Shown piece after piece: positions 1 to 64,000 of a stretch of DNA of 64,000 nt. The stretch comes from Meiothermus ruber DSM 1279. GTDB taxonomy: Bacteria > Deinococcota > Deinococci > Deinococcales > Thermaceae. The stretch is from assembly GCF_000024425.1 (NCBI RefSeq), contig NC_013946.1:620001-684000 (forward strand), written 5' to 3'. The notes beneath the pieces are model-generated. The model had not been told where the DNA came from, did no database searches, and saw only the letters and a list, made by a program, of their open reading frames with translations. Both the position numbers and the translations under genes were made by a program. Positions within the stretch are counted from its first letter, which is position 1; each line of letters starts with the position of its first letter.

Positions 1-147
1 GTGCAGCCAGGCCCCGCCCAGCCCAGCCAGGCCCAGCACCAAACCAAAGCCCAGCCAGGCCAGCCCACCGCGCGGTAGGCGGGTGAGGCCCCAGAGCATA
101 ATAAGCACGCCCAGAATGCCCAGAATCCAGAGTAAGAGTGCGTTCAT
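1..147 (-). CDS. Partial membrane protein, N-terminal 49 residues
   Basis: The reading frame starts at an ATG at 145-147 on the minus strand and is still open at the left edge, so only the N-terminus is present. The start is supported by a clear ribosome binding site (GAAAGGAG, 5 nt upstream). The visible 49 residues are almost wholly hydrophobic, giving two likely membrane helices (about residues 2-20 and 28-47) separated by a short basic turn (TRLPRGG). This is typical of small membrane proteins in these bacteria, but nothing identifies a family. Confidence 0.6.
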   Translation of the reverse strand, partial: MNALLLWILGILGVLIMLWGLTRLPRGGLAWLGFGLVLGLAGLGGAWLH

Positions 148-282
148 GCCAGCTCCTTTCGTAGATTGCTCGAGGTGGGGTTGGCACCGACGGCCACAAG
201 ATCACCTGTTTAGACTCTAACACCTGCGGCCAGGGCATGGTGTAATCCCGGTCGCGGGCCAGCAAGCCTCTTAGGGCAACGG

Positions 283-288
283 TATACT
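283..288 (+). promoter_or_regulatory. -10 box TATACT for a leaderless transcript of the FAH-family gene
   Basis: TATACT ends 9 nt before the ATG at 298, so transcription would begin at or next to the start codon. No good -35 hexamer is visible at the expected distance, and no Shine-Dalgarno sequence precedes the ATG. Confidence 0.5.
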
Positions 289-297
289 TGAGCCACT

Positions 298-1074
298 ATG
301 AAGCTCGTACGGTTCGACGCAGGTCAATGGGGGGTACTGGAAGGCGAGACCATTCACGAAACCGACGGCCCGGCGGGCAACCCCACGGGCCGTCATTTTG
401 ACCTGGGGGGCGTGACCCTGCTGGCCCCGGCCACCCCCACCAAGATTGTCTGCGTGGGGCGCAATTACCTCGACCACATCCGCGAGATGGGCCACGACTT
501 CGGGGGGGATCTGCCCAAGGAGCCGGGTCTGTTCCTGAAGGGCCCCAACACCCTGGCCCACCCGGCCAACCCGGCCCGTCCCGAGCGTTCGGGCGATGTG
601 GTGCCCTACCCCAGCTTCACCAACCTGCTGCACTACGAAGGGGAGCTGGCGGTGGTGATTGAAAGCCGCATGAAAAACGTACCCGAGAGCGAGGCGCTCG
701 AGCACGTGCTGGGCTACACCTGCGCCCTGGACGTCACCGCCCGCGACAAGCAAAAAACCGACCTGCAGTGGGTGCGGGCCAAGTCCGCCGACAAGTTCTG
801 CCCCCTGGGGCCCTGGCTGGTGACCTCGCTCGATCCCCAGAACACCACCCTGCGCACCTACGTCAACGGCGAGCTGCGCCAGGAGGCCCACACCAGCCTG
901 ATGATCTTCTCGGTGGCTAAAATTCTCTCCTACATCAGCAGCTTCATGACCCTCGAGCCCGGCGATGTGGTGCTGACCGGCACCCCCGAGGGGGTGGGCG
1001 AGCTCAAGCCCGGCGACCACGTGGAGGTCGCCATCGAGGGCATCGGCGACCTGCACACCCGAATTGGGCACTGA
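298..1074 (+). CDS. Fumarylacetoacetate hydrolase family protein
   Basis: This 258-residue protein has the single-domain layout of the FAH superfamily: a short N-terminal region (1-45), then the catalytic fold. Visible motifs are [12 protein letters not shown] near residue 43, the metal-binding E-x-E stretch in [13 protein letters not shown] (about 110-122), and the C-terminal [13 protein letters not shown] signature (about 222-235). Family members are Mg2+-dependent cytosolic enzymes that hydrolyse or decarboxylate acylpyruvates, 2-hydroxyhepta-2,4-dienedioate or oxaloacetate. The sequence does not fix the substrate. The length is normal for the short bacterial form. The gene stands alone, probably on a leaderless mRNA. 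Confidence 0.9.
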
Positions 1075-1122
1075 GGCCCTGCGCTGGAGCCTTACCTGGC
1101 TGCATACTGAATCCAGGGTGCT

Positions 1123-2409
1123 TTGAGCACCGGAGCGTTGCTACTCCTGGCACCGCCGCTGGGAGCAGTGGAGGTGTACTTGCCCAAACCCGAGATACTT
1201 CTGCTAATCGTCGGCACTTTGCTGCTGCTTAGTGTGCTGGCTACCAAGCTGGGCGGGCGGCTGGGGATACCAGGGCTGCTCTTGTTTTTGCTGATCGGCA
1301 TGCTGGCCGGGAGCGATGGGCCGGGGGGCATTTGGTTTGACAACTACTACATTGCCCAGCTAGTAGGTACGCTGGCCCTGATCTTCATCCTCTATTCGGG
1401 CGGCCTTTTCACCCGTTGGAACAGCGTGCGCCCCGTGCTAGGGGCTGGTCTGTCGCTGGCTACTTTGGGTGTGTTCTTCACCATGCTCCTAACGGGCGTG
1501 TTTGCCCACTGGGTGTTAGACCTGGGCTGGCTCGAGGCCTTCTTGCTGGGTGCCATAGTTTCCAGTACCGATGCCAGTGCGGTGTTTGGGGTACTGCGCG
1601 AGCGGGCGGTGCGCCTGCGCAAGCCTTTGCGGCCTTTGCTGGAGTTCGAATCCGGCACCAACGACCCCATGGCGGTTTTCCTGACGGTTGGCCTGACCGC
1701 GCTGATTACCCGCCCTGAGATGAGCGCCTGGCAGATTCTGCCGATGTTCGTCCAGCAGATGCTGTTGGGCCTGCTACTGGGTTATGGCCTGGGGTGGGCG
1801 GTGGCCTGGATTTTGCGAAACATCCGCCTGAGCTTCGATGGGCTGTATGCGGTTTTGTCGGTTACCCTGATGCTTTTGGTGTTTTCTCTTACCGCCGTGC
1901 TGGGTGGCAGCGGTTTTGTGGCTGTTTATGTGGCGGGGGTGGTGGTGGGCAACAGCGATTTTCCTCGTAAAACGGCCCTGCTGGCCTTTCATGAGGGCAA
2001 CACCTGGCTCATGGAGATTGGAATGTTCCTCACCCTGGGGCTGCTGGTCTTCCCTTCGCAGCTTCCTGGGGTGGCTGTAGGAGCCATTCTGCTGGCGCTC
2101 TTTCTGATGCTGGTGGCCCGGCCCTTGGCAATTTTCCTGAGCCTGCCCCATCGTCGTTTTGCCCTCAACGAGAAAGCCTTTGTGGCCTGGGTGGGCTTGC
2201 GGGGGGCCATTCCTATTGTGCTGGCTACCTTTCCCTTGCTGGCCGGGGTCGAATCAGCGCAAAAGATCTTCAATGTGACCTTTTTCGTGGTGCTGTTTTC
2301 GGTGCTGGTACAGGGAACCACCCTACCCCTGGCCGCGCGTTGGTTGCGGGTGCGCGCCGAGGATGAAGTGGTGGCCTCACCGCTTTCTGAAGCAGCAGGC
2401 GGCCGCTAG
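1123..2409 (+). CDS. Cation/proton antiporter of the CPA1 type (CvrA/NhaP2-like)
   Basis: This is a polytopic membrane protein of about 428 residues with roughly 12 hydrophobic segments. The region around residues 130-185 carries the family core, with GAIVSSTDASAVFGVL and the acidic FESGTNDPMAVFLTV; these hold the conserved Asp residues of Na+(K+)/H+ antiporters. The segment FVAWVGLRGAIPIVLATFP near residue 350 is typical of the CvrA/NhaP2 branch. It should exchange K+ or Na+ for protons, but which ion cannot be read. The chosen start is TTG at 1123 with a weak AGGG upstream; GTG at 1168 or 1174 is an alternative that would shorten the N-terminus. There is no C-terminal TrkA domain, unlike the longer enterobacterial homologues. 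Confidence 0.85.
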   Translation: MSTGALLLLAPPLGAVEVYLPKPEILLLIVGTLLLLSVLATKLGGRLGIPGLLLFLLIGMLAGSDGPGGIWFDNYYIAQLVGTLALIFILYSGGLFTRWNSVRPVLGAGLSLATLGVFFTMLLTGVFAHWVLDLGWLEAFLLGAIVSSTDASAVFGVLRERAVRLRKPLRPLLEFESGTNDPMAVFLTVGLTALITRPEMSAWQILPMFVQQMLLGLLLGYGLGWAVAWILRNIRLSFDGLYAVLSVTLMLLVFSLTAVLGGSGFVAVYVAGVVVGNSDFPRKTALLAFHEGNTWLMEIGMFLTLGLLVFPSQLPGVAVGAILLALFLMLVARPLAIFLSLPHRRFALNEKAFVAWVGLRGAIPIVLATFPLLAGVESAQKIFNVTFFVVLFSVLVQGTTLPLAARWLRVRAEDEVVASPLSEAAGGR

Positions 2410-2426
2410 CCTATAGGGGTGCTTCT

Positions 2427-3944
2427 TCAGCTCGTGGGCAGCCTGGCATCCACAAACAGGGTCTTAACCTGGGTATACAACACCTGGCCAGGGGCCGCTT
2501 TGCGGGGGCGCCAGACGTGTTTTTTGGCGGTATAGTCCACCGGGACGTTTTTTTCGCCCCTGGCTTTGGAGTGGTGGGCGGCGAGCTGTGCGGCGTAGAG
2601 CAGGTCGGGCAGGGGTGCGGGGCGGCCCTGGGTGCGCAGGATCACGTGCGAACCGGGGAGGCCCTGGGCGTGGAACCAGAGGTCTTCGGAGTGGGCCATG
2701 CGGGTCAGGAGGTCGTTTTCTTTGCTGTTGCGCCCCACCCAGACCTCAAAGCCGCTGGGGCTGGTGAGGCGCAGGCCTAGCTGGGGGCCTTTCTCGCGGG
2801 TTTTGCGCTTCAGGGCCTGCAACGCCTGACGGGAGAGATGCTCGAGCTGGGCGAGTTCCTGCTCGAGCCCGGCGATCTGGGCCTCCATGGCCGGTATCTG
2901 CTCCAGAGCCCGCTCGGCGTTGGCCTCGAGGCGCTTGGCCCGGGCATAGAAGCGGCTGGCGTTCTGAATGGGGGAGAGCCCGGCTTCTAAGGGAATTTCC
3001 ACCATCTGGCCGGAAAAATCCTCCAGTTTGGCCGTGGGCCCCGGCGGAAGCTGGTGGCCGTAGGCCATCAGCAAGTCGCCCCAGTTCCGCAGGCGCTGGG
3101 CCTCTTCCAGGCGCTCCAGGGCGTTGTGGGCATCCCCCAGGCGGGCCTGCAAGGTTCGGAGCTGCCGCTGGAGGGCCTCGCGTAGGGGTTTGCGCAGAGC
3201 CTCGGCTTCTTCCTGCGCCCAGGCGGTCTGGAGATCGGGGGAGGCGGTTTGCAGGCTGGGCTGCTCGACCAGGCTGTGGATAACTTTGTGGATAAGTGGC
3301 AGGTGTGCGGGCTCGAGCGGGGTTTGCGGGCGTAGGTGTGCGCGCCGGCAGAGCTCGGCCCCCAGGGCTTTACCCACCCCGTCCAGGTTTTTGATGAGCT
3401 GCTCGAGGGGCTGGCCCACAAAGGGCTTCAGCCCGTCTTCCTGCAGGGTGCGGGGGTCGAGCTTCTGGTAGGGCGGGGGTGGGGTGTAGAAAAGCCCGCT
3501 CCGCAGTTCGCGGTAGCGGTTGATGGCGGGCGTAACCGGGCGATCTATGCCGATAATCCGGCCCTCGAGGTCCAAAACCATCAGGTTGGCGTTGCGGCCC
3601 GTGAGCTCAAAGACCAGCCGGGTGGGGGCGGTATCCACAAAGCCCTTTTCCCCTTCAAACTCCAAAAAAACCACCCGGTCGAGCTTGAGCTGTTCAATTT
3701 TTAGCAAGCGCCCCTTGCAGCGGGCCTCGAGGAGGCGCTGAAAAGGGGTTTTGGCCTCGCCCGCCACACGATCCGCCTCCAGTGCCAGGAGGGGATGGGG
3801 TGGGCGGTAGCGCAACAGTAGATTGCCCAGCCCTTCCAGGAGCAGGGCGGCGGTGCCCTCGTCGGGGAACGCCCAGCCCAGGCTGCGCCGGGGTAGCTGG
3901 GGGGCCAGGGTGCGCAGTGCTGCGTGTATCTGCAAACCTTCCAT
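2427..3944 (-). CDS. rqcH: NFACT family protein, RqcH-like ribosome quality control factor
   Basis: The 505-residue protein has the NFACT architecture: an N-terminal NFACT-N domain (about 1-220), a coiled-coil middle (about 260-370, rich in Leu/Glu/Arg), and the C-terminal NFACT-R domain with WFHAQGLPGSHVILR (about 430) and KHVWRPRKAAPGQV. Bacterial RqcH binds obstructed 50S subunits with tRNA-Ala and adds alanine tails that mark stalled nascent chains for degradation. The older name, fibronectin-binding protein A-like, refers to the same family. It is transcribed towards the antiporter gene. The start is an ATG preceded by AAGAGG, with TATACT at 3960-3965 as a likely -10 box. Confidence 0.88.
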   Translation of the reverse strand: MEGLQIHAALRTLAPQLPRRSLGWAFPDEGTAALLLEGLGNLLLRYRPPHPLLALEADRVAGEAKTPFQRLLEARCKGRLLKIEQLKLDRVVFLEFEGEKGFVDTAPTRLVFELTGRNANLMVLDLEGRIIGIDRPVTPAINRYRELRSGLFYTPPPPYQKLDPRTLQEDGLKPFVGQPLEQLIKNLDGVGKALGAELCRRAHLRPQTPLEPAHLPLIHKVIHSLVEQPSLQTASPDLQTAWAQEEAEALRKPLREALQRQLRTLQARLGDAHNALERLEEAQRLRNWGDLLMAYGHQLPPGPTAKLEDFSGQMVEIPLEAGLSPIQNASRFYARAKRLEANAERALEQIPAMEAQIAGLEQELAQLEHLSRQALQALKRKTREKGPQLGLRLTSPSGFEVWVGRNSKENDLLTRMAHSEDLWFHAQGLPGSHVILRTQGRPAPLPDLLYAAQLAAHHSKARGEKNVPVDYTAKKHVWRPRKAAPGQVLYTQVKTLFVDARLPTS

Positions 3945-4032
3945 CCAACCTCTTGGCCAAGTATAGGCCTTTGGTGAAGCCTCGAGCGGCCCGGTAATTC
4001 AGGGAACACCAGGTTGCGGCCTTTTTGATGCT

Positions 4033-4839
4033 CTATGGGAAGGCTTTGCTCGAAGACCAGACCACCCCTTGGGAGCCAACGGTACCCATCAACTCGTACC
4101 AACCAGGCTTGAGTCCAGGGGGTACTGGAAAACTGCTCGGAAGCGCCCGAAACTTGTTTCCATCGAAATAGGCCACCACCCGAACCTGAGACTGCTCACT
4201 GGCAGCCCGAAGCGCCAGGAAAGGGTCGTTGCGGCTATTGGTAAGCCATGCGCTCACAAACTGGTACTGGCTGGCCCCTATCAGGCTGCCTGGCCCCTGG
4301 TAAAAAGCCCAGGGTACGGGGCTATGCAGCTTGACATCGGTAGCCACAAACACATCGTCTTCCCAGACGCCGGTGGCCTCGAGCCACATACCCGGCACTG
4401 CCAGGCTTAACCAGGGCGAATTGCTTTGGATGCGCACGCTCCCTGAAATAACCAGGCCGCCAGCACTGACCGTTACCTGGCCCATGTAGCTGCGGGGTTG
4501 GCGGGTGCTCGAGGGGTTGGAGCTGGGGTTCGGGTTGTTCCCAGCCGCGTTGCTGTTGCCGTTTCCGGCAGCGTTGCTGCCCCCGGTGTTGTTATTCCCG
4601 CCGCTATTGCTGTTGTTTCCACCACTGTTGCCGTTGTTGCCACCGCTATTGCCATTACCGCTGTTGCCGTTGCCATTGTTTCCAGCGCCATTCCCGTTGC
4701 CGCCGCCACGCTGAACAATAACTTGAGTATCGGGCACAAGGTCGGGCTGACTGCTGGCTTTGACCTGGGCAGCCAAGCCGGAGGGCATGGCCAAGGCAAG
4801 GGCAATCCATAGTAAGAGCGCGCTGCGGATACTAAGCAT
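4033..4839 (-). CDS. Secreted protein with Asn/Gly-rich linker and a DUF5666-like beta domain
   Basis: This 268-residue protein has a signal peptide (about 1-24, ending near LAAQVKA), then a low-complexity stretch of about 60 residues made almost only of Asn, Gly and Ser (about 45-110). A compact beta-rich domain follows (about 118-265), with GQVTVSAGGLVISGSVRI and PGMWLEATGVWEDDVFVATDV resembling DUF5666-type OB-like modules. Its start overlaps the end of the upstream histidine kinase by 8 nt, so it is the third gene of a response regulator-kinase-exported protein operon. It may be an envelope target or a periplasmic accessory of that system; this is inference. I do not recognise a specific function. 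Confidence 0.65.
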   Translation of the reverse strand: MLSIRSALLLWIALALAMPSGLAAQVKASSQPDLVPDTQVIVQRGGGNGNGAGNNGNGNSGNGNSGGNNGNSGGNNSNSGGNNNTGGSNAAGNGNSNAAGNNPNPSSNPSSTRQPRSYMGQVTVSAGGLVISGSVRIQSNSPWLSLAVPGMWLEATGVWEDDVFVATDVKLHSPVPWAFYQGPGSLIGASQYQFVSAWLTNSRNDPFLALRAASEQSQVRVVAYFDGNKFRALPSSFPVPPGLKPGWYELMGTVGSQGVVWSSSKAFP

Positions 4840-6154
4840 GGCTCACCTCGAGGCTGGGCAGGCTCAAGATAGCCTCGAGGCCACCCCCAGGGCGGTTGCT
4901 AAACTCGAGCTCCCCTCCCATCACAGAGGCGATGTGCCGAACCAGAGCCAGTCCCAGCCCCATCCCATCTACTTTGGGCTGTACACGTAGGAAAGGGGTG
5001 CCCAGGCGGGGTATGTCTTTTTCGGGCACCCCCGGCCCCCGGTCGCGAATGTGGATTTGGATCACCGCCCCCTGCCTCACCTCGACCTCCACCTGCCCCT
5101 GGCTGAACTTGAGGGCATTGTTTACCAGGTTGCTCAAAGCTTGCTGCAGCAATTCTTCATAACCCAGCACCTGAGCTCCCAAGTTACCCTTTAAGGTAAT
5201 ACGTTGCTGCTCTTTTAAAAGTAGATTTTGCACCACCGCGTGTAGCACAGCCCCTACTTCAACCGGCTCGGGATTTTTGTGAGGGATGCGGGTTAAGGCC
5301 AGCAGGGCCGCCAGCAGATGCTCCAGGCGCTCGAGGCTTCTTTTGATGGCTGGTAAGGATTCCTGGGGGGTGAGCAGTCCTTGCTCCAGGGCCTCAATTT
5401 GTGCCCGCAAGGTTGCTAAAGGGGTGCGCAACTCGTGTGAGGCGTAGCGTGAAAAATTGCGCTCCCGTTCTAAAAACCCTTCCACCGCCTGGGTCATTCG
5501 ATTGAAACTCTCGGCCAGATCAGAAAGCTCATCTTGGCCGGGTGGCACGGGAATTGGTTTGGGGAAGCGTTGCTGGGCGATGGCATGGGTGGCTTCGGTT
5601 AGATGTCGCACCGGGTGCATCAGGTAGCCAAAAAGCAGGTAGGCCACGACCAGCGCTAGCAGCAGCGAGATGGGCAGTGCCAGCAGTTCGGTTTGCCAGA
5701 AAGTCCGCAGGGCTTCGCTTTGGCTGTGTGTCTCGAGCGCGGCTTGCAGGACAAACCCATATTCCAGCGGCCGCTCAGTTTTGATCCAGCCAGTGCTTTG
5801 GGTTGGGTAGCGCCCGCCGATTTCTAAAAACACCTGCTCTGTTCTTATCACCCGGAAGCGGCTGTTGCCCAGCTCGGCCAGCCGGGGAAGGCGATCCGGG
5901 TTGAGCAAAACCTGTTCGGGTGTAATTAGTAAAGCCTGCTCTACAATATTGGTTGCAGAAATGAGATCTTGCCAGGCTTCCTGGCTTAAGGTGCTTTGAA
6001 ACTGCAGAAAACCCAGTACCCCCACCAGCAAGGCTGTCAGCACCACCACAGACGACAGACCCAACAGCAAGCGACTGCGAAACCCACCCAACAGCCGTCC
6101 TTTGGGCCTGGACAGTAAAATGTGCAGAGCTTGTACGGCTTTGCTTGGCGGCAC
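4832..6154 (-). CDS. Sensor histidine kinase (HAMP-HisKA-HATPase)
   Basis: The 440-residue protein has a membrane helix (about 25-50), an extracytoplasmic sensor of about 100 residues, a second helix (about 155-175), a HAMP linker, and the HisKA dimerisation domain with the phospho-accepting His in SRYASHELRTPLATL. The C-terminal ATPase domain shows the N box (QALSNLVNNALKFS), G1 (RDRGPGVPE) and G2 (GMGLGLALVRHI). It phosphorylates the OmpR-type regulator encoded 4 nt upstream. The start is a GTG with GGGGGT upstream; no better ATG exists before the first membrane helix. The stimulus is unknown. Confidence 0.92.
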   Translation of the reverse strand: MPPSKAVQALHILLSRPKGRLLGGFRSRLLLGLSSVVVLTALLVGVLGFLQFQSTLSQEAWQDLISATNIVEQALLITPEQVLLNPDRLPRLAELGNSRFRVIRTEQVFLEIGGRYPTQSTGWIKTERPLEYGFVLQAALETHSQSEALRTFWQTELLALPISLLLALVVAYLLFGYLMHPVRHLTEATHAIAQQRFPKPIPVPPGQDELSDLAESFNRMTQAVEGFLERERNFSRYASHELRTPLATLRAQIEALEQGLLTPQESLPAIKRSLERLEHLLAALLALTRIPHKNPEPVEVGAVLHAVVQNLLLKEQQRITLKGNLGAQVLGYEELLQQALSNLVNNALKFSQGQVEVEVRQGAVIQIHIRDRGPGVPEKDIPRLGTPFLRVQPKVDGMGLGLALVRHIASVMGGELEFSNRPGGGLEAILSLPSLEVSHA

Positions 6155-6158
6155 TTGC

Positions 6159-6815
6159 TTAGACCCCCAATGTATATCCCCCTGGCTGGGTGGCGATTAC
6201 GCTATCCCCTAGCTTTTCCCTCAGGCGATGCACATAGACCCGCAGGATGCGGTGGCCCGACTTGGTGTTAGGGAATACCTTGCTGATCAACTCGTCCACT
6301 CCAAAAACCCTCTCGGGGTGCAGGGCTAGGCGCTCGAGCAATACAAATTCTTTGTCTGAAAGTGAGACGGGTTGTTGGTTCCAGCACACCTTACGGCTGG
6401 CAAACTCTATGCGTAGGGGGCCCCGCTCGAGGACATTTTGGCGCAAGGTGCTGCCTCTTCGCAGCAACGCTCGGATGCGTGCCAAAAGCTCTTCTAGGGA
6501 GAAAGGCTTTACCAGGTAGTCGTCTCCACCCAAATCCAGTCCTAGCACCCGATCCTCCACGGTATCGCGTGCGGTTAGAAACAGGATAGCCCCTCCAAAC
6601 CCATCTCTGCGAAGTTGCCGGGCTAAACGAAAGCCCGTATCTTCTCCTTCCGGCAGCATCACATCCAGGGCTATTAGATCGGGCTCGAGCTTGTCCACCA
6701 ACGCCTGGGCCTGGGACAGGTTGTCGGCCCATTCCACCTCGTATCGTTCCCGCTGTAGCAAGGCTAGCAGCGGCCCTGCTAGATCAGCATTGTCTTCAAC
6801 CAATAAAATTCGCAT
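6159..6815 (-). CDS. OmpR/PhoB-family response regulator
   Basis: The protein has 218 residues. The receiver domain (1-115) has the acidic pair E7/D8, the phosphorylation site D51 in ALDVMLPEG, Thr in FLTARD and Lys in LVKPFSLEEL. A C-terminal winged-helix DNA-binding domain (about 125-215) ends in GHRILRVYVHRLREKLG, the usual recognition-helix region. It pairs with the kinase that begins 4 nt downstream. A TAGAAT -10 box lies at 6831-6836 on the minus strand, giving a very short leader. The regulated genes are not evident; the exported Asn/Gly-rich protein in the same operon is the obvious first candidate. Confidence 0.93.
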   Translation of the reverse strand: MRILLVEDNADLAGPLLALLQRERYEVEWADNLSQAQALVDKLEPDLIALDVMLPEGEDTGFRLARQLRRDGFGGAILFLTARDTVEDRVLGLDLGGDDYLVKPFSLEELLARIRALLRRGSTLRQNVLERGPLRIEFASRKVCWNQQPVSLSDKEFVLLERLALHPERVFGVDELISKVFPNTKSGHRILRVYVHRLREKLGDSVIATQPGGYTLGV

Positions 6816-6882
6816 AGCTGATTCACATAGATTCTATCGCGGGTGGGGGGTGGGATATTTGTTTTTGCCCAGACTTGGTTGG

Positions 6883-7683
6883 TTACCTGACCTCGAGCAA
6901 CGTGTTTTGCTGGGTGTGCTCGATCCGCCTGAGCTGCACCAAAAACGCCGTATGCCCCACCTGCTGAAACTTGGGATGGGCGATGGGGGGGCGAATGTCC
7001 CACTCCCGGTGCTGCACCTCCAGGGTGCGCTCGTGTAAAAACGGCAGTTGCAGGGTTTTGATCTGCTCGAGCAGCGTAACTACCTGGGTCAGGTTGGGCA
7101 GATAGCAGACCAGGAAGCGGTCTATTTTGAGCGCGGGTACAATGCTATGCAGCACTGACCAGGGTTCCATCAAATCCAGGGCAACGCCGTCAAAGGAGCT
7201 GGGTGGTAACTCGGCCTGGGCCAAGTCGCCCTGCACAAAGGTAACGTTGCCCCAATCCTCATATTCGCCCAGGTTGCGTCTGGCCCGCTCGAGGTGCCGG
7301 AGGCGGGATTCGTAGCTCCAGACCTGGCCGGTGGGCCCCACCGCTCGCGCCAGGTACAGGGTCAGGCCGCCCGAGCCCGCGCCTGCCTCCAGCACCCGCA
7401 TGCCAGGGGCCAGGTCGAGCAGAAAGCAGATGGTGGCGGCGTCTTTGGGGTAAGTGGGGGTGGCCTCGCGGGGCATCTGGAGCACGTAGTCTTCCAGGGT
7501 GGGGCGGTGGATGCTGAAGCGTTCACCCTGGGGGGTGGCGATAAACCGACCGGCCCCGGCCTGGATGATGGCCTCATGGCGGATGGAGCCCCGATGGTAG
7601 TTGAATATACCCCCCGGTTGCAATCGAAACAAATAGACACGGCCCCGTCGATCCTGTAGCAAGGCCCAGTCGCCGTAGGTCAT
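6883..7683 (-). CDS. trmI: tRNA (adenine-N1)-methyltransferase, m1A58
   Basis: This is a class I SAM-dependent methyltransferase of 266 residues. An N-terminal beta domain (about 1-70, with LLQDRRGRVYLF) is followed by the Rossmann fold, whose SAM-binding motif I is RVLEAGAGSGGLTLYLA (about 95-112); an acidic SAM-ribose contact and a catalytic-loop Asp follow (VALDLMEPW). The enzyme makes 1-methyladenosine at position 58 of the tRNA T-loop; in Thermus it is needed for growth at high temperature. A longer frame opens at 7755, but the start at 7683 matches the expected N-terminus and lies 7 nt after a -10 box, so I use it. Confidence 0.92.
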   Translation of the reverse strand: MTYGDWALLQDRRGRVYLFRLQPGGIFNYHRGSIRHEAIIQAGAGRFIATPQGERFSIHRPTLEDYVLQMPREATPTYPKDAATICFLLDLAPGMRVLEAGAGSGGLTLYLARAVGPTGQVWSYESRLRHLERARRNLGEYEDWGNVTFVQGDLAQAELPPSSFDGVALDLMEPWSVLHSIVPALKIDRFLVCYLPNLTQVVTLLEQIKTLQLPFLHERTLEVQHREWDIRPPIAHPKFQQVGHTAFLVQLRRIEHTQQNTLLEVR

Positions 7684-7690
7684 GGGGTTT

Positions 7691-7721
7691 AGCGTAGCGG
7701 GTTTGTGGGTTATTTTGTCAA
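7691..7721 (-). promoter_or_regulatory. Leaderless promoter of trmI
   Basis: Read on the minus strand, a perfect -35 TTGACA (7716-7721) and a -10 TACGCT (7691-7696) are separated by 19 nt. The ATG at 7683 begins 7 nt after the -10 box, so the transcript should be leaderless. Confidence 0.6.
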
Positions 7722-7752
7722 ACGCCCTGCAGTGCCTAAGGCCCTGAATAGA

Positions 7753-7773
7753 CACCCCCCAAATGGGGGGGTG
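7753..7773. repeat. Hairpin CACCCCCC/GGGGGGTG upstream of set A
   Basis: Perfect 8-bp inverted repeat with a 5-nt loop, lying between the divergent trmI and pseudopilin genes. A shorter hairpin of the same type (ACCCCC, 4-nt loop, GGGGGT) is found at 12473-12488 upstream of pseudopilin set B. Confidence 0.5.
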
Positions 7774-7833
7774 GTTGTTAATTTCCTGGGGGTCAATTGG
7801 CTGTAAAGGTTCGATGTTTTGGCCTTGTTTGAT

Positions 7834-7850
7834 GTTAATGCACGCGTTAC
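7834..7850. promoter_or_regulatory. Operator-like near-palindrome upstream of set A
   Basis: GTTAATGCACGCGTTAC is a near-palindrome. Together with the T before it, it contains TGTTAATGCAC, an 11-nt string found again in reverse orientation at 12441-12451 upstream of pseudopilin set B. This makes it a candidate site for a regulator shared by the two operons. Confidence 0.4.
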
Positions 7851-7985
7851 TTTTGCCGTTGTAGACGGATTTTTTTTGGGTTATGTATCACTTCTGCAAA
7901 ACCGCCGGAGCAGTAAGTTGTGCACAGGCGATTAGCGGGGCCTTGATGAGCAAGGAATCTACTGTGACTCAAAAAAGGGGACTTC

Positions 7986-8492
7986 GTGAAAAAGGCGACC
8001 GGGCTGAGCGTAATTGAGTTGATATTAGTTGTCTCGATTCTGGGCATCCTGATGGTGCTTGGAGGAGGATGGTTTAGCTCGGACAGGATCCGGGTCAATC
8101 AGGCTGCCCAGATTTTAAGCGCCGACGTAACCCGTGCCCGCCTCGAGGCCCTTCGGCGAAACGTCCCGGTGGGAATTCGCTTCGATTTTAGCTCTGGGGC
8201 CAACTTCTATCAAATAATGGCCGATGTCGACCAAAATGGCTTGGATAGCAGCGACCCCGTGATCAACCGTATCCAGTTTGGAGCTGGCGAGTACGCCCGA
8301 ATTGTAGGCAGGCTGCGTCAGTGCACGGTTGCCGATGCGGCAGCGGCGGCCAGTGCCGAGATCGTTTTCGATGCCCGTGGGGTGTACCAACTCGCTACCA
8401 GCCGAACCGTAGAGTTATCCATCGGCTCCTATAGCCGCTTTGTCAACATCAATCAACAGGGCCGTGCCCAGATTCGGACGGCCTGTCCATAG
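7986..8492 (+). CDS. GspH/FimT-like minor pseudopilin, set A
   Basis: The 168-residue protein starts with a type IV prepilin leader: MKKATG, cleavage before LSVIELILVVSILGIL, with Glu at +5 of the mature protein. A hydrophobic helix of about 20 residues and a beta-rich C-terminal domain follow, with two Cys (RLRQCTV and RTACP) that could form a disulfide. It would be processed by the PilD prepilin peptidase and sit at the tip of a type IV pilus. It is the first gene of a four-gene set matching, in order and type, the Thermus pilA1-pilA2-pilA3-comZ competence locus; by that analogy it is PilA1-like. The start is GTG, with AGGGGA upstream. Confidence 0.82.
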   Translation: MKKATGLSVIELILVVSILGILMVLGGGWFSSDRIRVNQAAQILSADVTRARLEALRRNVPVGIRFDFSSGANFYQIMADVDQNGLDSSDPVINRIQFGAGEYARIVGRLRQCTVADAAAAASAEIVFDARGVYQLATSRTVELSIGSYSRFVNINQQGRAQIRTACP

Positions 8493-8500
8493 GAGCAGCC

Positions 8501-8935
8501 ATGCAAAACAGAGGAATCACCTTGGTAGAACTCCTGATAGCCCTGGCCGTGCTGGGTGTGGCCTTTGGGGTGTTGGTGTTCTCGCAGGTTACCAACTACC
8601 GCGCTACCGCCAGGGCAGGGGTGGTGAGCCAGGTCAAAGATACTGCCACGCAAATTCTGGAAAACCAGGTAGGGGTAGTGTTGGCCAACTTCACCCGTTA
8701 CTACAACGGCTGCCCCACCGGTAGTGAAACCGGCTGCTATGGCTCCGGCTTCCTCATCAACAGCGGAATTGATGAAGGTCTGGATGGTGAAGGACAAATC
8801 CTAATCCAATCGTCAGCGACCAGCCAGGGCATCACCATCAACCTGGCGACAAAAGTTTCGTGCTACGACGGCTTTGCTTCCCGTACGGCTGCTATCGGGG
8901 TGGGTAGCCTCGAGCCCTGTCCCAGGCCCAACTAG
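8501..8935 (+). CDS. PilV/GspI-like minor pseudopilin, set A
   Basis: This is a 144-residue prepilin with leader MQNRG and mature start ITLVELLIALAVLGVAFG; Glu is at +5. After the helix comes a small domain containing the four-Cys region NGCPTGSETGCYG and CYDGF...EPCPRPN, which would allow two disulfides. The position (second in the set, 8 nt after the first gene) and size correspond to PilA2 of Thermus or GspI of type II secretion. In the homologous tip complexes this subunit contacts the GspJ- and GspK-type proteins encoded downstream. The start ATG is preceded by AGGAG. Confidence 0.82.
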   Translation: MQNRGITLVELLIALAVLGVAFGVLVFSQVTNYRATARAGVVSQVKDTATQILENQVGVVLANFTRYYNGCPTGSETGCYGSGFLINSGIDEGLDGEGQILIQSSATSQGITINLATKVSCYDGFASRTAAIGVGSLEPCPRPN

Positions 8936-8944
8936 GAGTTGGCT

Positions 8945-9622
8945 ATGCGTATCCATGGTTTTACAATCCTCGAGCTGCTGGTGGTTCTGGCTATTTTCAC
9001 CGGGGTTTTGACCATCGCTACGCGCTTCCTGGTCAGCCAGTCGCAGGATACCCGCATCATTCAGGAGCGCGACGAAGTGCAAGACCGGGCCCGTCTGGTG
9101 TTACAGATGGTGAGCCAGGACTTGATTCTGGCGGGCTCGAGCCGTTACGTTCGCAACAACGAGGTGCGCTTCGATGAAGCCAACTGGGTCTCCTGTGCGC
9201 CCGGAACCCCCTGTCTTTCCGGCACCGACCACAGCGAGCGCGATACCTTCGTTACCCGCTACCACACCAGCCTTTACCCCAGTGGCCAGGAGCGCCGCTC
9301 GGTGGGTTATACCTTCGATGGAACCACGCTTCTGCGGGCCGATGTGCCTTGCAGCCAGGCCCCTACCGGTTTGATAGCTGCCAGTAGTTACCGCGAACTT
9401 GCTCCTAACATTACCCAGCTCAACATTCGCTATGTTTGCGGCGACTCCGCAGCTACCGAGGTGGGCCTGCCCAGCGGATGCACGGTGGTGACCAATCCCA
9501 CCGAACGGTTTGTGCGGGCTGCGCTGGTCACCGTTACGGCTACTTCGCCCCAGGGAACCTATGCCTACACCATCGCCCAGCGGGTGCCGATTCGCAACCT
9601 GAAAACCGACGAGGTGCTGTGA
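8945..9622 (+). CDS. PilW/GspJ-like minor pseudopilin, set A
   Basis: The prepilin has 225 residues: leader MRIHG, then FTILELLVVLAIFTGVL with Glu+5. The region after the helix (QSQDTRIIQERDEVQDRARLVLQMVSQDLILAG) is the typical PilW/GspJ alpha segment, followed by a beta domain with several Cys. The ATG at 8945 is preceded by AGGAG and gives the usual short leader; an in-frame TTG two codons upstream is less likely. It overlaps the start of the next gene by one base (TGATG). By order it corresponds to PilA3 of the Thermus competence locus. Confidence 0.82.
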   Translation: MRIHGFTILELLVVLAIFTGVLTIATRFLVSQSQDTRIIQERDEVQDRARLVLQMVSQDLILAGSSRYVRNNEVRFDEANWVSCAPGTPCLSGTDHSERDTFVTRYHTSLYPSGQERRSVGYTFDGTTLLRADVPCSQAPTGLIAASSYRELAPNITQLNIRYVCGDSAATEVGLPSGCTVVTNPTERFVRAALVTVTATSPQGTYAYTIAQRVPIRNLKTDEVL

Positions 9623-11292
9623 TGAGACAACCTCGAGGAATTGCCCTAGTCGTCACGTTGGCTATCCTGGTAGCAGTTGCCTTGCTGGCTTTTGCTACCT
9701 CGATTACCACCATGATCAGCCAGTGGAGCGCCCGCAACGATCGCGGGGCAACCGAAGCCTATTACGTGGCCGAGACCGGTCTGCAGCAATGGAAGACCCT
9801 TCTTTTCCAGGCCTACCGCTGGCAGCTCTACCAGACGATCGATCGCGCGGCAGGAAGCCGCACCCCCACCCGCAGCGAGTGCGGCAATGTGCTGGCGGGC
9901 GGGGTGGACTGGAACCGTAACGGAACCATCGAAAGCAACGAAACCCTGCCTGCTACCCGCACCGGAACTGTTCCGATGGGTGCTGGTGTCGGCACCTACA
10001 CCATTACGATCGCGCAAGACCCCACCCGCCCACGCTTCATGCTGGTGCGTTCGGTGGGTCGCTATGGCGGCTCCCAGGCCATCGCCCAGGCCACCTTCGA
10101 CCTTTCCAACACCGGCCCCTGGAACTATGCCATCTTTAGCGGACGTGGGGCTTCCAATAAGCACCTTAATGGGGGCGCCATCGTTAGGGGCGGGTTGTAT
10201 GTGCAGGGCGACCCTGGAAATCCCGACAAAGAGGTAATTGGCTCTACCGGCAATTTTGCAATGCTCAACGAGTACAACTATAGCTCCGATGCGGTTTTGA
10301 GCAACCGTCTTAACAGCGATATGCGCAGCCTCTCTAACCTGTGTGCGACGTTACGGGTGCAGTATGGTCGGGTAGAGGTCAGCGGAAGCTCGAGCTATGG
10401 AACACCAAACAATAAGCTTCTAGGTGCCTATGTAGGGGATTCAGTAAACGACATTTACGGCAATACCTCTGATGTATGTGCTAATAACCGAGGTATCTGC
10501 ACCGATGATCGTGGGGCCTTTGATCTTCCTCCGCCCCTGGCCCCTCGCTTCCCCGAGTTTAACACCACCCCCTGTACCAGCGATCCCAGCCGAACCTGGG
10601 CGGCCTGTGTGCGGGACGAGGCAGCTACCGGCGGCCTTCGCATCACCAGCAGTGCGGTTCTTTTCCCTGTAGGTGCTATTCCAACCAGCCCACTATCATG
10701 CCTGCTGGGCAATCTCCTGAATGGAGGCGAGCTACGTTTTGGCGGTAGCAGTGTGGACTGCCGTTATACCCTAAATGGCAAGACAGGTGGTTTCCGCTAC
10801 GTAAGCGGTAATCCGGGTATGCTGGAGATTTATGGAACTTTGCATACCAGTGGCATCGACGTGAGGTTCAGTAATGCGATTAACTACCGCGCTTTTAACT
10901 TTGCCGACCCTACCGAGCGCAACGCCTCAATATTTGTGGAAGGGGGCAGCATCTACATCCAGGGTGACTTGCTGCCCGATGCCAGCTCGGCCACCTTTCC
11001 CGATCAGGTACTGGGGTTGCTGGCTCAGAACAACATCGAGCAGCTTACCAATAACGCCATGGGGATCTTTTATGCTGGTAATCGCTTCCGTACCCAGCAA
11101 GGCCAGCGCACACTGGGTACCGTGGTATCCAACGAGTTTTGCACTACCAGTGCAGGTGGCAATCAGTGTAACGCGGGTCAACAAGCTGAAGTGACGTATA
11201 TTCCTACCATGGGCAACATCCCGGTGGCAGCCCGAATCCCTGAGGACACCGTTATTGCCTCCTTTAAGGTGATGTCCTACGAACGGCGCTAA
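9622..11292 (+). CDS. comZ: ComZ/PilX/GspK-like pilus tip protein, set A
   Basis: This 556-residue protein has a prepilin leader (MRQPRG) followed by IALVVTLAILVAVALLAFAT; there is no Glu at +5, as in GspK-type subunits. The segment GATEAYYVAETGLQQW is the PilX_N signature. From about residue 165 (WNYAIFSGRGASNKHLNGG) a long beta-rich region begins that looks like a solenoid insertion (repeated short beta units with GGLYVQGD and GGSIYIQGD). Thermus ComZ has this kind of plan and is placed at the pilus tip, where it takes part in DNA uptake. Position, size and neighbours support ComZ, but sequence identity was not measured. Confidence 0.72.
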   Translation: MRQPRGIALVVTLAILVAVALLAFATSITTMISQWSARNDRGATEAYYVAETGLQQWKTLLFQAYRWQLYQTIDRAAGSRTPTRSECGNVLAGGVDWNRNGTIESNETLPATRTGTVPMGAGVGTYTITIAQDPTRPRFMLVRSVGRYGGSQAIAQATFDLSNTGPWNYAIFSGRGASNKHLNGGAIVRGGLYVQGDPGNPDKEVIGSTGNFAMLNEYNYSSDAVLSNRLNSDMRSLSNLCATLRVQYGRVEVSGSSSYGTPNNKLLGAYVGDSVNDIYGNTSDVCANNRGICTDDRGAFDLPPPLAPRFPEFNTTPCTSDPSRTWAACVRDEAATGGLRITSSAVLFPVGAIPTSPLSCLLGNLLNGGELRFGGSSVDCRYTLNGKTGGFRYVSGNPGMLEIYGTLHTSGIDVRFSNAINYRAFNFADPTERNASIFVEGGSIYIQGDLLPDASSATFPDQVLGLLAQNNIEQLTNNAMGIFYAGNRFRTQQGQRTLGTVVSNEFCTTSAGGNQCNAGQQAEVTYIPTMGNIPVAARIPEDTVIASFKVMSYERR

Positions 11293-11325
11293 TAGTAGAA
11301 ACCACCTACCACATAAATGGGCCAG

Positions 11326-11331
11326 TAGACT
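11326..11331 (+). promoter_or_regulatory. -10 box TAGACT, leaderless promoter of the set A kinase
   Basis: TAGACT ends 6 nt before the ATG at 11338 and there is no Shine-Dalgarno sequence, so the kinase probably has its own leaderless transcript and does not depend on read-through from comZ. The -35 region is not clear. Confidence 0.5.
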
Positions 11332-11337
11332 GGAATT

Positions 11338-12327
11338 ATGCCGCTCAAGCGCCAACTGGCCTGGGTGATCGGACTACTGGCCTTTATTCCCAACCTGGTT
11401 ATAGTTCTGACTTTCTGGGCTTCTTTTCAGGGAAGATCGCTGGAAACTTCGTTGTTTTTGCTGGTTTGGCTGTCGGTGTTGGCTCTGACTGCAGCCGGGG
11501 TGGGTTATTTCTTGGCTAACACCCTTATGCACCCAATCGACGAGCTGACCCGTAGCCTCCACTACCTGCGGGGAACTGGCCGCACCCTGGCCGAGCTTTC
11601 GCTGCCCTCGCCCAAGCAGCCACCCCCTGCCGAAATTGCCCAGTTGCGCGAAGGCTTTGAAGAGGTACTCGATCATCTGCGTGAGCTGTTGGAGGCGCGT
11701 GAAGCTACCTACGCGGCCCTGACCCACGATCTCAAGACCCCTTTGTTGGCTAGCCTGCGGGCGCTGGAGTATCTAGAAGAAGCCGACAAAATTGGGCCGG
11801 AAAAGCGAAAAGAGCTGCTGCGTAACTTGCGAGAGGAATTGAGCCGAAGCTACCTGCTGGTAGAAAACCTGCTCACGGCCAGCCGCCTCGAGGCCCGGCG
11901 CATCCAGCCGGAAAACCTCAACCTGCGCTCCGTGCTGGAGGACTTCCGCCTGCGCTATGCCCAGCAGGCTCAAAAACGCGGTCTGCGCCTGGAGATAGAG
12001 GGGGCTGGGCAGGCCAGGGCCGAGCGACTCTTGCTCGAACGGGCGCTGGCTAATCTGGTCGAAAACGCGTTGCGTCACGCCCAAAGCCGGGTGGTGCTGC
12101 GGGCGGGGGATGGCTGGCTCGAGGTCGAGGACGACGGGCCGGGGCTGCCTGACAATCTGGAAAACCTTACCCAGCCTTTTCGCAGCCAGCGCCTGCGCGG
12201 GGTGCGGGCGGGCAGTGCAGGGCTGGGGCTATACGTGGCCCGACGGGTGGCCGAGGTGCACGGCGGGCGGCTGGAAAACCTGGCCCTGCCGGGACAGGGA
12301 ACCCGGTTGCGCATCCGGTTGGCCTAA
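11338..12327 (+). CDS. Sensor histidine kinase between pseudopilin sets A and B
   Basis: The 329-residue protein has two N-terminal membrane helices (about 8-28 and 38-60) with only a very short external loop. A HAMP-like linker follows, then a HisKA domain with His130 in ALTHDLKTPLLASL, and a HATPase domain with N box LVENALRHA, G1 VEDDGPGLPD and G2 AGLGLYVARRVAEVHGG. The missing sensor domain suggests that it senses a membrane or cytoplasmic signal. No response regulator is adjacent; the nearest is the NarL-type regulator at 16340, beyond pseudopilin set B. HisKA kinases more often pair with OmpR-type regulators, so the pairing is unproven. Confidence 0.9.
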   Translation: MPLKRQLAWVIGLLAFIPNLVIVLTFWASFQGRSLETSLFLLVWLSVLALTAAGVGYFLANTLMHPIDELTRSLHYLRGTGRTLAELSLPSPKQPPPAEIAQLREGFEEVLDHLRELLEAREATYAALTHDLKTPLLASLRALEYLEEADKIGPEKRKELLRNLREELSRSYLLVENLLTASRLEARRIQPENLNLRSVLEDFRLRYAQQAQKRGLRLEIEGAGQARAERLLLERALANLVENALRHAQSRVVLRAGDGWLEVEDDGPGLPDNLENLTQPFRSQRLRGVRAGSAGLGLYVARRVAEVHGGRLENLALPGQGTRLRIRLA

Positions 12328-12439
12328 AAGGCTCCTTGCAGCCAGCATGTGATATTTGACCATGGGCGGCGGGTACCTTGGAAAGAAGCGGGCAACCCTA
12401 TCCAGAGCGAATAAAGGCTCGTTTAAGGCTGTTTTGCGC

Positions 12440-12471
12440 GGTGCATTAACAACTTATTAACGTAACGCACC
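12440..12471. promoter_or_regulatory. Inverted repeat upstream of set B sharing an 11-mer with set A
   Basis: GGTGCATTA and TAACGCACC form 9-nt arms with one mismatch around a 14-nt centre. The left part, GTGCATTAACA (12441-12451), is the exact reverse complement of TGTTAATGCAC at 7833-7843. A GC hairpin (ACCCCC/GGGGGT, 12473-12488) follows directly. This is a candidate operator for coordinated control of the two pseudopilin operons. Confidence 0.45.
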
Positions 12472-12525
12472 AACCCCCATCTGGGGGTACTTGAATTCAA
12501 ACGGCCCGTCCAAACTCGAGGCGGT

Positions 12526-12996
12526 ATGGCGAGGTGTTCGCAGGCTAGCAAGCAGATCAGAACGCCGGGGGGCTTTACCCTGCTGGAGCTCATCGTGGTG
12601 ATGGCCATCCTGGGGGTAGCAGCCGGCCTTGGCATCGCCCAGATACGCAACATTGGGCAGCGACAACAGGCTTTGGCAACGGTGGATCAAATCCGTCAGC
12701 TTTTCTGGCAGGGCGCGACTGCGGCAGCCAGCCGGGGCGGCACCAACTTCTTGTTGGTGCGCAGCGGCAACACCCTGCAGGTGCAGTCCCAGGTGGATGG
12801 AAGCGTGCTGCGCAGCGTGACCCTGCCGAATGGGGTGAGTTGTAGCCTAAGCAACGGCACACTGGCTACCTTTACTTCCCCTGGAAAAGTAATTTTTTCT
12901 AGCAGCTTTCCGGCCAACCGCCAGTTCACCATATCCGCTGCCGGGCAGACCTTTACCCTGACGGCCACCCTGATCGGGGAGGTGCGACGCCAATGA
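12526..12996 (+). CDS. GspH/FimT-like minor pseudopilin, set B
   Basis: This prepilin of 156 residues has a rather long leader (about 16 residues, ending RTPGG) followed by FTLLELIVVMAILGVAAG with Glu+5. The remaining domain of about 115 residues has the GspH/FimT look (helix QRQQALATVDQIRQLFWQGATAAASRG, then beta strands). It opens the second pseudopilin operon and overlaps the next gene by ATGA. The start ATG is preceded by CGAGGCGG. No specific substrate or function is known. Confidence 0.8.
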   Translation: MARCSQASKQIRTPGGFTLLELIVVMAILGVAAGLGIAQIRNIGQRQQALATVDQIRQLFWQGATAAASRGGTNFLLVRSGNTLQVQSQVDGSVLRSVTLPNGVSCSLSNGTLATFTSPGKVIFSSSFPANRQFTISAAGQTFTLTATLIGEVRRQ

Positions 12997-13469
12997 GAAG
13001 CCGAGGACTGACCCTTATTGAGGTGGTGGTGGCGGCGGGCGCGCTGGCGATTGTACTGGGAATCTTTACCACCTTGCTGGTGGGTAACATGCGGCAGACC
13101 AGCATTGTAGGGGGGCGGGCCCAGGCCAATCAGCTAGGGCTTTTTTTGGGTCGGCAGATCCTCGAGGCCGACGAACGGGCTGTTCCAGACGAGGGTGAAA
13201 GCCTCACCTGGGGCTATGGTCAGCTCACCAACGCCACCAGTGGCTTTCCCAGCCTTACCAGCGAGCAGCAGTTCGCCAACCTGGCCCTGTACCGCGCCAG
13301 TGTCACCAACCAGGGAGCCCCTTCCTGGGCCAGCAGCAACTGGCAGATTAGCCAGTACCGCATCGAGATCTGCTGGCGTAGTCCGGAGGGGGAGCAGTGC
13401 GTCAACCAGAGCATCGTTGGCCCTTCGCCGGCCCAGGTGGGAACCGAGATTAACAGCGGTATCAACTAA
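12993..13469 (+). CDS. PilV/GspI-like minor pseudopilin, set B
   Basis: The 158-residue prepilin has leader MRSRG and mature N-terminus LTLIEVVVAAGALAIVLG (Glu+5). The C-terminal domain has one Cys pair (EICWRSPEGEQCVNQ). The start codon overlaps the previous stop (ATGA), which implies translational coupling. It matches the second gene of set A in size and position, although the leader-distal sequence differs clearly, as expected for tip subunits with different specificities. Confidence 0.8.
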   Translation: MRSRGLTLIEVVVAAGALAIVLGIFTTLLVGNMRQTSIVGGRAQANQLGLFLGRQILEADERAVPDEGESLTWGYGQLTNATSGFPSLTSEQQFANLALYRASVTNQGAPSWASSNWQISQYRIEICWRSPEGEQCVNQSIVGPSPAQVGTEINSGIN

Positions 13470-13480
13470 AGGAGGTTACT

Positions 13481-14347
13481 TTGCGTCCTCGAGGTTTCAC
13501 AGTCCTGGAATTGCTGCTGGCCCTGCTGGTGCTGGTGATCGTGATGACGCTGGCTTTCAACACCAGCATCCAGGGGTTGCAGCTTAACCAGTCCAACGAG
13601 GCGGTGAGCTCGGCCCAGAACAAAGCCCGACGGGTGCTGGAGGTGCTGAGCCAGGATTTGCGCACGGCGGCCTTCGCTATCGTGACCCACACCCCCTTCA
13701 ACAGCAATGCCACCAGCATCTCTTTTGCCCAGGTGGCGGGGGGGGCTGGTTACGCGGTGAGCGCTGTGGCTGGCAACAGCCTGGCGATTGTGAGCAACTC
13801 CCCCACCATCGCCACCGAAATTCCGGTGGGCAGCCGGCTGGTTGTGATCGACGGCAACGGCAACGCAGTGCTCACCCGTACCACCGGACTGCCCACGCTG
13901 AGCGGTATCAATACCTACACCATCCCCACCACCTGCAGCAACCTGCCGGTTACCGCCACCTCCCAGACCCTGGCCTCGGTGGTTAGCTTGCTGGGCTATA
14001 GCTACGATGCAACCAACCGCAAGCTGGTCTACCAGGCCCTGGGCGATGCGACAACGACCGATGTGGCCTACGATGTGAGCAATTTCCGCATCGATTACGT
14101 CTACCAGCGGCGCAATGGTTCTTCGGTTAGCGAAGAGCGCAACCCCAGCGGCTACCTGGTGAGCGGCCGGGCGCAGCCCTACTTCACCAGCAGCGGATCG
14201 GAATATACGTTGCGTCGGTTGCAGTTCACCCTGGGGGTTCAGCTACCCTTGCGCGGGCGCAACGTGGAGCGAACCTACACCGGGCAGGTGGATATGATCA
14301 ACAACCTCTACTATCAGGCCAAGGTGGTGAGCATATGCAACCCATGA
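13481..14347 (+). CDS. PilW/GspJ-like minor pseudopilin, set B
   Basis: This prepilin of 288 residues starts at TTG with an excellent ribosome binding site (AAGGAGG, 6 nt upstream). Leader MRPRG is followed by FTVLELLLALLVLVIVMTLA (Glu+5), then the GspJ-type segment QNKARRVLEVLSQDLRTAAF. The larger C-terminal part is beta-rich and ends in QVDMINNLYYQAKVVSICNP. Its last codons overlap the start of the PilX-like gene, so the two are translationally coupled. Confidence 0.8.
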   Translation: MRPRGFTVLELLLALLVLVIVMTLAFNTSIQGLQLNQSNEAVSSAQNKARRVLEVLSQDLRTAAFAIVTHTPFNSNATSISFAQVAGGAGYAVSAVAGNSLAIVSNSPTIATEIPVGSRLVVIDGNGNAVLTRTTGLPTLSGINTYTIPTTCSNLPVTATSQTLASVVSLLGYSYDATNRKLVYQALGDATTTDVAYDVSNFRIDYVYQRRNGSSVSEERNPSGYLVSGRAQPYFTSSGSEYTLRRLQFTLGVQLPLRGRNVERTYTGQVDMINNLYYQAKVVSICNP

Positions 14348-16248
14348 GAGATCGCCAGGGCATCGCGATTGTGGTAGCCCTGACCATTATTCTGCTGTTG
14401 AGCGTGGTAAGCACCTTAATGTTCACACGTTCCATCAACGACTTGCGTACCAGCCGGGATAACACGGCCATGGCGCAGGCCATCAACCTGGCCCGGGGCG
14501 GGGCGGTGGCGGCCACGGCCCTGCTGTCCAACGAGGTGCGGGCCAGCCTCGAGAGCATCGTGCAATCGGCAGACCCCAGCATCGGCGGCATCAGCACCAG
14601 CGACATCTGGTACTACGGCGGCAACGCCACCCAGCCCATCGCCTCCACGGTGGCGGCCCGCCTGGCTGTGCTGGCCAACACCCTCCAGACCAGTCTTAAT
14701 GCGGCCATCTGCAACCAGAACTTTGCACCGGATGGTTCGGGCGCCACGGTGCGGGTGCGCGTGCACTTTACCACCGCCCCGGCCTGCGGCCAGCCCTTTC
14801 CTGCTTCGGCCCAGCTACCATCCGGGTATGTGGTAGACGACGACAACAACCCAGCCACGCCCTTAACCCGCCAGGTGCAGGGGTACGCCCTGCCCTACGT
14901 GATGGTGGTCACGGCCTCTCCCGGCACCCCCTACCAGCGCAACGTGATGGTGCAGGGTGAGTACCGCTTCTTGCTAAAAAACGGCAGCTTTGCTCGCTAC
15001 GCGCTGTTTACCAACCGACACCGTACCCGCTCCAATAGCTCGGTCTGGTTTACCAGCAACACCCTGTTCGATGGGCCGGTGCACACCAACGAGCGCTTTA
15101 ACTTCTCCTTCAATCCCTGGTTTGGCGGTTATGTGACCAGCGCGGGCTGCACCAATGCCGGGGCCAGCAGTTGTGCTGGCTCTATCAGCCCTGGTGCGTT
15201 TTTTGGTGCGGGCAACAACACCACCTTTTTATCCCCCAGTCAGATGACCAACCCCAACGCCCCCTCCTGGACCAGCGGTGGCATTACCCACGCCCCGGTG
15301 TTTGAGGGCAACCCCCGGGTGAACTGGCAGGAGCCGTTTATCCCCATGCCGGATAACAACCAGAACCAGCGCAGCGCGGCGCAGACGGGGGGTCTATACT
15401 TTAACTCCGACATTGCCCGGCTCACCCTGTACGCAGGGGATGACACTGGAACGCCGCCCACCTGCAACGCTTCGGGGGTTTGTACGCCGGCCACCTCGCC
15501 CTACCAGTACATCGAGGTCTGCCTGACAACAGCCTGCACAGGGAACAACCGGCTGCTATACCGCTACGATGCCAGCGGGGCGCTCTACCGCTACAACGGA
15601 AGCTGGCCCGGCGTGCTGGTGCGGGCGGGCTTCAACGGCATGATCTTTGCCGATGGAAGCATCAACAACCTCACCGGCCCAGCCCGTTCCGATGCCAGCA
15701 ACCCCAACACCGCCCCCCCAGCGCTGGCTAGTTTTGCGCAGATTACCGTAGCCAACGCTGGTAGCGGTGAGAATATCCGAATCCAGGGTGACCTTAAGTA
15801 CCAGAGCCCGGCCTGCAGCGGTACGCCAACCCGGAGCGGCAACACCGTGACGCGGGCCACCTGCAATAACCTCTCCGCCGACAATATCCTGGGGGTGTAT
15901 AGCCAGGACGGGGATATTCTGCTGGGCAACGGCACCAACAGCTCCTTGCAGGATCTGACCATTCACGGGGTGCTGATGACATCGAGGGGCGAGGTGGCGG
16001 TGCAGAACTACAACAGCATCTCTCCGCGTGGTTCCATCCGCTTGCAGGGGGGGATTATCCAGTACACCTACGGGGCCTTCGGGCAGTTCAACAGCTCCAC
16101 AGGCCAGATGATTCAGGGCTATGCTCGCCAGTTCACCTACGACCCCCGGATGCAAGACCGGGCCCCGCCCTTCTTCCCGACCACCGGGGTGGTGCAGGTG
16201 AGCGTAGCCACCCCCCTTAGCTTTGGCCAGCGCGAGCAGGTGTACTAG
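14335..16248 (+). CDS. PilX/GspK-like large tip protein, set B
   Basis: The 637-residue protein has leader MQPMRDRQG and helix IAIVVALTIILLLSVVSTLMFT, without Glu+5, as in GspK. The segment AMAQAINLARGGAVAATALL corresponds to the PilX_N region. At about residue 222 FARYALFTNRHRTRSNS starts the long beta-rich region, at the same place as NYAIFSGRG in the set A protein; later segments (SINNLTG, NIRIQGDLKY, GDILLGNG) look like beta-solenoid turns. It contains about a dozen Cys, mostly in close pairs. ATG at 14344, which overlaps the previous stop, is an alternative start. Its ligand is unknown. Confidence 0.78.
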   Translation: MQPMRDRQGIAIVVALTIILLLSVVSTLMFTRSINDLRTSRDNTAMAQAINLARGGAVAATALLSNEVRASLESIVQSADPSIGGISTSDIWYYGGNATQPIASTVAARLAVLANTLQTSLNAAICNQNFAPDGSGATVRVRVHFTTAPACGQPFPASAQLPSGYVVDDDNNPATPLTRQVQGYALPYVMVVTASPGTPYQRNVMVQGEYRFLLKNGSFARYALFTNRHRTRSNSSVWFTSNTLFDGPVHTNERFNFSFNPWFGGYVTSAGCTNAGASSCAGSISPGAFFGAGNNTTFLSPSQMTNPNAPSWTSGGITHAPVFEGNPRVNWQEPFIPMPDNNQNQRSAAQTGGLYFNSDIARLTLYAGDDTGTPPTCNASGVCTPATSPYQYIEVCLTTACTGNNRLLYRYDASGALYRYNGSWPGVLVRAGFNGMIFADGSINNLTGPARSDASNPNTAPPALASFAQITVANAGSGENIRIQGDLKYQSPACSGTPTRSGNTVTRATCNNLSADNILGVYSQDGDILLGNGTNSSLQDLTIHGVLMTSRGEVAVQNYNSISPRGSIRLQGGIIQYTYGAFGQFNSSTGQMIQGYARQFTYDPRMQDRAPPFFPTTGVVQVSVATPLSFGQREQVY

Positions 16249-16261
16249 CCGGGCTTTCACG

Positions 16262-16307
16262 CTTCCACAGCTCCCCGAAAAGCAAAGGGGGCTGTGGAAG
16301 ATTTTTT
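16262..16307 (+). terminator. Strong intrinsic terminator of pseudopilin operon B
   Basis: CTTCCACAGC(t)CCCC pairs with GGGGGCTGTGGAAG across a 10-nt loop with a single bulged T, and is followed directly by ATTTTTT. It ends set B and separates it from the response regulator gene. Confidence 0.9.
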
Positions 16308-16324
16308 CTCGAGCCGTAACTTGC

Positions 16325-16330
16325 TAATCT
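16325..16330 (+). promoter_or_regulatory. -10 box TAATCT, possible leaderless promoter of the NarL-type regulator
   Basis: TAATCT lies 9 nt before the ATG at 16340, just after the set B terminator. It fits the TAnnnT pattern seen at many other starts in this window. The -35 is unclear. Confidence 0.35.
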
Positions 16331-16339
16331 GGAAGCTGG

Positions 16340-16924
16340 ATGCGCCTTTTGATTGCCGATGACCACCCTTTGTTTCGCATGGGCCTGCGTGCGGCCCTCG
16401 AGCGTGAGGGTTTTGCGGTGGTGGCCGAGGCGGGCGACGGCCAAGAAGCAGTTAAGCTGGGCCTGGAGCTATTGCCCGATGGGGTGCTGCTGGATGTGCG
16501 CATGCCCCAGATGGACGGCATTACGGCTACCCGGATGCTACGGGAGCAGCGCTACAACGGACTCATTGCCCTGCTAACCACCTTCAACGAACCCGTGCTG
16601 GTTCAGCAAGCCGCCTACGCCGGTGCCGATGCCTATTGGTCGAAAGAGCTGCCCCCGGAGGCTTTGGCTGAGCGTCTGCGCAGGCTGGGCCTGGGGCTGG
16701 AGCCCCGCCTGCGGGCCCCCGAGCTGCCCAGGTTGACCGCCCGCGAGCAAGAAGTGTTGCAGTGGATGGCGCAGGGGCTATCCACCAAAGAAATTGCCCG
16801 CCAGATGCATATTTCGCCAGAAACCGTCAAAGATCATTTATTGAGGCTGTACGAAAAGCTCGAGGCCCGCAACCGTGTGGAGGCGCTCGAGCGGGCCCGC
16901 AGCCTGGGGCTGTTGAGCGTATAG
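16340..16924 (+). CDS. NarL/FixJ-type response regulator between sets B and C
   Basis: The 194-residue protein has a receiver domain (1-115) with acidic pocket D7/D8, phosphorylation site D52 in VLLDVRMPQMDG, Thr in LLTTFNE and Lys in YWSKELPPE. A LuxR-type helix-turn-helix follows (about 132-190: LTAREQEVLQWMAQGLSTKEIARQM, then SPETVKDHLLRLYEKL). The gene sits alone between the terminator of set B and the promoter of set C. The nearby kinase at 11338-12327 is the only unpaired one in the window, so the two may form a split two-component system controlling pseudopilin expression; this is inference. Confidence 0.92.
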   Translation: MRLLIADDHPLFRMGLRAALEREGFAVVAEAGDGQEAVKLGLELLPDGVLLDVRMPQMDGITATRMLREQRYNGLIALLTTFNEPVLVQQAAYAGADAYWSKELPPEALAERLRRLGLGLEPRLRAPELPRLTAREQEVLQWMAQGLSTKEIARQMHISPETVKDHLLRLYEKLEARNRVEALERARSLGLLSV

Positions 16925-16945
16925 AGCCGCGCCCATGTGCAGGGG

Positions 16946-16976
16946 TTGGGCGCTTGCCTCAGGTAGGGCTTATAAT
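16946..16976 (+). promoter_or_regulatory. Promoter of pseudopilin set C
   Basis: A perfect -10 TATAAT (16971-16976) has a weak -35 TTGGGC (16946-16951) 19 nt upstream. The predicted start near 16983 gives a leader of about 50 nt containing GGGAGAGG before the ATG at 17033. Confidence 0.6.
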
Positions 16977-17032
16977 CTGAAGCAATTTTCGAACTTGCGG
17001 AATTTTTGGTGCTGCAATTGGGGGAGAGGTTT

Positions 17033-19138
17033 ATGTCAGATACAAGGGGCCTTGCATTGGTTTCGACGCTGGTGTTTATGTTCATTGTTATTGTGCTGGT
17101 TAGCATTGCTATGCTATCCTCCCTCAACAACCGTCGCAATGCCCAGGATGCCCTGCGCACCTCCCAGGCCCAGTTTGCTGCCGAGGCAGGGCTCGAGCGG
17201 GCCGTGGCCCGGCTGTGGCACCAGGTGCTGGCCAGTGCGACCTCCCGTAGCGTAACGGCTTATGGCGTCGAGTTAGACCGGATGGGCCTGACCAACGGCA
17301 CCACCATACCCAGCTTGTTCGGTGCTCCACAAAGCCTGGGGGACGGCTCGAGCTTTGTGGTGCAGGTCTCGCGCCAGGATGATACCCGTCCCGATCCCGA
17401 CGCCATCGTACTGACCGTGACCTCCACCGGTACCCTGGCCGACGGCACCACCCGGCGCCTGCGGCAGGTCTTCCGGGTAGATCGGGCCTACTTTCCATTC
17501 GACTACGCCCTTTTGACCAACAACGCCGAGTGCATTTTTTGCCACCTGGAGGTAAAAAGCCTGGATGCGCTGCGGGGCAACCCCAACCCCAACGACCCCA
17601 GCACCTGGTGGCGGCGGGCCAAGGTGGGGGTGCTGGAAAGCCTGATTATGCGCGACGATGAAGAAGCGGGGGTGGTGCACGGCCCGCTGGTGGCTCGAGG
17701 CACTATCAGCCGGCAGTACAGCGGTGCTATCGGCCCTTCCAGCCGCTACTACACCACCATGCGCCCCGGTGATACCCGCATTCGCTCCGCCACTCCCATC
17801 ACAACCACCCCGGCCGACTGCTCGACCCCCAGCAACTGCACCACCCCGCAAAACTTCTACTACAACTACCCCGATAGCAGCAGTCTGGCAGCGTTTGGCA
17901 ACCGCTTCCCCGATGGTGAGCTGCCCGATCGTTTTCCCCTGCCCATCCCAGATGCCAACCACAACCGGCTCATCGACGACGCTGAGTGGAACGCCGAGGT
18001 GGGCTCGAGCCTGGCCGGAACCAACGAGAGCTACAGCGCCGGCACCATCACGGCCGCCATGATCCTCAACCCCGCTGGTCGCGTCGCCTGGCCGGGCGGG
18101 AGCGCGGTGCAGACCCGAACCTCGGCCGATCTGGGCCAGAACCCCACGAATGTGCTGCTGGATGGTTCTGTCATCCCGATTGAGCTGAGCGGTACGGTGT
18201 TCATCAATGGAGACGTGGTGCTGAGGGGATTTGTTCGTGGCAACGGCACCCTTCTGGCCCGCGGCAACCTCTACGTGATGGGCGATCTGACCTACGATTG
18301 CGGTACTGGGAGTGGCCTGGTTCCCTGCGATTACAGCAACCCCAGCCGCCTACCCCAGCTCAACCTAATAGCGGGCGGCAATTTGCTGGTAGGCGACTTT
18401 ATGACCGTTCAAAGCGACATAGAAAGCCTGAGCGAAGAGCAGATGCTCAGCACCCGCTCCAACCAACCCACCATCAGCTTCTGCAGAGAAAACCCTACCG
18501 ACGCTGCCTGCTACCCGGAAGAGCGCCCGCGGCCCAACCTGGCCCTGACCGAGATAGCCAACTTCAACCGGCGGGAGTTGCAACGCTACCTGCGCGACAA
18601 TAGCTACCGGCCGCGTTTTTACACATTTGGCGAGGATCGCATCTACTTCGCCACTGGTTGCAGCCATCAACCACAAAGATATGGAGAATACAGCACCATT
18701 GCAGCGGGGGCTCGAGTCTCCTTCTGCCGTGGCGACACGATACTGAGCAGCAGCACCCTCACAGCCGAACAAGCCAGCCGCATCCTGGCCGGTGCAGTCC
18801 GCTACGAAGTGACCTCGAGCTCCTTCAACAACGCCATTCTCAAGAATCTCTGGGCCAACTCTATGAACGCCCGGGGTACCGGCCCACTCCGCACCGATGG
18901 GCTGCTTTATTCAGCCAATGCTATTTTTGGCCTTGCTCAACGCAAATATACCAAGCTGGGTGGGCGTTGGGACTTGCGGGGGGCCCTGGTGGCCGCCGAT
19001 ACCGGCATCTTGGTGCCCGGCCCCGGGGATGGCTCTTCGGGCCTAACCATCTACCACGACAGCCGCCTGCGCCCTCGAGTACCGGGGGGTCAGCAGGCCC
19101 AGCTTAGAAGGGGCGTGTGGGAGGTGGTTGGGCAGTGA
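17033..19138 (+). CDS. PilX/GspK-like large tip protein with a CXXCH motif, set C
   Basis: This 701-residue protein has leader MSDTRG, then LALVSTLVFMFIVIVLVSIAML without Glu+5, and a PilX_N segment (AQFAAEAGLERAVARLW). After PFDYALLTNN, the point where the large proteins of sets A and B enter their beta-rich part, it carries ECIFCHLEVK: Cys167, Cys170 and His171 form CXXCH, the classic site for covalent haem c attachment. The next 30 residues have WWRR and an acidic run before VHGPLVARGT. Domain polarity would put this region in the periplasm or outside, where haem is attached. Other readings are a metal site or a redox disulfide. The start ATG has GGGAGAGG upstream; an in-frame GTG at 17006 is less likely. 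Confidence 0.78.
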   Translation: MSDTRGLALVSTLVFMFIVIVLVSIAMLSSLNNRRNAQDALRTSQAQFAAEAGLERAVARLWHQVLASATSRSVTAYGVELDRMGLTNGTTIPSLFGAPQSLGDGSSFVVQVSRQDDTRPDPDAIVLTVTSTGTLADGTTRRLRQVFRVDRAYFPFDYALLTNNAECIFCHLEVKSLDALRGNPNPNDPSTWWRRAKVGVLESLIMRDDEEAGVVHGPLVARGTISRQYSGAIGPSSRYYTTMRPGDTRIRSATPITTTPADCSTPSNCTTPQNFYYNYPDSSSLAAFGNRFPDGELPDRFPLPIPDANHNRLIDDAEWNAEVGSSLAGTNESYSAGTITAAMILNPAGRVAWPGGSAVQTRTSADLGQNPTNVLLDGSVIPIELSGTVFINGDVVLRGFVRGNGTLLARGNLYVMGDLTYDCGTGSGLVPCDYSNPSRLPQLNLIAGGNLLVGDFMTVQSDIESLSEEQMLSTRSNQPTISFCRENPTDAACYPEERPRPNLALTEIANFNRRELQRYLRDNSYRPRFYTFGEDRIYFATGCSHQPQRYGEYSTIAAGARVSFCRGDTILSSSTLTAEQASRILAGAVRYEVTSSSFNNAILKNLWANSMNARGTGPLRTDGLLYSANAIFGLAQRKYTKLGGRWDLRGALVAADTGILVPGPGDGSSGLTIYHDSRLRPRVPGGQQAQLRRGVWEVVGQ

Positions 19139-19590
19139 ACGCGCCTTCACAAAAGGGCATCAGCCTGCTGGAGCTTTTGATCGCGCTGGCCGTGCTGGGC
19201 ATCCTGCTGGGGGTGGGTTTGGTCTCACTGAGCGCTTACCGACAAAGCCTGGTTATCCGCGAGGCGGCCACCCAGGTCGCGACCGAGCTCCAGAGCATCC
19301 GTCAACAAGCCCGCCGGCAATCGCTTAACTTTTCCTTTCAAGCGGTGGAGGGTGGCAACACCTACAAAGCAGGCCGTACCGCTGAACTGGCCTCCCTGCC
19401 CAGCAGATCGCTGCCCCCAGGGGTGGTTTTCCAGCGCGTCCCTGCTGGTGGGGGTGGCGTTACCTTCCTGGCCCCGTACGGCGTGGTTGACGCGGCCAAC
19501 CGCACTTTTACCCTCCGGGGGCCGGGCAACCGGGTGCTGAATGTGCACGTGGTGGGCAGTACCGGCAAGGTGGTGGTGCGTGCGCCGTAA
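19135..19590 (+). CDS. GspH/FimT-like minor pseudopilin, set C
   Basis: The prepilin has 151 residues, starting at GTG that overlaps the stop of the PilX-like gene (GTGA). The leader NAPSQKG is followed by ISLLELLIALAVLGILLG with Glu+5, then the GspH-like helix YRQSLVIREAATQVATELQ and a beta domain. It contains no Cys. In this set the large PilX-like gene comes first and the three small genes follow, the reverse of sets A and B. Confidence 0.8.
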   Translation: MNAPSQKGISLLELLIALAVLGILLGVGLVSLSAYRQSLVIREAATQVATELQSIRQQARRQSLNFSFQAVEGGNTYKAGRTAELASLPSRSLPPGVVFQRVPAGGGGVTFLAPYGVVDAANRTFTLRGPGNRVLNVHVVGSTGKVVVRAP

Positions 19591-19954
19591 GGCTTTTTCC
19601 CTGGTAGAAGTGATGGTGGCCCTGGCCATCCTCTCCATCACCATTTTGATTTTGAGTTACTTTGGCTCGAGCTTCACCCTGACCCGCAACGCCCAGATAG
19701 ACACCCAGGCCCAGGCCTTTGCCCGCAGCTACTTCGATACCCTGCGGGCCCGCTGGTCAACAAGAGCTGCTTTTGCTGCGGGGACACCGCCTTCTGTGGC
19801 CCTTCCCAGCGGCTTTAGCAACCTTACCATCGCCACCGAGGATGTTCAAACCATCGGAACCCAGGTGGTGTTGCGCCGGGTTACCCTCCAATTCACCGGC
19901 CCGCAAAACCGGCCGTACCGCTTCACCACCGAGGTGGTACACCCCCCCCAGTAG
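19580..19954 (+). CDS. PilV/GspI-like minor pseudopilin with Ala at -1, set C
   Basis: This prepilin of 124 residues starts at GTG 11 nt before the end of the preceding gene. The leader is MRRKA and the mature start is FSLVEVMVALAILSITIL (Glu+5). The residue at -1 is Ala, where nearly all prepilins, including the other eleven here, have Gly. The C-terminal domain is short (about 90 residues, beta-rich, FTTEVVHPPQ end) and lacks Cys. Alternative upstream starts in the same frame would only add residues encoded inside the previous gene. Confidence 0.76.
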   Translation: MRRKAFSLVEVMVALAILSITILILSYFGSSFTLTRNAQIDTQAQAFARSYFDTLRARWSTRAAFAAGTPPSVALPSGFSNLTIATEDVQTIGTQVVLRRVTLQFTGPQNRPYRFTTEVVHPPQ

Positions 19955-19961
19955 AGGCCTT

Positions 19962-20777
19962 ATGCGCAAGACAGGCTTTACCCTCATAGAAATGCTGATT
20001 GCGGCCGCCATTGGGGTGGTCATTCTGACTTTAATTGCCGCGGGATTGCGCAGCAGCGGTGATAGCCTGCGCTTCATACAAAACAACCAACTCCTTACCG
20101 AAGACCTGCGCAACGCTGGCAACCTGATAAGCGACTATCTGTCTGTGGCGGCTTTTGTGTACCCTCCCGGCGTGACCCTTAGCATAGGCAGCGCGGGTGG
20201 CTATAGCGTGCGCAATCCGCGCACCGGCGACAACACCTGGCAGACGGGTCTGGATCCGGTGATAGCCCTGCTCCAGCCCCCGCGAGTAGAGAATGGGGTG
20301 GAGGTGGTGAAATTCGTGATGATCTACCCGCTCAACCGGGGCTGGGTGGTCGCGCGGGCCACCGGGGCCGAGAACCCCGGCTCAGACCCTGCCAACAACG
20401 ACAAGTGGTTGCTGTACATCTACGAACGCAACCTGACGGTGGGTGGCAACCGCCTGCCCAATGGGCTACCGGCCACCATGCCCACCACCATACCGGGCAG
20501 CAGCGGCAACCTGCTGGCCGACTATGTGCAGCCGGGCGGTTTTATGGTGAGCTTTGCCGACTGCCTGAGCTTCGACGAGGAGGGTCTGGCCATCCCGGTG
20601 CCCTGCCCTTCCACCGCACCTGCACCGCTTCGGGCCGAGCACAGTGCGGCGCGGGTGCGTTTTTCGCTGCAGGGCGAGATAAGGCAGGGGGGGCGCGACG
20701 CCCGCGTGCCGGCCAGCCCCTGCGTTTCGAAGCGGCTCCCCGCAACCTGCCCCAGCGGCTTAGCGAGATTAGCCTGA
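19962..20777 (+). CDS. PilW/GspJ-like minor pseudopilin, set C
   Basis: The prepilin has 271 residues: leader MRKTG, then FTLIEMLIAAAIGVVILTLIA with Glu+5, and the GspJ segment NQLLTEDLRNAGNLISDYLS. The remaining beta domain includes one Cys pair (ADCLSF...PCPST) and a C-terminal Cys pair. A longer frame opens at 19719, but the ATG at 19962 has GAGG upstream and gives the normal five-residue leader. It is the last gene of set C and converges on lepA with one base between them. Confidence 0.8.
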   Translation: MRKTGFTLIEMLIAAAIGVVILTLIAAGLRSSGDSLRFIQNNQLLTEDLRNAGNLISDYLSVAAFVYPPGVTLSIGSAGGYSVRNPRTGDNTWQTGLDPVIALLQPPRVENGVEVVKFVMIYPLNRGWVVARATGAENPGSDPANNDKWLLYIYERNLTVGGNRLPNGLPATMPTTIPGSSGNLLADYVQPGGFMVSFADCLSFDEEGLAIPVPCPSTAPAPLRAEHSAARVRFSLQGEIRQGGRDARVPASPCVSKRLPATCPSGLARLA

Positions 20778-20778
20778 A

Positions 20779-22578
<1,800 letters not shown>

Positions 22579-22734
22579 AGCCTATCCATTGTAGCCGATG
22601 CTGCAGGAAAGTCTGTAGTTGCGGCGGGCGCTTGGCGGAATGGGCAAGAAAAAGGCGGCAGGTTGATGGTCTTGGTGAACCTGCTCGCCCTGCATTGACG
22701 CCCTCATTGGGGTTCTGTAAAGTTGAGCAGAACA

Positions 22735-22740
22735 TATAGA
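22735..22740 (+). promoter_or_regulatory. -10 box TATAGA for the solute-binding protein gene
   Basis: TATAGA with a weak TTCTGT -35 (22713-22718, 16-nt spacer). The gene has a near-perfect ribosome binding site, AAGGAGG, about 5 nt before the ATG at 22763. Confidence 0.4.
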
Positions 22741-22762
22741 CCGGGTAGCTAAGGAGGTTTCC

Positions 22763-23602
22763 ATGAAAAGAATCGGGATTCTAGGACTGGCGGTTCTGGC
22801 CTCGCTGGGGATGGCCCAGACCAAAATTGGTAACTGCGAGGTCACCGGTCCCAAAGGCCAGTTCCCCATCCGCCCGGCGGTGGCCGGCCAGCTTACGGTG
22901 CAGACCAACCTGCCGGGGCCGGGCTTCTGGAATGGCGACAGCCCCGCCACCATCAAGGACGGCTTCGAGTACTGCCTGGCCGCCAACATCGCCCACCGCG
23001 CAGGGCTGGATAAAGTGGTGGTGCAGAACGTGGCCTGGGATGCCCTGATTGCCGGCCAGACCCGCAACTTCGACTTTGCTCTCTCACAGATCACCATCAC
23101 CGAGGCCCGCAAGCGGGTGGTGGACTTCTCGAGGCCCTACTTCTCCTCGGATATCGGCGTGCTGGTGCGGGCGGCTGATAAGGCCAAATTTAACTCCCCG
23201 GCCAGCCTCAAGACCGCCCGCCTGGGTGTGCAGCAGGCCACCACGGCGGCCAAGTTCCTGAGCGAGACCCTCAAGCACCCCCAGAACCTGACCCGGGTCT
23301 TTCCGGATGTGGCAGCGGGCTTCACGGCCTTGCGGGCCGGTCAGATCGATGCCTTCATCATCGACACCTCTATTGTGCTCTCGGAGGCGGCCAAGTCGGG
23401 TGGGGCCCTGGTGGTGGTGGGTCAGTTTAGCACCGGCGAAAATTACGGTGCACTCTTTACCAAAGGGAACCCCAACCGAGCCCAGATTGACAAGATTTTG
23501 GAGGCCCTGGAGAAAGACGGCACGCTCAAGAAACTATCCCAGACCTACCTGGCTAAGGAATGGGGGATTGACCCCACCACGGTGCCGCTCTGGCGGCCCT
23601 AG
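22763..23602 (+). CDS. Amino acid ABC transporter substrate-binding protein (family 3)
   Basis: The 279-residue protein has a signal peptide (MKRIGILGLAVLASLGMAQ) and a periplasmic binding fold of solute-binding family 3, which handles polar amino acids. Visible signatures are ALSQITITEARKRVVDFSRPYFSSDIGVLV (in family form) and GVQQATTAAKFL. There is no lipobox Cys at the signal cleavage site. No permease or ATPase is encoded nearby, so it is an orphan in this window. The ligand cannot be read from the sequence. The ATG has a strong AAGGAGG site. Confidence 0.88.
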   Translation: MKRIGILGLAVLASLGMAQTKIGNCEVTGPKGQFPIRPAVAGQLTVQTNLPGPGFWNGDSPATIKDGFEYCLAANIAHRAGLDKVVVQNVAWDALIAGQTRNFDFALSQITITEARKRVVDFSRPYFSSDIGVLVRAADKAKFNSPASLKTARLGVQQATTAAKFLSETLKHPQNLTRVFPDVAAGFTALRAGQIDAFIIDTSIVLSEAAKSGGALVVVGQFSTGENYGALFTKGNPNRAQIDKILEALEKDGTLKKLSQTYLAKEWGIDPTTVPLWRP

Positions 23603-23611
23603 CAGCCGACA

Positions 23612-23637
23612 AACGCCCGCCGGCAACGGCGGGCGTT
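23612..23637 (+). terminator. Stem-loop after the solute-binding protein gene
   Basis: AACGCCCGCCG pairs perfectly with CGGCGGGCGTT around a GCAA tetraloop, 10 nt after the stop. It lacks a following T-run, so it may act as a transcript-end stabiliser as much as a terminator. Confidence 0.6.
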
Positions 23638-23834
23638 GTGCGAGTAGACATAGCTCGCTGAGTAGTGCTATCTTGAGGCGTCTGGGAGTTTTCTGAGGTG
23701 GCCCATGTTGTTTTGTCCACGGCCTGGCGATGGGGGGATTTTCTGTGGCCAGCGGTGGTCGAATGATGTTTGGGTAGTTCAGCGCCTTGGTCCCGGGCCG
23801 GGTTACTGTCCAGTTGCCCGTGGTAAGGAGCAGT

Positions 23835-24062
23835 ATGCAAAAAGGTAAGGTCAAGTGGTTCAATGCAGAAAAGGGCTATGGCTTTATCCAGCGCGAAGAG
23901 GGGGAACCGGACGTATTTGTGCACTACAGCGCTATTCAGTCTCGTGGTTTTCGCACCCTGAACGAAGGCGACGTGGTAACCTTCGAGATTGAGCCCGGAA
24001 AAAACGGTAAAGGGCCTCAGGCCGCCAACGTGAGCGTGGTTGAACCGGCCAAGCGTTTTTAA
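23835..24062 (+). CDS. Cold-shock protein, CspA family
   Basis: This 75-residue single OB-fold protein has RNP1 (KGYGFIQR, about 15-22) and RNP2 (VFVHYSAI, about 32-39), so it should bind single-stranded RNA or DNA and melt mRNA structure. The start ATG at 23835 is preceded by TAAGGAG; an upstream in-frame start at 23787 would add residues not found in this family. The upstream gap of 232 nt (23603-23834) has no gene and could provide a long structured leader, as in many csp genes; no clear promoter was found there. Confidence 0.95.
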
Positions 24063-24078
24063 GAGCAACCACCACGAA

Positions 24079-24107
24079 GGGAGGGGTGTCGACCCCTCCC
24101 TCGTTTG
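24079..24107 (+). terminator. Terminator of the cold-shock gene
   Basis: GGGAGGGGT pairs with ACCCCTCCC around GTCG, 16 nt after the stop, followed by the weakly T-rich TCGTTTG. Confidence 0.75.
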
Positions 24108-24188
24108 TTGCAAGCCCGGCTCCTAAACCACCCTGCTTTGCGCAAAGCCAGGCCAAACCATGCTGCGCAGCCGTCGTATGTGGCTGTT

Positions 24189-24422
24189 CTAAGCTTGCTT
24201 GCTTTGGATGAAATCGATGGCGTCCTGTACGGTGCGGATTTTTTCTGCGTCTTCGTCGGAGATCTCCAGGCCGAACTTGTCCTCCAGGCCCATGATCAGC
24301 TCTACGGTATCGAGGCTGTCAGCGCCCAGATCTTCGATAAAGCGGGCCTCGGGCACTACTTTTTCGGCATCCACGCCGAGTTTTTCCACGATCACTTCTC
24401 TTACATCGTCTAGGATTGCCAT
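24189..24422 (-). CDS. acpP: Acyl carrier protein
   Basis: The protein has 77 residues with the phosphopantetheine attachment motif [12 protein letters not shown]; Ser in DSL (about residue 36) is the modified residue. It is highly acidic and the usual length. It carries growing acyl chains for the type II fatty acid synthase and is the last gene of the fabH-fabD-fabG-acpP cluster, 71 nt after fabG. An AGGTT site precedes the ATG. Confidence 0.97.
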
Positions 24423-24493
24423 GTTTTAACCTCCATAAGATTAGGGTTTATTCTACCGTGCGGGATTCTACCACATCAAAACCGGGCAGGGTT

Positions 24494-25231
24494 TTAGTGT
24501 GGGGTCATGCCGCCATCCACACACAGGGTTTGACCGGTGATATAGGCCGCATCGTCCGAGGCCAAAAAGGCCACGGCCTTGGCCACCTCCTCGGGCTTAC
24601 CGAGGCGCCCGGCGGGGATTTGCTTGAGGTACTCGGCCACAACCTGCTCGGGCAGTTTGGCGGTCATGTCCGACTCGATAAACCCCGGCGCCACGGCATT
24701 GACGGTGATGCCGCGGGTGGCGTACTCCTTGGCCACTGACTTGGTGAAGCCAATCAGGCCCGCCTTGGCCGCCACGTAGTTGGCCTGGCCGGGGTTGCCC
24801 AGGATGCCCACCACGCTGCTGATATTGATGACCCGGCCCCATCTGGCCCGCATCATCAGCTTGATGGCCTCGCGGGTGGTGTGGAAGATGGCGCTCAGGT
24901 TGGTGGCGATCACCGTGTCCCAGTCCTCGTCCTTCATGCGGATCAGAAGGGTGTCGCGGGTGATGCCGGCGTTGTTGACCAGCACCTCCAATCCACCCAG
25001 GGCGGCGTTGGCATCGGCTACGAGTTTTTGCGCCGCTTGCGCACTGCTCAGGTCGGCCCCCAGCACCACCACCTGGCTGGCCCCCAGGGCCTGGGCCTCG
25101 GCGGCGGTGGCCTCGGCGGCGGCCTGGTTGCCGGCATAGTGCACGGCCAGGGCATAGCCCCGCCGGGCCAGCTCCAGTGCGATGGCTTTTCCGATTCCAC
25201 GTGACGAACCTGTTACCAGGGCTTTTCGCAT
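24494..25231 (-). CDS. fabG: 3-oxoacyl-ACP reductase
   Basis: This 245-residue SDR has NADP-binding [12 protein letters not shown] (about 7-18), the NNAG motif, catalytic Ser in INISSVVG and the [11 protein letters not shown] Tyr-Lys pair (about 152-156). It reduces 3-oxoacyl-ACP in fatty acid elongation. It lies 13 nt after fabD and upstream of acpP in the same orientation, so it belongs to the fab operon. A start site AGGAAG precedes the ATG. Confidence 0.96.
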
Positions 25232-25244
25232 ACTTCCTCCAGGG

Positions 25245-26165
25245 CTAGCCTTGCTTCAGCACGGCCAGGTACTCGGCAATTTCCTGTGGGCGGGTTAACG
25301 AGCGGGCCTCCACCCCGTCCAGGGTGCGCCCCACCAGGCCGGTCAGAACCTTGCCAGAGCCGAACTCGAGATACACCTTCACCCCTTGCGCCTTCAGGTG
25401 CTGCAGAATCTCCACCCAGCGCACCGCATGGGTGATCTGCTCCAGCAGCAGCTCCCGAATGACCGAGGGGCGGGTCTCGGGCTGGGCCCGCACGTTGGAG
25501 TACACCGGGAAACGGGGGGTGGAGAGCTCCACCTGGGCTAGGTCGGCGGCCAGACGTTCCCGAGCAGGCCGCATCAGCGAGGAGTGAAACGGAGCCGAGA
25601 CCGGCAGCGGGATCACCCGCGCTTTGTGGCCCTTGAGCACCTCGGTGGCCTTCGCCACCCCCTCGGCCGTGCCGGAGATGACGGTCTGCTCGGGTGAGTT
25701 GTAGTTGGCGACCTCCACCCCGGCAAGGCCGGCGGTGAGCTCTTGGATGGTCTGGGCCGGAACCTTCAAAACGGCGGCCATGGCACCCGCCCCCACCGGC
25801 ACAGCTTCCTGCATGTACTCGCCGCGTTTGCGCACCAGGCGCAGGCCATCCTCCAGGCTGAGGGTGCCAGCGGCCACGTGGGCCGTCCATTCGCCCAGGC
25901 TGTGCCCTGCCGCAAAGCTGGGCAGTGCACCGCCCATTTCCAAATAGGCCTGGAAGGCTGCATAGCCCACCGCCAGAAGGGCCGGCTGCTGGTTGGCGGT
26001 TAGTTTGAGTTCCTCCTCCGGGCCTTCCCACATCAGCTTGAGCAGACCGGGCAAAGCGGCCTCGGCCCGATCCAGGGCCTCGCGGGCCGCCCTCGAGCCC
26101 TCATAAAGCGCCTTGCCCATGCCAATTTCCTGCGACCCCTGTCCGGGGAACAAAGCTGCAATCAT
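25245..26165 (-). CDS. fabD: Malonyl-CoA:ACP transacylase
   Basis: The 306-residue protein starts [17 protein letters not shown], the FabD N-terminal signature. The nucleophilic Ser lies in [11 protein letters not shown] (about residue 92) and the catalytic His in SAPFHSSLM (about 200). It transfers malonyl groups from CoA to ACP. It lies 25 nt after fabH and 13 nt before fabG. Confidence 0.97.
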
Positions 26166-26190
26166 GTCTCACCTCATCAAGGCCATGGCC

Positions 26191-27168
26191 TTAGTCCGGC
26201 TGCCACCAGGTCATCACGCTGGCGGCCCAGGTGAGGCCAGCGCCAAAGGTCACGAACAGGATATGGTCACCGTTGTGGATCTTGCCTGCGTCCAGAGCCT
26301 CCTGCAAGGCGATGGGCATGGAGGCCGTGGAGGTGTTGCCGTAACGGTCTACGTTGACCCAGACCTGCTCGGGGGGCAACCCCAGGCGCTCGCGGGCTGC
26401 CTCGATGATGCGGGCATTGGCCTGGTGGGGGATCAGGTACTTGATGTCTTCGGGCTTGAGGCCGGCTTTTTCGATGGCCTCGAGCGTGGCGGTGTTCATT
26501 ACCCGCACCGCAAACTTGAAAACCTCCCGCCCATTCATGTAGGCGTACTGGCGCATGGGGCTGCCGTCGGGTAGTTTGTCGGCGATGCAGCGCAGCATCA
26601 GCTCCTTGCCCCCTGAACCGTCGGCCCCCAGGACAAAAGACTTGAAACCATACCCTTCCGGCACCGGGCCAATGACCGCGGCCCCGGCCCCATCGCCAAA
26701 CAGCACCGCCGTGGAGCGGTCGGTGTAGTCGAGGATTTTGGAAAGGGTCTCGGAGCCGATGGCGAGCACCTTGCGGGCCAGACCGCTTTTTACCATGGCA
26801 TGGGCCTGGGCAATGGCATAACCCCAGCCTGGGCAGCCCGCCAGCAGGTCGTAGGCGCCGGCATTCAAACCAAAACGATCCTGCACCAAAGCAGCCGTGG
26901 CCGGGAACAGGGCATCGGGGGTGTTGGTGGCCACAATCACCAGATCCACCCCCTCCAGCGCGCCGCGCCCATGACGGCGGATGAGGTCTTCGACGGCCCG
27001 GAAAGCCAGGTGCGAGGTGAACTCCCCCTCGGCGGCCAGCCGCCGCTCTCGAATCCCCGTGCGGCTGACAATCCACTCGTCGGATGTATCTAGGATCTTC
27101 TCAAAATCGTGATTGGTCATCACCCGCTCGGGGGCGTAGGTGCCAAGGGCAAGGATACCAATGTTCAA
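26191..27168 (-). CDS. fabH: 3-oxoacyl-ACP synthase III
   Basis: The protein has 325 residues with the catalytic triad visible: Cys in LLAGCPGWGYA (about 110), His in IPHQANARI (about 243) and Asn in VDRYGNTSTASMP (about 273). It starts fatty acid synthesis by condensing acyl-CoA with malonyl-ACP; here the acyl-CoA is probably branched, which is inference from what is known of Thermaceae lipids. The start is TTG with a perfect AGGAGG site. It is the first gene of the fab operon, after a terminator that follows rpmF. Confidence 0.96.
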   Translation of the reverse strand: MNIGILALGTYAPERVMTNHDFEKILDTSDEWIVSRTGIRERRLAAEGEFTSHLAFRAVEDLIRRHGRGALEGVDLVIVATNTPDALFPATAALVQDRFGLNAGAYDLLAGCPGWGYAIAQAHAMVKSGLARKVLAIGSETLSKILDYTDRSTAVLFGDGAGAAVIGPVPEGYGFKSFVLGADGSGGKELMLRCIADKLPDGSPMRQYAYMNGREVFKFAVRVMNTATLEAIEKAGLKPEDIKYLIPHQANARIIEAARERLGLPPEQVWVNVDRYGNTSTASMPIALQEALDAGKIHNGDHILFVTFGAGLTWAASVMTWWQPD

Positions 27169-27291
27169 CGTTGCCTCCTAAAGCTACCCCAAAAGCATAG
27201 GGCACTTCAACAAAGATAACACCCCCAACCCCCCCTTGTGCTGGAACGCGGCTTGAACCAAGTCTAGACGGCAGATCCAGCGGATGGGGGC

Positions 27292-27335
27292 AAAAGAACA
27301 ACCCCAGCCGACGGGTTGCGCCGCCCTGGGGCTGT
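27292..27335 (-). terminator. Intrinsic terminator after rpmF
   Basis: On the minus strand ACAGCCCCAG pairs with CTGGGGTTGT (one G-T pair) across an 18-nt loop and is followed by TCTTTT (about 27292-27297). It separates rpmF from the fab genes. Confidence 0.7.
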
Positions 27336-27348
27336 TGAAGCAGGAATT

Positions 27349-27540
27349 TTAAGCTTTGACTTCCAGTATCTTTTTGCCGGCGTAGTAGCCGCAGCTATCG
27401 CAGACGGTGTGGGGCGGGATCAAAACCCCGCAGTTGGCGCACTTGATGAGGGTGGGAGCCGTGAGGGTGGAGACCGCAGCCCGGCGGATGTCCCGGCGGG
27501 ACTTGGAGACTTTTTTCTTGGGTACTGGGTGCTTGGCCAT
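27349..27540 (-). CDS. rpmF: 50S ribosomal protein L32
   Basis: This basic protein of 63 residues starts MAKHPVPKKKVSKSRRDIRRA and has two Cys pairs (KCANCGVLIPPHTVCDSCGYY) forming the zinc ribbon of zinc-type L32. In many bacteria rpmF precedes plsX and fabH; here plsX is absent and a terminator stands between rpmF and fabH. The ribosome binding site is AAGGAAGTGA. Confidence 0.97.
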   Translation of the reverse strand: MAKHPVPKKKVSKSRRDIRRAAVSTLTAPTLIKCANCGVLIPPHTVCDSCGYYAGKKILEVKA

Positions 27541-27629
27541 CTTGGGTCACTTCCTTTGGGAATACCAACCCCTGGGTGGGGTTGCGCTCGGCAAACCGTT
27601 CTCCAATCTACAGGCTGAAGCCCAAAAGG

Positions 27630-28388
27630 TCAACCTAGCTCCACCCGATCCCCCTGCTTTAGGCCGAGCTGCTCCTGGGCATTGCCCAGATGGATGGCAA
27701 CCTCTAAAAGCCCGGCGCTGCCCACATAGGCCAGGGCGCTTCCTACCGGAACCTCGGCGTAATGGGAGGCTACCGGAATGTGGTGGTAGCGAATGCGCAC
27801 CTTTTTGCCGCGGACCTGGGCGGGGGTGGCCAGCAGGGTGGTGATGGCATTGCCGAAGCGGTCAAATGTGAGTACCTCGCCGTGGTTGCCAAAGTTCAGG
27901 TGGATGGGCAGGCGCACCAGCTCGGCAACCGGCACCTCCGGGCCGAAGCGGGCCGGCTCAACTCCCGAGGCCAGGTGGGCCGCGACTGGCCCAAATACGT
28001 CACGCCCGTGAAAGGTGGCCGATTTGCGGGGCAGGTGGTAGGCGGGGTTCTCGAGCAGGTAGGCTTTGCGCGGGGGGTCTTGCAGGTAGGCCAGGGTGAG
28101 CAGGCCGTTGTCCGGGGCCACGTAGCAAAGACGCTCGCCAATCACCAGGACGGCCCGGCGGGAGGAGCCCACCCCCGGATCAACCACCGCCAGCACCACC
28201 GACTGCCGGGGTAGATAGGGCACCGACTCATACAGGATGTAGCTGGCCCGGCGGAGGTCGCCAGGGGGCAGGTTGTGGGCCAGGTCGTGAATAACCGCCC
28301 CCGGCGCTGTTTGCCGCATGACCGCCTTGACCACCGCGGCGTAGGGGTCGGCCAGACCGAAATCGGAGAGAAAGAAAATTTCCCGCAT
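27630..28388 (-). CDS. SAM hydrolase (SAM hydroxide adenosyltransferase, DUF62 family)
   Basis: The 252-residue protein belongs to the fluorinase/chlorinase superfamily. Visible features are the N-terminal IFFLSDFGLADPYAAVVKAV, DPGVGSSRRAVLV (about 95) and YVAPDNGLLTL (about 112). The C-terminal domain holds FGNAITTL (about 180). Archaeal and bacterial relatives split S-adenosylmethionine with water to adenosine and methionine. Halide use would need a special substrate pocket, which I cannot judge here. The -10 TATAGA (28399-28404, minus strand) lies 10 nt upstream. Confidence 0.85.
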   Translation of the reverse strand: MREIFFLSDFGLADPYAAVVKAVMRQTAPGAVIHDLAHNLPPGDLRRASYILYESVPYLPRQSVVLAVVDPGVGSSRRAVLVIGERLCYVAPDNGLLTLAYLQDPPRKAYLLENPAYHLPRKSATFHGRDVFGPVAAHLASGVEPARFGPEVPVAELVRLPIHLNFGNHGEVLTFDRFGNAITTLLATPAQVRGKKVRIRYHHIPVASHYAEVPVGSALAYVGSAGLLEVAIHLGNAQEQLGLKQGDRVELG

Positions 28389-28463
28389 CTCCAGGAAGTC
28401 TATACAAAAAAAGCCCCCTGCACAGCCACCCTCCCAAACCTAGAGCCGGCTGCCGCAAAGGGG

Positions 28464-29960
28464 TTAGTTAATCAGCAGTGTGCGCACCCAGGGCAGGTTG
28501 GCGATCAGGGTCAGAATTAATCCAGCCATAACCCAGGCCGTAGCCCCAGCCAGCGCCCCTTTGGTGCGCAGGTAAAGCCAGCCCAAAAAGAGGCTGGTCA
28601 TCAGGAAGAAAATTGTAGGCCCAGGAATTGCCAGGGCATACAGCACCGGGATCATCAAGCCGCTTAGCTCTTTGTAGCGCTCTTTAAAAATCGGATACCC
28701 TACCCCGCGCACCACCACTTCCAGAAAAGCCAGACCGAAGAAAATGGGATACATGGTGCCGAGCCCGCTCAGGCCCAGGGGCTTGGCGATATAGGCGTAC
28801 AGGCCCAACAGGGCCAGCAAGACCAGCCCTGCCCAGGTGCCTTCTATCCAGCTCGAGCGCGGCCCAAGAGCCTGAACCAGGCCCGGTTGCCCCACCATTC
28901 GGTAGGCGATGAGCAGCGCGAAAGCACCCATTAAGAAATAAAACACCGGGCGTACAACCTGGCCCTGGAAAGGGGTAAACAGGGCCAGTAGGTTCTGATA
29001 GAGCACCTGTCCGATACCTATACTGGCCAGCCCGGCTAAAACAATGGCCAGCAGCAGCCACAGGTGAAGCGAGCCGGGCCCAAAGCGCCGCTCGTTGCCC
29101 ATCTCCACGGTGCGCATTGGTTCAATGCGGCTTTCGCCATAGAGCACCAGTGCCAGGTAGACTAAAAATACGGCCAGCCACGGCCAGACCTTGCCGAGCA
29201 GGCTGCTGGGCAGGCTGACCCTCGAGGACAGCTGCCGTAAAACCAGGGCACCTTTCTCAAACTCCCCCAGGCCGTAGTAAACCATCGCCAGTAAACCCAA
29301 GGTTTGGATGTAGTCCTTTTCCAGGGGGCCCAGGCGGGGTAAGACCTCTTCAAGAGCTTCCGCTGCTGCGCGGGAATTGCCCGAAAGCCACATCAGGCGG
29401 GCTTGCACTAGCTGCTCCTTCGGACTGCTGCCCAGCAAGCCCAGGGCTTCTTGGGGCCGGCCCAGGCGCTCTGCCAGGCGGGCAGCTCCCAGACGGGCCT
29501 CTTCCGAGGCCGTTATCCGAAGGTAAGTGGCGTAGGCTTCCTCGTAGCGGCCCAGGGCCTCGAGCACCTGCGCCCTTAGCAGCACTGCTTCGGTGCTGAG
29601 TCCCCTGGGCAGGCGCGCCAGCGCCTCGGATGGCCGCCCCTCCAGCAGCAAAAAGCGCGCCTCCAGCAGGGCCACCTCGGGGTCTTGGGGGCCCAGTTGC
29701 TTCATTTGTTGAAGGAAGGGCTGGGCCGCAGCCAGGTTGTTTTCCTCGAGGTAGATGCGTCCCAGCAGTTTGATGCTGGGCAGGTGATTGGGGTTGTCCA
29801 CCAGCGCGAGCTGACAGGTCGCTTTGGCGCTGTCCCGCACCCCCTGGTCGTATAGGGCCTTGCACTGGGTGTAGTAGCCCTCAGCGCCAAGCTGGGCCAG
29901 GGCCGTGAACGCAAATAGGGCGATTCCAACGGCAAAAGGAACCGCTCGTAACGCTATCAT
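28464..29960 (-). CDS. TPR protein fused to a degenerate CPBP-like membrane domain
   Basis: This 498-residue protein starts with a signal peptide or helix (IALRAVPFAVGIALFAFTALAQ), then about five TPR-like helical repeats (25-240). About eight membrane helices follow (about 255-495). The C-terminal part resembles CPBP/CAAX intramembrane proteases: FLEVVVRGVGYPIFKER is close to the EExxxR motif, and FLGWLYLRTKGALAGATAW is close to the final helices. The first Glu is Leu, and both His motifs are absent: there is no His in the last 100 residues. It is thus likely a pseudo-protease. The ATG at 29960 lies 6 nt after TACACT (29967-29972), supporting this start over the upstream one at 30173. Confidence 0.7.
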   Translation of the reverse strand: MIALRAVPFAVGIALFAFTALAQLGAEGYYTQCKALYDQGVRDSAKATCQLALVDNPNHLPSIKLLGRIYLEENNLAAAQPFLQQMKQLGPQDPEVALLEARFLLLEGRPSEALARLPRGLSTEAVLLRAQVLEALGRYEEAYATYLRITASEEARLGAARLAERLGRPQEALGLLGSSPKEQLVQARLMWLSGNSRAAAEALEEVLPRLGPLEKDYIQTLGLLAMVYYGLGEFEKGALVLRQLSSRVSLPSSLLGKVWPWLAVFLVYLALVLYGESRIEPMRTVEMGNERRFGPGSLHLWLLLAIVLAGLASIGIGQVLYQNLLALFTPFQGQVVRPVFYFLMGAFALLIAYRMVGQPGLVQALGPRSSWIEGTWAGLVLLALLGLYAYIAKPLGLSGLGTMYPIFFGLAFLEVVVRGVGYPIFKERYKELSGLMIPVLYALAIPGPTIFFLMTSLFLGWLYLRTKGALAGATAWVMAGLILTLIANLPWVRTLLIN

Positions 29961-29966
29961 GGGGGT

Positions 29967-29972
29967 AGTGTA
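29967..29972 (-). promoter_or_regulatory. -10 box TACACT, leaderless promoter of the TPR membrane protein
   Basis: TACACT on the minus strand ends 6 nt before the ATG at 29960. The divergent gene starts at 30068. Confidence 0.5.
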
Positions 29973-30067
29973 ACATGCGCACCCAGGGTTGCCGCCCACA
30001 GATGCACATCCGGTACAATCCGTGCGACTTTGTGGTAGGTTGTGTGCCGTTATACAGGGAGGAAACT

Positions 30068-30757
30068 GTGAGGAGTCTGGTGCTGGTTTTGATGGTGCTT
30101 TGGTCGCTGGCTTTGGCCCAGAACGTCGCAGCGGTTGAGAAACTGGTAGACGACGGCAAGTTTCAGGAAGCATACGAGGCCGGTTTACGTCTGGGCAGCG
30201 CGGAGGGTTTTGTGTTGGCGGCTAGGGCGGCCAGCTATTTTGCGGGCTACCTGGCCAAGGACAACGAGAAAGCCGACTGGTTTGGCCGGGCCGAAGCCGC
30301 CGCCCGCCGGGCCATCCAGGCCGATGCCGATAACGCCGAGGCCTATTTTGAGCTGGCTCGAGCCCAGGGCCGCCTTTCACAGTACCGGGGCATTCTGGAA
30401 AGCCTGGGCCTGGCTAGCAGCATCAAGGAGAACCTGGACAAGGCCCTGCGCCTGAACCCCCGCCATGCCGGGGCCAGGGTTGCGCTGGCCCTGTGGCACC
30501 ATTCGCTCATCTCCAAGAACGTGGGCTGGCTGTACGGGGCCAACGGCAACCAGATTATGCCCCTCTTCAACGAGGCCATCCAGCTCGAGCCCCAGACCAT
30601 CATCCACAAGGTGGAGCTGGCCGGGGTGCTGGCGGCCCAGGGTAAGAAAGAAGAGGCCCGCAAGCAGTACGAGGCCGCTTTGGCGATTGCCCCCAAAACC
30701 GCTGCTGATCGCTTCGACCTCGAGCGGGCCCGGCGCGAGCTGGCAGCCTTGCGTTGA
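30068..30757 (+). CDS. Exported TPR-repeat protein
   Basis: The 229-residue protein begins with a signal peptide (MRSLVLVLMVLWSLALAQ) and continues with helical TPR-like repeats (KLVDDGKFQEAYEAGLRL, AQGRLSQYRGILE, LAAQGKKEEARKQYEAALAI). It should be periplasmic and act as a protein-binding scaffold. The start GTG has GGGAGGAAA upstream. It is divergent from the TPR/CPBP-like membrane protein, with 107 nt between the two starts. Shared TPR content and the divergent arrangement hint at a joint envelope role; the function is unknown. Confidence 0.75.
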   Translation: MRSLVLVLMVLWSLALAQNVAAVEKLVDDGKFQEAYEAGLRLGSAEGFVLAARAASYFAGYLAKDNEKADWFGRAEAAARRAIQADADNAEAYFELARAQGRLSQYRGILESLGLASSIKENLDKALRLNPRHAGARVALALWHHSLISKNVGWLYGANGNQIMPLFNEAIQLEPQTIIHKVELAGVLAAQGKKEEARKQYEAALAIAPKTAADRFDLERARRELAALR

Positions 30758-30839
30758 GCCCGACCCTTCAAGGAAGGGCGCATACGCTTATACCAACCGG
30801 CCTGCCACGGGGGCGGTTTTGATACAATTTCGTATTGAG

Positions 30840-30880
30840 TCAGGATGAGTGGCCTTCATCGCAGGGGCCATTCATCCTGA
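30840..30880 (+). promoter_or_regulatory. Stable stem-loop in the leader of the NYN-queA operon
   Basis: TCAGGATGAGTGGCC (30840-30854) pairs with GGCCATTCATCCTGA (30866-30880) over 15 positions, one of them a G-T pair, with an 11-nt loop. A TACAAT -10 box (30823-30828) lies 11 nt upstream, so this would be the first structure of a leader of about 135 nt. It has no T-run, so it is not a typical terminator. Confidence 0.5.
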
Positions 30881-30973
30881 TCGAAGGAAGCGTGCCGGTT
30901 TGCTTTGGAGCAGGTACGAAGACAACCTTTATGTAGCCGGTATTATAGATATCGATTTTCAAAAGGAGCTTTG

Positions 30974-31552
30974 ATGAACGACCCTTTTAGCCGTATCCCC
31001 GGTTGGAGCCCCCAGCAGCGTGTGGGCCTGTTCGTTGATACCCAAAACCTCTACCACTCGGCCCGCGACTACTACGGGCAGAACGTCAACTTCGAAAGCC
31101 TGATGCGCTATGCGGTGGCCAACCGCCAACTGGTGCGGGCCACCGCCTACGTGGTCGAGCGCGAACACGACACCTCGGCCTGGCCCTTCATCTACAAGCT
31201 CTCCACCATTGGCTTCCGGGTGCGCCGCATGAATCTGACCCTCAAGGAGACCACCGACGAGGGCAAGCCCATCTACGAAGGCAACTGGGATATGGGTATC
31301 GCCGCCGATATGGTGCGGCTGATGCACACCCTGGACGTGGTGGTGCTGGGCAGCGGCGACGGCGACTTTGTGGACATCGTGGAGGTGCTGATGGAACGCG
31401 GCATCCGGGTCGAGGTGATCGCCTTCAAGGAAACCACCTCGCAAAAACTGATTGATGCCGTAGACCGCTTCATCCACCTGCCCGAGATCGAGAATGCTTT
31501 CGTGCCCAGCAAGGAGCGGGAGCGCACCCTGATACCGCGCAGCGAGCCCTGA
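30974..31552 (+). CDS. NYN domain protein, LabA/DUF88 type (probable ribonuclease)
   Basis: The 192-residue protein has the PIN-like NYN fold: RVGLFVDTQNLYHSAR (about 17-32, first Asp), KETTDEGKPIYEGNWDMGIAAD in two parts (about 88-110), and VVLGSGDGDFVDIVEVLMERG (about 117-137, acidic metal site). Proteins of this group bind or cleave RNA using a divalent metal. The ATG has AAAAGGAGC upstream; a frame extending to 30905 is less likely. It ends 7 nt before queA, so the two form an operon, and a role in RNA processing fits that setting. Confidence 0.85.
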   Translation: MNDPFSRIPGWSPQQRVGLFVDTQNLYHSARDYYGQNVNFESLMRYAVANRQLVRATAYVVEREHDTSAWPFIYKLSTIGFRVRRMNLTLKETTDEGKPIYEGNWDMGIAADMVRLMHTLDVVVLGSGDGDFVDIVEVLMERGIRVEVIAFKETTSQKLIDAVDRFIHLPEIENAFVPSKERERTLIPRSEP

Positions 31553-31559
31553 TTCTGAA

Positions 31560-32576
31560 ATGAACCTCGAGGACTTCGACTACCACCTACCCCCCGAACT
31601 CATCGCCCAGAGCGGGGCCGAGCCCCGCGACGCCTCGCGGCTGATGGTGATTGACCGCCAGACCGGCCAGATTACCCACCGCATCTTCCGCGACCTGCCC
31701 CAGTACCTTCGGGCAGGGGATGTGCTGGTGCTCAACCAGAGCAAGGTGATTCCGGCCCGCACCTTTGCCACCAACCCACACGGAACGGGGCTCGAGGTGC
31801 TGCTGGTACGAGAAATTCCCTCTGGCGAGGGGCTCTGGGAGGCCCTGCTCAAGCCGGCCAGGCGGGCTAAGGTGGGCTCGAGGCTGACCTTTCCCGATGG
31901 GCTCTTCGCCACCGTGGAGGCCATCGAAGCAGACGGAACCCGGTTGCTCAGGTTTTCCGGTAATGTCTGGGAACACCTGGAAAACATCGGAAAGATGCCG
32001 CTGCCGCCCTACATTCAGGCCTCGGTAGATCCGGCCCGCTACCAGACCGTGTACGCCAAAACCCCCGGCTCGGTGGCCGCGCCCACGGCGGGGCTGCACT
32101 TCACCCCCGAACTGCTGGACAGGGTGCGGGGGCTGGGGGTGGATATTCAATACGTCACCCTGCACGTGGGCCCCGGCACCTTCAAGCCCGTCCACGACGA
32201 CCCCGACCGGCACGTGATGCATTTGGAGCCCTATGAAGTTTCGCCCCAGACCGCCGAGGCGGTCAACCGTGCCAGGGCCGAGGGGCGGCGGGTGATTGCG
32301 GTGGGCACCACGGTGGTGCGCACGCTCGAGACCGCCTATAGCGCCGAGCTGGGGGGTGTCCAGGCGGGGGCCGGCGAGACCCAACTGTTCATCCGCCCGG
32401 GGTTCAAGTACAACGTGATAGACACGCTGATTACCAACTTTCACCTACCCAAATCCACCCTGCTGATGCTGGTATCGGCCTTTATGGGGCACGGGTTGAT
32501 GAAACAGGCCTACCAGACCGCGGTAGCCGAACGCTACCGGTTTTATAGCCTGGGCGACGCCATGCTGATTCTTTAG
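31560..32576 (+). CDS. queA: S-adenosylmethionine:tRNA ribosyltransferase-isomerase
   Basis: The 338-residue protein has the QueA hallmarks: DFDYHLPPELIAQ at the N-terminus, DVLVLNQSKVIPAR (about 58-71), SVAAPTAGLHFT (about 173-184), VTLHVGPGTFKPV (about 198) and ITNFHLPKSTLLMLVSAFMG (about 296). It transfers ribose from SAM to preQ1-tRNA to form epoxyqueuosine. It follows the NYN gene by 7 nt. No other queuosine gene is in the window. Confidence 0.97.
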   Translation: MNLEDFDYHLPPELIAQSGAEPRDASRLMVIDRQTGQITHRIFRDLPQYLRAGDVLVLNQSKVIPARTFATNPHGTGLEVLLVREIPSGEGLWEALLKPARRAKVGSRLTFPDGLFATVEAIEADGTRLLRFSGNVWEHLENIGKMPLPPYIQASVDPARYQTVYAKTPGSVAAPTAGLHFTPELLDRVRGLGVDIQYVTLHVGPGTFKPVHDDPDRHVMHLEPYEVSPQTAEAVNRARAEGRRVIAVGTTVVRTLETAYSAELGGVQAGAGETQLFIRPGFKYNVIDTLITNFHLPKSTLLMLVSAFMGHGLMKQAYQTAVAERYRFYSLGDAMLIL

Positions 32577-32613
32577 TGTAAAGGGCCAAAGGGTAAAGCT
32601 TCCCGTGGGGTAC

Positions 32614-33162
32614 TTAAGCTGGGGCGGCCTCGAGCGCCTCTTCCCGAACGATAATCTGCGCCGGGTTCCCGATGGCGGTTGCGCCGGGGGGCACGGGCTT
32701 GGTGACCACCGCCCCGGCCCCTATCTTGGCCCCATCGCCCACCACAATAGGCCCCAGCACCACCGCATGAGCCCCTAGCAGCACCCCCTTGCCAATGGTG
32801 GGGTGGCGCTTCTCACGGGTGAAGCCGGTGCCGCCCAGGGTCACCCCGTGGTACATCAGCACATCGTCGCCCACCTCGGCGGTCTCGCCAATTACAATGC
32901 CCATGCCGTGGTCAATCACCACCCGGCGGCCAATGCGGGCCCCGGGGTGAATCTCGACCCCCGTGAACATACGGGTAAAGTGGGCCAGAATGCGGGCCAG
33001 TAGCTTGAAGTTGGCCCGCCAGAGCCAGTGGTTGAGCCGGTGCATCCACAAGGCGTGCATCCCTGGGCTAAACAAAAAAGCCTCGAGAGGCCCTCGAGCC
33101 GCCGGATCTCGTTCGAGCACAGCCTGTATATCTTCTCTAAAACGTTCGATGACTCGCAGCAT
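32614..33162 (-). CDS. cysE: Serine O-acetyltransferase
   Basis: This is a short-type CysE of 182 residues: an N-terminal helical part (1-55), then a left-handed beta helix of hexapeptide repeats with [20 protein letters not shown] (catalytic His in DHGMG, about 95) and [21 protein letters not shown], where the second catalytic His lies. It makes O-acetylserine for cysteine synthesis. The short N-terminus is common in thermophiles and Gram-positives. The gene converges on queA. Confidence 0.93.
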
Positions 33163-33270
33163 GGCCTGAACCCACAGCCGACACTATGCACTAAAGAGGT
33201 CAGCTTCTAAGTACCCAAGATTAATTCACCTGGAGCAGGACGGCTGTGAGCCGATAGCCTATTGCTTTAG

Positions 33271-34008
33271 CTAAGCTCCAATCGAGACGTTATCCAGGTT
33301 GAGGTTGGTGTACACGTTCTGCACATCGTCGAGCTCTTCCAGCGCCTCTACCATGCGCAGCACCTTCTCGGCCTCTTCCTGGCTCAGGCTCATGGTGTTT
33401 TGCGGCACCATGGTGATCTCGGTGTCCTCGGGCTTGAAGCCTTTGGCCTTGAGGGCGTTGGCCACGGCATAGACTTCCTGGGGGTCGGTGTAGATTTCCA
33501 GGCCTTCCTCGCTCTCCTGAAGATCAATCGCCCCGGCCTCGATGGCGGCTTCCTGGGCGGCCTCGCTGTTGGGCTCAACCCAGATATAGCCCCGCCGCTC
33601 AAACTGCCACGAGACCGATCCGGTAGCCCCCAGGCTGCCCCCGTGTTTGTTGAAGATATGGCGCACCTCCGAGGCCGTGCGGTTGCGGTTGTCGGAGAGG
33701 GCCTGCACGATGATGGCCACCCCACCCGGTGCGTAACCCTCGTACACGATCTCTTCGTAGTTGCTCCCCTCGTCGTCGCCGCCGGCCAGGCGCTTCAAAA
33801 GGCGCTCGATGTTGTCGTTGGGAACGTCGGCGTCCCGGGCGGCTTCGATCAGGTTGCGCAGGTTGACATTGGCTGCTGGGTCGGTACTGCCCCCGGCCCT
33901 GGCCGCGGCTGCAATCAGGCGCAGGTATTTGCTGACGATTTTACCCTTTTTGAGGTCGTTGGCGGCTTTTTTGCGCTTAATTTGTGCCCATTTGCTATGA
34001 CCAGCCAT
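33271..34008 (-). CDS. YebC/PmpR family protein
   Basis: The 245-residue protein opens with MAGHSKWAQIKRKKAANDLKKG, the strict family start, and contains GGSTDPAANVNLRNLIEAARDADVPNDNIERL split over 35-65 and EGYAPGGVAIIVQALSDNRNRT (about 92). Family members are described as DNA-binding regulators; a type of YebC has also been linked to relieving ribosome stalling at proline runs. Which applies here is open. TATACT and AAGGA precede the start. Confidence 0.93.
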   Translation of the reverse strand: MAGHSKWAQIKRKKAANDLKKGKIVSKYLRLIAAAARAGGSTDPAANVNLRNLIEAARDADVPNDNIERLLKRLAGGDDEGSNYEEIVYEGYAPGGVAIIVQALSDNRNRTASEVRHIFNKHGGSLGATGSVSWQFERRGYIWVEPNSEAAQEAAIEAGAIDLQESEEGLEIYTDPQEVYAVANALKAKGFKPEDTEITMVPQNTMSLSQEEAEKVLRMVEALEELDDVQNVYTNLNLDNVSIGA

Positions 34009-34102
34009 ACATCACCGTTCCTTAGTATACGTCAGCCCCCACCGGGGGAAGCAGTCAGCCCTCGAGGGGCTTTTGCTTGCAACAGGCCTTTAGAGCTTGG
34101 AC

Positions 34103-34131
34103 TTAGAACAATTGCGGCGGTGTTCTATAAT
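34103..34131 (+). promoter_or_regulatory. Leaderless promoter of fabF
   Basis: -35 TTAGAA (34103-34108), 17-nt spacer, perfect -10 TATAAT (34126-34131). The ATG at 34139 is 7 nt after the -10 box, so the transcript starts at or next to the start codon. This decides the start against the ATG at 34130, which overlaps the -10. Confidence 0.75.
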
Positions 34132-34138
34132 GGCCTTT

Positions 34139-35368
34139 ATGCGTCGCGTCGTCGTTACCGGAATTGGCCCGGTGGCCCCCAATGGCATCGGAGCCGAAGC
34201 CTTTCACAAAGCCCAGCTCGAGGGCCGGTCGGGCATCCGCCGCATCACCCAGTTTGACGCCTCGAGCTACCCCGTGCAGATTGCCGGCGAAGTGGATATT
34301 AACCCCGAGGCATACATAGACAAGCGCGAACTGCGCCGCCTGGATCGCTTCACCCAACTGGCCCTGATTGCTGGGCATCTGGCCTTGCAGGATTCAGGGC
34401 TGGAGCTTGAGAAAGAAGACCCCACCCGCATCGGTACCCTGATCGGAACCGGCATCGGGGGCATGATCACCTGGCAGGAGCAGAGCAAGGTGCTCTTCGA
34501 AAAGGGCGGCACCCGCCTATCACCCTTTTTCATTCCCATGATGATCGCCAACATGGCCTCGGGCCAACTGGCCATGAAGTACGGCTTCATGGGGCCATCC
34601 TCCACTGTGGTGACAGCCTGCGCCACCGGCTCAGATGCCATTGGCAACGCCTTCCGGGTCATTCAATTGGGCGAGGCCGATGTGATGCTCACCGGTGGCA
34701 CCGAGGCGGTGGTTACCGAGATGGCGATTGGCAGCTTTGGGGTGATGCGGGCCCTCTCGACCCGCAACCACGAGCCCGAAAAAGCCAGCCGTCCCTTTAG
34801 CAAAAGCCGCGACGGCTTTGTGCTCTCGGAAGGGGCCGCGGTGCTGGTGCTGGAAGAGTACGAGCGGGCCAAAGCCCGCGGTGCGAAAATCTACGCCGAG
34901 CTGGTGGGCTTTGGGCGCAGTGCCGATGCCCACCACATCACCGAGCCCCACCCCGAGGGCGCGGGCGCGGCCCTGGCCATGCAGGCGGCCCTCAGGGATG
35001 CCAGAATCGGCCCTGAGCAGGTCGGCTACATCAACGCCCACGGCACCTCCACGCCGGTTGGGGACAGGGCCGAGACGCTGGCTATTAAAAAGGTCTTCGG
35101 TGAGCACGCCTACAGGCTTTCGGTCTCGTCCACCAAAAGCATGATTGGTCACCTGCTGGGCGCGGCGGGGGCCATTGAGGCTGTGGCTACCGTACAGGCC
35201 CTGGCCAGCGGAATTCTGCCGCCCACCATTAACCTCGAGGATCCCGATCCCGAACTCGACCTCGACTACGTGCCCAACACCCCTCGAGCCAAACAGGTGG
35301 ACTACGCCCTCTCCAACTCGTTCGCTTTTGGGGGCATGAACGCCACCCTGCTCTTTAAGCGGGTCTAG
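34139..35368 (+). CDS. fabF: 3-oxoacyl-ACP synthase II
   Basis: The 409-residue condensing enzyme starts MRRVVVTGIGPVAPNG. The nucleophilic Cys is in VVTACATGSDAIG (about 165), the two catalytic His are in NAHGTSTPVGD (about 305) and MIGHLLGAAG (about 342), and the C-terminal NSFAFGGMNA loop is present. It elongates acyl-ACP in fatty acid synthesis. It is not in the fab operon but about 7 kb away under its own leaderless promoter. An 8-bp hairpin at 35404-35424 follows it and may end its transcript. Confidence 0.96.
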   Translation: MRRVVVTGIGPVAPNGIGAEAFHKAQLEGRSGIRRITQFDASSYPVQIAGEVDINPEAYIDKRELRRLDRFTQLALIAGHLALQDSGLELEKEDPTRIGTLIGTGIGGMITWQEQSKVLFEKGGTRLSPFFIPMMIANMASGQLAMKYGFMGPSSTVVTACATGSDAIGNAFRVIQLGEADVMLTGGTEAVVTEMAIGSFGVMRALSTRNHEPEKASRPFSKSRDGFVLSEGAAVLVLEEYERAKARGAKIYAELVGFGRSADAHHITEPHPEGAGAALAMQAALRDARIGPEQVGYINAHGTSTPVGDRAETLAIKKVFGEHAYRLSVSSTKSMIGHLLGAAGAIEAVATVQALASGILPPTINLEDPDPELDLDYVPNTPRAKQVDYALSNSFAFGGMNATLLFKRV

Positions 35369-35403
35369 CTGGAACGGGTTCGACCGGGAGACTTCCTACA
35401 GGC

Positions 35404-35424
35404 GCTTCGGCGGATTGCCGAAGC
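35404..35424 (+). terminator. Hairpin after fabF
   Basis: GCTTCGGC pairs with GCCGAAGC around a 5-nt loop, 35 nt after the fabF stop. There is no T-run directly after it, so termination is uncertain. Confidence 0.4.
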
Positions 35425-35497
35425 CAGGGGCCGGCTTTTACAACCCCAGGCCCAGCTACCATTCGCTTAACATTTTTTTGCGTATCATTGAGGGAAT

Positions 35498-36745
35498 ATG
35501 GCCCTACGACATGCGCTATTAAGCGGTATGGCAGCCTTCGCGCTGGTCGGTTCAGCGGTGGCTTCGCCCGCCCAGGATCTTTTCGACCAGGCCACTTTCC
35601 TGATCGGCTTTTACTACAACGGCCCGGCCAAGGTTCCCCCCTTCAGGGAACTGCGGCGGCAGTACCAGCCGGAACTCGACCGGCTCTGCGCTTCCGAAGG
35701 CAACCGCTGCGGCTTTGATAAAGCAAAACAGGTTATCGAGCGCATTGTGCGGGATATTGCCGATCCGTTTACGGTCTTGGTCACTCGAGACCAGCTCATT
35801 GATGACGAGCGCTATGGGGCTGGCCTGGGGCCTGCGGCCCCCAGGATAGGGGTCTGGGTACGCGAGACCCCCAGGGGGCTGGTGGTGAGCGAGGCCTTCC
35901 CCGGTGAGCCGGCCTATGAGGCGGGGCTGCGCCGGGGCGACCTGATTACCCAGGTGGCAGACCAGCCTGCAACCCTGGCCCGGCTGAGTGCGGCTGAAGC
36001 AGCCCGCAACCCCTTTAGCCTGCGTTATAGCCGGCAGGGTGCGGCCCGCAGCCTGACCCTGACCCCACGGGTGGCCGGGGCCACCATGCAACCCAGGCTG
36101 GAGATCAACAACAACATTGCCTATCTACGCGTCTATCACCTGTATAGCTCGGACAGCTACTCCACCGCCCAGCGCATCCACGAGGCCGCGCGCCGGGCCG
36201 AGCAGGCCGGGGCCCGTGGGATGGTGATCGATCTGCGCGATGCCCTGACCGGTTACGACTCGGAAGCCCTGCTGGCGGCGGCGGCCTTTACCGGTACAGG
36301 GGGCTTTATCTACGACCGCCGCTTCCAGGGGCTGGACGAGACCCACACCGTGGAAAACGGCAAGCTATACGTGCAACCCGAGGGAGCCGAAAAGGAGGAG
36401 CAAAGTGCCCTCGAGCGGCCTTACCTGGCCCGCATCCCGGTGGTGGTGCTGGTTAACCGCCATACCTATAACTCCGCCGAAATGCTGGCCTACTTCCTGC
36501 AGGCCGCGGGTCGGGCCAAGGTGGTGGGAGAGCCCACCGCCGGTGCCCTGGGGATGTCGGGCAGCGCCGAGGGCCCCCTTATCAACGGCGATTTTATTGC
36601 GGTTTCTTCGCTTAGAATGCGCAACCTGGATGGCTCGCCCTTCCCCCTCAAAGTCAGTCCCGATGTGGTGGTGGAGGACGACCTCGAGGCCCTTGTTGCC
36701 GGACGCGATCCGGTGCTGGAGCGCGCCCTGGAAATGCTGCGATAG
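35498..36745 (+). CDS. S41-family peptidase-like protein, first tandem copy
   Basis: The 415-residue protein has a signal peptide (about 1-23, ending AVASPAQ), a PDZ-like domain (about 105-190, with FPGEPAYEAGLRRGDLITQV) and an S41 tail-protease domain (about 195-400). The nucleophile region reads RHTYNSAEMLAYFLQAAGR, with Ser at the expected place. The catalytic Lys of CtpA-type enzymes, expected about 25 residues later in a G-K-G context, is not present (GEPTAGALGMSGSAEG). It may use another base or be inactive. TATCAT (35483-35488) and GAGGGA precede the ATG. It is followed directly by a paralogue. Confidence 0.8.
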   Translation: MALRHALLSGMAAFALVGSAVASPAQDLFDQATFLIGFYYNGPAKVPPFRELRRQYQPELDRLCASEGNRCGFDKAKQVIERIVRDIADPFTVLVTRDQLIDDERYGAGLGPAAPRIGVWVRETPRGLVVSEAFPGEPAYEAGLRRGDLITQVADQPATLARLSAAEAARNPFSLRYSRQGAARSLTLTPRVAGATMQPRLEINNNIAYLRVYHLYSSDSYSTAQRIHEAARRAEQAGARGMVIDLRDALTGYDSEALLAAAAFTGTGGFIYDRRFQGLDETHTVENGKLYVQPEGAEKEEQSALERPYLARIPVVVLVNRHTYNSAEMLAYFLQAAGRAKVVGEPTAGALGMSGSAEGPLINGDFIAVSSLRMRNLDGSPFPLKVSPDVVVEDDLEALVAGRDPVLERALEMLR

Positions 36746-36754
36746 GTGAATGCT

Positions 36755-38035
36755 ATGCGCCAACTGTTTGCCACCCTGGCCCTGCTGCTGGGCTCGTTTT
36801 CGCTGGCCTCGCCGGCCCAAGACCTCTTCGACCAGGCCAGCTTCTATCTGGAGTTTTATTACAACGGCCCGGCCACGCTCAACCTCAAAGAGCTGACGGC
36901 CCGCTACCAGAGCGCACTCGATCGCGCCTGTGCTCCCCAGAAAGATACCTGCCCCTACGAGCAAGCCGTGCCCATCATCGAGCAGATGCTGGGGGAACTC
37001 AACGACAACCACACCTATTATCTGAGCCCCGAGGAATTGCGGGGCTCCCGTGAAAGCCGTCAGGGCAACGCCCCTTCCCGCACGCTGCGCATTGGTGTCA
37101 GCCACCTGCCCGTACCTGGTTCCCGCGATCGCCTCATTGTGGATGTGGTGGAAGGGGGGCCAGCCGACGAGGCCGGACTGGCCTATGGCGACCGCATCAT
37201 CGCCATTAACGGTCGGCTTCTGAGCGAGTTCCCCGACGATAACCAGGTCGTTCAGTTCCTGACGCAGTCGGTGCAGTCGGGGCGCCCGGTGGTCTTAACC
37301 ATTCTGCGCGGCCCTGAGCGCCAGCGCCTCGAGATCACCCTAACCGGACGCGAGATTAATCTGGCCCGCTTCCCCTCCCTCAAAATTAGGCCCGATGGTG
37401 TAGGGGTGCTCAAAATTCCCAACTTCGATGCGCAGGGCCAGGTGGGCCGTCGGGTGCATGAGCTGGTGCGCGAGGCCCAGCAGAAAAATGTGCGGGCCTT
37501 GGTGCTGGAGTTGCGTGGAAACAGCGGTGGCCTGCTCAACGAGATGATACTGGCGGCAGCCGCTTTCCTGGACGATGCTTATGTGGCCCTGGTAGACCGC
37601 TACCAGACCGAGCGCGCTGAGTTTCGCATCCGCGATGGGCGGCTCACCATTATCCGCAACGGCCAGACCGAGAGCGCCAACCTCCCCTTCCTGGCCCGCT
37701 GGCGCGGCCCGCTGGTGGTGCTGGTTGATGGAAACACCGCTTCAGGGGGGGAGTACCTGGCCTCGGCCATCCAGCGAGCCAAGGTGGGGCCGCTGGTTGG
37801 GGTGGCCACCCTGGGCATCGGCAATACCACCACCCGGCCCTTCAATCTGATCAACGGGGGGGCTTTGAGCATCTCCTACAACCGGGCCTTTTTCGCCGAT
37901 GGCACACCCTACCCACCCCGGGCCATCCCAGACTTTGTGGTGGAGAGCTCCCTTGAGCAGCTAGCCAACACTGGGCGCGACCTGCCGTTCGAAAAAGCCC
38001 TGGAGGCGCTGGGCATAAAGTCGGCTGGCCGCTAA
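36755..38035 (+). CDS. S41-family peptidase-like protein, second tandem copy
   Basis: This 426-residue protein has a signal peptide and the same mature start as its upstream neighbour (SPAQDLFDQASF), so the two arose by duplication. A PDZ domain (about 115-210; EGGPADEAGLAYGDRIIAING) and an S41 domain (about 215-420) follow. LELRGNSGGLLNEM and NTASGGEYLASAIQRAK mark the active-site region with Ser. At the usual Lys position it has GVATLGIGNTTTR, with Ile in place of Lys. The start may be ATG 36755 or GTG 36746, right after the previous stop; the two genes are probably co-transcribed. Confidence 0.8.
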   Translation: MRQLFATLALLLGSFSLASPAQDLFDQASFYLEFYYNGPATLNLKELTARYQSALDRACAPQKDTCPYEQAVPIIEQMLGELNDNHTYYLSPEELRGSRESRQGNAPSRTLRIGVSHLPVPGSRDRLIVDVVEGGPADEAGLAYGDRIIAINGRLLSEFPDDNQVVQFLTQSVQSGRPVVLTILRGPERQRLEITLTGREINLARFPSLKIRPDGVGVLKIPNFDAQGQVGRRVHELVREAQQKNVRALVLELRGNSGGLLNEMILAAAAFLDDAYVALVDRYQTERAEFRIRDGRLTIIRNGQTESANLPFLARWRGPLVVLVDGNTASGGEYLASAIQRAKVGPLVGVATLGIGNTTTRPFNLINGGALSISYNRAFFADGTPYPPRAIPDFVVESSLEQLANTGRDLPFEKALEALGIKSAGR

Positions 38036-38136
38036 AGCGATACGCTGATGGGCCGATCACACAGGGGGTGATGCGGGGTGTGGGTTGAAAATTACAACAC
38101 AACCCGCTTGAGCTGCTTACAATCTGGGTAAATCGT

Positions 38137-38610
38137 ATGAAAGTTTCTACGCGTCTCGTCTTCCTACCCGTGACCACCGATTCGGCTGTAATTGTGCACA
38201 ACCTGTACTTAAACTGCCCCACCTACATTGCCCTGATTGGGGGGGATATGCCCACCCTCAACGATATTCAACGTGAGCTCGAGACCCTGCGCCACGACAC
38301 CAGGCGCCAGGCTGTATTGCTGATGCAAGAGGGTCGCGCCGTGGGTTTTCTGGACTACAAGGTGGCCTACCCCGATCTGCACTCGGCCACCATCAGCCTG
38401 CTGCTCATCGAGGAAAGGCTTCAGGGCCAGGGCTTGGGCAAGGCCGCTGTGGAGCAGCTCGAGGCTCAGTTGCGCAGCCGGATGAATCGGTTGTACGCCG
38501 TGGTCTATGGTAACAACGAGCAGGCCAAATGCTTCTGGGAGCGGGTGGGCTTTGAGCATCTGCGTGATAGCGGCCCGACCCTGAGCTGGTATATGAAGTC
38601 TCTGCAGTAG
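38137..38610 (+). CDS. GNAT-family N-acetyltransferase
   Basis: The 157-residue protein shows the GNAT acetyl-CoA site ERLQGQGLGKAAVEQLEAQL (about 88-107; R/Q-x-x-G-x-G/A) and the C-terminal NNEQAKCFWERVGFEH. The substrate is not identifiable. TACAAT (38118-38123) upstream is a likely -10 box giving a leader of only a few nucleotides. A start at 38248 would cut off the first beta strand, so the longer form is kept. Confidence 0.85.
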   Translation: MKVSTRLVFLPVTTDSAVIVHNLYLNCPTYIALIGGDMPTLNDIQRELETLRHDTRRQAVLLMQEGRAVGFLDYKVAYPDLHSATISLLLIEERLQGQGLGKAAVEQLEAQLRSRMNRLYAVVYGNNEQAKCFWERVGFEHLRDSGPTLSWYMKSLQ

Positions 38611-38626
38611 TTTTGGGGGTATTTCC

Positions 38627-39412
38627 GTGGATCTGGGCATTGCGGGCAGGCTGGCCCTGGTAACAGGAGCGTCGCAAGGAATTGGGCGGGCTGTTGCGAT
38701 CACTTTGGCGGAAGAGGGGGCTCGAGTGGTCGTGACAGCCCGAAACCAACAGAAACTCGAAGAACTGGTGCACGAAATTAGAGCGGCTGGGGGAGAGGCC
38801 CACGCCATTGCGGCCGACCTCACGCAAGACCGCGCGCTCGAGCACCTGATTGCCCAGACGCAAAAGCTGGGTACCGTGGAGCTTTTTCTGGGCAACACGG
38901 CGGGGCCTAAGCCCGGGGCGGCACGAGATTTGAAGGTGCAAGACATTCGTGTGGCTGCAGAGCAGCTTTGGTATCCGATGGTGGCTCTGGTTAATGCGCT
39001 GCTTCCCGGTATGCAGTCGAGGCAGTTTGGCCGCATTCTGTTCATCACCTCGCTGGCAGCGAAGGAGCCCATTGAGAACCTGGCCCTGTCCAACGCCCTG
39101 CGGGCCGGCCTGACCGGTTATGCCAAAACCCTGGCTAGGGAGGTGGCGCCCTTTGGTATCACGGTTAACACCCTGGGGCCAGGTTATACCCGCACGGAGC
39201 GGGTTGAGGAGGTATTTGCTTTCCGTGCCCAACAGCAGGGTATCAGCCTGGAAGCCGCGTATGCCCAGCAAACTGCCCAGATACCGGCTGGTCGGATGGC
39301 CTACCCGCAAGAAATTGCCGATGTGGCTGTTTTTCTGCTCTCGGCCAGGGCCGGCTACCTGACCGGCCAGGCCATCATGGTGGAGGGCGGGGCTATCCGG
39401 GGATTGCTTTAG
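38627..39412 (+). CDS. SDR-family protein lacking the catalytic Tyr-Lys pair
   Basis: This short-chain dehydrogenase-like protein of 261 residues has an intact nucleotide motif (VTGASQGIGRA, about 13-23) and a C-terminal LTGQAIMVEGGAIRG. Aligned with the FabG of this same window without gaps, the active-site Ser is kept (FITSLAAKEP), but Tyr is replaced by Ser and Lys by Arg in LALSNALRAGL. A subgroup of FabG-like proteins with this change is known, and its reaction is unclear. The start is GTG, 16 nt after the GNAT gene. The usual label 3-oxoacyl-ACP reductase should not be assumed. Confidence 0.8.
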   Translation: MDLGIAGRLALVTGASQGIGRAVAITLAEEGARVVVTARNQQKLEELVHEIRAAGGEAHAIAADLTQDRALEHLIAQTQKLGTVELFLGNTAGPKPGAARDLKVQDIRVAAEQLWYPMVALVNALLPGMQSRQFGRILFITSLAAKEPIENLALSNALRAGLTGYAKTLAREVAPFGITVNTLGPGYTRTERVEEVFAFRAQQQGISLEAAYAQQTAQIPAGRMAYPQEIADVAVFLLSARAGYLTGQAIMVEGGAIRGLL

Positions 39413-39483
39413 AGGGGTTGGGCTGCTTGGCTGGGAAACGTTGGTTTGGCAGAACCGGCATAGACGAAGCCGCAGGTTTGGCG

Positions 39484-40059
39484 TCACGGGCCTTGTAGCT
39501 CAACTATCCGGTCTACCAGGGAAAGCCAGCTTTTGTCGTGTGTGGCAATCACCACACCACCCCTGGAGCGCGCCTGCTGTACCAGGTTTTCCAGCAAGCC
39601 CCGCCCTTGTGCGTCTAGGGCAGCTTCGGGCTCGTCCAGTAGCCAGATATCGGGATTTTGCAGGTGCAATCGGGCCATGGCCAGGCGCTTTTTCATGCCG
39701 CTGCTGTAGCTCAGGACAGGCTTGTCGTGTGGAAGCCCAAATTGGGTCAGCGCGGCCCGAATTTCACTGCGACCACCGGTTTTTCCATCGAGCCGAAGTG
39801 CGTAGTGCAGGTTTTCAGCTCCGGTAAAGTGCCGGTGGAAAGCCGGTGGATTAGCCAAGAAGCCCACCCTTCCGCTTAGCTTGACCGAACCCTGGGTGGG
39901 ACGCACCAACCCAGCCAGCACCCGCAACAGGGTGGTTTTGCCCACGCCGTTGGGGCCTACCAGGGCGACGGCTTCGTGTTGAGCCAGTTGAAAATCCAGG
40001 TTGCGCAGCACCCAGTCCCGCCCGTAACGTTTGGAAACGGCTATGGCTTCGATAAGCAT
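39484..40059 (-). CDS. ABC transporter ATP-binding protein, CcmA-like
   Basis: This is a compact 191-residue ATPase: Walker A GPNGVGKTT (about 33-41), a short signature SYSSGMKKRLAMARLHL (about 119), Walker B IWLLDEPEAALD (about 140) and the switch His in IATHDKSW. The small size and the SSGMKKR signature fit CcmA, the ATPase of cytochrome c maturation, which drives haem release. It lies 21 nt after a CcdA-like gene, supporting a cytochrome c role. Partner genes ccmB, ccmC or ccmF are not in the window. The start at 40059 is 7 nt after TATGGT (40067-40072, minus strand). Confidence 0.75.
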   Translation of the reverse strand: MLIEAIAVSKRYGRDWVLRNLDFQLAQHEAVALVGPNGVGKTTLLRVLAGLVRPTQGSVKLSGRVGFLANPPAFHRHFTGAENLHYALRLDGKTGGRSEIRAALTQFGLPHDKPVLSYSSGMKKRLAMARLHLQNPDIWLLDEPEAALDAQGRGLLENLVQQARSRGGVVIATHDKSWLSLVDRIVELQGP

Positions 40060-40080
40060 AGAACATACCATACACGCCGA

Positions 40081-40773
40081 CTACTGGCCGATGAGAATTT
40101 TCTCGAGGTTTAGCAGCCGCTCGGGGGTGATTTTTATAAAGAAGCTGTTGAGCCGGGTGAAAGTGCCGGTGAACATCAGGATGCCCATTGCGACCAGGGC
40201 CACCCCTGCTACCGCCTCGGCCCAGCGGGAAAAGCGGGCCGCCTGGCGCAGCACAGGGCGGATGCGGTCGGTCAACAGGGCCACCAGCAAAAACGGAACC
40301 GCCAACCCCAGGATGTAAGCCAGTAGGGAATTGATCCCACCCCCGGCCGCGGTGAGGGTAAGAATGCCCCCCAGGATCGGGCCAATGCAGGGAGTCCAGC
40401 CCAGTCCCAGAACGGCGCCGAGCACAAAAGCCCCCCAGGGGCGGCTGGTGTCCCCTTGGTATCGTAAATTAACGCCCCATTGGGGTTTCAGGCCCAGCAT
40501 GTACAGACCCAGCAGCACCAGGATTGCACCACCTGCTTGGCCCAGCAACTGCCGGTTTTCCGATAAAAAACTGCCCAGCAGGGTGAAGGGGAGCCCCAGT
40601 AGCAAGAACAGCAGCGAGAAACCACCCACAAAGAAAAGGGCGTTGAGCAGCGGTCGTCCCCGCTCTCCACCCAAGTACAGCAGGTATGTGGGCACCAGGG
40701 GTAGTACACAGGGGGAGAGGAAGGAAAGAATACCAGCTAGAAAAGCCGCTACCACACTCATGGCTGCCATCAT
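40081..40773 (-). CDS. ccdA: Cytochrome c biogenesis protein CcdA-like (thiol-disulfide membrane transporter)
   Basis: The 230-residue membrane protein has six hydrophobic segments and the two CcdA Cys motifs: LSFLSPCVLPLVPTYL (about 18-33) and GWTPCIGPILGGI (about 129). CcdA carries electrons from cytoplasmic thioredoxin across the membrane to keep the Cys of apocytochromes reduced for haem attachment. The start is the first of two ATGs at 40770-40773. It precedes the CcmA-like gene and is divergent from the ABC ATPase at 40835. Confidence 0.9.
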   Translation of the reverse strand: MMAAMSVVAAFLAGILSFLSPCVLPLVPTYLLYLGGERGRPLLNALFFVGGFSLLFLLLGLPFTLLGSFLSENRQLLGQAGGAILVLLGLYMLGLKPQWGVNLRYQGDTSRPWGAFVLGAVLGLGWTPCIGPILGGILTLTAAGGGINSLLAYILGLAVPFLLVALLTDRIRPVLRQAARFSRWAEAVAGVALVAMGILMFTGTFTRLNSFFIKITPERLLNLEKILIGQ

Positions 40774-40822
40774 AGACCTGAAGCCCCAGGACATTCGTAA
40801 GTTTTTATGATTCGGTTGGCGG

Positions 40823-40828
40823 TAGGCT
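40823..40828 (+). promoter_or_regulatory. -10 box TAGGCT, leaderless promoter of the ABC ATPase
   Basis: TAGGCT ends 6 nt before the ATG at 40835 in a 61-nt divergent gap. No -35 is obvious. Confidence 0.4.
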
Positions 40829-40834
40829 AGGGGT

Positions 40835-41848
40835 ATGTTGCGGGTGATAGGGCTCGGCAAAAGCTATCCGGGGTTCCGGCTGCAGGTCTCCCTCGAGGTC
40901 GGCGTGGGGCAAACCCTGGCCTTGCTGGGGCCTTCGGGCAGCGGTAAGAGCACGCTTTTGCGGCTGATAGCGGGTTTGGAGGCACCGGAGGTCGGTCAGG
41001 TCTGGCTGGAGCAGACCGAACTCACCCCCCTGGCGCCGGAAGCGCGCCGGGTGGGGTTTGTGTTTCAGGATTATGCCCTGTTTCCACACCTATCGGTCTG
41101 GGAAAACATTGCCTTTGGCCTGCGGGAGGCCCGCTGGGATGGCGCAAGCATACGGCGGCGTGTGGCCGAACTGCTGGATTTGACCCATTTAGGGCCCCAC
41201 GCGCAAAAACGTCCCAACCAGCTTTCGGGCGGTGAGCGCCAGCGGGTGGCCCTGGCTCGAGCCCTGGCCAACCGGCCCCGCCTGCTGCTGCTGGATGAGC
41301 CGCTGGGTGCTCTGGATCTGAAGCTGCGGCACGAACTGCTGTGGGAGCTGCGGGCCATTTTGCGGCAGGCGGGGGTGCCGACCATTGTGGTGACCCACGA
41401 CCAGTCCGAGGCTTTTGTAATCGCCCAGCAGATTGCCCTGCTGAGGGGAGGTGCGGTTGTGCAGGTGGGTTCGCCTGAGCAGCTTTTTCGCCATCCAAAA
41501 AACGCCTGGGTGGCCGGCTTTCTGGGCCACCGCAACCTGCTGTCGGCCGATCAGAGCCAGCAGATGGGGTTGCCGGCTCGCCCGCACCTGCTGCCGCCGG
41601 AGGCCATCACCCTGGGCCAAGGGGAAGAAGCGCGGGTAGAAGAGCGGGTTTTTAAGGGTTTTGTGGTGGGCCTCGAGCTGCTCTGGCGAGGCTGTAAGCT
41701 GTACCTGGAGGGCCCGGAGCTGGGGCTGTACCCCGGCGATACCACCCAGCTTGGGATCGATTGGTCTAGGGTGGTTGCGCTGGAGGAGGAGCCCTCGAGT
41801 ACCCCGGGGGCTGCGCAACCCTCGCTGGAAGCTCCTCGAGCCCGCTAG
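40835..41848 (+). CDS. ABC transporter ATP-binding protein, probably for thiamine or a related solute
   Basis: The 337-residue protein has Walker A GPSGSGKSTLL (about 33), the Q-loop in FVFQDYALFPH, signature QLSGGERQRVALARAL (about 129), Walker B LLLLDEPLGALD and the switch VVTHDQSEA. A C-terminal regulatory (TOBE-like) domain covers about 240-320. The layout is that of CysA/PotA/ThiQ-type importers. The next gene, 13 nt away, is thiamine diphosphokinase, so thiamine import is the best guess; this is inference from context only. No permease or binding-protein gene is adjacent. Confidence 0.8.
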   Translation: MLRVIGLGKSYPGFRLQVSLEVGVGQTLALLGPSGSGKSTLLRLIAGLEAPEVGQVWLEQTELTPLAPEARRVGFVFQDYALFPHLSVWENIAFGLREARWDGASIRRRVAELLDLTHLGPHAQKRPNQLSGGERQRVALARALANRPRLLLLDEPLGALDLKLRHELLWELRAILRQAGVPTIVVTHDQSEAFVIAQQIALLRGGAVVQVGSPEQLFRHPKNAWVAGFLGHRNLLSADQSQQMGLPARPHLLPPEAITLGQGEEARVEERVFKGFVVGLELLWRGCKLYLEGPELGLYPGDTTQLGIDWSRVVALEEEPSSTPGAAQPSLEAPRAR

Positions 41849-41861
41849 GCGGTGCTGATCC

Positions 41862-42500
41862 ATGCAACGCTTCACCATTCTGCTAGGCGGTCTGGTTACC
41901 CCGACCGAGCGGCTCAAGGCCCAGGTGGCCGGGAGTCGGGTTATTGCTGCGGATGGCGGTATGCGCCACGCCCAAGCCCTGGGGCTTCAGGCCGAGCTGT
42001 GGGTAGGCGATTTCGACTCGGCCCCGGCGGAACTCCAGCAGGCCTATGCCCAGGTGCCGCGCGAAACCTATCCGGTGGCCAAGGACTTCACCGACGGTGA
42101 GCTGGCCATCGAGGCTGCCCTGGCCCGGGGGGCGGCACAGCTTGTTCTGGTGGGGGCCATGGGGGGTCAGACCGACCAGACCCTGGCCCACCTGCTGCTG
42201 GGTATCCGGCTGGCTCAGCAGGGGGTGCCGACCCTGCTAACCTCGGGCAGCGAGGAGGCCCACCCTTTATTGCCTGGAGCCCTGCGGCTGGACTTACCCC
42301 TCCACAGCAAGCTGAGCTTGCTACCGCTGGGTGGTTTTTCCGGCCTGAGTCTGCGTGGGGTGCGCTGGCCGCTACAAAAAGCCAGCATACCGTTGGGAAG
42401 TACCCAGACCCTTTCCAACCTGGCTGTAGGCCCGGTGGAGATCGAACTCGAGGCTGGCTACGGGGTGGTGGTGGCCTACCCTGAGCCGGCAACCTTGTGA
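41862..42500 (+). CDS. thiN: Thiamine diphosphokinase
   Basis: The 212-residue protein has the TPK core: VIAADGGMRHAQALG (about 28-42), WVGDFDSAP (about 47), KDFTDGELAIEAAL (about 68-81) and VLVGAMGGQTDQTLAHLLL (about 88-106). It converts thiamine to thiamine diphosphate using ATP. The smaller C-terminal beta domain closes the active site across the dimer. It probably forms an operon with the ABC ATPase 13 nt upstream. Its 3' end overlaps the convergent hypothetical gene by 25 nt. Confidence 0.93.
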   Translation: MQRFTILLGGLVTPTERLKAQVAGSRVIAADGGMRHAQALGLQAELWVGDFDSAPAELQQAYAQVPRETYPVAKDFTDGELAIEAALARGAAQLVLVGAMGGQTDQTLAHLLLGIRLAQQGVPTLLTSGSEEAHPLLPGALRLDLPLHSKLSLLPLGGFSGLSLRGVRWPLQKASIPLGSTQTLSNLAVGPVEIELEAGYGVVVAYPEPATL

Positions 42501-42973
42501 AATTCGTCCAGGAACAGCCCCAGGGCTTCCGCCAGGTGTTCTTGCTCGAGCATGGCCTGCTCAAATGCCGAGGGTTCATCCAGCAGGGCGGGCAGGCGCA
42601 GCCACCCCAGGTAGTAGCGCCCGGCCAGACCCGGTTCCTTGAGCCGAAGCCGCTCGGTGTGCGAGAGAAGGGTTTCGAAGGCCTCAGGGCTGTGCAGCAC
42701 GGGGTATTGTTGCGGGGGTAAACGCTTCAGGAAAGCTTTGAGCAGGCCGGGGTTGGACCAGAAGCCAAAATTAATCTCGTCGGAGATTTGTTCGATGCGC
42801 GATAAAAGCGCAGGATCACCCTGACGGCCTACCAGCTTGCGCACCAGCTCACTGCGGCGAAGGCGCAAGGTGGCATACTCGCACAGCGAGTAGAGCTTGC
42901 CGGGGAAGAAGTCCAGGGCCTCGCGCAGGCGGTGCGCAATGACGTAGTCCTGGTATTCCCTGAAGGGATCCAC
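42476..42973 (-). CDS. Hypothetical protein, mostly helical
   Basis: I do not recognise a family. The 165-residue product is charged and probably all-helical, with EYQDYVIAHRLREALDFFPGKLY near the start and a Leu-rich C-terminus (EQAMLEQEHLAEALGLFLDEF). There is no signal peptide or membrane segment. The start is taken as GTG 42973, preceded by AGAGG and by CACAAT 6 nt upstream; TTG at 42991 is an alternative. It overlaps the end of thiN by 25 nt in convergent orientation. Confidence 0.6.
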   Translation of the reverse strand: MDPFREYQDYVIAHRLREALDFFPGKLYSLCEYATLRLRRSELVRKLVGRQGDPALLSRIEQISDEINFGFWSNPGLLKAFLKRLPPQQYPVLHSPEAFETLLSHTERLRLKEPGLAGRYYLGWLRLPALLDEPSAFEQAMLEQEHLAEALGLFLDEFHKVAGSG

Positions 42974-43076
42974 GCCTCTATTGTGCGACAAGGTGGGGGT
43001 TTAATGAAAGAAGCCACCGCAGAGAAAATACCGCTTCTTTGGTGGGGGCTTCACCCATTCTGGGTTACCGACGCGG

Positions 43077-43082
43077 TATATT
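43077..43082 (+). promoter_or_regulatory. -10 box TATATT, leaderless promoter
   Basis: TATATT ends 5 nt before the ATG at 43088, which supports that start over the longer frames opening at 42932 or 43004. Confidence 0.5.
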
Positions 43083-43087
43083 CAGGT

Positions 43088-43318
43088 ATGGATACCCGGG
43101 GTTGGGTGCTCAAAGCCATCGAGACGCTGCGCTTTGCCAGCGAAAAGGACATTATGCGTTGGCTGGACGAGGAGGGTGAGACCCTGTCCAAAGACGAGCT
43201 TCGACGCACCCTCGAGCTGCTGCTGCAGGAAGACCAGCTCGAGCTCAAAAACGATCTCTTCCGCCTCAAGCGCAAAAGCGGCAGTCAATCGGCTTTCGAT
43301 AGCCTGTTCAAGGACTGA
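43088..43318 (+). CDS. Small hypothetical protein, winged-helix-like
   Basis: The 76-residue product starts MDTRGWVLKAIETLRFASEKDIMRWLDEEG in two helices, then DELRRTLELLLQEDQLELKNDLFRLK; the pattern helix-helix-helix-strand suggests a small winged-helix fold, though no family was recognised. It is acidic and cytoplasmic. Its stop (TGA 43316-43318) is close to the M28 peptidase gene. Confidence 0.6.
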   Translation: MDTRGWVLKAIETLRFASEKDIMRWLDEEGETLSKDELRRTLELLLQEDQLELKNDLFRLKRKSGSQSAFDSLFKD

Positions 43319-43365
43319 TGGCCCTGCCCCATCCAACTCATGGGCCGGATGGCACAATTTGGGGC

Positions 43366-44541
43366 ATGGGCCGACAATTGTTTTTGCGTGGGGCCCTGGG
43401 GCTGGTGGCCATCGGGCTGCTGGCCCTGGCCCAGGCTTTTTCTACCGAGCGCATGCAGGCCGATCTGCAGGCCCTGCTGTCACAGGGGCCGCGGGTCGCG
43501 GGCCTGCCCGCCACCACTGCCGCTGGAGAATACCTGGCCGCCGAGCTGCGCAAGGTGGGCTACACGGTGGAATTCCAGCCCTTCACCTACAGCCGCACCC
43601 GCGACCAGGGCTCGAGCCTTTTGGTGGGGACGACCAGCTTTCCGGTGAGCAGCGTGGCGGGCAGCCCGGGCCGACGGGTGGAGGGGCCGCTGGCAGTGGT
43701 GCCCGGGGCGGGGCTGGCCGCCGACTTCGCCGACCTGAACCTGCAGGGCGCCATTGCGGTGGTGCGCCGGGGAGGGATTCCCGGCCTCGAGAAGGCCCGG
43801 CTGGCTGCCGAGCGGGGGGCTGTGGGCCTTATCCTGCTGACCGAGGAGCCCAGCGGTACCCGCTTCACCTTTGGCGGCAATAGCCCCATTCCGGGGGTGA
43901 CCCTCTCGCAGAGTGATGGCGCTGGGCTCTTCAGCCAGGCGGGAACCCGCGCCGTGCTGGACGTGCGCATCGTGACCGAGGAGGTACAGGGGCGCAACGT
44001 GATCGCCAGGCGCAGCAGCCAGAATCCGCTGGTGATTGTGGGGGCCCACTACGACTCGGTTCCGGGCAGCCCAGGGGCCAACGACAACGCCTCGGGCACC
44101 GTCACGGTGCTCGAGCTGGCCCGCCAACTGGCCGACAGCCCCCTCGCAGCGCAGATCTGGTTCCTGTTTTTCGACGGGGAAGAGGACGGGTTGTGGGGCT
44201 CGCGCCGGTTTGTTGAACAGAACCCCGAAATTGTGCGGGGCCTGAAGGGCATGCTCAACCTGGACATGGTGGGCGTCAACGTGAATGGCACCCTGGGCAT
44301 CGGCGGAAGCGGTGAATTGCGGGCGCTGGCCGACTGCAACGCCCTGCAGGTGGCCTGTGGCAGCGCGCCGGGTGGGGGCAGCGACCACGTGCCCTTTGCC
44401 CAGGCCGGGGTGCCGGTGCTCTTCTTCTTCCGCGGCCTCGACCCCAACTACCACCGCCCCACCGACACCTTGGCCGACCCCGTGCTGATGGCCCAGACCG
44501 GCCAGGTGGTGCGGGGGATTCTGGAAAGGCTGCTGCGCTAG
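43366..44541 (+). CDS. M28-family zinc aminopeptidase, exported
   Basis: The 391-residue protein has a signal peptide (about 1-22, LVAIGLLALAQAF), a PA-like insertion (about 105-175) and the M28 catalytic domain. Zinc ligands are visible: His in VGAHYDSVPG, Asp in GANDNASGT, the Glu pair in FFDGEEDGLWGS, Asp in LNLDMVGVN and His in NYHRPTDT. Such enzymes remove N-terminal residues from peptides outside the cytoplasm. The start ATG at 43366 gives a normal signal peptide; CACAAT 8 nt upstream may be its -10 box. Confidence 0.9.
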   Translation: MGRQLFLRGALGLVAIGLLALAQAFSTERMQADLQALLSQGPRVAGLPATTAAGEYLAAELRKVGYTVEFQPFTYSRTRDQGSSLLVGTTSFPVSSVAGSPGRRVEGPLAVVPGAGLAADFADLNLQGAIAVVRRGGIPGLEKARLAAERGAVGLILLTEEPSGTRFTFGGNSPIPGVTLSQSDGAGLFSQAGTRAVLDVRIVTEEVQGRNVIARRSSQNPLVIVGAHYDSVPGSPGANDNASGTVTVLELARQLADSPLAAQIWFLFFDGEEDGLWGSRRFVEQNPEIVRGLKGMLNLDMVGVNVNGTLGIGGSGELRALADCNALQVACGSAPGGGSDHVPFAQAGVPVLFFFRGLDPNYHRPTDTLADPVLMAQTGQVVRGILERLLR

Positions 44542-44547
44542 TTCCCT

Positions 44548-45462
44548 TCAGGGCATCCAGTTCCCACCGCATACAATTACTGCTACCCGCTCGGGTAGGT
44601 CGTAGCTCATCAAGGCCGGCCCCAAAGCCAGCCCGGCGGTGGGCTCCACCACCTGTTTGAGCCGTTGCATCATCAGGCGCTGGGCTTCCAAGGTAACCTC
44701 GTCCGGCACCGTCACAATGCGATCCACATGGCGCTGCATGACCGGAAAGGTCTTCTCGCCAACCGCCAGGGTGCGCACCCCATCGGCCACGGTTCTGGGG
44801 GCCTGCACCAGCTTCACGCGCGCCCCCATCTGGAGGCTCTGCTGGGCATCGTTGGCGGTTTCGGGCTCCACCCCAATCACCTCACACGCGGGCCGCAGGC
44901 TCTTGATAACTGTGGCGATGCCCGAGATGAGCCCGCCCCCGCCCACCGCGACCAGGACGGCGTCCAGATCGGGCACCTGCTGCAAGAGTTCCAGGGCCTG
45001 GGTGCCCTGGCCTGCCATCACCCGCAAGTCGTCGAAAGGGTGGATGAGCGCATAGCCCGTCTCCTCGGCCAGTGCGCGCACCACCTGCTCGCGGTTCTCT
45101 ACCGTCACCCCCTGGTCGTAGACCTCGGCGCCGTAGGCCCGGGTGGCCGCTTTTTTGGTGGGGGAGGCATCCTCCGGCATCACCACCAGGGCCGGCGCCC
45201 CGATCACCTGAGCCGCATAGGCCACCCCCTGGGCGTGGTTGCCCGACGAGACCGCAATCAGGCCCCGGGGGTTTTGTAGCTGAAGAGCCGCGTTCAGGGC
45301 ACCCCGGGCTTTGAAGCTGCCGGTTTTTTGCAGGTGCTCGGCCTTGAAAAAGAACCGGCGGCCCAGAAGCTTATCCAGTCCCTGGCTGCTCAGCACTGGG
45401 GTGTGGTGGATGTAGGGGGCAATGCGTTGGGCGGCATGTTGGATATCTTGCAGGGTTAGCAC
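44548..45462 (-). CDS. Threonine dehydratase, catabolic/short type
   Basis: This PLP enzyme of 304 residues binds PLP through Lys in GSFKARGALNA (about 50) and has the SSGNHAQGVAYAA loop (about 74) and the glycine loop AVGGGGLISG (about 171). It converts threonine to 2-oxobutyrate and ammonia, or serine to pyruvate. There is no C-terminal ACT-like regulatory domain, so it resembles TdcB or serine racemase more than biosynthetic IlvA. The start is GTG 45462, 6 nt after TAGCAT (45469-45474). Confidence 0.9.
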   Translation of the reverse strand: MLTLQDIQHAAQRIAPYIHHTPVLSSQGLDKLLGRRFFFKAEHLQKTGSFKARGALNAALQLQNPRGLIAVSSGNHAQGVAYAAQVIGAPALVVMPEDASPTKKAATRAYGAEVYDQGVTVENREQVVRALAEETGYALIHPFDDLRVMAGQGTQALELLQQVPDLDAVLVAVGGGGLISGIATVIKSLRPACEVIGVEPETANDAQQSLQMGARVKLVQAPRTVADGVRTLAVGEKTFPVMQRHVDRIVTVPDEVTLEAQRLMMQRLKQVVEPTAGLALGPALMSYDLPERVAVIVCGGNWMP

Positions 45463-45544
45463 AGCCCCATGCTAACAGGAGTCTGCGTAACGCCCGGGGC
45501 CTGCGTAACGCTCAGGGGGCGCCTGGGCCAAAGGGTGTCTGTTC

Positions 45545-45550
45545 TACAGT
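45545..45550 (+). promoter_or_regulatory. -10 box TACAGT, leaderless promoter
   Basis: TACAGT ends 6 nt before the ATG at 45557; no ribosome binding site is present. Confidence 0.45.
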
Positions 45551-45556
45551 GGTTGT

Positions 45557-46036
45557 ATGCGGATACTTGCCGAGGCGATCTACGAACTCGAGCCTGGCTT
45601 TGTGCTGGTTGGCCAGACCCCCGCCTTGCGTGAATTGCTCAAAATCTGGATTCACCGGCACCATATGGGCTTCGACCTATACGTAACCAGCATTGTAGAA
45701 GCCGAAGAGGAAACCTTTCCAGAACGGATGCGCAACACCATCGGGCGGGGTCTGGCCTCCAGCGCGGAGGTGCTGGAGGCCTTGCACTGCCTCGAGGATA
45801 TATACCCGGTGGCCTTCCATGTGCTAAAAAACCTGCCCGTTGGTGTGCGCAAGGCCACGCCGGAGCTTTTGGCGCTGCTCGAGGAGCAGGTGGTTCGCGT
45901 GGCCCGGAGCACCACCACCGGCGAGTTTGGCCCCGACGATCCCCCCGCCCAGGTGGTAAAGCTCAAGGCGGTCTGCGCCCTGGACGACTACGCCTCCGAC
46001 GACGATGTCTCGGGTCTGGTGCTCACCGACCCTTGA
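45557..46036 (+). CDS. Hypothetical protein, conserved-looking
   Basis: The 159-residue acidic protein is not one I recognise. It starts MRILAEAIYELEPGFVLVGQTPALREL, contains no signal or membrane segment, and ends in a strongly acidic tail (ALDDYASDDDVSG). It is probably cytoplasmic. It lies just upstream of the MtaB gene, whose possible TTG start would overlap its stop, so the two are probably co-transcribed and a link to tRNA modification is possible but unproven. Confidence 0.6.
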   Translation: MRILAEAIYELEPGFVLVGQTPALRELLKIWIHRHHMGFDLYVTSIVEAEEETFPERMRNTIGRGLASSAEVLEALHCLEDIYPVAFHVLKNLPVGVRKATPELLALLEEQVVRVARSTTTGEFGPDDPPAQVVKLKAVCALDDYASDDDVSGLVLTDP

Positions 46037-46059
46037 CCGGAGACGGGCCGTGGCCCACA

Positions 46060-47382
46060 ATGCCCCTGATGGAAGGGGTGCGGCTGGCGGTCAAAACCCT
46101 GGGATGCAAGGTTAATCAGGTCGAATCGGACGCCCTGGTGGGGCTCTTAAAGCCCTTGCAGCCGGTGGTGGTGCCCCTCGAGGCAGGGGCCGATCTGGTG
46201 GTCATCAACACCTGCGCGGTGACCACCAGCGCCGAGGCCGACGCCCGCAAGGAGGTGCGCCGGGCCCGCCGGGCCAACCCTGCGGCCTTCATCGTGGTGA
46301 CCGGCTGTTACGCCGAGCTGGCCCCCGACCAACTGGCCGAGCTGGGGGCCGACGTGGTGCTGCCCAACAGCCGCAAAGCCGAGTTGCCCGGGGTGATCTT
46401 GCAGCGCTTTGGCCTGCCCGCTGACCCCATCACCACCCCGCCCAACGAGTTCTGGGGGGCCGGGGAGCGGGGCCTGCTGAACAACTATGTGCGGGCCTTC
46501 CTCAAGGTGCAGGACGGCTGCAATGCGGGGTGTGCCTACTGCATCATCCCCCGCCTGCGCGGGCGCGAACGCCACCGCGGGTACCGCGATGCGCTTTCGG
46601 AAGCCGGGGCCCTGCTGGAAGCGGGTGTGCAGGAAATCGTGCTGACCGGGGTGCGGCTGGGTTCCTACAAGGGCCACCCCCGCGGGATTGCCGGCCTGGT
46701 AGAGGAACTTGCTCTAATGGGGGCCAAGGTGCGCCTGTCCTCCATCGAACCCGAGGACACTGGGGACGAGCTCTTGAGGGTAATGCAGCGCTTTGCCCCC
46801 CAGGTGCGCCCCCACCTGCACCTGAGCCTGCAAACGGGTTCGGGGCGGCTGCTCGCCCTGATGGGCCGCCGCTACGATAAAAACTACTACCGCGAACTGG
46901 CGCAGAAAGCCTACGACTGGATACCCGGTTTCGCCCTCACCACCGATGTGATTGCGGGCCTCCCCACCGAGACCGAAGACGAACACCAGGAAACCCTGGC
47001 CTTCCTGGAGGAGGTGCGGCCCAGCCGCGTGCACGTCTTCACCTACACTCCACGCCCCAAGACCCGTGCGGCCTCGCTACCACAGGTACCCATCGAAATC
47101 CGCAAGCGCCGCAACAAAGAACTCCAGGCCCTGGCGGCCCGGCTGGCCGAGGCGCGGGTGCGGCCCAAGCTGGGCGGTGCGGTGGAGGTGCTGGTCGAAA
47201 GTTTTCGCGGGGGCAAGGCCTACGGGCATACCCCCGACTACTACGAGGTCGAGTTCACCGGACAGGCCCGCATCGGCCAGACCGCCTGGGTGCGCGTGGA
47301 GGCCATCGAGGGCTACACCCTGCGGGGTGCGCTCGAGGCCATCAAGCAAGAACCGGCCCGCTACCTGCTGCCCGTGGTATAG
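46060..47382 (+). CDS. mtaB: tRNA t6A37 methylthiotransferase, MtaB-like
   Basis: The 440-residue protein is a radical SAM enzyme. Its N-terminal UPF0004 domain has three cluster Cys (VKTLGCKVNQVES, VINTCAVTT, VVTGCYAEL), then CxxxCxxC in DGCNAGCAYCIIPRLRGRE (about 150), and a C-terminal TRAM-like domain (about 375-435). The KTLGCKVNQ opening fits MtaB, which makes ms2t6A at tRNA position 37, better than MiaB or RimO. Start candidates are ATG 46060 and ATG 46069; neither has a good ribosome binding site. Confidence 0.9.
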   Translation: MPLMEGVRLAVKTLGCKVNQVESDALVGLLKPLQPVVVPLEAGADLVVINTCAVTTSAEADARKEVRRARRANPAAFIVVTGCYAELAPDQLAELGADVVLPNSRKAELPGVILQRFGLPADPITTPPNEFWGAGERGLLNNYVRAFLKVQDGCNAGCAYCIIPRLRGRERHRGYRDALSEAGALLEAGVQEIVLTGVRLGSYKGHPRGIAGLVEELALMGAKVRLSSIEPEDTGDELLRVMQRFAPQVRPHLHLSLQTGSGRLLALMGRRYDKNYYRELAQKAYDWIPGFALTTDVIAGLPTETEDEHQETLAFLEEVRPSRVHVFTYTPRPKTRAASLPQVPIEIRKRRNKELQALAARLAEARVRPKLGGAVEVLVESFRGGKAYGHTPDYYEVEFTGQARIGQTAWVRVEAIEGYTLRGALEAIKQEPARYLLPVV

Positions 47383-47385
47383 GCT

Positions 47386-47751
47386 CTAAGCCTTGCGGCG
47401 CCGCTCCACCAGCCAGCGGATGCTGAAACCCAGGCAGATGAACACCGTGGCAAACTGGGCCATGGCGGCCACGGGGCGCTCCACCGTGCCACCCCCCAGG
47501 AGGGTGATGAAGTCCGGGATGCCGCGCAGCGACCCCAGCAGGCCCAGCAGCGAGAGCCCCAGCGCGATGTTCATGGCCAGGTTTTTTTGGCTGGGGGTTT
47601 TGTCGGCCCAGATGCCCATCAAGGCAATCAAAAGGCCCAGAATTCCTGGAATCAGCGCGGTAGGGGTGAGTTTGGAGCCCATGACCGCCAGGGTAGAGAC
47701 CAGTATTAGAAAAACGCCCGTCCAGAGGGCCCTTGCTGGTAGCGATCCCAT
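47386..47751 (-). CDS. Small membrane protein, four helices
   Basis: The 121-residue protein has four likely membrane helices (about 8-28, 30-48, 58-78, 90-112) and a basic C-terminus (WLVERRRKA). No family was recognised. The start has an excellent GGGAGGTAAG site. It converges on mtaB with only 3 nt between the two stops. Confidence 0.65.
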   Translation of the reverse strand: MGSLPARALWTGVFLILVSTLAVMGSKLTPTALIPGILGLLIALMGIWADKTPSQKNLAMNIALGLSLLGLLGSLRGIPDFITLLGGGTVERPVAAMAQFATVFICLGFSIRWLVERRRKA

Positions 47752-47796
47752 AGACTTACCTCCCTACTATTTTGCCAGGCCCGGCTTTCGAAGCGT

Positions 47797-47802
47797 TATA
47801 GT
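47797..47802 (+). promoter_or_regulatory. -10 box TATAGT, leaderless promoter of the HIT gene
   Basis: TATAGT lies 9 nt before the ATG at 47812, with TTGCCA (47772-47777) 19 nt upstream as a possible -35. Confidence 0.5.
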
Positions 47803-47811
47803 CTAGGCGGT

Positions 47812-48138
47812 ATGGAGAACCCCACGGTGTTTGGCAAAATCATCCGCCGTGAGCTGCCGGCGGACATCGTGTACGAAGACGACGAGTTCATCGCCTTTAA
47901 GGACATTCGCCCGCGCTCGAAGGTGCACATCCTGGTCTGCCCCAAAGAGTACATCCCCACCCTGGCCGACTACCCCGACACCCCCGAGGGCGCGCTCAAG
48001 CTGGGCAAGCTGATGTTGACGGCCAACCGCATCGCCAAGCAGATGGGCCTCGAGGGCTACTTCATCCGCATTCATGTAGGGGAGAAAGGCGGGCAGGAGG
48101 TCTTTCACGTCCACGTACACCTGCGCTCGGATGCCTAG
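47812..48138 (+). CDS. HIT-family (histidine triad) nucleotide-binding protein
   Basis: The 108-residue protein has the HINT layout: FGKIIRRELPADIVYEDDEF at the start, KDIRPRSKVHILVCPK in the middle and the catalytic HxHxH in EVFHVHVHLRS at the C-terminus. HINT proteins hydrolyse nucleoside phosphoramidates such as aminoacyl-AMP. It is monocistronic. Confidence 0.94.
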   Translation: MENPTVFGKIIRRELPADIVYEDDEFIAFKDIRPRSKVHILVCPKEYIPTLADYPDTPEGALKLGKLMLTANRIAKQMGLEGYFIRIHVGEKGGQEVFHVHVHLRSDA

Positions 48139-48152
48139 CACCCGCGGCCTTG

Positions 48153-48920
48153 CTATTTCTTCAGCTCCACGCGGTCAATTACCTCGTTCCTCTCGTTGTA
48201 GGCCGTGATTAGCAGCCGCTCGATGCTGGCTTCCAGGATCAGGTAGTTGGGGCTTTTCAGCCGAACCTTACTTTGTGGCTGTACGACTCGAAAGTCGCGC
48301 AGCCAGGCCCCGCCCCCGCCGGCAACGATGTGCACGACGCCCCGGGCCTCGAGCCGCTCGTAGCTGTGCTCGTGCCCGGCCAGCACCAGCGGCACGCGGT
48401 ACTGGATGAGTAGGGGCTCGATGGACTGCCGCAGGCTGCGGGCCCCCCCATGAAACCCCGAGGAGTAGAGGGGGCGGTGCAGGGCCACGATCTTCCAGGG
48501 GGCCTGGGAGGCTTTGAGGGCGGCTTCCAGCCAGCGGCGCTGGGCCTGGCTGAAATGCTCCGAGTAGACCACGAAGACCTCGAGGTTTTCCAGCCGGAAA
48601 GCGTAGTAGGGCCCTTCGACCCTGAACAGCTCGAGCTGCTTGGTCAGGGCGGGTACATCGTGGTTGCCAAATGCGGGATAAATGCGTACTGGGGGCAGCT
48701 CTTCCAGATAGCGGCGCACGGGCTGGCCTCGAGGGTAAAAGTTATCCCCCAGGGTGAGGAGGGCCTCAAAGGGCTGGACTTGGTGCTGCTGTTGCAGGGC
48801 CTGGGCCACCAGCGGGCGGTGCGGGGTCTCGGCCCCCCAGTCGCCCAGCACCGCCAGCCGCTGGGCCAGCCCCGGCAGGCCCAGGGCCAGCCCAAGGAAA
48901 AGAGCCAGCAGGCGCCTCAT
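48153..48920 (-). CDS. Exported metallophosphoesterase (calcineurin-like, acid phosphatase type)
   Basis: The 255-residue protein has a signal peptide (RRLLALFLGLALGLPGLAQ) and all metal motifs of the family: LGDWG (about 26), TLGDNFYPRG (about 57), FGNHDVP (about 84), LHRPLYSSGFH (about 147) and LAGHEHSYER (about 180). These bind two metals and cleave phosphomonoesters or diesters; the spacing resembles purple acid phosphatases. The start overlaps the stop of the upstream gene by ATGA, so they form an operon. Confidence 0.9.
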   Translation of the reverse strand: MRRLLALFLGLALGLPGLAQRLAVLGDWGAETPHRPLVAQALQQQHQVQPFEALLTLGDNFYPRGQPVRRYLEELPPVRIYPAFGNHDVPALTKQLELFRVEGPYYAFRLENLEVFVVYSEHFSQAQRRWLEAALKASQAPWKIVALHRPLYSSGFHGGARSLRQSIEPLLIQYRVPLVLAGHEHSYERLEARGVVHIVAGGGGAWLRDFRVVQPQSKVRLKSPNYLILEASIERLLITAYNERNEVIDRVELKK

Positions 48921-49348
48921 GCCTTGGGCGGCTCTCCCCGACGGTTTAGCTGCGATTCTTTAATGCCGGCCTGCTCGAGCACCTGCTCGGCAATCAGGAT
49001 GGGGGCCCCGGCGCGGATGGCCAGGGCCATGCCGTCGGAAGGGCGGCAGTCGATCTCATACTCCAGGCCGCGCTGTTCCAGTATGAGACGGCCGTAGAAA
49101 GTACCTTCTTTCAGTTCGGCGATCTCAAGGCGCAGCACCTTTACCCCTAGCAGCTCGAGGGTGTTGTAGAACAGGTCGGGGCCCAGCGGGCGGGGGGGTT
49201 TCTCGCCCGAGAGGTGCACCATGATGTTCTGGGTTTCCAAGGCCCCGATCACCACCGGCAGGAGCAGATCGTTCTCGGCCCTGAGCATCACGATCAGGTT
49301 GCCATTTCCTGGATCTACCCCCATTCCTTCGATGCGTGCGGGTACCAT
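48917..49348 (-). CDS. Bifunctional nuclease family protein (DUF151)
   Basis: The 143-residue protein has the BFN core: NLIVMLRAENDLLLPVVIGALETQNI and EIDCRPSDGMALAIRAGAPI, followed by the acidic EQVLEQAGIKES tail. Plant and bacterial members have been described with DNase/RNase activity, but the cellular role is unclear. It is translationally coupled to the metallophosphoesterase. The ATG lies 6 nt after TATACT (49355-49360, minus strand), a clear leaderless promoter. Confidence 0.88.
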   Translation of the reverse strand: MVPARIEGMGVDPGNGNLIVMLRAENDLLLPVVIGALETQNIMVHLSGEKPPRPLGPDLFYNTLELLGVKVLRLEIAELKEGTFYGRLILEQRGLEYEIDCRPSDGMALAIRAGAPILIAEQVLEQAGIKESQLNRRGEPPKA

Positions 49349-49354
49349 GCTTTG

Positions 49355-49360
49355 AGTATA
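49355..49360 (-). promoter_or_regulatory. -10 box TATACT, leaderless promoter of the DUF151 operon
   Basis: TATACT on the minus strand, 6 nt before the ATG at 49348. Confidence 0.5.
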
Positions 49361-49433
49361 CGTAACTGGCTCGAGGCGATGTGTGCTGCAGGTTATGCAC
49401 GGTGCTTGTCAATCTTCCAGAACCCTATAAACT

Positions 49434-49976
49434 ATGACCGTGAAAACCTATGCGGTGGAAGTAGCCGGGGTTCGTCGTGAGCTACCGGTGGTGCAGGTGG
49501 GCCCCGATGTGGCGGTGGCCCTGTTCAACATGCTGGGCGATACCGAGGTGGTGGAGGAGGCAGCTGCGGCCCTGGCCAAGCGGATGCCGGCCGAGATCGA
49601 AACCCTGGTGACGCCGGAGGTTAAGGCCGTGCCCCTGGCCCATGCCCTCTCGCGCCTGACCGGGAAGCCTTATGTGGTGGCCCGCAAAACCGAGAAACCC
49701 TACATGATTAACCCCGTGTCGCGCACGGTGATCTCCATCACCACCGGCAAGCCCCAGCTTCTGGTGCTGGATGGAACCGATGTGCCCCTCATCAAGGGCA
49801 AAAAGGTGGCCATCGTGGACGATGTGGTCTCGACGGGGAGCACGCTCAAGGGCCTTTCCGATCTCATCACCGATGTGGGCGGGCAGGTAGCGGCCGTGCT
49901 GGCCGTGTTTACCGAGGGTTCCCCCCGCGAAGACGTGATTGCCCTGGGGCATCTGCCGCTCTTCAAACCGGATTGA
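49434..49976 (+). CDS. Phosphoribosyltransferase, adenine-PRTase-like, canonical copy
   Basis: The 180-residue type I phosphoribosyltransferase has the PRPP loop [19 protein letters not shown] (about 121-139) with both Asp and the Thr-Gly-Ser-Thr phosphate site. [27 protein letters not shown] (about 62-88) matches the adenine PRTase-like plan. It probably makes a nucleotide from a free base and PRPP. TATAAA (49426-49431) is so close to the ATG that transcription may start at the GTG two codons later (49440), which would then be the true start. A degenerate paralogue follows. Confidence 0.85.
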
Positions 49977-50047
49977 ACGAAGGCCCGAACCGCGGGGTAA
50001 AAGGATCGCTGTCCCAACCCCGTGATTCCTGGAGCCAGACGACCTTC

Positions 50048-50072
50048 GTATACGGCTATTCACCCGTATACT
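50048..50072. promoter_or_regulatory. Perfect inverted repeat overlapping a -10 box
   Basis: GTATACGG and CCGTATAC are separated by 8 nt (50048-50071). The right arm contains TATACT (50067-50072), a good -10 box for the second phosphoribosyltransferase gene. The arrangement is that of a repressor operator. Confidence 0.5.
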
Positions 50073-50121
50073 CATGGTGTTCGAATAGGCTAAGTCCTTG
50101 GTGCAACGAGGGAGTGTAACT

Positions 50122-50658
50122 ATGGAAACCTATCCCATCACAATAGGCAAAATCACCCGTCATGTACCGGTGGTTGAAACCCTGCCGGGCGTTCACATCC
50201 CCCTGGTTGAGATTATGGGCGATGTGGAGCTGGTGCAGGCCGCCGCCGAAGGGCTGGTCAAGCACCTGCCCCCCGAGACCGATGCCCTGCTGACCCTCGA
50301 GACCTCCCCCATCGTGCTGGCCCATACCATGAGCGCCCTCTGCGGCAAGCCCTATGTGGTGGTGCGCCGTAAGCGCCGCCCCTACATGCAAGACCCCATT
50401 ATCCAGGAGGTGGAGTCGCTGACCCTGGGCGTAACCGAGACCCTCTGGCTGGACAGCCGCATGGCCGAAAAGCTGATGGGCCAGAATGTGGCCCTGGTCT
50501 TCGACGTGGTCTCCTCGGGGGGCACCATGAACGCGCTCGAGAAAGTGGCCAAGAAGGCCGGGGCCAACGTGGTGGCCCGCCTGGCTGCTTTCCACCAGGG
50601 CAACAGCAAGCTGCCCATCACCTTCCTCTCGGAGATCCCCATCCTGCAAACCGCTTAG
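50122..50658 (+). CDS. Phosphoribosyltransferase paralogue with degenerate PRPP loop
   Basis: This 178-residue paralogue of the preceding gene keeps the same plan (LLTLETSPIVLAHTMSALCGKPYVVVRRK aligns with its neighbour). In the PRPP loop it has NVALVFDVVSSGGTMNALEK: the first Asp of the Asp-Asp pair is Phe, and the Thr before Gly is Ser. It may have weak or no transferase activity and could act as a purine-sensing regulator, as PurR-type PRTases do; there is no DNA-binding domain here. GAGGGAG precedes the ATG at 50122. Confidence 0.75.
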   Translation: METYPITIGKITRHVPVVETLPGVHIPLVEIMGDVELVQAAAEGLVKHLPPETDALLTLETSPIVLAHTMSALCGKPYVVVRRKRRPYMQDPIIQEVESLTLGVTETLWLDSRMAEKLMGQNVALVFDVVSSGGTMNALEKVAKKAGANVVARLAAFHQGNSKLPITFLSEIPILQTA

Positions 50659-50725
50659 CGCAAACCACCTGCCCCAGGCCGGCGGTTGCGGGTCTGGGGC
50701 TTGCTGTTGGTGGAGTAGCCGTTCT

Positions 50726-51382
50726 TCAACTACCGCCGCGCTTCTGCTGGGCAAACAGCCACTGGATGAACTCGAGCTCCCGGTACACCCGGTTCCAGAC
50801 ATCGTGCTTTTCGCTGGGGTACTCGGTGAAACGGGCCCGGGTGTTGCCGGCCTTGGCTAAAGCATCGGCCAGCGCCCTGGAGAAGCTCACCGGCACCACC
50901 TCGTCGGCGGCGCCGTGAAAGTTCCAGATGGGCACCTTGCCCAGCCGTTGCCAGACCATGAAGGGGTCGGCGGCCCCGCAGATGGGGGCGATGGCGGCAA
51001 AGCGCCGGGGGTACAGGCCGCCCAGGTTCCAGCTGCCATAACCCCCCATCGAGAGGCCGGTCAGGTAGACCCGCCGGGGGTTGGTTTGGTGCTCTTGCTC
51101 CACTTGGTGCAGCAATTCGTAGGCCTGCGCCAGGGGCTCCCCGGCCCACTGCTGTCCCTTGGGGCACTGGGGCATCAGCACCACGGCGGGCCAGCGCTGG
51201 GGGTTCTCTTGAATGGCCGGGCCAAGGCCCACCGTGCTCTGCTTCCGGCCGTCGCTACCCCGCTCCCCGGAGCCATGCAGGAACAGAATCAGGGGCCAGC
51301 CGCCTTTGGGGGGCTTTCCTGCGGGTAGGTAGAGGGCGTAGGGGAGCTGTGAACGGGGCTTGTGGTAGCTAAATGGATTCAT
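50726..51382 (-). CDS. Alpha/beta hydrolase, esterase/prolyl oligopeptidase-like
   Basis: The 218-residue protein has the oxyanion region LFLHGSGERG (about 33), the nucleophile elbow TGLSMGGYGSWNL (about 105), Asp in GAADEVVPVSFS (about 170) and the catalytic His in YPSEKHDVWNR (about 200). No signal peptide is present. It is similar to small bacterial carboxylesterases and to the catalytic part of esterases of polyhydroxyalkanoate or feruloyl type; the substrate is open. It has a leaderless promoter (TAGACT 51389-51394). Confidence 0.85.
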   Translation of the reverse strand: MNPFSYHKPRSQLPYALYLPAGKPPKGGWPLILFLHGSGERGSDGRKQSTVGLGPAIQENPQRWPAVVLMPQCPKGQQWAGEPLAQAYELLHQVEQEHQTNPRRVYLTGLSMGGYGSWNLGGLYPRRFAAIAPICGAADPFMVWQRLGKVPIWNFHGAADEVVPVSFSRALADALAKAGNTRARFTEYPSEKHDVWNRVYRELEFIQWLFAQQKRGGS

Positions 51383-51388
51383 GATCTG

Positions 51389-51394
51389 AGTCTA
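51389..51394 (-). promoter_or_regulatory. -10 box TAGACT, leaderless promoter of the esterase gene
   Basis: TAGACT on the minus strand ends 6 nt before the ATG at 51382. Confidence 0.45.
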
Positions 51395-51405
51395 ATAGGC
51401 GGGTT

Positions 51406-51810
51406 TTACCTATCCAGTACCGCCAAGGTTACTGTCGCTTTAGAAAAGAGCTTCTCGGCAAACACCACAGACTCCACCACGCACAAGGAGCGGCCCGGCT
51501 TCAGCACCTCGGCCCGGCAGCGTAGGAGCTCGCCCTGGGCAGGTCGTAGCAGGTTGATCTTGAACTCCACGGTGAGCACATACTGACCAGGCTTAATCAG
51601 CGTTGCGGCGGCGGTTCCGGCGCTGTGGTCGGCCATGGTGGCCTGTACGCCGGCGTGGATGAAGCCATCTTGCTGTTGGTGGTGTGCCTGGATGTCCACC
51701 GCCGTCTCGCACCAGCCCTCACCCACGTCAAGCAGCCTCAGGCCGATGTGCTGAACAAAGTGGGCCTGGGTGTAGAGGCGCTGGATCTCCTCGAGGTTGC
51801 TCGGATGCAT
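51406..51810 (-). CDS. PaaI-family hotdog thioesterase
   Basis: The 134-residue protein shows the hotdog pattern GWCETAVDIQAHHQQQDGFIHAGVQATMADHSAGTAA in two parts, with the HxGv and MADHSAG segments typical of PaaI/YdiI thioesterases (about 45-75). It hydrolyses acyl-CoA thioesters; the substrate is unknown. It starts 5 nt after the methylmalonyl-CoA mutase gene and is probably co-transcribed, so it could clear acyl-CoA intermediates of that pathway; this is inference. Confidence 0.88.
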   Translation of the reverse strand: MHPSNLEEIQRLYTQAHFVQHIGLRLLDVGEGWCETAVDIQAHHQQQDGFIHAGVQATMADHSAGTAAATLIKPGQYVLTVEFKINLLRPAQGELLRCRAEVLKPGRSLCVVESVVFAEKLFSKATVTLAVLDR

Positions 51811-51815
51811 GGGCG

Positions 51816-53471
51816 CTATACCAGCACCGGCTCTTCATAAACCCCGTACACCGCCCGGAGTTCGTCCATCATCTCACCCAGGGTGCAGTAGGCCAGGGCG
51901 CAGTCCACGAAGTAGGGCATGGTGTTGCGCCCCTCTTTGGCGGCCTGCCGCAGCGCTGCCAAAGCCTGCTGCACGGCCTGGGGGTCGCGCTGGCGCCGCA
52001 CCTGGGCCAGCCGCTCGGCCTGCACGCGCTCCACCTCGGGGTCAATGAGCTGGATGGGCACCTGGAGGCCTTCGTCCTGGAAGGCATTCACCCCCACGAT
52101 AATCCGCTCGCCCCGCTCCACTTCCTGCTGGAAGCGGTAGCTGGCGTCGGCGATCTCACGCAGGAAGTAGCCTTCCTCGATGGCCCGCACCACCCCGCCC
52201 ATGCGCCGGATCTCCTCAATGATCTGCATGGCCTGGGCCTCCATCTGGTCGGTGAGCCACTCCACGTAGTAGCTGCCTCCCAGCGGGTCGGCGGTATGGG
52301 TCACGCCCGACTCGTAGGCGATAATCTGCTGGGTGCGCAGGGCGATCTTGGCCGATTCCTCGGTGGGGAGGGCCAGGGCCTCGTCGTAGGCGTCGGTGTG
52401 CAGGCTGTTGGTGCCGCCCAGCACGGCGGCCAGGGCCTGAATGGCTACCCGCGCGATGTTGATGAGGGGTTGCTGGGCGGTAAGCGAGACCCCGGCGGTC
52501 TGGGCGTGGGTGCGCAGCATCCAGCTCTGGGGGTTTTTGGCCCCATAGCGGTGTCGCATTTCTTTAGCCCAGATGCGCCGGGCAGCCCGAAACTTGCAAA
52601 TTTCCTCGAAGAAGTCGTTGTGGGCGTTGAAGAAAAACGAGATGCGGGGAGCGAACTCGTCTATCTCCAGCCCGCGTTTGAGAGCCCACTCCACGTACTC
52701 GAAGCCGTCGGCCAGGGTGTAGGCCAGCTCCTGCACGGCGGTGGAGCCGGCCTCGCGGATGTGGTAGCCCGAGACCGAGATAAAGTTCCACTTGGGCACG
52801 TTGCGGGGCCCCCACTCGAAGGTATCAATGACCAGCTTGGTGGAGGGTTCGGGCGGGAAGATGAACTCTTTCTGGGCGATAAATTCCTTCAGGATGTCGT
52901 TCTGGATGGTGCCGCCCAGTTTGTTCCAGTCGTAGCCTTTTTTCTTGGCGGCGGCCAGGTACATGGCCCAGATGGCGTTGGCCGGCGAGTTGATGGTCAT
53001 GGAGGTGGTAACCTCTTCCAGGTTGATCCCCTCGAAGAGAATCTCCATGTCGGCCAGGCTGCTCACCGCCACCCCGCACTTGCCCACCTCGCCCTTGGAA
53101 AGCGGATGGTCGGAGTCGTAGCCCATCAGGGTGGGCAGGTCGAAGGCGGTGGAAAGCCCGTTCTGCCCGGCGGCCAGCAGCTTCTTGAAACGCTCGTTGG
53201 TCTGCTCGGCGGTGCCAAACCCAGCAAACATCCGCATGGTCCAGAGACGGCTCCTGTACATCGAGCCGTAAACCCCCCGGGTGTAGGGGTACTCGCCGGG
53301 GTAGCCCAGCTTCTCGGCGTAGTCGAAGTCCTGCAGGTCTTCGGGGGTATAGAGCGGCTCGGGGGCGATGTCCGAGAGGGTTTTGTGGGCCACCTTGCGC
53401 TCGGGCATCTTAGCCAGGGATTTCTGGTAGGTCTCCCGCATCCAGGCGTGCTTGGGTCTGGGCTGTGCCAT
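51816..53471 (-). CDS. mcmA1: Methylmalonyl-CoA mutase, large catalytic subunit
   Basis: The 551-residue protein has the TIM-barrel mutase domain: [32 protein letters not shown] in parts (about 80-110), [18 protein letters not shown] (about 128), [19 protein letters not shown] (about 225) and a conserved C-terminal [11 protein letters not shown]. It ends without the cobalamin-binding domain (no DxHxxG), so that domain must be a separate small subunit encoded elsewhere, as in archaea and Thermaceae. It isomerises methylmalonyl-CoA to succinyl-CoA. TATAAT lies 6 nt upstream of the ATG (leaderless). Confidence 0.94.
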
Positions 53472-53477
53472 GCCCCG

Positions 53478-53483
53478 ATTATA
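53478..53483 (-). promoter_or_regulatory. -10 box TATAAT, leaderless promoter of the mutase gene
   Basis: A perfect TATAAT on the minus strand ends 6 nt before the ATG at 53471. Confidence 0.6.
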
Positions 53484-53683
53484 TAACGGATTTGAGACGG
53501 CAGGAGGATAATCCGTCAGACAATTGGATTAAATGCGCTAAATGAGGGGAAGGTGGGCTCCAAGCCAAAAAGCCATCATAACCCCCTCGAGCGCAGCCGG
53601 ATAGGGACATTTGCTTGGGTACAGATTCACCTACTGCTGCTTTGCTTTTGGTCGTACTTTGAATTTCGAAATAGGAGGTGGGT

Positions 53684-54247
53684 ATGGCAGCGGTAAGAAT
53701 CAACACCAACCTGCAGGTTCCCGAGCCCAGGATCACCAGGTTCCTCTTTGCGGACGTGCGGCTCTCGCCCATCTGGCTGGTGCTCAGGGTGTACCTGGGC
53801 TGGCAGTGGCTCGAGGCGGGCTGGGGCAAGCTCAACAACCCGGCCTGGGTGGGCGACAAGGCCGGCGTGGCGGTGGGCGGCTTCCTCGAGCGGGCCCTGA
53901 CCAAGACCACCGGCGACCACCCCGACGTGACCGGCTGGTACGCCTGGTTCATCCAGAACGTGGCCCTGCCCAACAAGGTGCTCTTCAGCTACCTGGTAAC
54001 CTTCGGCGAGATTCTGGTGGGACTGGCGCTCATCCTGGGCCTCTTTACCGGCCTGGCGGCCTTCTTCGCCGGCTTTATGAACGCGGCCTTCCTGCTGGCG
54101 GGTACGGTGAGCTCGAACCCCTGGATGTTCATCGTGGCTACCTGGCTGGTGCTGGCCTGGCGCACCGCTGGCTACATTGGCCTCGACTACTATGTGCTGC
54201 CCCGCCTGGGGGTGATCTTCCGGAGGAACACAGAGCCAGCCTCGTAG
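53684..54247 (+). CDS. DoxX/DoxD-like membrane protein
   Basis: The 187-residue membrane protein has four hydrophobic segments and the DoxX-type pattern LVLRVYLGWQWLEAGWGKLNNPAW (about 37-60) and YLVTFGEILVGLALILGLFTGLAAF (about 103-127). Relatives include thiosulfate:quinone oxidoreductase DoxD, but many DoxX proteins have no known reaction. The start ATG at 53684 has AGGAGGTGG upstream. An intrinsic terminator follows. Confidence 0.8.
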   Translation: MAAVRINTNLQVPEPRITRFLFADVRLSPIWLVLRVYLGWQWLEAGWGKLNNPAWVGDKAGVAVGGFLERALTKTTGDHPDVTGWYAWFIQNVALPNKVLFSYLVTFGEILVGLALILGLFTGLAAFFAGFMNAAFLLAGTVSSNPWMFIVATWLVLAWRTAGYIGLDYYVLPRLGVIFRRNTEPAS

Positions 54248-54267
54248 AACTTGGGCTGATGTAGAAC

Positions 54268-54292
54268 CCCGCGCCGGTCGCGCGGGATTTTT
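54268..54292 (+). terminator. Terminator of the DoxX-like gene
   Basis: CCCGCGC pairs with GCGCGGG around a 5-nt loop, followed by ATTTTT. Confidence 0.85.
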
Positions 54293-55802
54293 AGCGTTTA
54301 TTCTGGGTATTGAGCGTGGTGAGGGTGGTACCGGGGTAGAAGTGCTCGAGGATCGCCCGGTAGCCATACCCCCGCCGGGCCAGCCCCAGCGCGCCGTACT
54401 GGCTCATCCCCACCCCATGTCCGAAGCCCCCACCCCAGAAGGTAAGGCCCAGAAGATTTCCACGCTCGTCGCGTTCCTCTTGCAGGGCAAAGGCCGTGCT
54501 GGGCAGGTTGGGGAAGTTGAGGCGCGGCCCGCCCTGCCACAGCTCCAGCAGCACGTCGGCCCCCCCGGTAAAAGCCTTGTCGGGCCGCAGCAGGCTGCGG
54601 ATGTTGGACTCCCGTCGCACCACGTAGCGTCCGGTGGAGGTCTGGATTTCCAGCGCGGTCACATAGCCGCCGGTGGTTCGCTTCAGCACGGCAATTTTTT
54701 GCAGGGTTCCCAGCTTGAAGCCCGGGGCCTCCGGCGAAAGCGGGCCTTCGGGGGTCTGGACGAACTGGGGGGCCAGCCGGGCCCTTTCCGGGAGGGTGCG
54801 GCTCAGGAGGGCCTCGAGCTCCTCCCGGCTCAGGTGCAGCTTCCAGCGCCAGAAAGGCGAGATGGCATCGTAAAAGCCCTCGGGGTTCCAGTTCTGAAAA
54901 AAGGCCAGCGCTTCGGCCTCGCTCTCGATCGAAACCTGGATGGGGTTGGTCTGGGGCCGGCCCTTCAGATAAGGCGCGGGGGGGCGATCCATCCAGACCT
55001 CCTCGATGCTGGCGGTGGCACCGGGGCTGGTGGAAAAGAAGAAGCTCTGGATGGGCTGGCCCTCAAAGGTCAGGATTTGATTCCGGGTGGCCTCCACCGC
55101 GGCGTCGGTGGCGGGGTGGCGGCGGGTTTGGTTGTAGACCTGCTCGCTCGAGGAGTCGTCCACGTCGGCCCCGAACTGTTTCCAGTAGGTATCGGCCTGC
55201 TGCCGGACGAGGGCATAGGTGCGGGCCGCCACCGCCTGGGCCTTGAGGGCCTCAGGGTGAAAGTGTGGGGGCATCTCGCTGGGCAGTACCCCTTTGAGGT
55301 AGTCCTGATAGTCCACTTGATTGACCACCAGCAAACCGCTGCTGCGCAGCTCGAGCCAGAGTTCACCGGGGTACTCGGGCGCCGGGCCGGGCCGGGCGGT
55401 GGAGGGCAGGCGGTATTGCACAGGGGCGCTGGGGTCGGCGGGCCTGAGCTGAACCACGCGGTCTAAAGCAAAGTTAAGCCCTTCAAAGGTGGCTGCCAAA
55501 CGGTTGTTCTGCGGGGTGAAGGTCAGGGGCTTGTCGGCGAAAACCGTCACCACGGGCCGCAGGCTTTCGCGGTCGGGGCCGCTCGAGACCTGCACGCTGC
55601 CCCCCAGCGGAAGTAGGCGCAGGGTGGGGAAGAGGTATTTCTCCTCGAAGGACGTTGCGCCCGGCTCATATGAGAGCAGCACACGGATGCTCTGGCCGCT
55701 GGGTGCGGGGCGTGGAAGGTTTTGCTTTGGATTGAGGGTGCCGAACAACAGCGCCGCGCCCAGGGCAGGTACCATCAAAAAGGCCAGCTTCATCCGCGTC
55801 AT
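54291..55802 (-). CDS. SpoIID/LytB-domain protein, exported
   Basis: The 503-residue protein has a signal sequence (about 5-22) and the SpoIID amidase-enhancer/lytic transglycosylase domain: VDYQDYLKGVLPSEMPPHFHPEALKAQAVAARTYAL in two parts (about 175-210) and the C-terminal GGGFGHGVGMSQYGALGLARRGYGY (about 455-480). SpoIID cleaves denuded glycan strands; in non-sporulating bacteria the role is in cell-wall remodelling. Its start overlaps recO by ATGA (55799-55802), so the two are co-transcribed. Confidence 0.9.
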   Translation of the reverse strand: MTRMKLAFLMVPALGAALLFGTLNPKQNLPRPAPSGQSIRVLLSYEPGATSFEEKYLFPTLRLLPLGGSVQVSSGPDRESLRPVVTVFADKPLTFTPQNNRLAATFEGLNFALDRVVQLRPADPSAPVQYRLPSTARPGPAPEYPGELWLELRSSGLLVVNQVDYQDYLKGVLPSEMPPHFHPEALKAQAVAARTYALVRQQADTYWKQFGADVDDSSSEQVYNQTRRHPATDAAVEATRNQILTFEGQPIQSFFFSTSPGATASIEEVWMDRPPAPYLKGRPQTNPIQVSIESEAEALAFFQNWNPEGFYDAISPFWRWKLHLSREELEALLSRTLPERARLAPQFVQTPEGPLSPEAPGFKLGTLQKIAVLKRTTGGYVTALEIQTSTGRYVVRRESNIRSLLRPDKAFTGGADVLLELWQGGPRLNFPNLPSTAFALQEERDERGNLLGLTFWGGGFGHGVGMSQYGALGLARRGYGYRAILEHFYPGTTLTTLNTQNKR

Positions 55803-56503
55803 TCTCTCCCTCTTACATGAGAAGCCGGGAGAAGCTGGGCCGAGCCAAGCTCCCCCACGGCATAGCGCACGTGGGCCAGCAGGGCTTGCTGCAGGCGATC
55901 CAGCGGCGCGCCTTCTGCCAGCAGCGCAATGGCCTCGCTGCCAGGTAGCCGCAGCACCGCTGCCAGGGCCTGCATCCCCTCTGGCCCCAGATAAACCCCG
56001 CCCTGCTCCACCCTTTCGCCATCCAGCAGATACAGGCCCGGGCCTCCCAGGTTGGGGGCCAGCCCCGCGGCCTTAAGGACTCGCCAGCCCGCCCACAGGT
56101 GGGCCATGCGGGGGTGGGGGTGTTTGGCGATACCTTTTAGCCCCGAGATGAGCAACGGCCAGATCTTGCCCGCCACCTCGGGCGATGCGATGCGAAAAGC
56201 CAGTTCGGCCAGGTAGCTGGCATAGGGGAAGCGCCCGGGGGCCTCGAGGCCCTCGAGCCGCCCCACCAGCTCCACCTGGGTCAGGGTGGGCAGGTCGTTG
56301 CCGGGCTTCTGATAGACCTGGTACCGGAGGTGGTGAAACAGCGAGAGCCGCCCGCTGCGCCCGGTGGGCCGCAGGGCTTTGCGGGCGATGGCCTGGGCCG
56401 CGCCTTCCGGCCCCACGAACGAGAGAATCACATCGCCGGCCGGGAGCGGTTTGCGGCCTACCACCAGTCCTTCGCTGAGCCGGTAACGTTCCACCGCCCC
56501 CAT
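55799..56503 (-). CDS. recO: DNA repair protein RecO
   Basis: The 234-residue protein has the RecO N-terminal OB fold (RYRLSEGLVVGRKPLPAGDVILSFVGPEG; RLSLFHHLRYQVYQ) and a helical C-terminal domain (about 85-225) with LAELAFRIASPE. RecO loads RecA on SSB-coated DNA with RecR. It lacks the four-Cys zinc finger found in some relatives. It is the first gene of a pair with the SpoIID-type gene. Confidence 0.86.
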   Translation of the reverse strand: MGAVERYRLSEGLVVGRKPLPAGDVILSFVGPEGAAQAIARKALRPTGRSGRLSLFHHLRYQVYQKPGNDLPTLTQVELVGRLEGLEAPGRFPYASYLAELAFRIASPEVAGKIWPLLISGLKGIAKHPHPRMAHLWAGWRVLKAAGLAPNLGGPGLYLLDGERVEQGGVYLGPEGMQALAAVLRLPGSEAIALLAEGAPLDRLQQALLAHVRYAVGELGSAQLLPASHVRGRE

Positions 56504-56599
56504 GGTACGCCAGCAGGGTGCTGATTGGGATAAGGCTGGGCTGTGTGCTTCGGCTCACCGATTCATCCAAAAGGGGGATGAAGCCAGCGGGCATTGTGC

Positions 56600-56605
56600 T
56601 ATCCT
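56600..56605 (+). promoter_or_regulatory. -10 box TATCCT, leaderless promoter of a small membrane protein
   Basis: TATCCT ends 7 nt before the ATG at 56613, which supports this start over the longer frame opening at 56502. Confidence 0.4.
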
Positions 56606-56612
56606 GAGCCTT

Positions 56613-56849
56613 ATGAACGAGCGGTCGTTGCAGGACATCCTCGAGTGGGTGGTGCTGGGCCTCCTGATTGCTGTAGCGGCACTGGTAGTACTGTGGGTGG
56701 GGGGGTGGCTTTTCACTTTCCTGGGCACCCTTCTCAAGGGGCTGGCTGGCGTTGTCTGGGCGCTGTTGCGGGTGCTGGTGCCGGTGCTGATTGTGGTCGC
56801 GGTGGTCTATTTTGTGATGCGCTTTATTCAAAAACCCAAAACGGCCTAG
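56613..56849 (+). CDS. Small membrane protein, two helices
   Basis: The 78-residue product has a short charged N-terminus (MNERSLQDILEW) and two long hydrophobic segments (about 13-40 and 45-70), then a basic tail (RFIQKPKTA). No family was recognised. It is divergent from recO, with 109 nt between them. Confidence 0.6.
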   Translation: MNERSLQDILEWVVLGLLIAVAALVVLWVGGWLFTFLGTLLKGLAGVVWALLRVLVPVLIVVAVVYFVMRFIQKPKTA

Positions 56850-56976
56850 AGGACTTTCCAGAACAGCCCATCGGTAGCGTCGCCCTGACCCTACCGATTG
56901 CTATTGCGCCCGGAGCAGCATCTCCCACAGGAAGCTTCGACCGCGGAGGGCCTTCCGGCCGTATGTTTCATGGCTT

Positions 56977-57016
56977 GAACCCCTCACCTTGGCTTACACC
57001 CAAAGGTGAAGGGTTC
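56977..57016. repeat. Long inverted repeat in the gap before xylB
   Basis: GAACCC-c-TCACCTT (56977-56990) pairs with AAGGTGA-a-GGGTTC (57003-57016), 13 pairs with one mismatch and a 12-nt loop. It lies in the 200-nt gap between the small membrane protein and the 3' end of xylB. It may stop or stabilise one of the two convergent transcripts. The gap holds no gene that I can see. Confidence 0.5.
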
Positions 57017-57050
57017 GAGCGGAACCGGTAAAAAAGTAGCGGCAGGGCAA

Positions 57051-58514
57051 TTAGTTTTTGTACAGCTCGAGCACCTTCTCCACCGCCTGGGCATACCCCT
57101 TGCGGAGGGGCTCGAGGCCCTCTAACGGGGGGGTGGCCGGTTGTTCGGCCGGGGCTGTGGCCTCCAGGGCCTCGCGGAGGCTGGGATACACCCCGGCCCC
57201 TACCAGGGCCAGAATTCCGGCACCCCGCGCCGCGCCCTCGTCCCCCACCACCCGGTGGATGGGAACCCCCAGGGCCCCTCCCGCCAGCGCCAGCCACAGA
57301 TCGGAGGCCGAGCCGCCCCCGGTGGCCAGCAGCCGCTGGGCCCCGGCCAGGGGGCGCATCACCCGATAAACCTCGCCCAGGCTGAGCGCCACCCCTTCCA
57401 GCACGGCGCGCACCAGGTGGCCCCGGCGGTGGGCCAGGGAGAGGCCCAGGAAGGCCCCGCGCAGGTGGGGGGCCAGGTAGGGGCTGCGCTCCCCGGCCAG
57501 AAAGGGCAAGAAGTACAGGCCCTCGCAGCCCAGGGGGGCCTGCAGGGCCTCCTCGAGCAGGGTTTCCAGGCCTACCTCGGGGAAGAGGCCCCGCAGCCAC
57601 TCCAGGCTGCCCGCCGCGCTGAGCGTCACCCCCAGCAGGTGGTAGCCCCCGTCGGCGTGGGCAAACAGGTGCACCCGGCCCTCGGGCTCGGGGGTGGGCT
57701 GTTCGGTGGGGATGAAAATCACCCCGCTGGTGCCCAGGGAGAGGCTGCCCACCCCTGCGCGGTGGCGCGAAACCCCCAGACCCAGGGCCGCCGCGGCGTT
57801 GTCACCGGCCCCGGCCACCACCGGGATGCCCGCCTGGAGGCCGGTGGCCTGGGCCCAGGCCGGGCTCAGATGACCCACCACCCGCTGGCTTTCGCCCACC
57901 TCGGGAAAGAGGTCGGGGGAGAGCGAGAGGGCCTGCAGAATATCGGTATCCCAGCGCTTTTCAGCCAGATTCAAGGCGCCTATCCCGGAGGCGTCGGAAT
58001 ACTCGGTGGAGAGTGCGCCGGTCAGCAGGAAGGCCAGGTAGTCCTTGGGTAGCAGCACCTTGTGGAGCCGCTGGAATAGCGCGGGGTGCTGGTTTCGGAG
58101 CCAGAGCAGCTTGGGGAGCTGGAAGCCGGTCACCGCCCCGTTGCCGGTGCGCCGGATGAGCTCGCTGCGCGGGATGGCCTGTTCGATCTGCTCGACCTCG
58201 AGGGCGGTGCGCTGGTCGTTCCAGAGCGGGGCTGGGCATAGGGGGTTCCCGGCTTTGTCTAGGAAGACCGCCCCGTGCATCTGGCCCGAGAGCCCGATGC
58301 CCACCACCTCGGCCCCGCCCAGTTGCTCACAGAGGGCGCGCAGGGCTTCCTGGGCGGCGCGGGCCCAGTCCAGGGGGTCTTGCTCGGTCCAGCCGGGGCG
58401 GGGGGTGTGGAGCGGGTAGCCCGCCCGGGCCTCGGCCACCTTCTGGCCCCTGGCGGAAAGCGCCACCGCCTTGAGGCCGCTGGTGCCCAGGTCGAGGCCC
58501 AGCACCAGGCTCAT
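57051..58514 (-). CDS. xylB: Xylulokinase
   Basis: This FGGY-family kinase has 487 residues. The N-terminal phosphate motif is [15 protein letters not shown], the sugar-binding [13 protein letters not shown] appears at about 75, and the second FGGY half has [15 protein letters not shown] (about 235) and [13 protein letters not shown] (about 395). It phosphorylates D-xylulose. The ATG at 58514 overlaps the xylA stop by ATGA. The frame stays open much further upstream (to 59213), but that part lies inside xylA and is not coding. Confidence 0.95.
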
Positions 58515-59671
58515 CCCCGTACCCCCAGCAGGTGCTCTACGGCGAGCTGGTCGAGCTGCTCCAGGGCATAACCGCGGCTGCGGCAGGCCTCGGGCAGCTC
58601 GAGCTGCTTGAGCCGCTGAGCTTTTTCCCGGCTGTAGGCCCCCAGCAGGGCCAAAGGCTCGGGGTCGGCCTGGTAGTAGGCCTCGAGCAAAGCCTTCACC
58701 TCGGGGTCGGCCCGGAAGGCCTGGGCTTTCTCCTTCAGAATCAGGTAGGTGCGCATACAGCCCCGGGCAAAAGCCCAGACCCCGGCCTCGTCCTCGGTGC
58801 GCAGGGCGTGGGCGTCGAAGTGGCGGGGGCCGTCGTAACCGCTGGCCTCGAGCAGATCCACTAGGAAGAACGCGGCCTTGAGGTTCTCCGAGCCAAAGCG
58901 CAGATCCTGGTCGAAGCGGCTCATGCGCTGGTCGTTCAGGTCGATGTGGAAGAGCTTGCCCATCTCCAGGGCCTGGGCCACCGCGTGCACGAAGTTGAGC
59001 CCGGCCATGGTCTCGTGGGCGAACTCGGGGTTGAGGCCAAAGCGGTGCGGGTGCTTCAGGGTGCCGATCAGGGCCAGCATGCTGCCCACGGTGGGCAGGT
59101 AGATGTCGCCTCGAGGCTCGTTGGGTTTGGGCTCCAGGGCAAAGCGGTAGTTGTAGCCCTGCTCCTCCGCATACTCGGCCATGAAGTCCAGGGCCTCGCG
59201 GAACCAGGCCCATACCCGCGGGGCCTTGCCGGTGGCGTCTACCTCGGCCCCCTCCCGCCCCGGCCAGACCACGTAAATCTGGGCCCCCAGCTCGGCGCCC
59301 AGGTCGAGGGTCTCGAGGCTCTTCTTCAGGGCGTAGGCCCGCACCCAGGGGTCGGGGCTGGTCAGGGCCCCGTCCTTAAAGGCCGGGTCGGAGAAGAGGT
59401 TGGCGGTGACCATGGGCACCTTGAGGCCGGTGTCCTGCAGGGCCTTCTTGAAGCGGCGCAGGATGGCCTCGCGCTCGGCCGGGGGCGTGCCACGGGGGAT
59501 CAGGTCTTCGTCGTGCAGGTTGACCCCGTAGGCCCCCAGCTCGGCCAGCCTGTACACCACGTAGTCGGGCTCGAGCCGTTCCCGCACGGCCTCGCCAAAG
59601 GGGTCGCGCCCGATGTTGCCTACCGTCCAAAGGCCAAAGGTGAACTTATGCTCGGGTCTGGGCTGGTACAT
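58511..59671 (-). CDS. xylA: Xylose isomerase
   Basis: The 386-residue TIM-barrel enzyme has [18 protein letters not shown] at the N-terminus, the catalytic His in [11 protein letters not shown] (about 53), [17 protein letters not shown] (about 134), [15 protein letters not shown] (about 180, metal Glu) and [19 protein letters not shown] (about 243). It interconverts xylose and xylulose, or glucose and fructose. It is translationally coupled to xylR and xylB on both sides. Its size matches the thermophilic class I enzymes of Thermus. Confidence 0.97.
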
Positions 59672-60795
59672 TATCCTACCTCCTCGTAGCTCATCTGCTC
59701 CATAAACACGTCGGCGGCCAGCGCCCCCACCCCCAGCAGGGCGGCCTCGCGGCCCAGGGGCGAGATGGTGATCTGGGCGGGGTCGTGCACCGCCAGGGCG
59801 TAGCGGGGGAGCCGGGTCTGCACCGCTTGCAGCAGGGCCTGACCGGTGGCCTCGACCAGGGGCCCGCCCAGCACGATGCGCTCGGGGTCGAGGGTGGCCA
59901 GCACCATGGCCGAGAGCTGGGCCAGCCGCTCGGCCATCTCGTTCAGGCGGGCTGGGCTGGGGTCTTCCTGCCAGCGGCGGTAGCTCAGGAAAACCTCGGC
60001 GCAGCCCCGCTTGCCGCAGCGGCAGGGGGGGCCTTCCGGGTCGAGGGGGATGTGCCCCACCTCACCGGCGTGAAAGCGCGCCCCGTGGTAGACCTTGCGT
60101 TCCACCACCACCCCACCCCCCACGCCCACCCCCAGGCTCAGGTAGACGCAGTGCTCGAGGGCCAGCCCCCCCAGGGCATAGAGCCCATAGGCGGCGGCGT
60201 TGGCCTCGTTCTCCACAACGGCGGGAATCCCCACCAGGCCCAGCGACTGAAGGGCCTCCTGGAAGCGCTCGAGCAGGGGCAGGTCGGCCCAGCCCAGGTT
60301 GGGGGCCAGGGTCAGGTGGCCCTGGACGGGCTCGAGCAGCCCCGGCAGCGCAAGGCCCGCCGAAAGCACCCGCACCCCCGGCAGCAGCGGGGCGGTGTGT
60401 TGCTGCAAAAGGGCCAGGGCCTCGTCCAGGCGCGGGGGGGCTGGGGGTAGCACCACCCGGGCCCGCACCTGGCCCTTGAGGTTCAGCAGGGCCACGGCCA
60501 TCCGATCCACGTCGATTTCCCAGGCCAGCGCCAGGTGGCGCTTCGCTTCGACCTCGAGGGCCACCGAGGGGCGGCCCTGGCCGGTGGGGGGTAGGGGGCG
60601 CTCGGTCAGGAGGCCCTCGTTCAACAGCTCGGCCACCACCTCGGTCACCGCCGAGGGTGAGAGGCCCAGTTTGCGCGCCAGCCTGAGCCGGGAGATGCCG
60701 GCCTCGGCCCGGATGGCCTGCAGGATGCGCGCGCGGTGCCAGCGCCGTAACTGCCGTGTGCTGCCCAGGGGGGTGTGCTCGAGATACTTAGGCAT
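59671..60795 (-). CDS. xylR: ROK-family xylose operon regulator
   Basis: The 374-residue protein has a winged-helix N-terminus ([30 protein letters not shown], about 33-62) and a ROK sugar-binding domain with the DxGxG-like segment, [12 protein letters not shown] (about 190), [13 protein letters not shown] (about 212) and the zinc site [21 protein letters not shown] in parts (about 245-262). It should repress xylAB until xylose binds. It is the first gene of the operon, so it is autoregulated if its own promoter is the target. ATG 60795 is preferred over the longer frame because the promoter lies upstream of it. Confidence 0.93.
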
Positions 60796-60838
60796 CCTGC
60801 GTGCTCCGTAAGGCTTTTCGCTATTTATTTCCCGACTC

Positions 60839-60867
60839 AAAATAACAACTTTTCCACGGGGTGTCAA
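60839..60867 (-). promoter_or_regulatory. Promoter of the xylR-xylA-xylB operon
   Basis: On the minus strand: -35 TTGACA (60862-60867), 17-nt spacer, -10 TATTTT (60839-60844). The predicted start near 60832 gives a leader of about 37 nt. This is the best consensus promoter in the window. A clear XylR operator was not recognised. Confidence 0.8.
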
Positions 60868-60931
60868 TCAAGGCCGTGCTGGCTCGAGGCAATCGGTGTA
60901 TTGCTTACCTTTGCCGTACAGGCTCGGCGAA

Positions 60932-60937
60932 TAGAAT
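60932..60937 (+). promoter_or_regulatory. -10 box TAGAAT, leaderless promoter of the DUF305 gene
   Basis: TAGAAT ends 8 nt before the ATG at 60946, divergent from the xyl promoter. TTGCCG (60911-60916) with a 15-nt spacer is a weak -35. Confidence 0.5.
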
Positions 60938-60945
60938 CAAAATCC

Positions 60946-61557
60946 ATGCAGGCGCACCGCTACACCCTGCCACAACCCAGATGGTTCAGATGGGGCCTGG
61001 TGGGGCTGGTGCTGGGGGGGCTGGGCTTGTTGCTGGCCCAGCCCCTCACGCCCGAGGGGCGCTTCGCCCTGTCCATGATTCCCCACCATGCCCAGGCGGT
61101 TGAACTGGCTAGGATTCTGGCGCCTCGAGCTGCCGACCAGAACCTGCGCTACTTCGCCCAGGATGTGGCCCGCACGCAGGCCGCCCAGATCGCCCAGATG
61201 CGGCGCTGGCTGCCGTGGTGGCGGCAGCTGACCATTGGTTTTGAGCGCCCCAGCCCCCAGGCCGCTGCGGCCATGGGCATGGCCTCGGAGCAGGAAATAG
61301 CCGAGCTGCTGGCCCTGCAGGGCCGCGAGGCTGAGATCCGGTTTTTGCAGCTCATGATCCGCCACCACCAGGGGGCGCTGCCCATGATTGAGCAGGGCCT
61401 GGCCGAGGTGCAGTCCCCGGGCCTCCCGCGTCGGCTTATCGAGGCCATGGGCCGGAGCCAGGCGGGTGAAATCCAGACGATGAAGCGCTGGCTTTTGGAG
61501 CGGGGAGGGGCGGTGCTTCCCTTTGATCCCACCGCCATGCCCACGCACAACCACTAA
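60946..61557 (+). CDS. DUF305-domain protein, membrane-anchored
   Basis: The 203-residue protein has one N-terminal membrane segment or signal (WGLVGLVLGGLGLLLAQ, about 15-32). Two copies of the DUF305 ferritin-like half follow: FALSMIPHHAQAVELARIL (about 41) and FLQLMIRHHQGALPMIEQG (about 134), with MIPHH and MIRHH as potential metal ligands. Such proteins are often found with copper or heavy-metal genes, but the function is not established. It lies next to haem A and cytochrome oxidase genes, where copper handling would make sense; this is inference. Confidence 0.85.
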   Translation: MQAHRYTLPQPRWFRWGLVGLVLGGLGLLLAQPLTPEGRFALSMIPHHAQAVELARILAPRAADQNLRYFAQDVARTQAAQIAQMRRWLPWWRQLTIGFERPSPQAAAAMGMASEQEIAELLALQGREAEIRFLQLMIRHHQGALPMIEQGLAEVQSPGLPRRLIEAMGRSQAGEIQTMKRWLLERGGAVLPFDPTAMPTHNH

Positions 61558-61624
61558 GCGCTGCGGCCAAACCCCCGCTGGCCGTTCTGTAGGATACGGC
61601 GGGTGGGCCTGGGCCCTTTATCCG

Positions 61625-61636
61625 GGACAATTGTCC
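61625..61636. promoter_or_regulatory. Perfect palindrome GGACAATTGTCC upstream of ctaA
   Basis: A 12-bp perfect palindrome 65 nt before the ctaA start. The size and symmetry suit a regulator binding site; no family is assigned. Confidence 0.4.
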
Positions 61637-61701
61637 TAATGGTGCATCCTGGGGCCTTCTGGCAGAATAAAGACACTACCCCCAGGGGGGGTCTTTTCCT
61701 T

Positions 61702-62655
61702 ATGTCCAACCGACGGTTTACCTACTACGCTTGGGGGGTGGTGGTTTTTACCCTGGTGGTCATCTTGTGGGGCGATGTGGTGCAGGCCACCGGCTCCGGG
61801 GATGGCTGCGGTGCCCACTGGCCCACCTGCAACGGGGAAGTGCTGCCCATCTTCAGGGGCCTCGAGACCTTCATCGAGTTTTTCCACCGGGTTACCAGTG
61901 GTCTTTCGCTGCTCCTGACCATTGGGCTTCTGCTCTGGTCGCGCCGGGCTTTTCCTAAGGGTCACCTGGCCCGGCTGGGGGCCGGTCTTGCCATGTTCTT
62001 CATGATTACCGAGAGCCTGGTGGGGGCCGGGCTGGTGCTTTTCCGGCTGGTAGGGGAGGACGCCAGCGTGGCCCGGGCCATTGTGGCCCCCATTCACCTC
62101 ATCAACACCCTTTTCCTGATTGGTTCGTTGACCCTCACCGCCTGGTGGTCGCGCCACCCCGAGCACCGCCCGGTCTTGAAAGGCCAGGGGCTGGTGGGCT
62201 GGGCCCTGGGCCTGGGCCTGGGAGGCATCCTGCTGGTTGCAGCGGCCGGGGCCCTGACCTCGCTGGGCGATGCTTTGTTTCCGGTGCGCAACACCGCCGA
62301 AGCGGTGGGGCGGGCCCTCACCCCCGGTGAGCATTTCTTGGTGCAGCTTCGCATCTATCACCCCTTTATCGCGGTGGTGGTGAGCGTGTATGTGGTTCTG
62401 GTAGCCAACCTGGTCGCGCTGCTGCGCCCCAGCCCCCACACCAAACTATTCGCCCGCATGGCCGGCCTTCTGTTTATCTTGCAGCTTGGGGTGGGATATC
62501 TTAACGTGCTGCAGGCAGCACCGCTGTACACCCAGCTTCCTCACCTGTTGCTTTCCGATCTGGTCTGGGTGACCTGGCTCTTGCTCACGGTCTCGGCCCT
62601 CAGCCTGGCCTACCCTGTGAGGCCATCCAGGGCCGAAGCGGCTAAAGCGAGGTAG
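61702..62655 (+). CDS. ctaA: Haem A synthase (COX15/CtaA)
   Basis: The 317-residue protein has eight likely membrane helices in two halves. The first external loop has the CtaA Cys pair, GDGCGAHWPTCNGEVLP (about 35-51, C-x6-C), and His residues in FFHRVTSG (about 62) and IHLINTLF (about 133) for haem binding; the second half has LRIYHPFIAV. It oxidises haem O to haem A for the aa3-type oxidase encoded downstream. The start is ATG 61702; a longer frame from 61603 lacks support. Next comes ctaB, 6 nt away. Confidence 0.93.
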   Translation: MSNRRFTYYAWGVVVFTLVVILWGDVVQATGSGDGCGAHWPTCNGEVLPIFRGLETFIEFFHRVTSGLSLLLTIGLLLWSRRAFPKGHLARLGAGLAMFFMITESLVGAGLVLFRLVGEDASVARAIVAPIHLINTLFLIGSLTLTAWWSRHPEHRPVLKGQGLVGWALGLGLGGILLVAAAGALTSLGDALFPVRNTAEAVGRALTPGEHFLVQLRIYHPFIAVVVSVYVVLVANLVALLRPSPHTKLFARMAGLLFILQLGVGYLNVLQAAPLYTQLPHLLLSDLVWVTWLLLTVSALSLAYPVRPSRAEAAKAR

Positions 62656-62661
62656 ACTGCT

Positions 62662-63552
62662 GTGGTGGTTTCTATTGCTAACACCGAGCGCGCCACATGG
62701 CGAGACTATTTTTGGCTAACCAAACCTCGAGTCATCAGCCTGCTGCTGTTCACCACCCTGGCGGCCATGTTCATTGCAGCGGGTGGGTGGCCGGGCCTGG
62801 GCTTGTTCCTGGTGGTTTTTGTGGGCGGCTATATGGCGGCTGGTTCGGCCAATGTTTTCAATATGGTCATTGACCGCGATATTGACGGTCGCATGAAACG
62901 TACGGCCCAGCGCCCTACGGTTACCCACAAGATTAGCAGCCGCGACGCCACCCTTTTCGCTACCGTCCTGATGCTGCTCTCCTTTGTATTACTCTGGTGG
63001 GGGGCCAACCTGACCACTGCGCTTTTGGCGATGGCCGGGCTGGGCTGGTACGTGCTGGTCTACACCCTCTACATGAAGCGCCGCTTCTGGAGCAACATCG
63101 TAATCGGTGGGGCTGCCGGGGCGTTCCCGCCCTTGGTTGGTTGGGCTGCTGTGACGGGGGAACTGAGCCTTTTTGCCTGGTATTTGTTCTTGATTATCTT
63201 TTTTTGGACGCCCGTGCATTTCTGGGCGCTTTCGCTCATGATCAAAGACGATTACGCCGCGGTGGGGGTTCCTATGCTCCCAGTGGTGCGCGGCGAGCGC
63301 GAGACGGCCTATCAGATAGGCCTCTATGCCATTCTGACCACTGTCATTACCCTTGTCCCGGTGCTGATGGGCGAGCTGCGCTGGGTGTATTTGCTGGCGG
63401 CGCTGCTGCTCAACGGCTGGCTTTTACTGTATAGCTGGCGCTTATACCAGACCCTGGAGCGAAACTGGACGCTTACGCTGTATAAGTACTCAATGTTATA
63501 CCTGGCATTACTGTTTGTCGCGATGGCCATAGACCGGGCCCTGTGGATGTAG
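62662..63552 (+). CDS. ctaB: Protohaem IX farnesyltransferase (haem O synthase)
   Basis: The 296-residue UbiA-type membrane enzyme has about nine helices. The prenyl diphosphate site is [22 protein letters not shown] (about 68-89 in two parts), and the second Asp motif is [21 protein letters not shown] (about 192). It adds farnesyl to haem B to give haem O, the substrate of CtaA. The start is one of two adjacent GTGs 6 nt after the ctaA stop; TAGACT just upstream could give an extra leaderless start. Confidence 0.95.
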
Positions 63553-63557
63553 CTAAA

Positions 63558-63579
63558 ATATCCTATCGGGATAGGATAT
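63558..63579. promoter_or_regulatory. Perfect 10-bp inverted repeat upstream of the oxidase genes
   Basis: ATATCCTATC and GATAGGATAT are separated by only GG (63558-63579). A further partial copy, TATCCTA, lies at 63599-63605, and a TATAGA -10-like box at 63626-63631. The arrangement suggests a regulator binding upstream of the cytochrome oxidase promoter. It is not followed by a T-run, so it is a poor terminator for ctaB. Confidence 0.55.
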
Positions 63580-63661
63580 CGGATGCTTGGAGCCGGGTAT
63601 CCTAAAATGGTTCCAAATAAAATGCTATAGAATACCCCAAGACCAAGGGAGGATGCGAGGA

Positions 63662-64000
63662 ATGCTGCAACGAAGTTTAGGTTTGATCGTCCTGCTGATG
63701 CTGGGTTTGGTGCTGGCTGCGGAGCCGGGCCAGGCCGGGGGGCATACCCTGAACATCCTGGATCGGGATGCCTCGGCTTTTAACCGAGAAGTCCGGGGGC
63801 TGCTGGTCTGGGTGATGGGCTTTGCGGCCCTGGTGTTTGTGGTGGTGACTGGAGCGCTGGTCTATGTAACCGTCAAGTTCCGGCGCACTGGCAAAGAGAC
63901 CGGCGAACCCGAGCAGATGCACGGTAACGATCGCCTCGAGGTGGCCTGGACGGTAATCCCCACGGTAATTGTGCTCATCATCTTTGGCCTTACCGCCCAG
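63662..64000 (+). CDS. ctaC: Cytochrome c oxidase subunit II, partial
   Basis: The 113 visible residues contain a signal peptide (about 1-20, ending LVLAAEPGQA), a membrane helix (about 50-73, WVMGFAALVFVVVTGALVYV) and the start of a second one after RLEVAWTVIPTVIVLIIFG, the family signature at the second helix. The CuA domain lies beyond the right edge. The start ATG has GGGAGG and GAGGA upstream. It follows ctaB by 109 nt; subunit I is expected next. Confidence 0.93.
   Translation, partial: MLQRSLGLIVLLMLGLVLAAEPGQAGGHTLNILDRDASAFNREVRGLLVWVMGFAALVFVVVTGALVYVTVKFRRTGKETGEPEQMHGNDRLEVAWTVIPTVIVLIIFGLTAQ

Follow-up and report, generated by a model that had tools for sequence, protein, structure and literature searches.

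A single type IV pilus machine can serve many functions, and what lets a cell switch from one to another is still debated. This question is raised by a locus of the hot-spring bacterium Meiothermus ruber DSM 1279 in which twelve prepilin open reading frames (ORFs) make up three full H/V/W/X quartets (sets A, B and C): what might several complete minor-pilin sets be doing side by side? We analysed the locus within a stretch of 64,000 nucleotides (the window) together with its counterparts in related genomes. From the gene content, conservation, replacement and loss recorded there, we consider it probable that this is a pilus-tip cassette locus, in which the quartets would serve as tips on one machine and are swapped whole behind a retained leader.

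Three minor-pilin quartets with a histidine kinase and a response regulator

The locus comprises the following genes (window coordinates), with a histidine kinase (HK) between sets A and B and a response regulator (RR) between sets B and C.

7986..8492, + strand: A_H, GspH/FimT-like minor prepilin, PilA1 position (168 aa; Pfam GspH 2.6e-9)
8501..8935, + strand: A_V, PilV/GspI-position minor prepilin, PilA2 position (144 aa; long BLAST match to B_V)
8945..9622, + strand: A_W, PilW/GspJ-position minor prepilin, PilA3 position (225 aa)
9622..11292, + strand: A_X, ComZ orthologue by sequence, without Glu5 (556 aa; 6qvi E=4e-105; PilX_N)
11338..12327, + strand: HK, histidine kinase (HisKA and HATPase_c)
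12526..12996, + strand: B_H, FimT/GspH-position minor prepilin (156 aa)
12993..13469, + strand: B_V, PilV/GspI-position minor prepilin (158 aa)
13481..14347, + strand: B_W, PilW/GspJ-position minor prepilin (288 aa)
14335..16248, + strand: B_X, PilX/GspK-position prepilin with DUF4900 (637 aa; PF16241 3.3e-27)
16340..16924, + strand: RR, NarL/LuxR-type response regulator (Response_reg and GerE), whose start forms the right-hand boundary of the slot that is exchanged
17033..19138, + strand: C_X, PilX/GspK-position prepilin (701 aa; PilX_N 3.6e-4, below cut-off)
17531..17545, + strand: CXXCH codons of C_X, residues 167-171, conserved in aligned homologues
19117..19590, + strand: C_H, FimT/GspH-position minor prepilin (157 aa)
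19580..19954, + strand: C_V, PilV/GspI-position minor prepilin (124 aa)
19962..20777, + strand: C_W, PilW/GspJ-position minor prepilin (about 271 aa)

Each quartet consists of four adjoining prepilins with a class III leader and a hydrophobic helix; in set C the gene order is X-H-V-W. The clustering of prepilins is not due to chance, because this 13-kb stretch contains 8 of 15 N_methyl (PF07963) matches found in the whole 3.1-Mb genome. Presence of Glu5 in H, I and J but not in K/X is the hallmark of GspK/PilX, and when quartet D, which lies elsewhere in the genome, is counted with A, B and C, Glu was found at +5 in all H, V and W proteins (12/12) and in no X protein (0/4). The twelve prepilin genes in three complete quartets reported in a preliminary description were thus all recovered as ORFs in their places, with a fitting Glu5 pattern. 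That description also held that the leaders and helices are alike and the domains beyond them differ. BLAST comparison between sets agrees, as matches mostly covered the leader and helix and nothing further; longer matches joined C_H/D_H, C_W/D_W, B_H/C_H, B_H/D_H, A_V/B_V and parts of the B_X/D_X heads. Family profiles scored above cut-off for GspH in A_H, PilX_N in A_X and DUF4900 in B_X, and profile matches of the V and W proteins were limited to the N-terminal motif or helix region.

Besides the twelve prepilins, the stretch has ORFs for HK and RR and none for PilY1; a genome search with the PilY1 profile PF05567, run without a positive control, gave no match. The usual partners of NarL-type regulators are HisKA_3 kinases, and the HisKA-type HK beside a NarL-type RR counts against the pairing. 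HK, RR, quartet D, the CXXCH of C_X and whole-cassette exchange were all left out of the preliminary description.

Large X pilins and their predicted heads

Residues 32-556 of A_X align to the solved ComZ structure 6qvi (E=4e-105). Judged by sequence, A_X is orthologous to Thermus ComZ over the whole protein, and the identification of set A as the ComZ set is supported, in line with the resemblance to the Thermus ComZ locus seen previously. For B_X, the predicted structure was poor (pLDDT 54) and therefore lends set B no structural support; PDB searches with B_X returned nothing informative.

The AF2 model of C_X (pLDDT 87) was compared with 932 chains using VIA-align. ComZ ranked first (Z 12.2 over 354 residues, rmsd 11.3 Å), followed by two pilins (Z 9.6 and 6.5) and tapirin C-terminal domains (Z 6.4 and 6.2); no cytochrome was among the best 50 of the 932 chains. 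The model thus predicts for C_X a ComZ-like pilin fold into which a large beta-rich domain is inserted, and the high rmsd means that the domain orientation differs from that of ComZ or was modelled badly. The sequence-profile match to ComZ is confined to residues 1-164 and so does not place C_X in the ComZ family over its whole length; ComZ was absent from a PDB profile search with C_X to E=1. Foldseek searches with the C_X model found nothing at E<=0.001 in the PDB and nothing useful among viral models. Tapirins bind cellulose, and the tapirin likeness (Z about 6), within the range of common arrangements, is a lead only; literature searches on tapirins added nothing to it.

The CXXCH motif of C_X is kept in all 22 aligned sequences, in 17/17 loci of a second collection that overlaps with these 22, and in one Deinococcus plasmid copy. 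Invariant cysteines lie at positions 263, 269, 423 and 432. Besides H171, no His or Met was invariant among 18 sequences; His 63, 216, 545 and 675 are each kept in 18-19 of 22. Judging from the motif, it is possible that the C_X tip pilin carries a haem. None of the papers listed by a literature search describes, in the excerpts consulted, a minor pilin with a cytochrome character of its own, TfcP of Myxococcus xanthus being a separate protein in the excerpts that describe it. If CXXCH carries haem, C_X would to our knowledge be the first such minor pilin.

Pilus machinery elsewhere in the genome

As had been described, no major pilin or assembly ATPase is found among the ORFs of the stretch, which taken by itself is weak evidence. 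Such genes lie elsewhere in the genome, with PilA-type genes at 882 kb. The motors comprise one PilB-like protein (885 aa), one second GspE/PilB-like ATPase and three members of the PilT family. One PilB-like and one second motor for four quartets and a small pseudopilin cluster fit a shared machine but do not prove it.

Because the second GspE/PilB-like ATPase has its own small prepilins, in a separate pseudopilin cluster at 1034-1038 kb, the quartets could instead feed different machines, one a pilus and the others type II secretion-like, with GspH-I-J-K tips for each substrate. The H-I-J-K core also primes type II secretion systems, and the GspK model, with a cut-off of 130 bits, gave weak matches to B_X (19.9) and C_X (12.6) and none to A_X. 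However, the 1034-1038 kb cluster is already supplied with prepilins of its own, every listed match of the GspH/I/J/K models to the ten proteins scanned was below its cut-off, and C_X resembles ComZ; we regard separate machines as unlikely.

Quartets are exchanged as whole cassettes

The locus was compared with that of relatives of M. ruber, six of which are metagenome-assembled (G033, G035, G036, G039, G041 and G042). Eighteen genomes of the genus were surveyed at the position between HK and RR: the slot there holds quartet B in 10, F in 3 and G in 3, and 2 genomes have no slot; in this census HK of G035 lies off the contig and the slot of G042 is split across two contigs. Four relatives without a slot were examined, and in these HK lies directly next to RR. 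Two leader features precede the quartets of the M. ruber locus.

7756..7769, + strand: C5-N4-G5 palindrome in the set A leader, adjoining the start of a TrmI-like gene
12462..12488, + strand: leader element GTAAC-N7-CCCCC-N4-GGGGG-T before the slot cassette

The leader element was found in 14/14 slot leaders compared, of 16 slots, before cassettes B, F and G, and a similar element precedes quartet D. A loose form of the pattern, drawn after the B and D leaders had been seen, had five genome matches, two of them at quartets B and D, against a control count of four. The palindrome alone was rejected as a signature: its two exact copies in the 64-kb window, one before set A and one before set B, are not above chance (shuffle mean 1.32; at least two copies in 40 of 100 shuffles), and the genome count of 18 versus 12 in the control gives no clear enrichment.

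In 8/8 cross-type slot pairs, the interval from the leader to RR contains no DNA match. A leader block was found in four cross-type pairs and ends 1 base past the palindrome in three of them. These comparisons support the exchange of whole quartets between species at a fixed place, the replaced stretch running approximately from the palindrome of the leader to the start codon of RR. On a two-gene tree, with 6 of its 15 inner branches open along the backbone, the 16 slots require at least four changes, and different cassettes are carried by the sisters G034 and G042 (100/100 support). The fabF-only tree also gave four slot changes, and the HK+RR tree (16 rows, four states) required four against a floor of three, indicating little conflict. 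A poorly resolved single-gene tree with seven changes was set aside; it counts 'no slot' and outgroups as states and is not comparable with the four among 16 slots.

Of 17 relatives within the genus, only four have an intact set A, and in 12 it is broken or missing. In M. taiwanensis, set A is missing from this position. On the two-gene tree its history takes eight changes with three states, a count that scores G027 as intact although the start of A_H is replaced there, or six with two states (present or broken versus absent), which G027 does not affect. Since A is the set most often broken or missing in the genus, a scheme with A as the core and B and C as spare parts was rejected.

These losses would suit duplicated minor-pilin operons under drift, that is, redundant priming sets with no distinct ligands, lost or replaced without selection. 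In the same direction point a stop codon in F_X in one of two overlapping G042 contigs and the finding in M. xanthus, as given in the available sections of PMC7541494, that cluster 1 or cluster 3 by itself is enough for motility. However, all four B genes are stop-free in 9/9 relatives with B in the slot (outside the genus, B_X is broken in G009), and the C genes are stop-free in 15/15 as far as the contigs reach, with only C_X visible in G030 and C_W cut in G042. It had been said beforehand that decaying B and C sets in related genomes would speak against exchangeable tips; in this genus the opposite is seen, A being the set that decays. The CXXCH of C_X is moreover retained across deep divergence. 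Quartet D, found outside the locus at 1055.5-1060 kb, pairs a B_X-like D_X with D_H/V/W that resemble C by BLAST, and so is not a simple duplication. We judge drift distinctly improbable.

G-type quartets are complete in 8/8 loci examined, and such travel as complete units points to specific partners; mixing of subunits from several quartets, whether at a single tip or over the length of the shaft, which three neighbouring sets with like helices might suggest, is extremely improbable. G036 carries an F_X homologue plus slot B in one genome. A placement of the G-type quartets of group g4 (probably Thermus) at the ComZ locus was rejected, with no ComZ-locus neighbour in seven g4 stretches; in G067, the G-type quartet and the ComZ locus are on separate contigs.

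A model for tip exchange

Under the pilus-tip cassette reading, every quartet probably forms a complex that primes a type IV pilus and makes up its tip; H, V and W would join the shaft and X would cap the fibre. By its homology to the ComZ structure, A_X would have a pilin-type domain into which a large beta-rich head is inserted to contact the target, and the predicted structure of C_X points to the same arrangement; for B_X we infer such a head. Set A would be a ComZ-type DNA-uptake tip, and sets B and C may be tips for other ligands. All sets would share a single pilus machine encoded elsewhere, and the HK/RR pair between them probably chooses which tip gets made. Over evolution, quartets would be swapped whole behind the kept leader, or lost. 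Of the exchangeable tips suggested in the preliminary description, the anatomy and the evolution, by whole-quartet replacement, stand; their function, expression, complexes, ligands and HK/RR control we infer.

A bolder version, in which the two-component system and leader are fixed, quartets are replaced, and C and F end in a c-type cytochrome pilin, would have a DNA-receptor tip swapped for a redox-active or haem-bearing one; we think this quite unlikely. Sister species have the kinase, leader and regulator in common and differ in the one whole quartet enclosed by them. Comparison or deletion of sets could therefore link each to a ligand or function, and the locus offers a natural experiment on how the grip of pili changes.

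Comparison with known systems

Set A matches gene for gene the Thermus thermophilus competence locus pilA1-A2-A3-comZ, whose gene order is also observed in group g4 loci. A PilA4-like pilin follows comZ in 5/6 g4 loci, the sixth being cut by the contig, unlike M. ruber, where HK follows the comZ orthologue and the PilA-type genes are distant. For ComZ itself, the excerpts of PMC6561018 describe a pilin domain with an inserted beta-solenoid and argue for a tip position and DNA binding; the word Meiothermus is absent from its main text.

Binding domains grafted on minor pilins are known from the modular pilins PilB/PilC of Streptococcus sanguinis, and the texts consulted that mention them, among them the discussion of PMC9109919, say nothing of quartet exchange. 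Xylella fastidiosa has paralogous pilE/V/W/X/Y1 sets whose roles differ in twitching and transformation; these occupy two regions and include PilY1, and the portion of PMC9956873 available describes no regulator-flanked exchange slot.

A further likeness is to M. xanthus, in which, according to the accessible text of PMC7541494, three sets of four minor pilins and PilY1 (clusters 1-3) work on one machine. Two of them are steered by a phosphorelay: HsfBA raises PilY1.1 and lowers PilY1.3, which its authors read as different tip modules (PMC9109919, in part). The adhesin in M. xanthus is the separate PilY1, whereas in M. ruber, with no PilY1 found at the locus, the head is part of the large X pilin. 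Likewise, one M. xanthus set works with the c-type cytochrome TfcP, a separate periplasmic protein undetected in pili in the sections of PMC8833165 consulted, whereas CXXCH lies in the X pilin C_X itself. Those sections also report multiple minor-pilin sets in several other bacteria, and the M. xanthus texts, as far as available, describe no cassette-replacement slot. Three minor-pilin/PilY1 sets were thus already known from M. xanthus, and the M. ruber locus is a variation on that arrangement.

The quartets and the genome's motors

Reading the window ORF by ORF placed twelve prepilins at 7986-20777 and bore out the preliminary description's claim of three complete minor-prepilin quartets (A, B and C), each with members at the GspH/FimT (H), PilV/GspI (V), PilW/GspJ (W) and PilX/GspK (X) positions. 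Set A had been likened to the Thermus DNA-uptake locus, and A_X is indeed ComZ, as its match to the solved ComZ structure showed. The features are:

4832-6815 (-): second two-component pair, HAMP/HisKA kinase and OmpR-type regulator, directly upstream of set A
11338-12327: histidine kinase (HK; HisKA, HATPase_c), separating A from B
16340-16924: NarL/LuxR-type response regulator (RR), separating B from C
G000:C1:1055484-1059990 (1055.5-1060 kb; L011:485-4991): quartet D, a fourth, order X-H-V-W

The second two-component pair is missing from the stretches fetched for several relatives. Gene order is H-V-W-X in sets A and B and X-H-V-W in set C. Across sets A-D, Glu5 is present on every H, V and W and on no X. 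The Meiothermus ruber genome is closed (3,097,457 bases, window at 620001-684000), and a profile search of it placed 8 of its 15 N_methyl matches within 7986-20777. D_X, of 913 aa, includes a long poly-Gly run, and its DUF4900 match falls short of the cut-off. In BLAST among the quartets, the closest relatives of D_H, D_V and D_W were in set C and that of the D_X head was B_X, suggesting that X and its three companions have been recombined.

Extension motors are fewer than the four quartets, since the genome holds one 885-aa ATPase nearest PilB (674.1 bits; cut-off 675.65) and one 563-aa GspE/PilB-like ATPase; PilT-family ATPases number three. The 563-aa enzyme lies near a small prepilin cluster (L010, G000:C1:1030000-1038000, and L139) with proteins named by eye as PilM-like and GspF-like, which would be a separate secretion-like or pilus-like system. 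Elsewhere (L009, G000:C1:880000-886000), two adjacent PilA-type pilins stand beside a protein named by eye as O-antigen-ligase-like.

A cassette-exchange slot between HK and RR

In a genus survey of 18 genomes (M. ruber and 17 relatives), the usual order ran lepA, C, RR, slot, HK, an optional set A and a TrmI-like gene, the slot holding cassette B in 10 genomes and F or G in 3 each. HK lies beyond the contig end in G035, the G042 slot is on two contigs, lepA does not adjoin C in G031, G032 and G036, and set A of G031 is on a separate contig. In G028 and G033 the slot is missing: HK adjoins RR beside lepA, followed by a single quartet, D-type and C-type, respectively. Two Calidithermus genomes share this layout with a C-type quartet (a contig cuts HK in G026), and the layout suggests HK-RR with one quartet as the older state. 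C_X matches of at least 63% identity occurred in 15 of the 17 relatives, with a 46% partial match in G033 and none in G028; B_X matches of at least 82% occurred in 9.

On a tree of two genes from outside the locus, whose backbone is unresolved, the slot changed at least four times, two being the minimum if each type arrived once; the sister pair G034/G042 (support 100/100) carries G and F, respectively. At the right edge, all eight cross-type pairs regained DNA similarity no more than 12 bases from the RR start codon. At the left edge, a leader block beside the cassette was found in four pairs, ending 1 base past the palindrome in three and 13 bases past it in one; in the other four, similarity stopped inside the final 46 bases of HK. 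Slot genes were stop-free in the 15 relatives, except for F_X of G042, which has a stop on one of its two overlapping contigs (G029 F_W was read in part). In this genus, the decay that the preliminary description would have counted against exchangeable tips if seen in B and C was seen in set A instead. An F_X homologue (72%) occurs in G036 (L178, C40) although its slot is B; F and B coexist there.

Of the 16 slots, 14 had their leaders compared (eight with B, three each with F and G; G043 was omitted because it looked identical to G039, and G035 because its contig ends there), and all 14 read GTAAC, 7-8 bases, C5, 4 bases, G5, T. The element could act as an operator, form part of a promoter or fold into a hairpin in the transcript. 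A looser pattern, written after the copies before B and D were known, occurred 5 times genome-wide against 4 for a control, 2 of the 5 being those copies, and is a lead.

Positions 12342-22591 of the window are 95.6% identical in DNA to G039 (L102), other matched blocks being 90-93%, and the lepA, C_H and C_V proteins are identical; this part resembles a tract of recent recombination.

Set A is the unstable set

Among the sets, A is the unstable one in the genus. ComZ at 79% identity or more was found in 7/17 relatives. Of the 17, four have set A intact (G031, G037, G041, G042) and three have it broken: A_H of G038 and G027 is interrupted by transposase-like sequence (judged by eye), and G029 has lost A_H and A_V and has a frame break in A_W. 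Nine lack set A: in seven of them HK adjoins the TrmI-like gene, and the other two, G028 and G033, had no ComZ match either; the state of set A at the G035 locus is unreadable, a 36% ComZ copy lying elsewhere in that genome. In G040, a remaining 48-55-base scar of A_V shows that the set was deleted.

X proteins and the CXXCH motif

Profile comparison joined C_X to ComZ over residues 1-164, and B_X, which has a DUF4900 domain, to C_X and ComZ only over the first 70-odd residues. As the matches are limited to N-terminal parts, the X proteins have a pilin start in common and unlike heads. Foldseek of a confident C_X model (pLDDT 87, 18 aligned sequences) against the PDB returned nothing at E<=0.001; a second aligner ranked ComZ first among 932 chains (Z 12.2, 354 residues, rmsd 11.3 A), with two pilins below it. 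The named relatives that C_X brought up are Meiothermus, including M. taiwanensis at 92%.

Directly beyond the ComZ-like part, C_X carries CXXCH (residues 167-171), present in 22/22 aligned sequences, M. ruber included, in 17/17 loci of an overlapping named collection that includes a Planctomycetota genome at 28% identity, and on a Deinococcus plasmid copy. F_X, partially similar to C_X, has it in 12/12 loci fetched from among its matches. It is absent from A_X, B_X and D_X of M. ruber and from one G_X examined. Because no invariant His or Met besides H171 was found across 18 aligned C_X sequences, covalent haem, a disulfide and a metal site are all possible, covalent haem being judged less likely than not.

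Quartets beyond the genus

Quartets move as complete units: the G-type H-V-W-X was whole in 8/8 loci read (seven in group g4, probably Thermus, and one in Calidithermus), and the A quartet in 6/7 (L124, L125, L126, L129, L130, L132; L134 is a remnant only). B_X is broken in G009. By plain counts, ComZ (11/27 group g4 genomes) and G_X matches longer than 400 residues (7/27) look nearly exclusive, both occurring only in G067. A complete C-type quartet lies on a 431-kb plasmid of Deinococcus sp. KNUC1210 (L234), flanked on either side by transposase/recombinase genes, its X annotated 'polymer-forming cytoskeletal protein'.

Comparison with known systems

By analogy with ComZ and GspK (both PMC6561018) and Myxococcus xanthus (PMC7541494), each quartet would prime a pilus and then stay at its tip, X outermost. 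HK and RR would select among sets in the manner of M. xanthus HsfBA, which turns PilY1.1 up and PilY1.3 down (PMC9109919). Several minor-pilin sets per machine, and phosphorelay control of them, are already known in M. xanthus, and paralogous sets with divided roles in Xylella (PMC9956873). As far as the literature searched, in partial text, shows, the exchange slot with its retained leader, the quartets lacking PilY1 in the locus, with X pilins of several head kinds, and CXXCH within a minor pilin are new.

Follow-up and report, generated by a model that had tools for sequence, protein, structure and literature searches.

The minor pilin P0001 of Meiothermus ruber DSM 1279 most likely belongs to a family of ComZ/PilX-type tip pilins that carry one covalently bound haem c each. 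P0001 is encoded within the 64,000-nucleotide stretch of DNA that we analysed (the window, positions 620,001 to 684,000 of contig NC_013946.1), which is part of a genome consisting of a single contig of 3,097,457 bases. The translated protein contains an exact CXXCH, the signature of haem c attachment, and this motif falls within the interval 17513-17700 where the original prediction had placed it. The features of the gene on which the argument turns are the following (window coordinates).

17033..19138, + strand: set C PilX/ComZ-type minor pilin P0001, 701 amino acids, with CXXCH (from the translation, PilX_N and ComZ 6qvi_A)
17048..17050, + strand: Gly6, expected prepilin peptidase site (TRG/LALVSTLVF), with the G kept in 61/61 aligned members
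17531..17545, + strand: C167-I-F-C170-H171, signature of haem c where the inserted tip domain begins (helix 168-171)

In the translation, CIFCH stands directly after DYALLTNNAE, and it is the sole CXXCH of the window among non-overlapping open reading frames (ORFs) of at least 90 amino acids. The motif lies in an exported protein, behind the N-terminal prepilin helix, and the domain that holds it has a predicted position at the pilus tip, which supports the expectation that this region lies outside the cytoplasm. From the composition of P0001 itself (10 Cys and 6 His), about 0.001 CXXCH motifs would be expected. This figure, together with the retention of all three residues in 20/20 aligned Meiothermus/Thermaceae orthologues (40-99% identity), rules out an origin by chance; loss of Cys or His in close orthologues, named beforehand as the outcome that would speak against haem, occurs in none of the 20. 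In a more diverse 20-member alignment, with 21-69% identity to P0001, the only invariant columns are G6, L161, C167, C170, H171, G217, G378 and P382.

Since selection of sequences by the motif itself was to be avoided, the C, C and H columns were masked in a profile covering residues 100-225, which was then run against the ORFs of all collected loci. It matched 77 ORFs, not all of them independent, with one gene sometimes counted again as a longer ORF; CXXCH is present within the aligned stretch in 72 of these and in 74 overall. Among the remaining five, two (L053/L087) represent one gene whose best aligned stretch ended before its CXXCH, two others are weak, partial matches lacking the motif (E about 4e-4), and the fifth, L051, is the single exception among clear family members. 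Profile searches of 111 Deinococcota genomes returned more distant members, likewise with CXXCH, and a search of a plasmid collection returned one match only, on a Deinococcus plasmid. The family also extends into three further phyla, where a CXXCH member was found in each of the genomes G386, G249, G119 and G287. Matches occur in 43/68 genomes of the phylum of G249 and G386 (33/38 when only good genomes are counted), strong matches in 10 genomes of the phylum of G119, and a match in 1/5 genomes of that of G287. All full-length loci fetched from the other phyla encode CXXCH, many of them in proteins without any other Cys, and contexts such as NCI[ML]CHA, NCVFCHS and NCMYCHL resemble those of ordinary haem c motifs. 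A paralogous subfamily with the consensus LAMLSETTNCxYCHLRVxGDVG (subfamily 2 below) retains CXXCH as well. As far as sequences can tell, conservation of CXXCH in four phyla suggests a previously undescribed family of haem-carrying pilus tips.

An AlphaFold2 model of P0001, computed from a 50-sequence alignment, has a mean pLDDT of 89.5 and a pTM of 0.80. It consists of a long N-terminal helix, pilin strands up to about residue 153, a large insert, and final strands at 688-701. CXXCH opens the insert, with residues 168-171 forming a short helix between two strands. Foldseek on the whole model yielded only noise, and a second structural comparison (VIA) led to ComZ: the best match among solved structures is ComZ 6qvi_A (Z 12.2, 345 residues aligned over the span 40-701, 18% identity), at an rmsd of 11.3, so the superposition of the domains is not a rigid one. 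By sequence, too, ComZ ranks first in the PDB (E 0.0037), and the solenoid of the model matches the ice-binding protein 6eio (Z 12.1). The model thus predicts a ComZ-like pilin, that is, a pilin domain with a large inserted beta-solenoid tip. In ComZ, the solenoid is inserted in the pilin sheet, and the protein has been argued to fit only at the pilus tip (PMC6561018). The first part of the insert can be treated as a subdomain.

17480..18148, + strand: first part of the inserted tip domain, residues 150-372, with CXXCH and an EF-hand-type loop (folds alone, pLDDT 82)

Modelled alone, this subdomain had no match in the PDB, solved cytochromes included, a result that says nothing about novelty of the fold; equally, the lack of a known cytochrome fold among the matches of the whole-protein and subdomain models proves nothing.

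The genes that follow P0001 encode three further prepilins of the same operon, and the window contains two other PilX/GspK-type genes, in sets of the same four-gene kind.

19117..19590, + strand: prepilin of GspH/FimT type, same operon as P0001 (N_methyl)
19541..19954, + strand: prepilin of GspI/PilV type, same operon as P0001 (N_methyl)
19962..20777, + strand: prepilin of GspJ/PilW type, same operon as P0001 (N_methyl)
9622..11292, + strand: set A paralogue, without CXXCH (for comparison)
14335..16248, + strand: set B paralogue (DUF4900), without CXXCH (for comparison)

In Meiothermus and in other phyla alike, the CXXCH protein is the PilX member of PilV/PilW/PilX minor-pilin operons. Set B was considered as a cryptic member of the family and ruled out, being a DUF4900 protein without CXXCH. 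There are signs of cassette exchange at its position: the histidine kinase/response regulator slot that holds set B here (11338-16924) is occupied in the related genome G018 (L173 6179-12464) by a subfamily-2 CXXCH PilX together with three prepilins of its own. A gene encoding some 310 amino acids, with a TLYLRDGSTLDG-like start of the protein, comes after the CXXCH pilin gene in several G249-phylum genomes (L161 7141-8058, L164 7004-7936 and L166 6395-7318).

Two further elements of the tip domain, which the original prediction does not mention, accompany the motif in most of the main subfamily.

17951..17986, + strand: EF-hand-type loop D307-A-N-H-N-R-L-I-D-D-A-E318, probable Ca2+ site (helix 316-327 next in the model)
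18665..18667, + strand: H545 (CSHQPQRY), counterpart of [DEK]EHxxxY in other phyla and candidate distal haem ligand

The 12-residue loop (DANHNRLIDDAE, residues 307-318; pattern DxNxNxxIDxxE) follows CXXCH by about 140 residues in 52/54 members of the main group (subfamily 1), and its sequence makes it a probable Ca2+ site. Subfamily 2 retains CXXCH and does not have the loop. The second conserved His appears as [DEK]EHxxxY in other phyla and as CxHxxxxY in Meiothermus. Of the subfamily-1 members, 43/51 have a His among the seven residues that precede the Y550 column, versus 7% expected from composition, a count that kinship among the sequences inflates. The tip domains of L115 and L119 contain only two His, that of CXXCH and this one. 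The whole of subfamily 2 and 7 complete members of subfamily 1 lack the second His. Judged from this pattern, H545 is the best candidate for the distal haem ligand.

In M. ruber, a single operon contains ccmB, C, E, F, G and H. The original prediction had also stated that the window encodes CcmA- and CcdA-like proteins, and both were found, adjoining each other.

39484..40071, - strand: CcmA, haem exporter ATPase (TIGR01189, above cut-off)
40081..40860, - strand: CcdA/DsbD_TM-type thiol-reducing membrane protein (PF02683, E 4e-11)

With a Ccm operon, CcmA and a CcdA-type protein present, M. ruber is able to attach haem c. No recognisable ccmA precedes ccmB in the operon itself (L172 3735-9854; G000:C1 about 823700-829850). 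Elsewhere in the window, beside a DUF305 protein, 61603-63552 encodes CtaA/COX15 (haem A synthase) and a member of the UbiA family that is probably haem O synthase. All 10 strong carriers in the G119 phylum have the family PF01578, as do 42/43 carriers in the G249 phylum. These figures are of little weight because nearly every genome there has it (109/111, 121/132 and 64/68 genomes of three phyla), and co-occurrence with Ccm was therefore dropped as a discriminating test. The draft genome G547, 93% complete, has a CXXCH pilin and no PF01578, which both its congeners have. In G119, ccmC-ccmE-ccmF follows a C-terminal piece of the pilin gene at a distance of 17 bp, and both pieces of the gene have multihaem cytochromes encoded nearby. 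The two contig ends concerned (L152 1-4020 and L094 8189-9449) each carry an IS3-like transposase start, as judged by reading the translation, so this pilin copy is probably interrupted. The linkage to ccm is a single case, and that the two pieces belong together is our reading of the contig ends. Most carriers examined have no cytochrome genes adjoining the pilin gene.

We propose the following course of events. The prepilin would enter the inner membrane via its N-terminal helix. On the outside, the Ccm machinery would join haem to Cys167 and Cys170, with His171 as the proximal ligand, before or during folding of the inserted tip domain. The haem-loaded pilin would then be placed at the pilus tip with the three other minor pilins of the operon. 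The haem would sit at the passage from the pilin domain to the beta-solenoid, in the subdomain that also holds the Ca2+ (EF-hand-type) loop, and in most members the second His could serve as distal ligand. There it would most likely stabilise or tune the tip domain and provide a local centre for redox reactions or ligand sensing. With one haem per tip pilin, conduction along the pilus is impossible; therefore, any exchange of electrons would be confined to the tip or to periplasmic partners after retraction. The haem is as likely to be structural, sensory or active in local redox reactions as to serve the contact with minerals that the original prediction raised.

What the haem does may be divided into two possibilities, which are subdivisions of the haem c explanation and do not compete with it. 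One is that the haem only stabilises the tip, as may be drawn by analogy from TfcP of Myxococcus xanthus, a cytochrome c from a minor-pilin/PilY1 cluster that stabilises PilY1 of the tip complex through calcium and for which a role in electron transport is unlikely (PMC8833165). That nearly all members of subfamily 1 combine CXXCH with the EF-hand-type loop is in keeping with such a role, whereas subfamily 2, with CXXCH but no loop, speaks against it, and TfcP is a separate soluble protein. We consider stabilisation alone to be a plausible role, held with slightly less than even confidence. The other is that the tip acts as a retractable redox probe passing electrons to or from minerals, humics or partner cells. 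A tip location by analogy with ComZ (PMC6561018) would suit this role. So would the multihaem cytochromes beside the G119 member, but the scarcity of cytochrome genes next to the pilin gene in other carriers would not, and the pilin offers no conducting path. M. ruber is, moreover, an aerobic heterotroph, which counts against a probe of this kind, and we regard it as unlikely. A broader formulation, that type IV pilus tip pilins with covalent haem c and calcium serve across phyla as retractable redox or gas sensors or as electron-exchange tips, a function undescribed for minor pilins, is advanced tentatively and with more doubt than confidence.

The member that lacks the motif bears on the readings without haem. 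L051 (1471-3522) has GVFSN where its relatives have CxxCH, and it also lacks the second conserved His. In the tree it groups with the carriers L048/L049 (support 0.999) and L050 (0.96); being nested among carriers, it must have lost C, C and H together. The concerted loss, as it appears from the sequences, fits haem, while a simple disulfide has no need of the His. The CXXC could otherwise be explained by a disulfide, structural or redox-active, that the periplasmic Dsb system forms at the base of the tip domain, with the His used for packing or tuning of the thiol. The Meiothermus proteins have eight further conserved Cys with a pairwise spacing (263/269, 423/432, 484/493 and 543/565), so disulfides are probably used in P0001, and the CcdA-type protein of the window would suit this reading too. 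However, these pairs are lost in other phyla, where CXXCH alone remains, and the His is as conserved as the Cys. Moreover, an invariant His right next to the CXXC, in a protein that a Ccm-positive cell exports, is the signature of a Ccm substrate, and we judge a disulfide improbable. A zinc or other metal site with a further ligand from the tip domain is more improbable still: Cys, Cys, His and the second conserved His would form a C2H2-type site, but that second His is absent from the whole of a subfamily that keeps CXXCH, no spacing variants of CXXCH were seen among members, and free-thiol zinc sites are uncommon outside the cytoplasm. Covalent haem c thus remains the best explanation because the CXXCH is invariant, is lost only as a unit, and occurs in an exported protein of Ccm-positive cells.

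If the haem is confirmed, P0001 would be the first minor pilin with a covalent redox cofactor of its own, as far as the open-licence literature shows. The family would then span at least four phyla and be frequent in one of them, and electron sensing or exchange at a pilus tip would become testable in one defined protein of a thermophile by a few point mutations. The original prediction knew of no GspK/PilX-type protein with covalent haem, and our search found no haem-bearing minor pilin of the PilX, GspK or ComZ type described in the open-licence PMC literature.

The closest known systems include the set A and set B paralogues of the window; both are PilX/GspK-type proteins like P0001, and they differ in having no CXXCH, as an ORF scan of the window verified in agreement with the original prediction. 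With PilX_N (PF14341)/GspK-type minor pilins in general, P0001 shares the N-terminal helix, the G at -1 and an operon with three other prepilins, but it scores below the Pfam cut-off (20.9 versus 25.5; E 3.6e-4). TfcP resembles P0001 in its single CXXCH and in being tied to calcium as well as to minor pilins and the tip complex of the pilus; it differs in that it is a soluble protein of its own in the periplasm, has a type I signal peptide and uses a Cys as distal ligand (PMC8833165). P0001 is not of the TfcP type, as it has a prepilin-type N-terminal helix and a pilin fold. ComZ of Thermus thermophilus (PDB 6qvi), a competence DNA receptor whose paper mentions neither haem nor calcium (PMC6561018), shares with P0001 the pilin domain and the inserted beta-solenoid. 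To this common plan, the P0001-type proteins add the CXXCH, the EF-hand-type loop and the subdomain 150-372 that precedes the solenoid.
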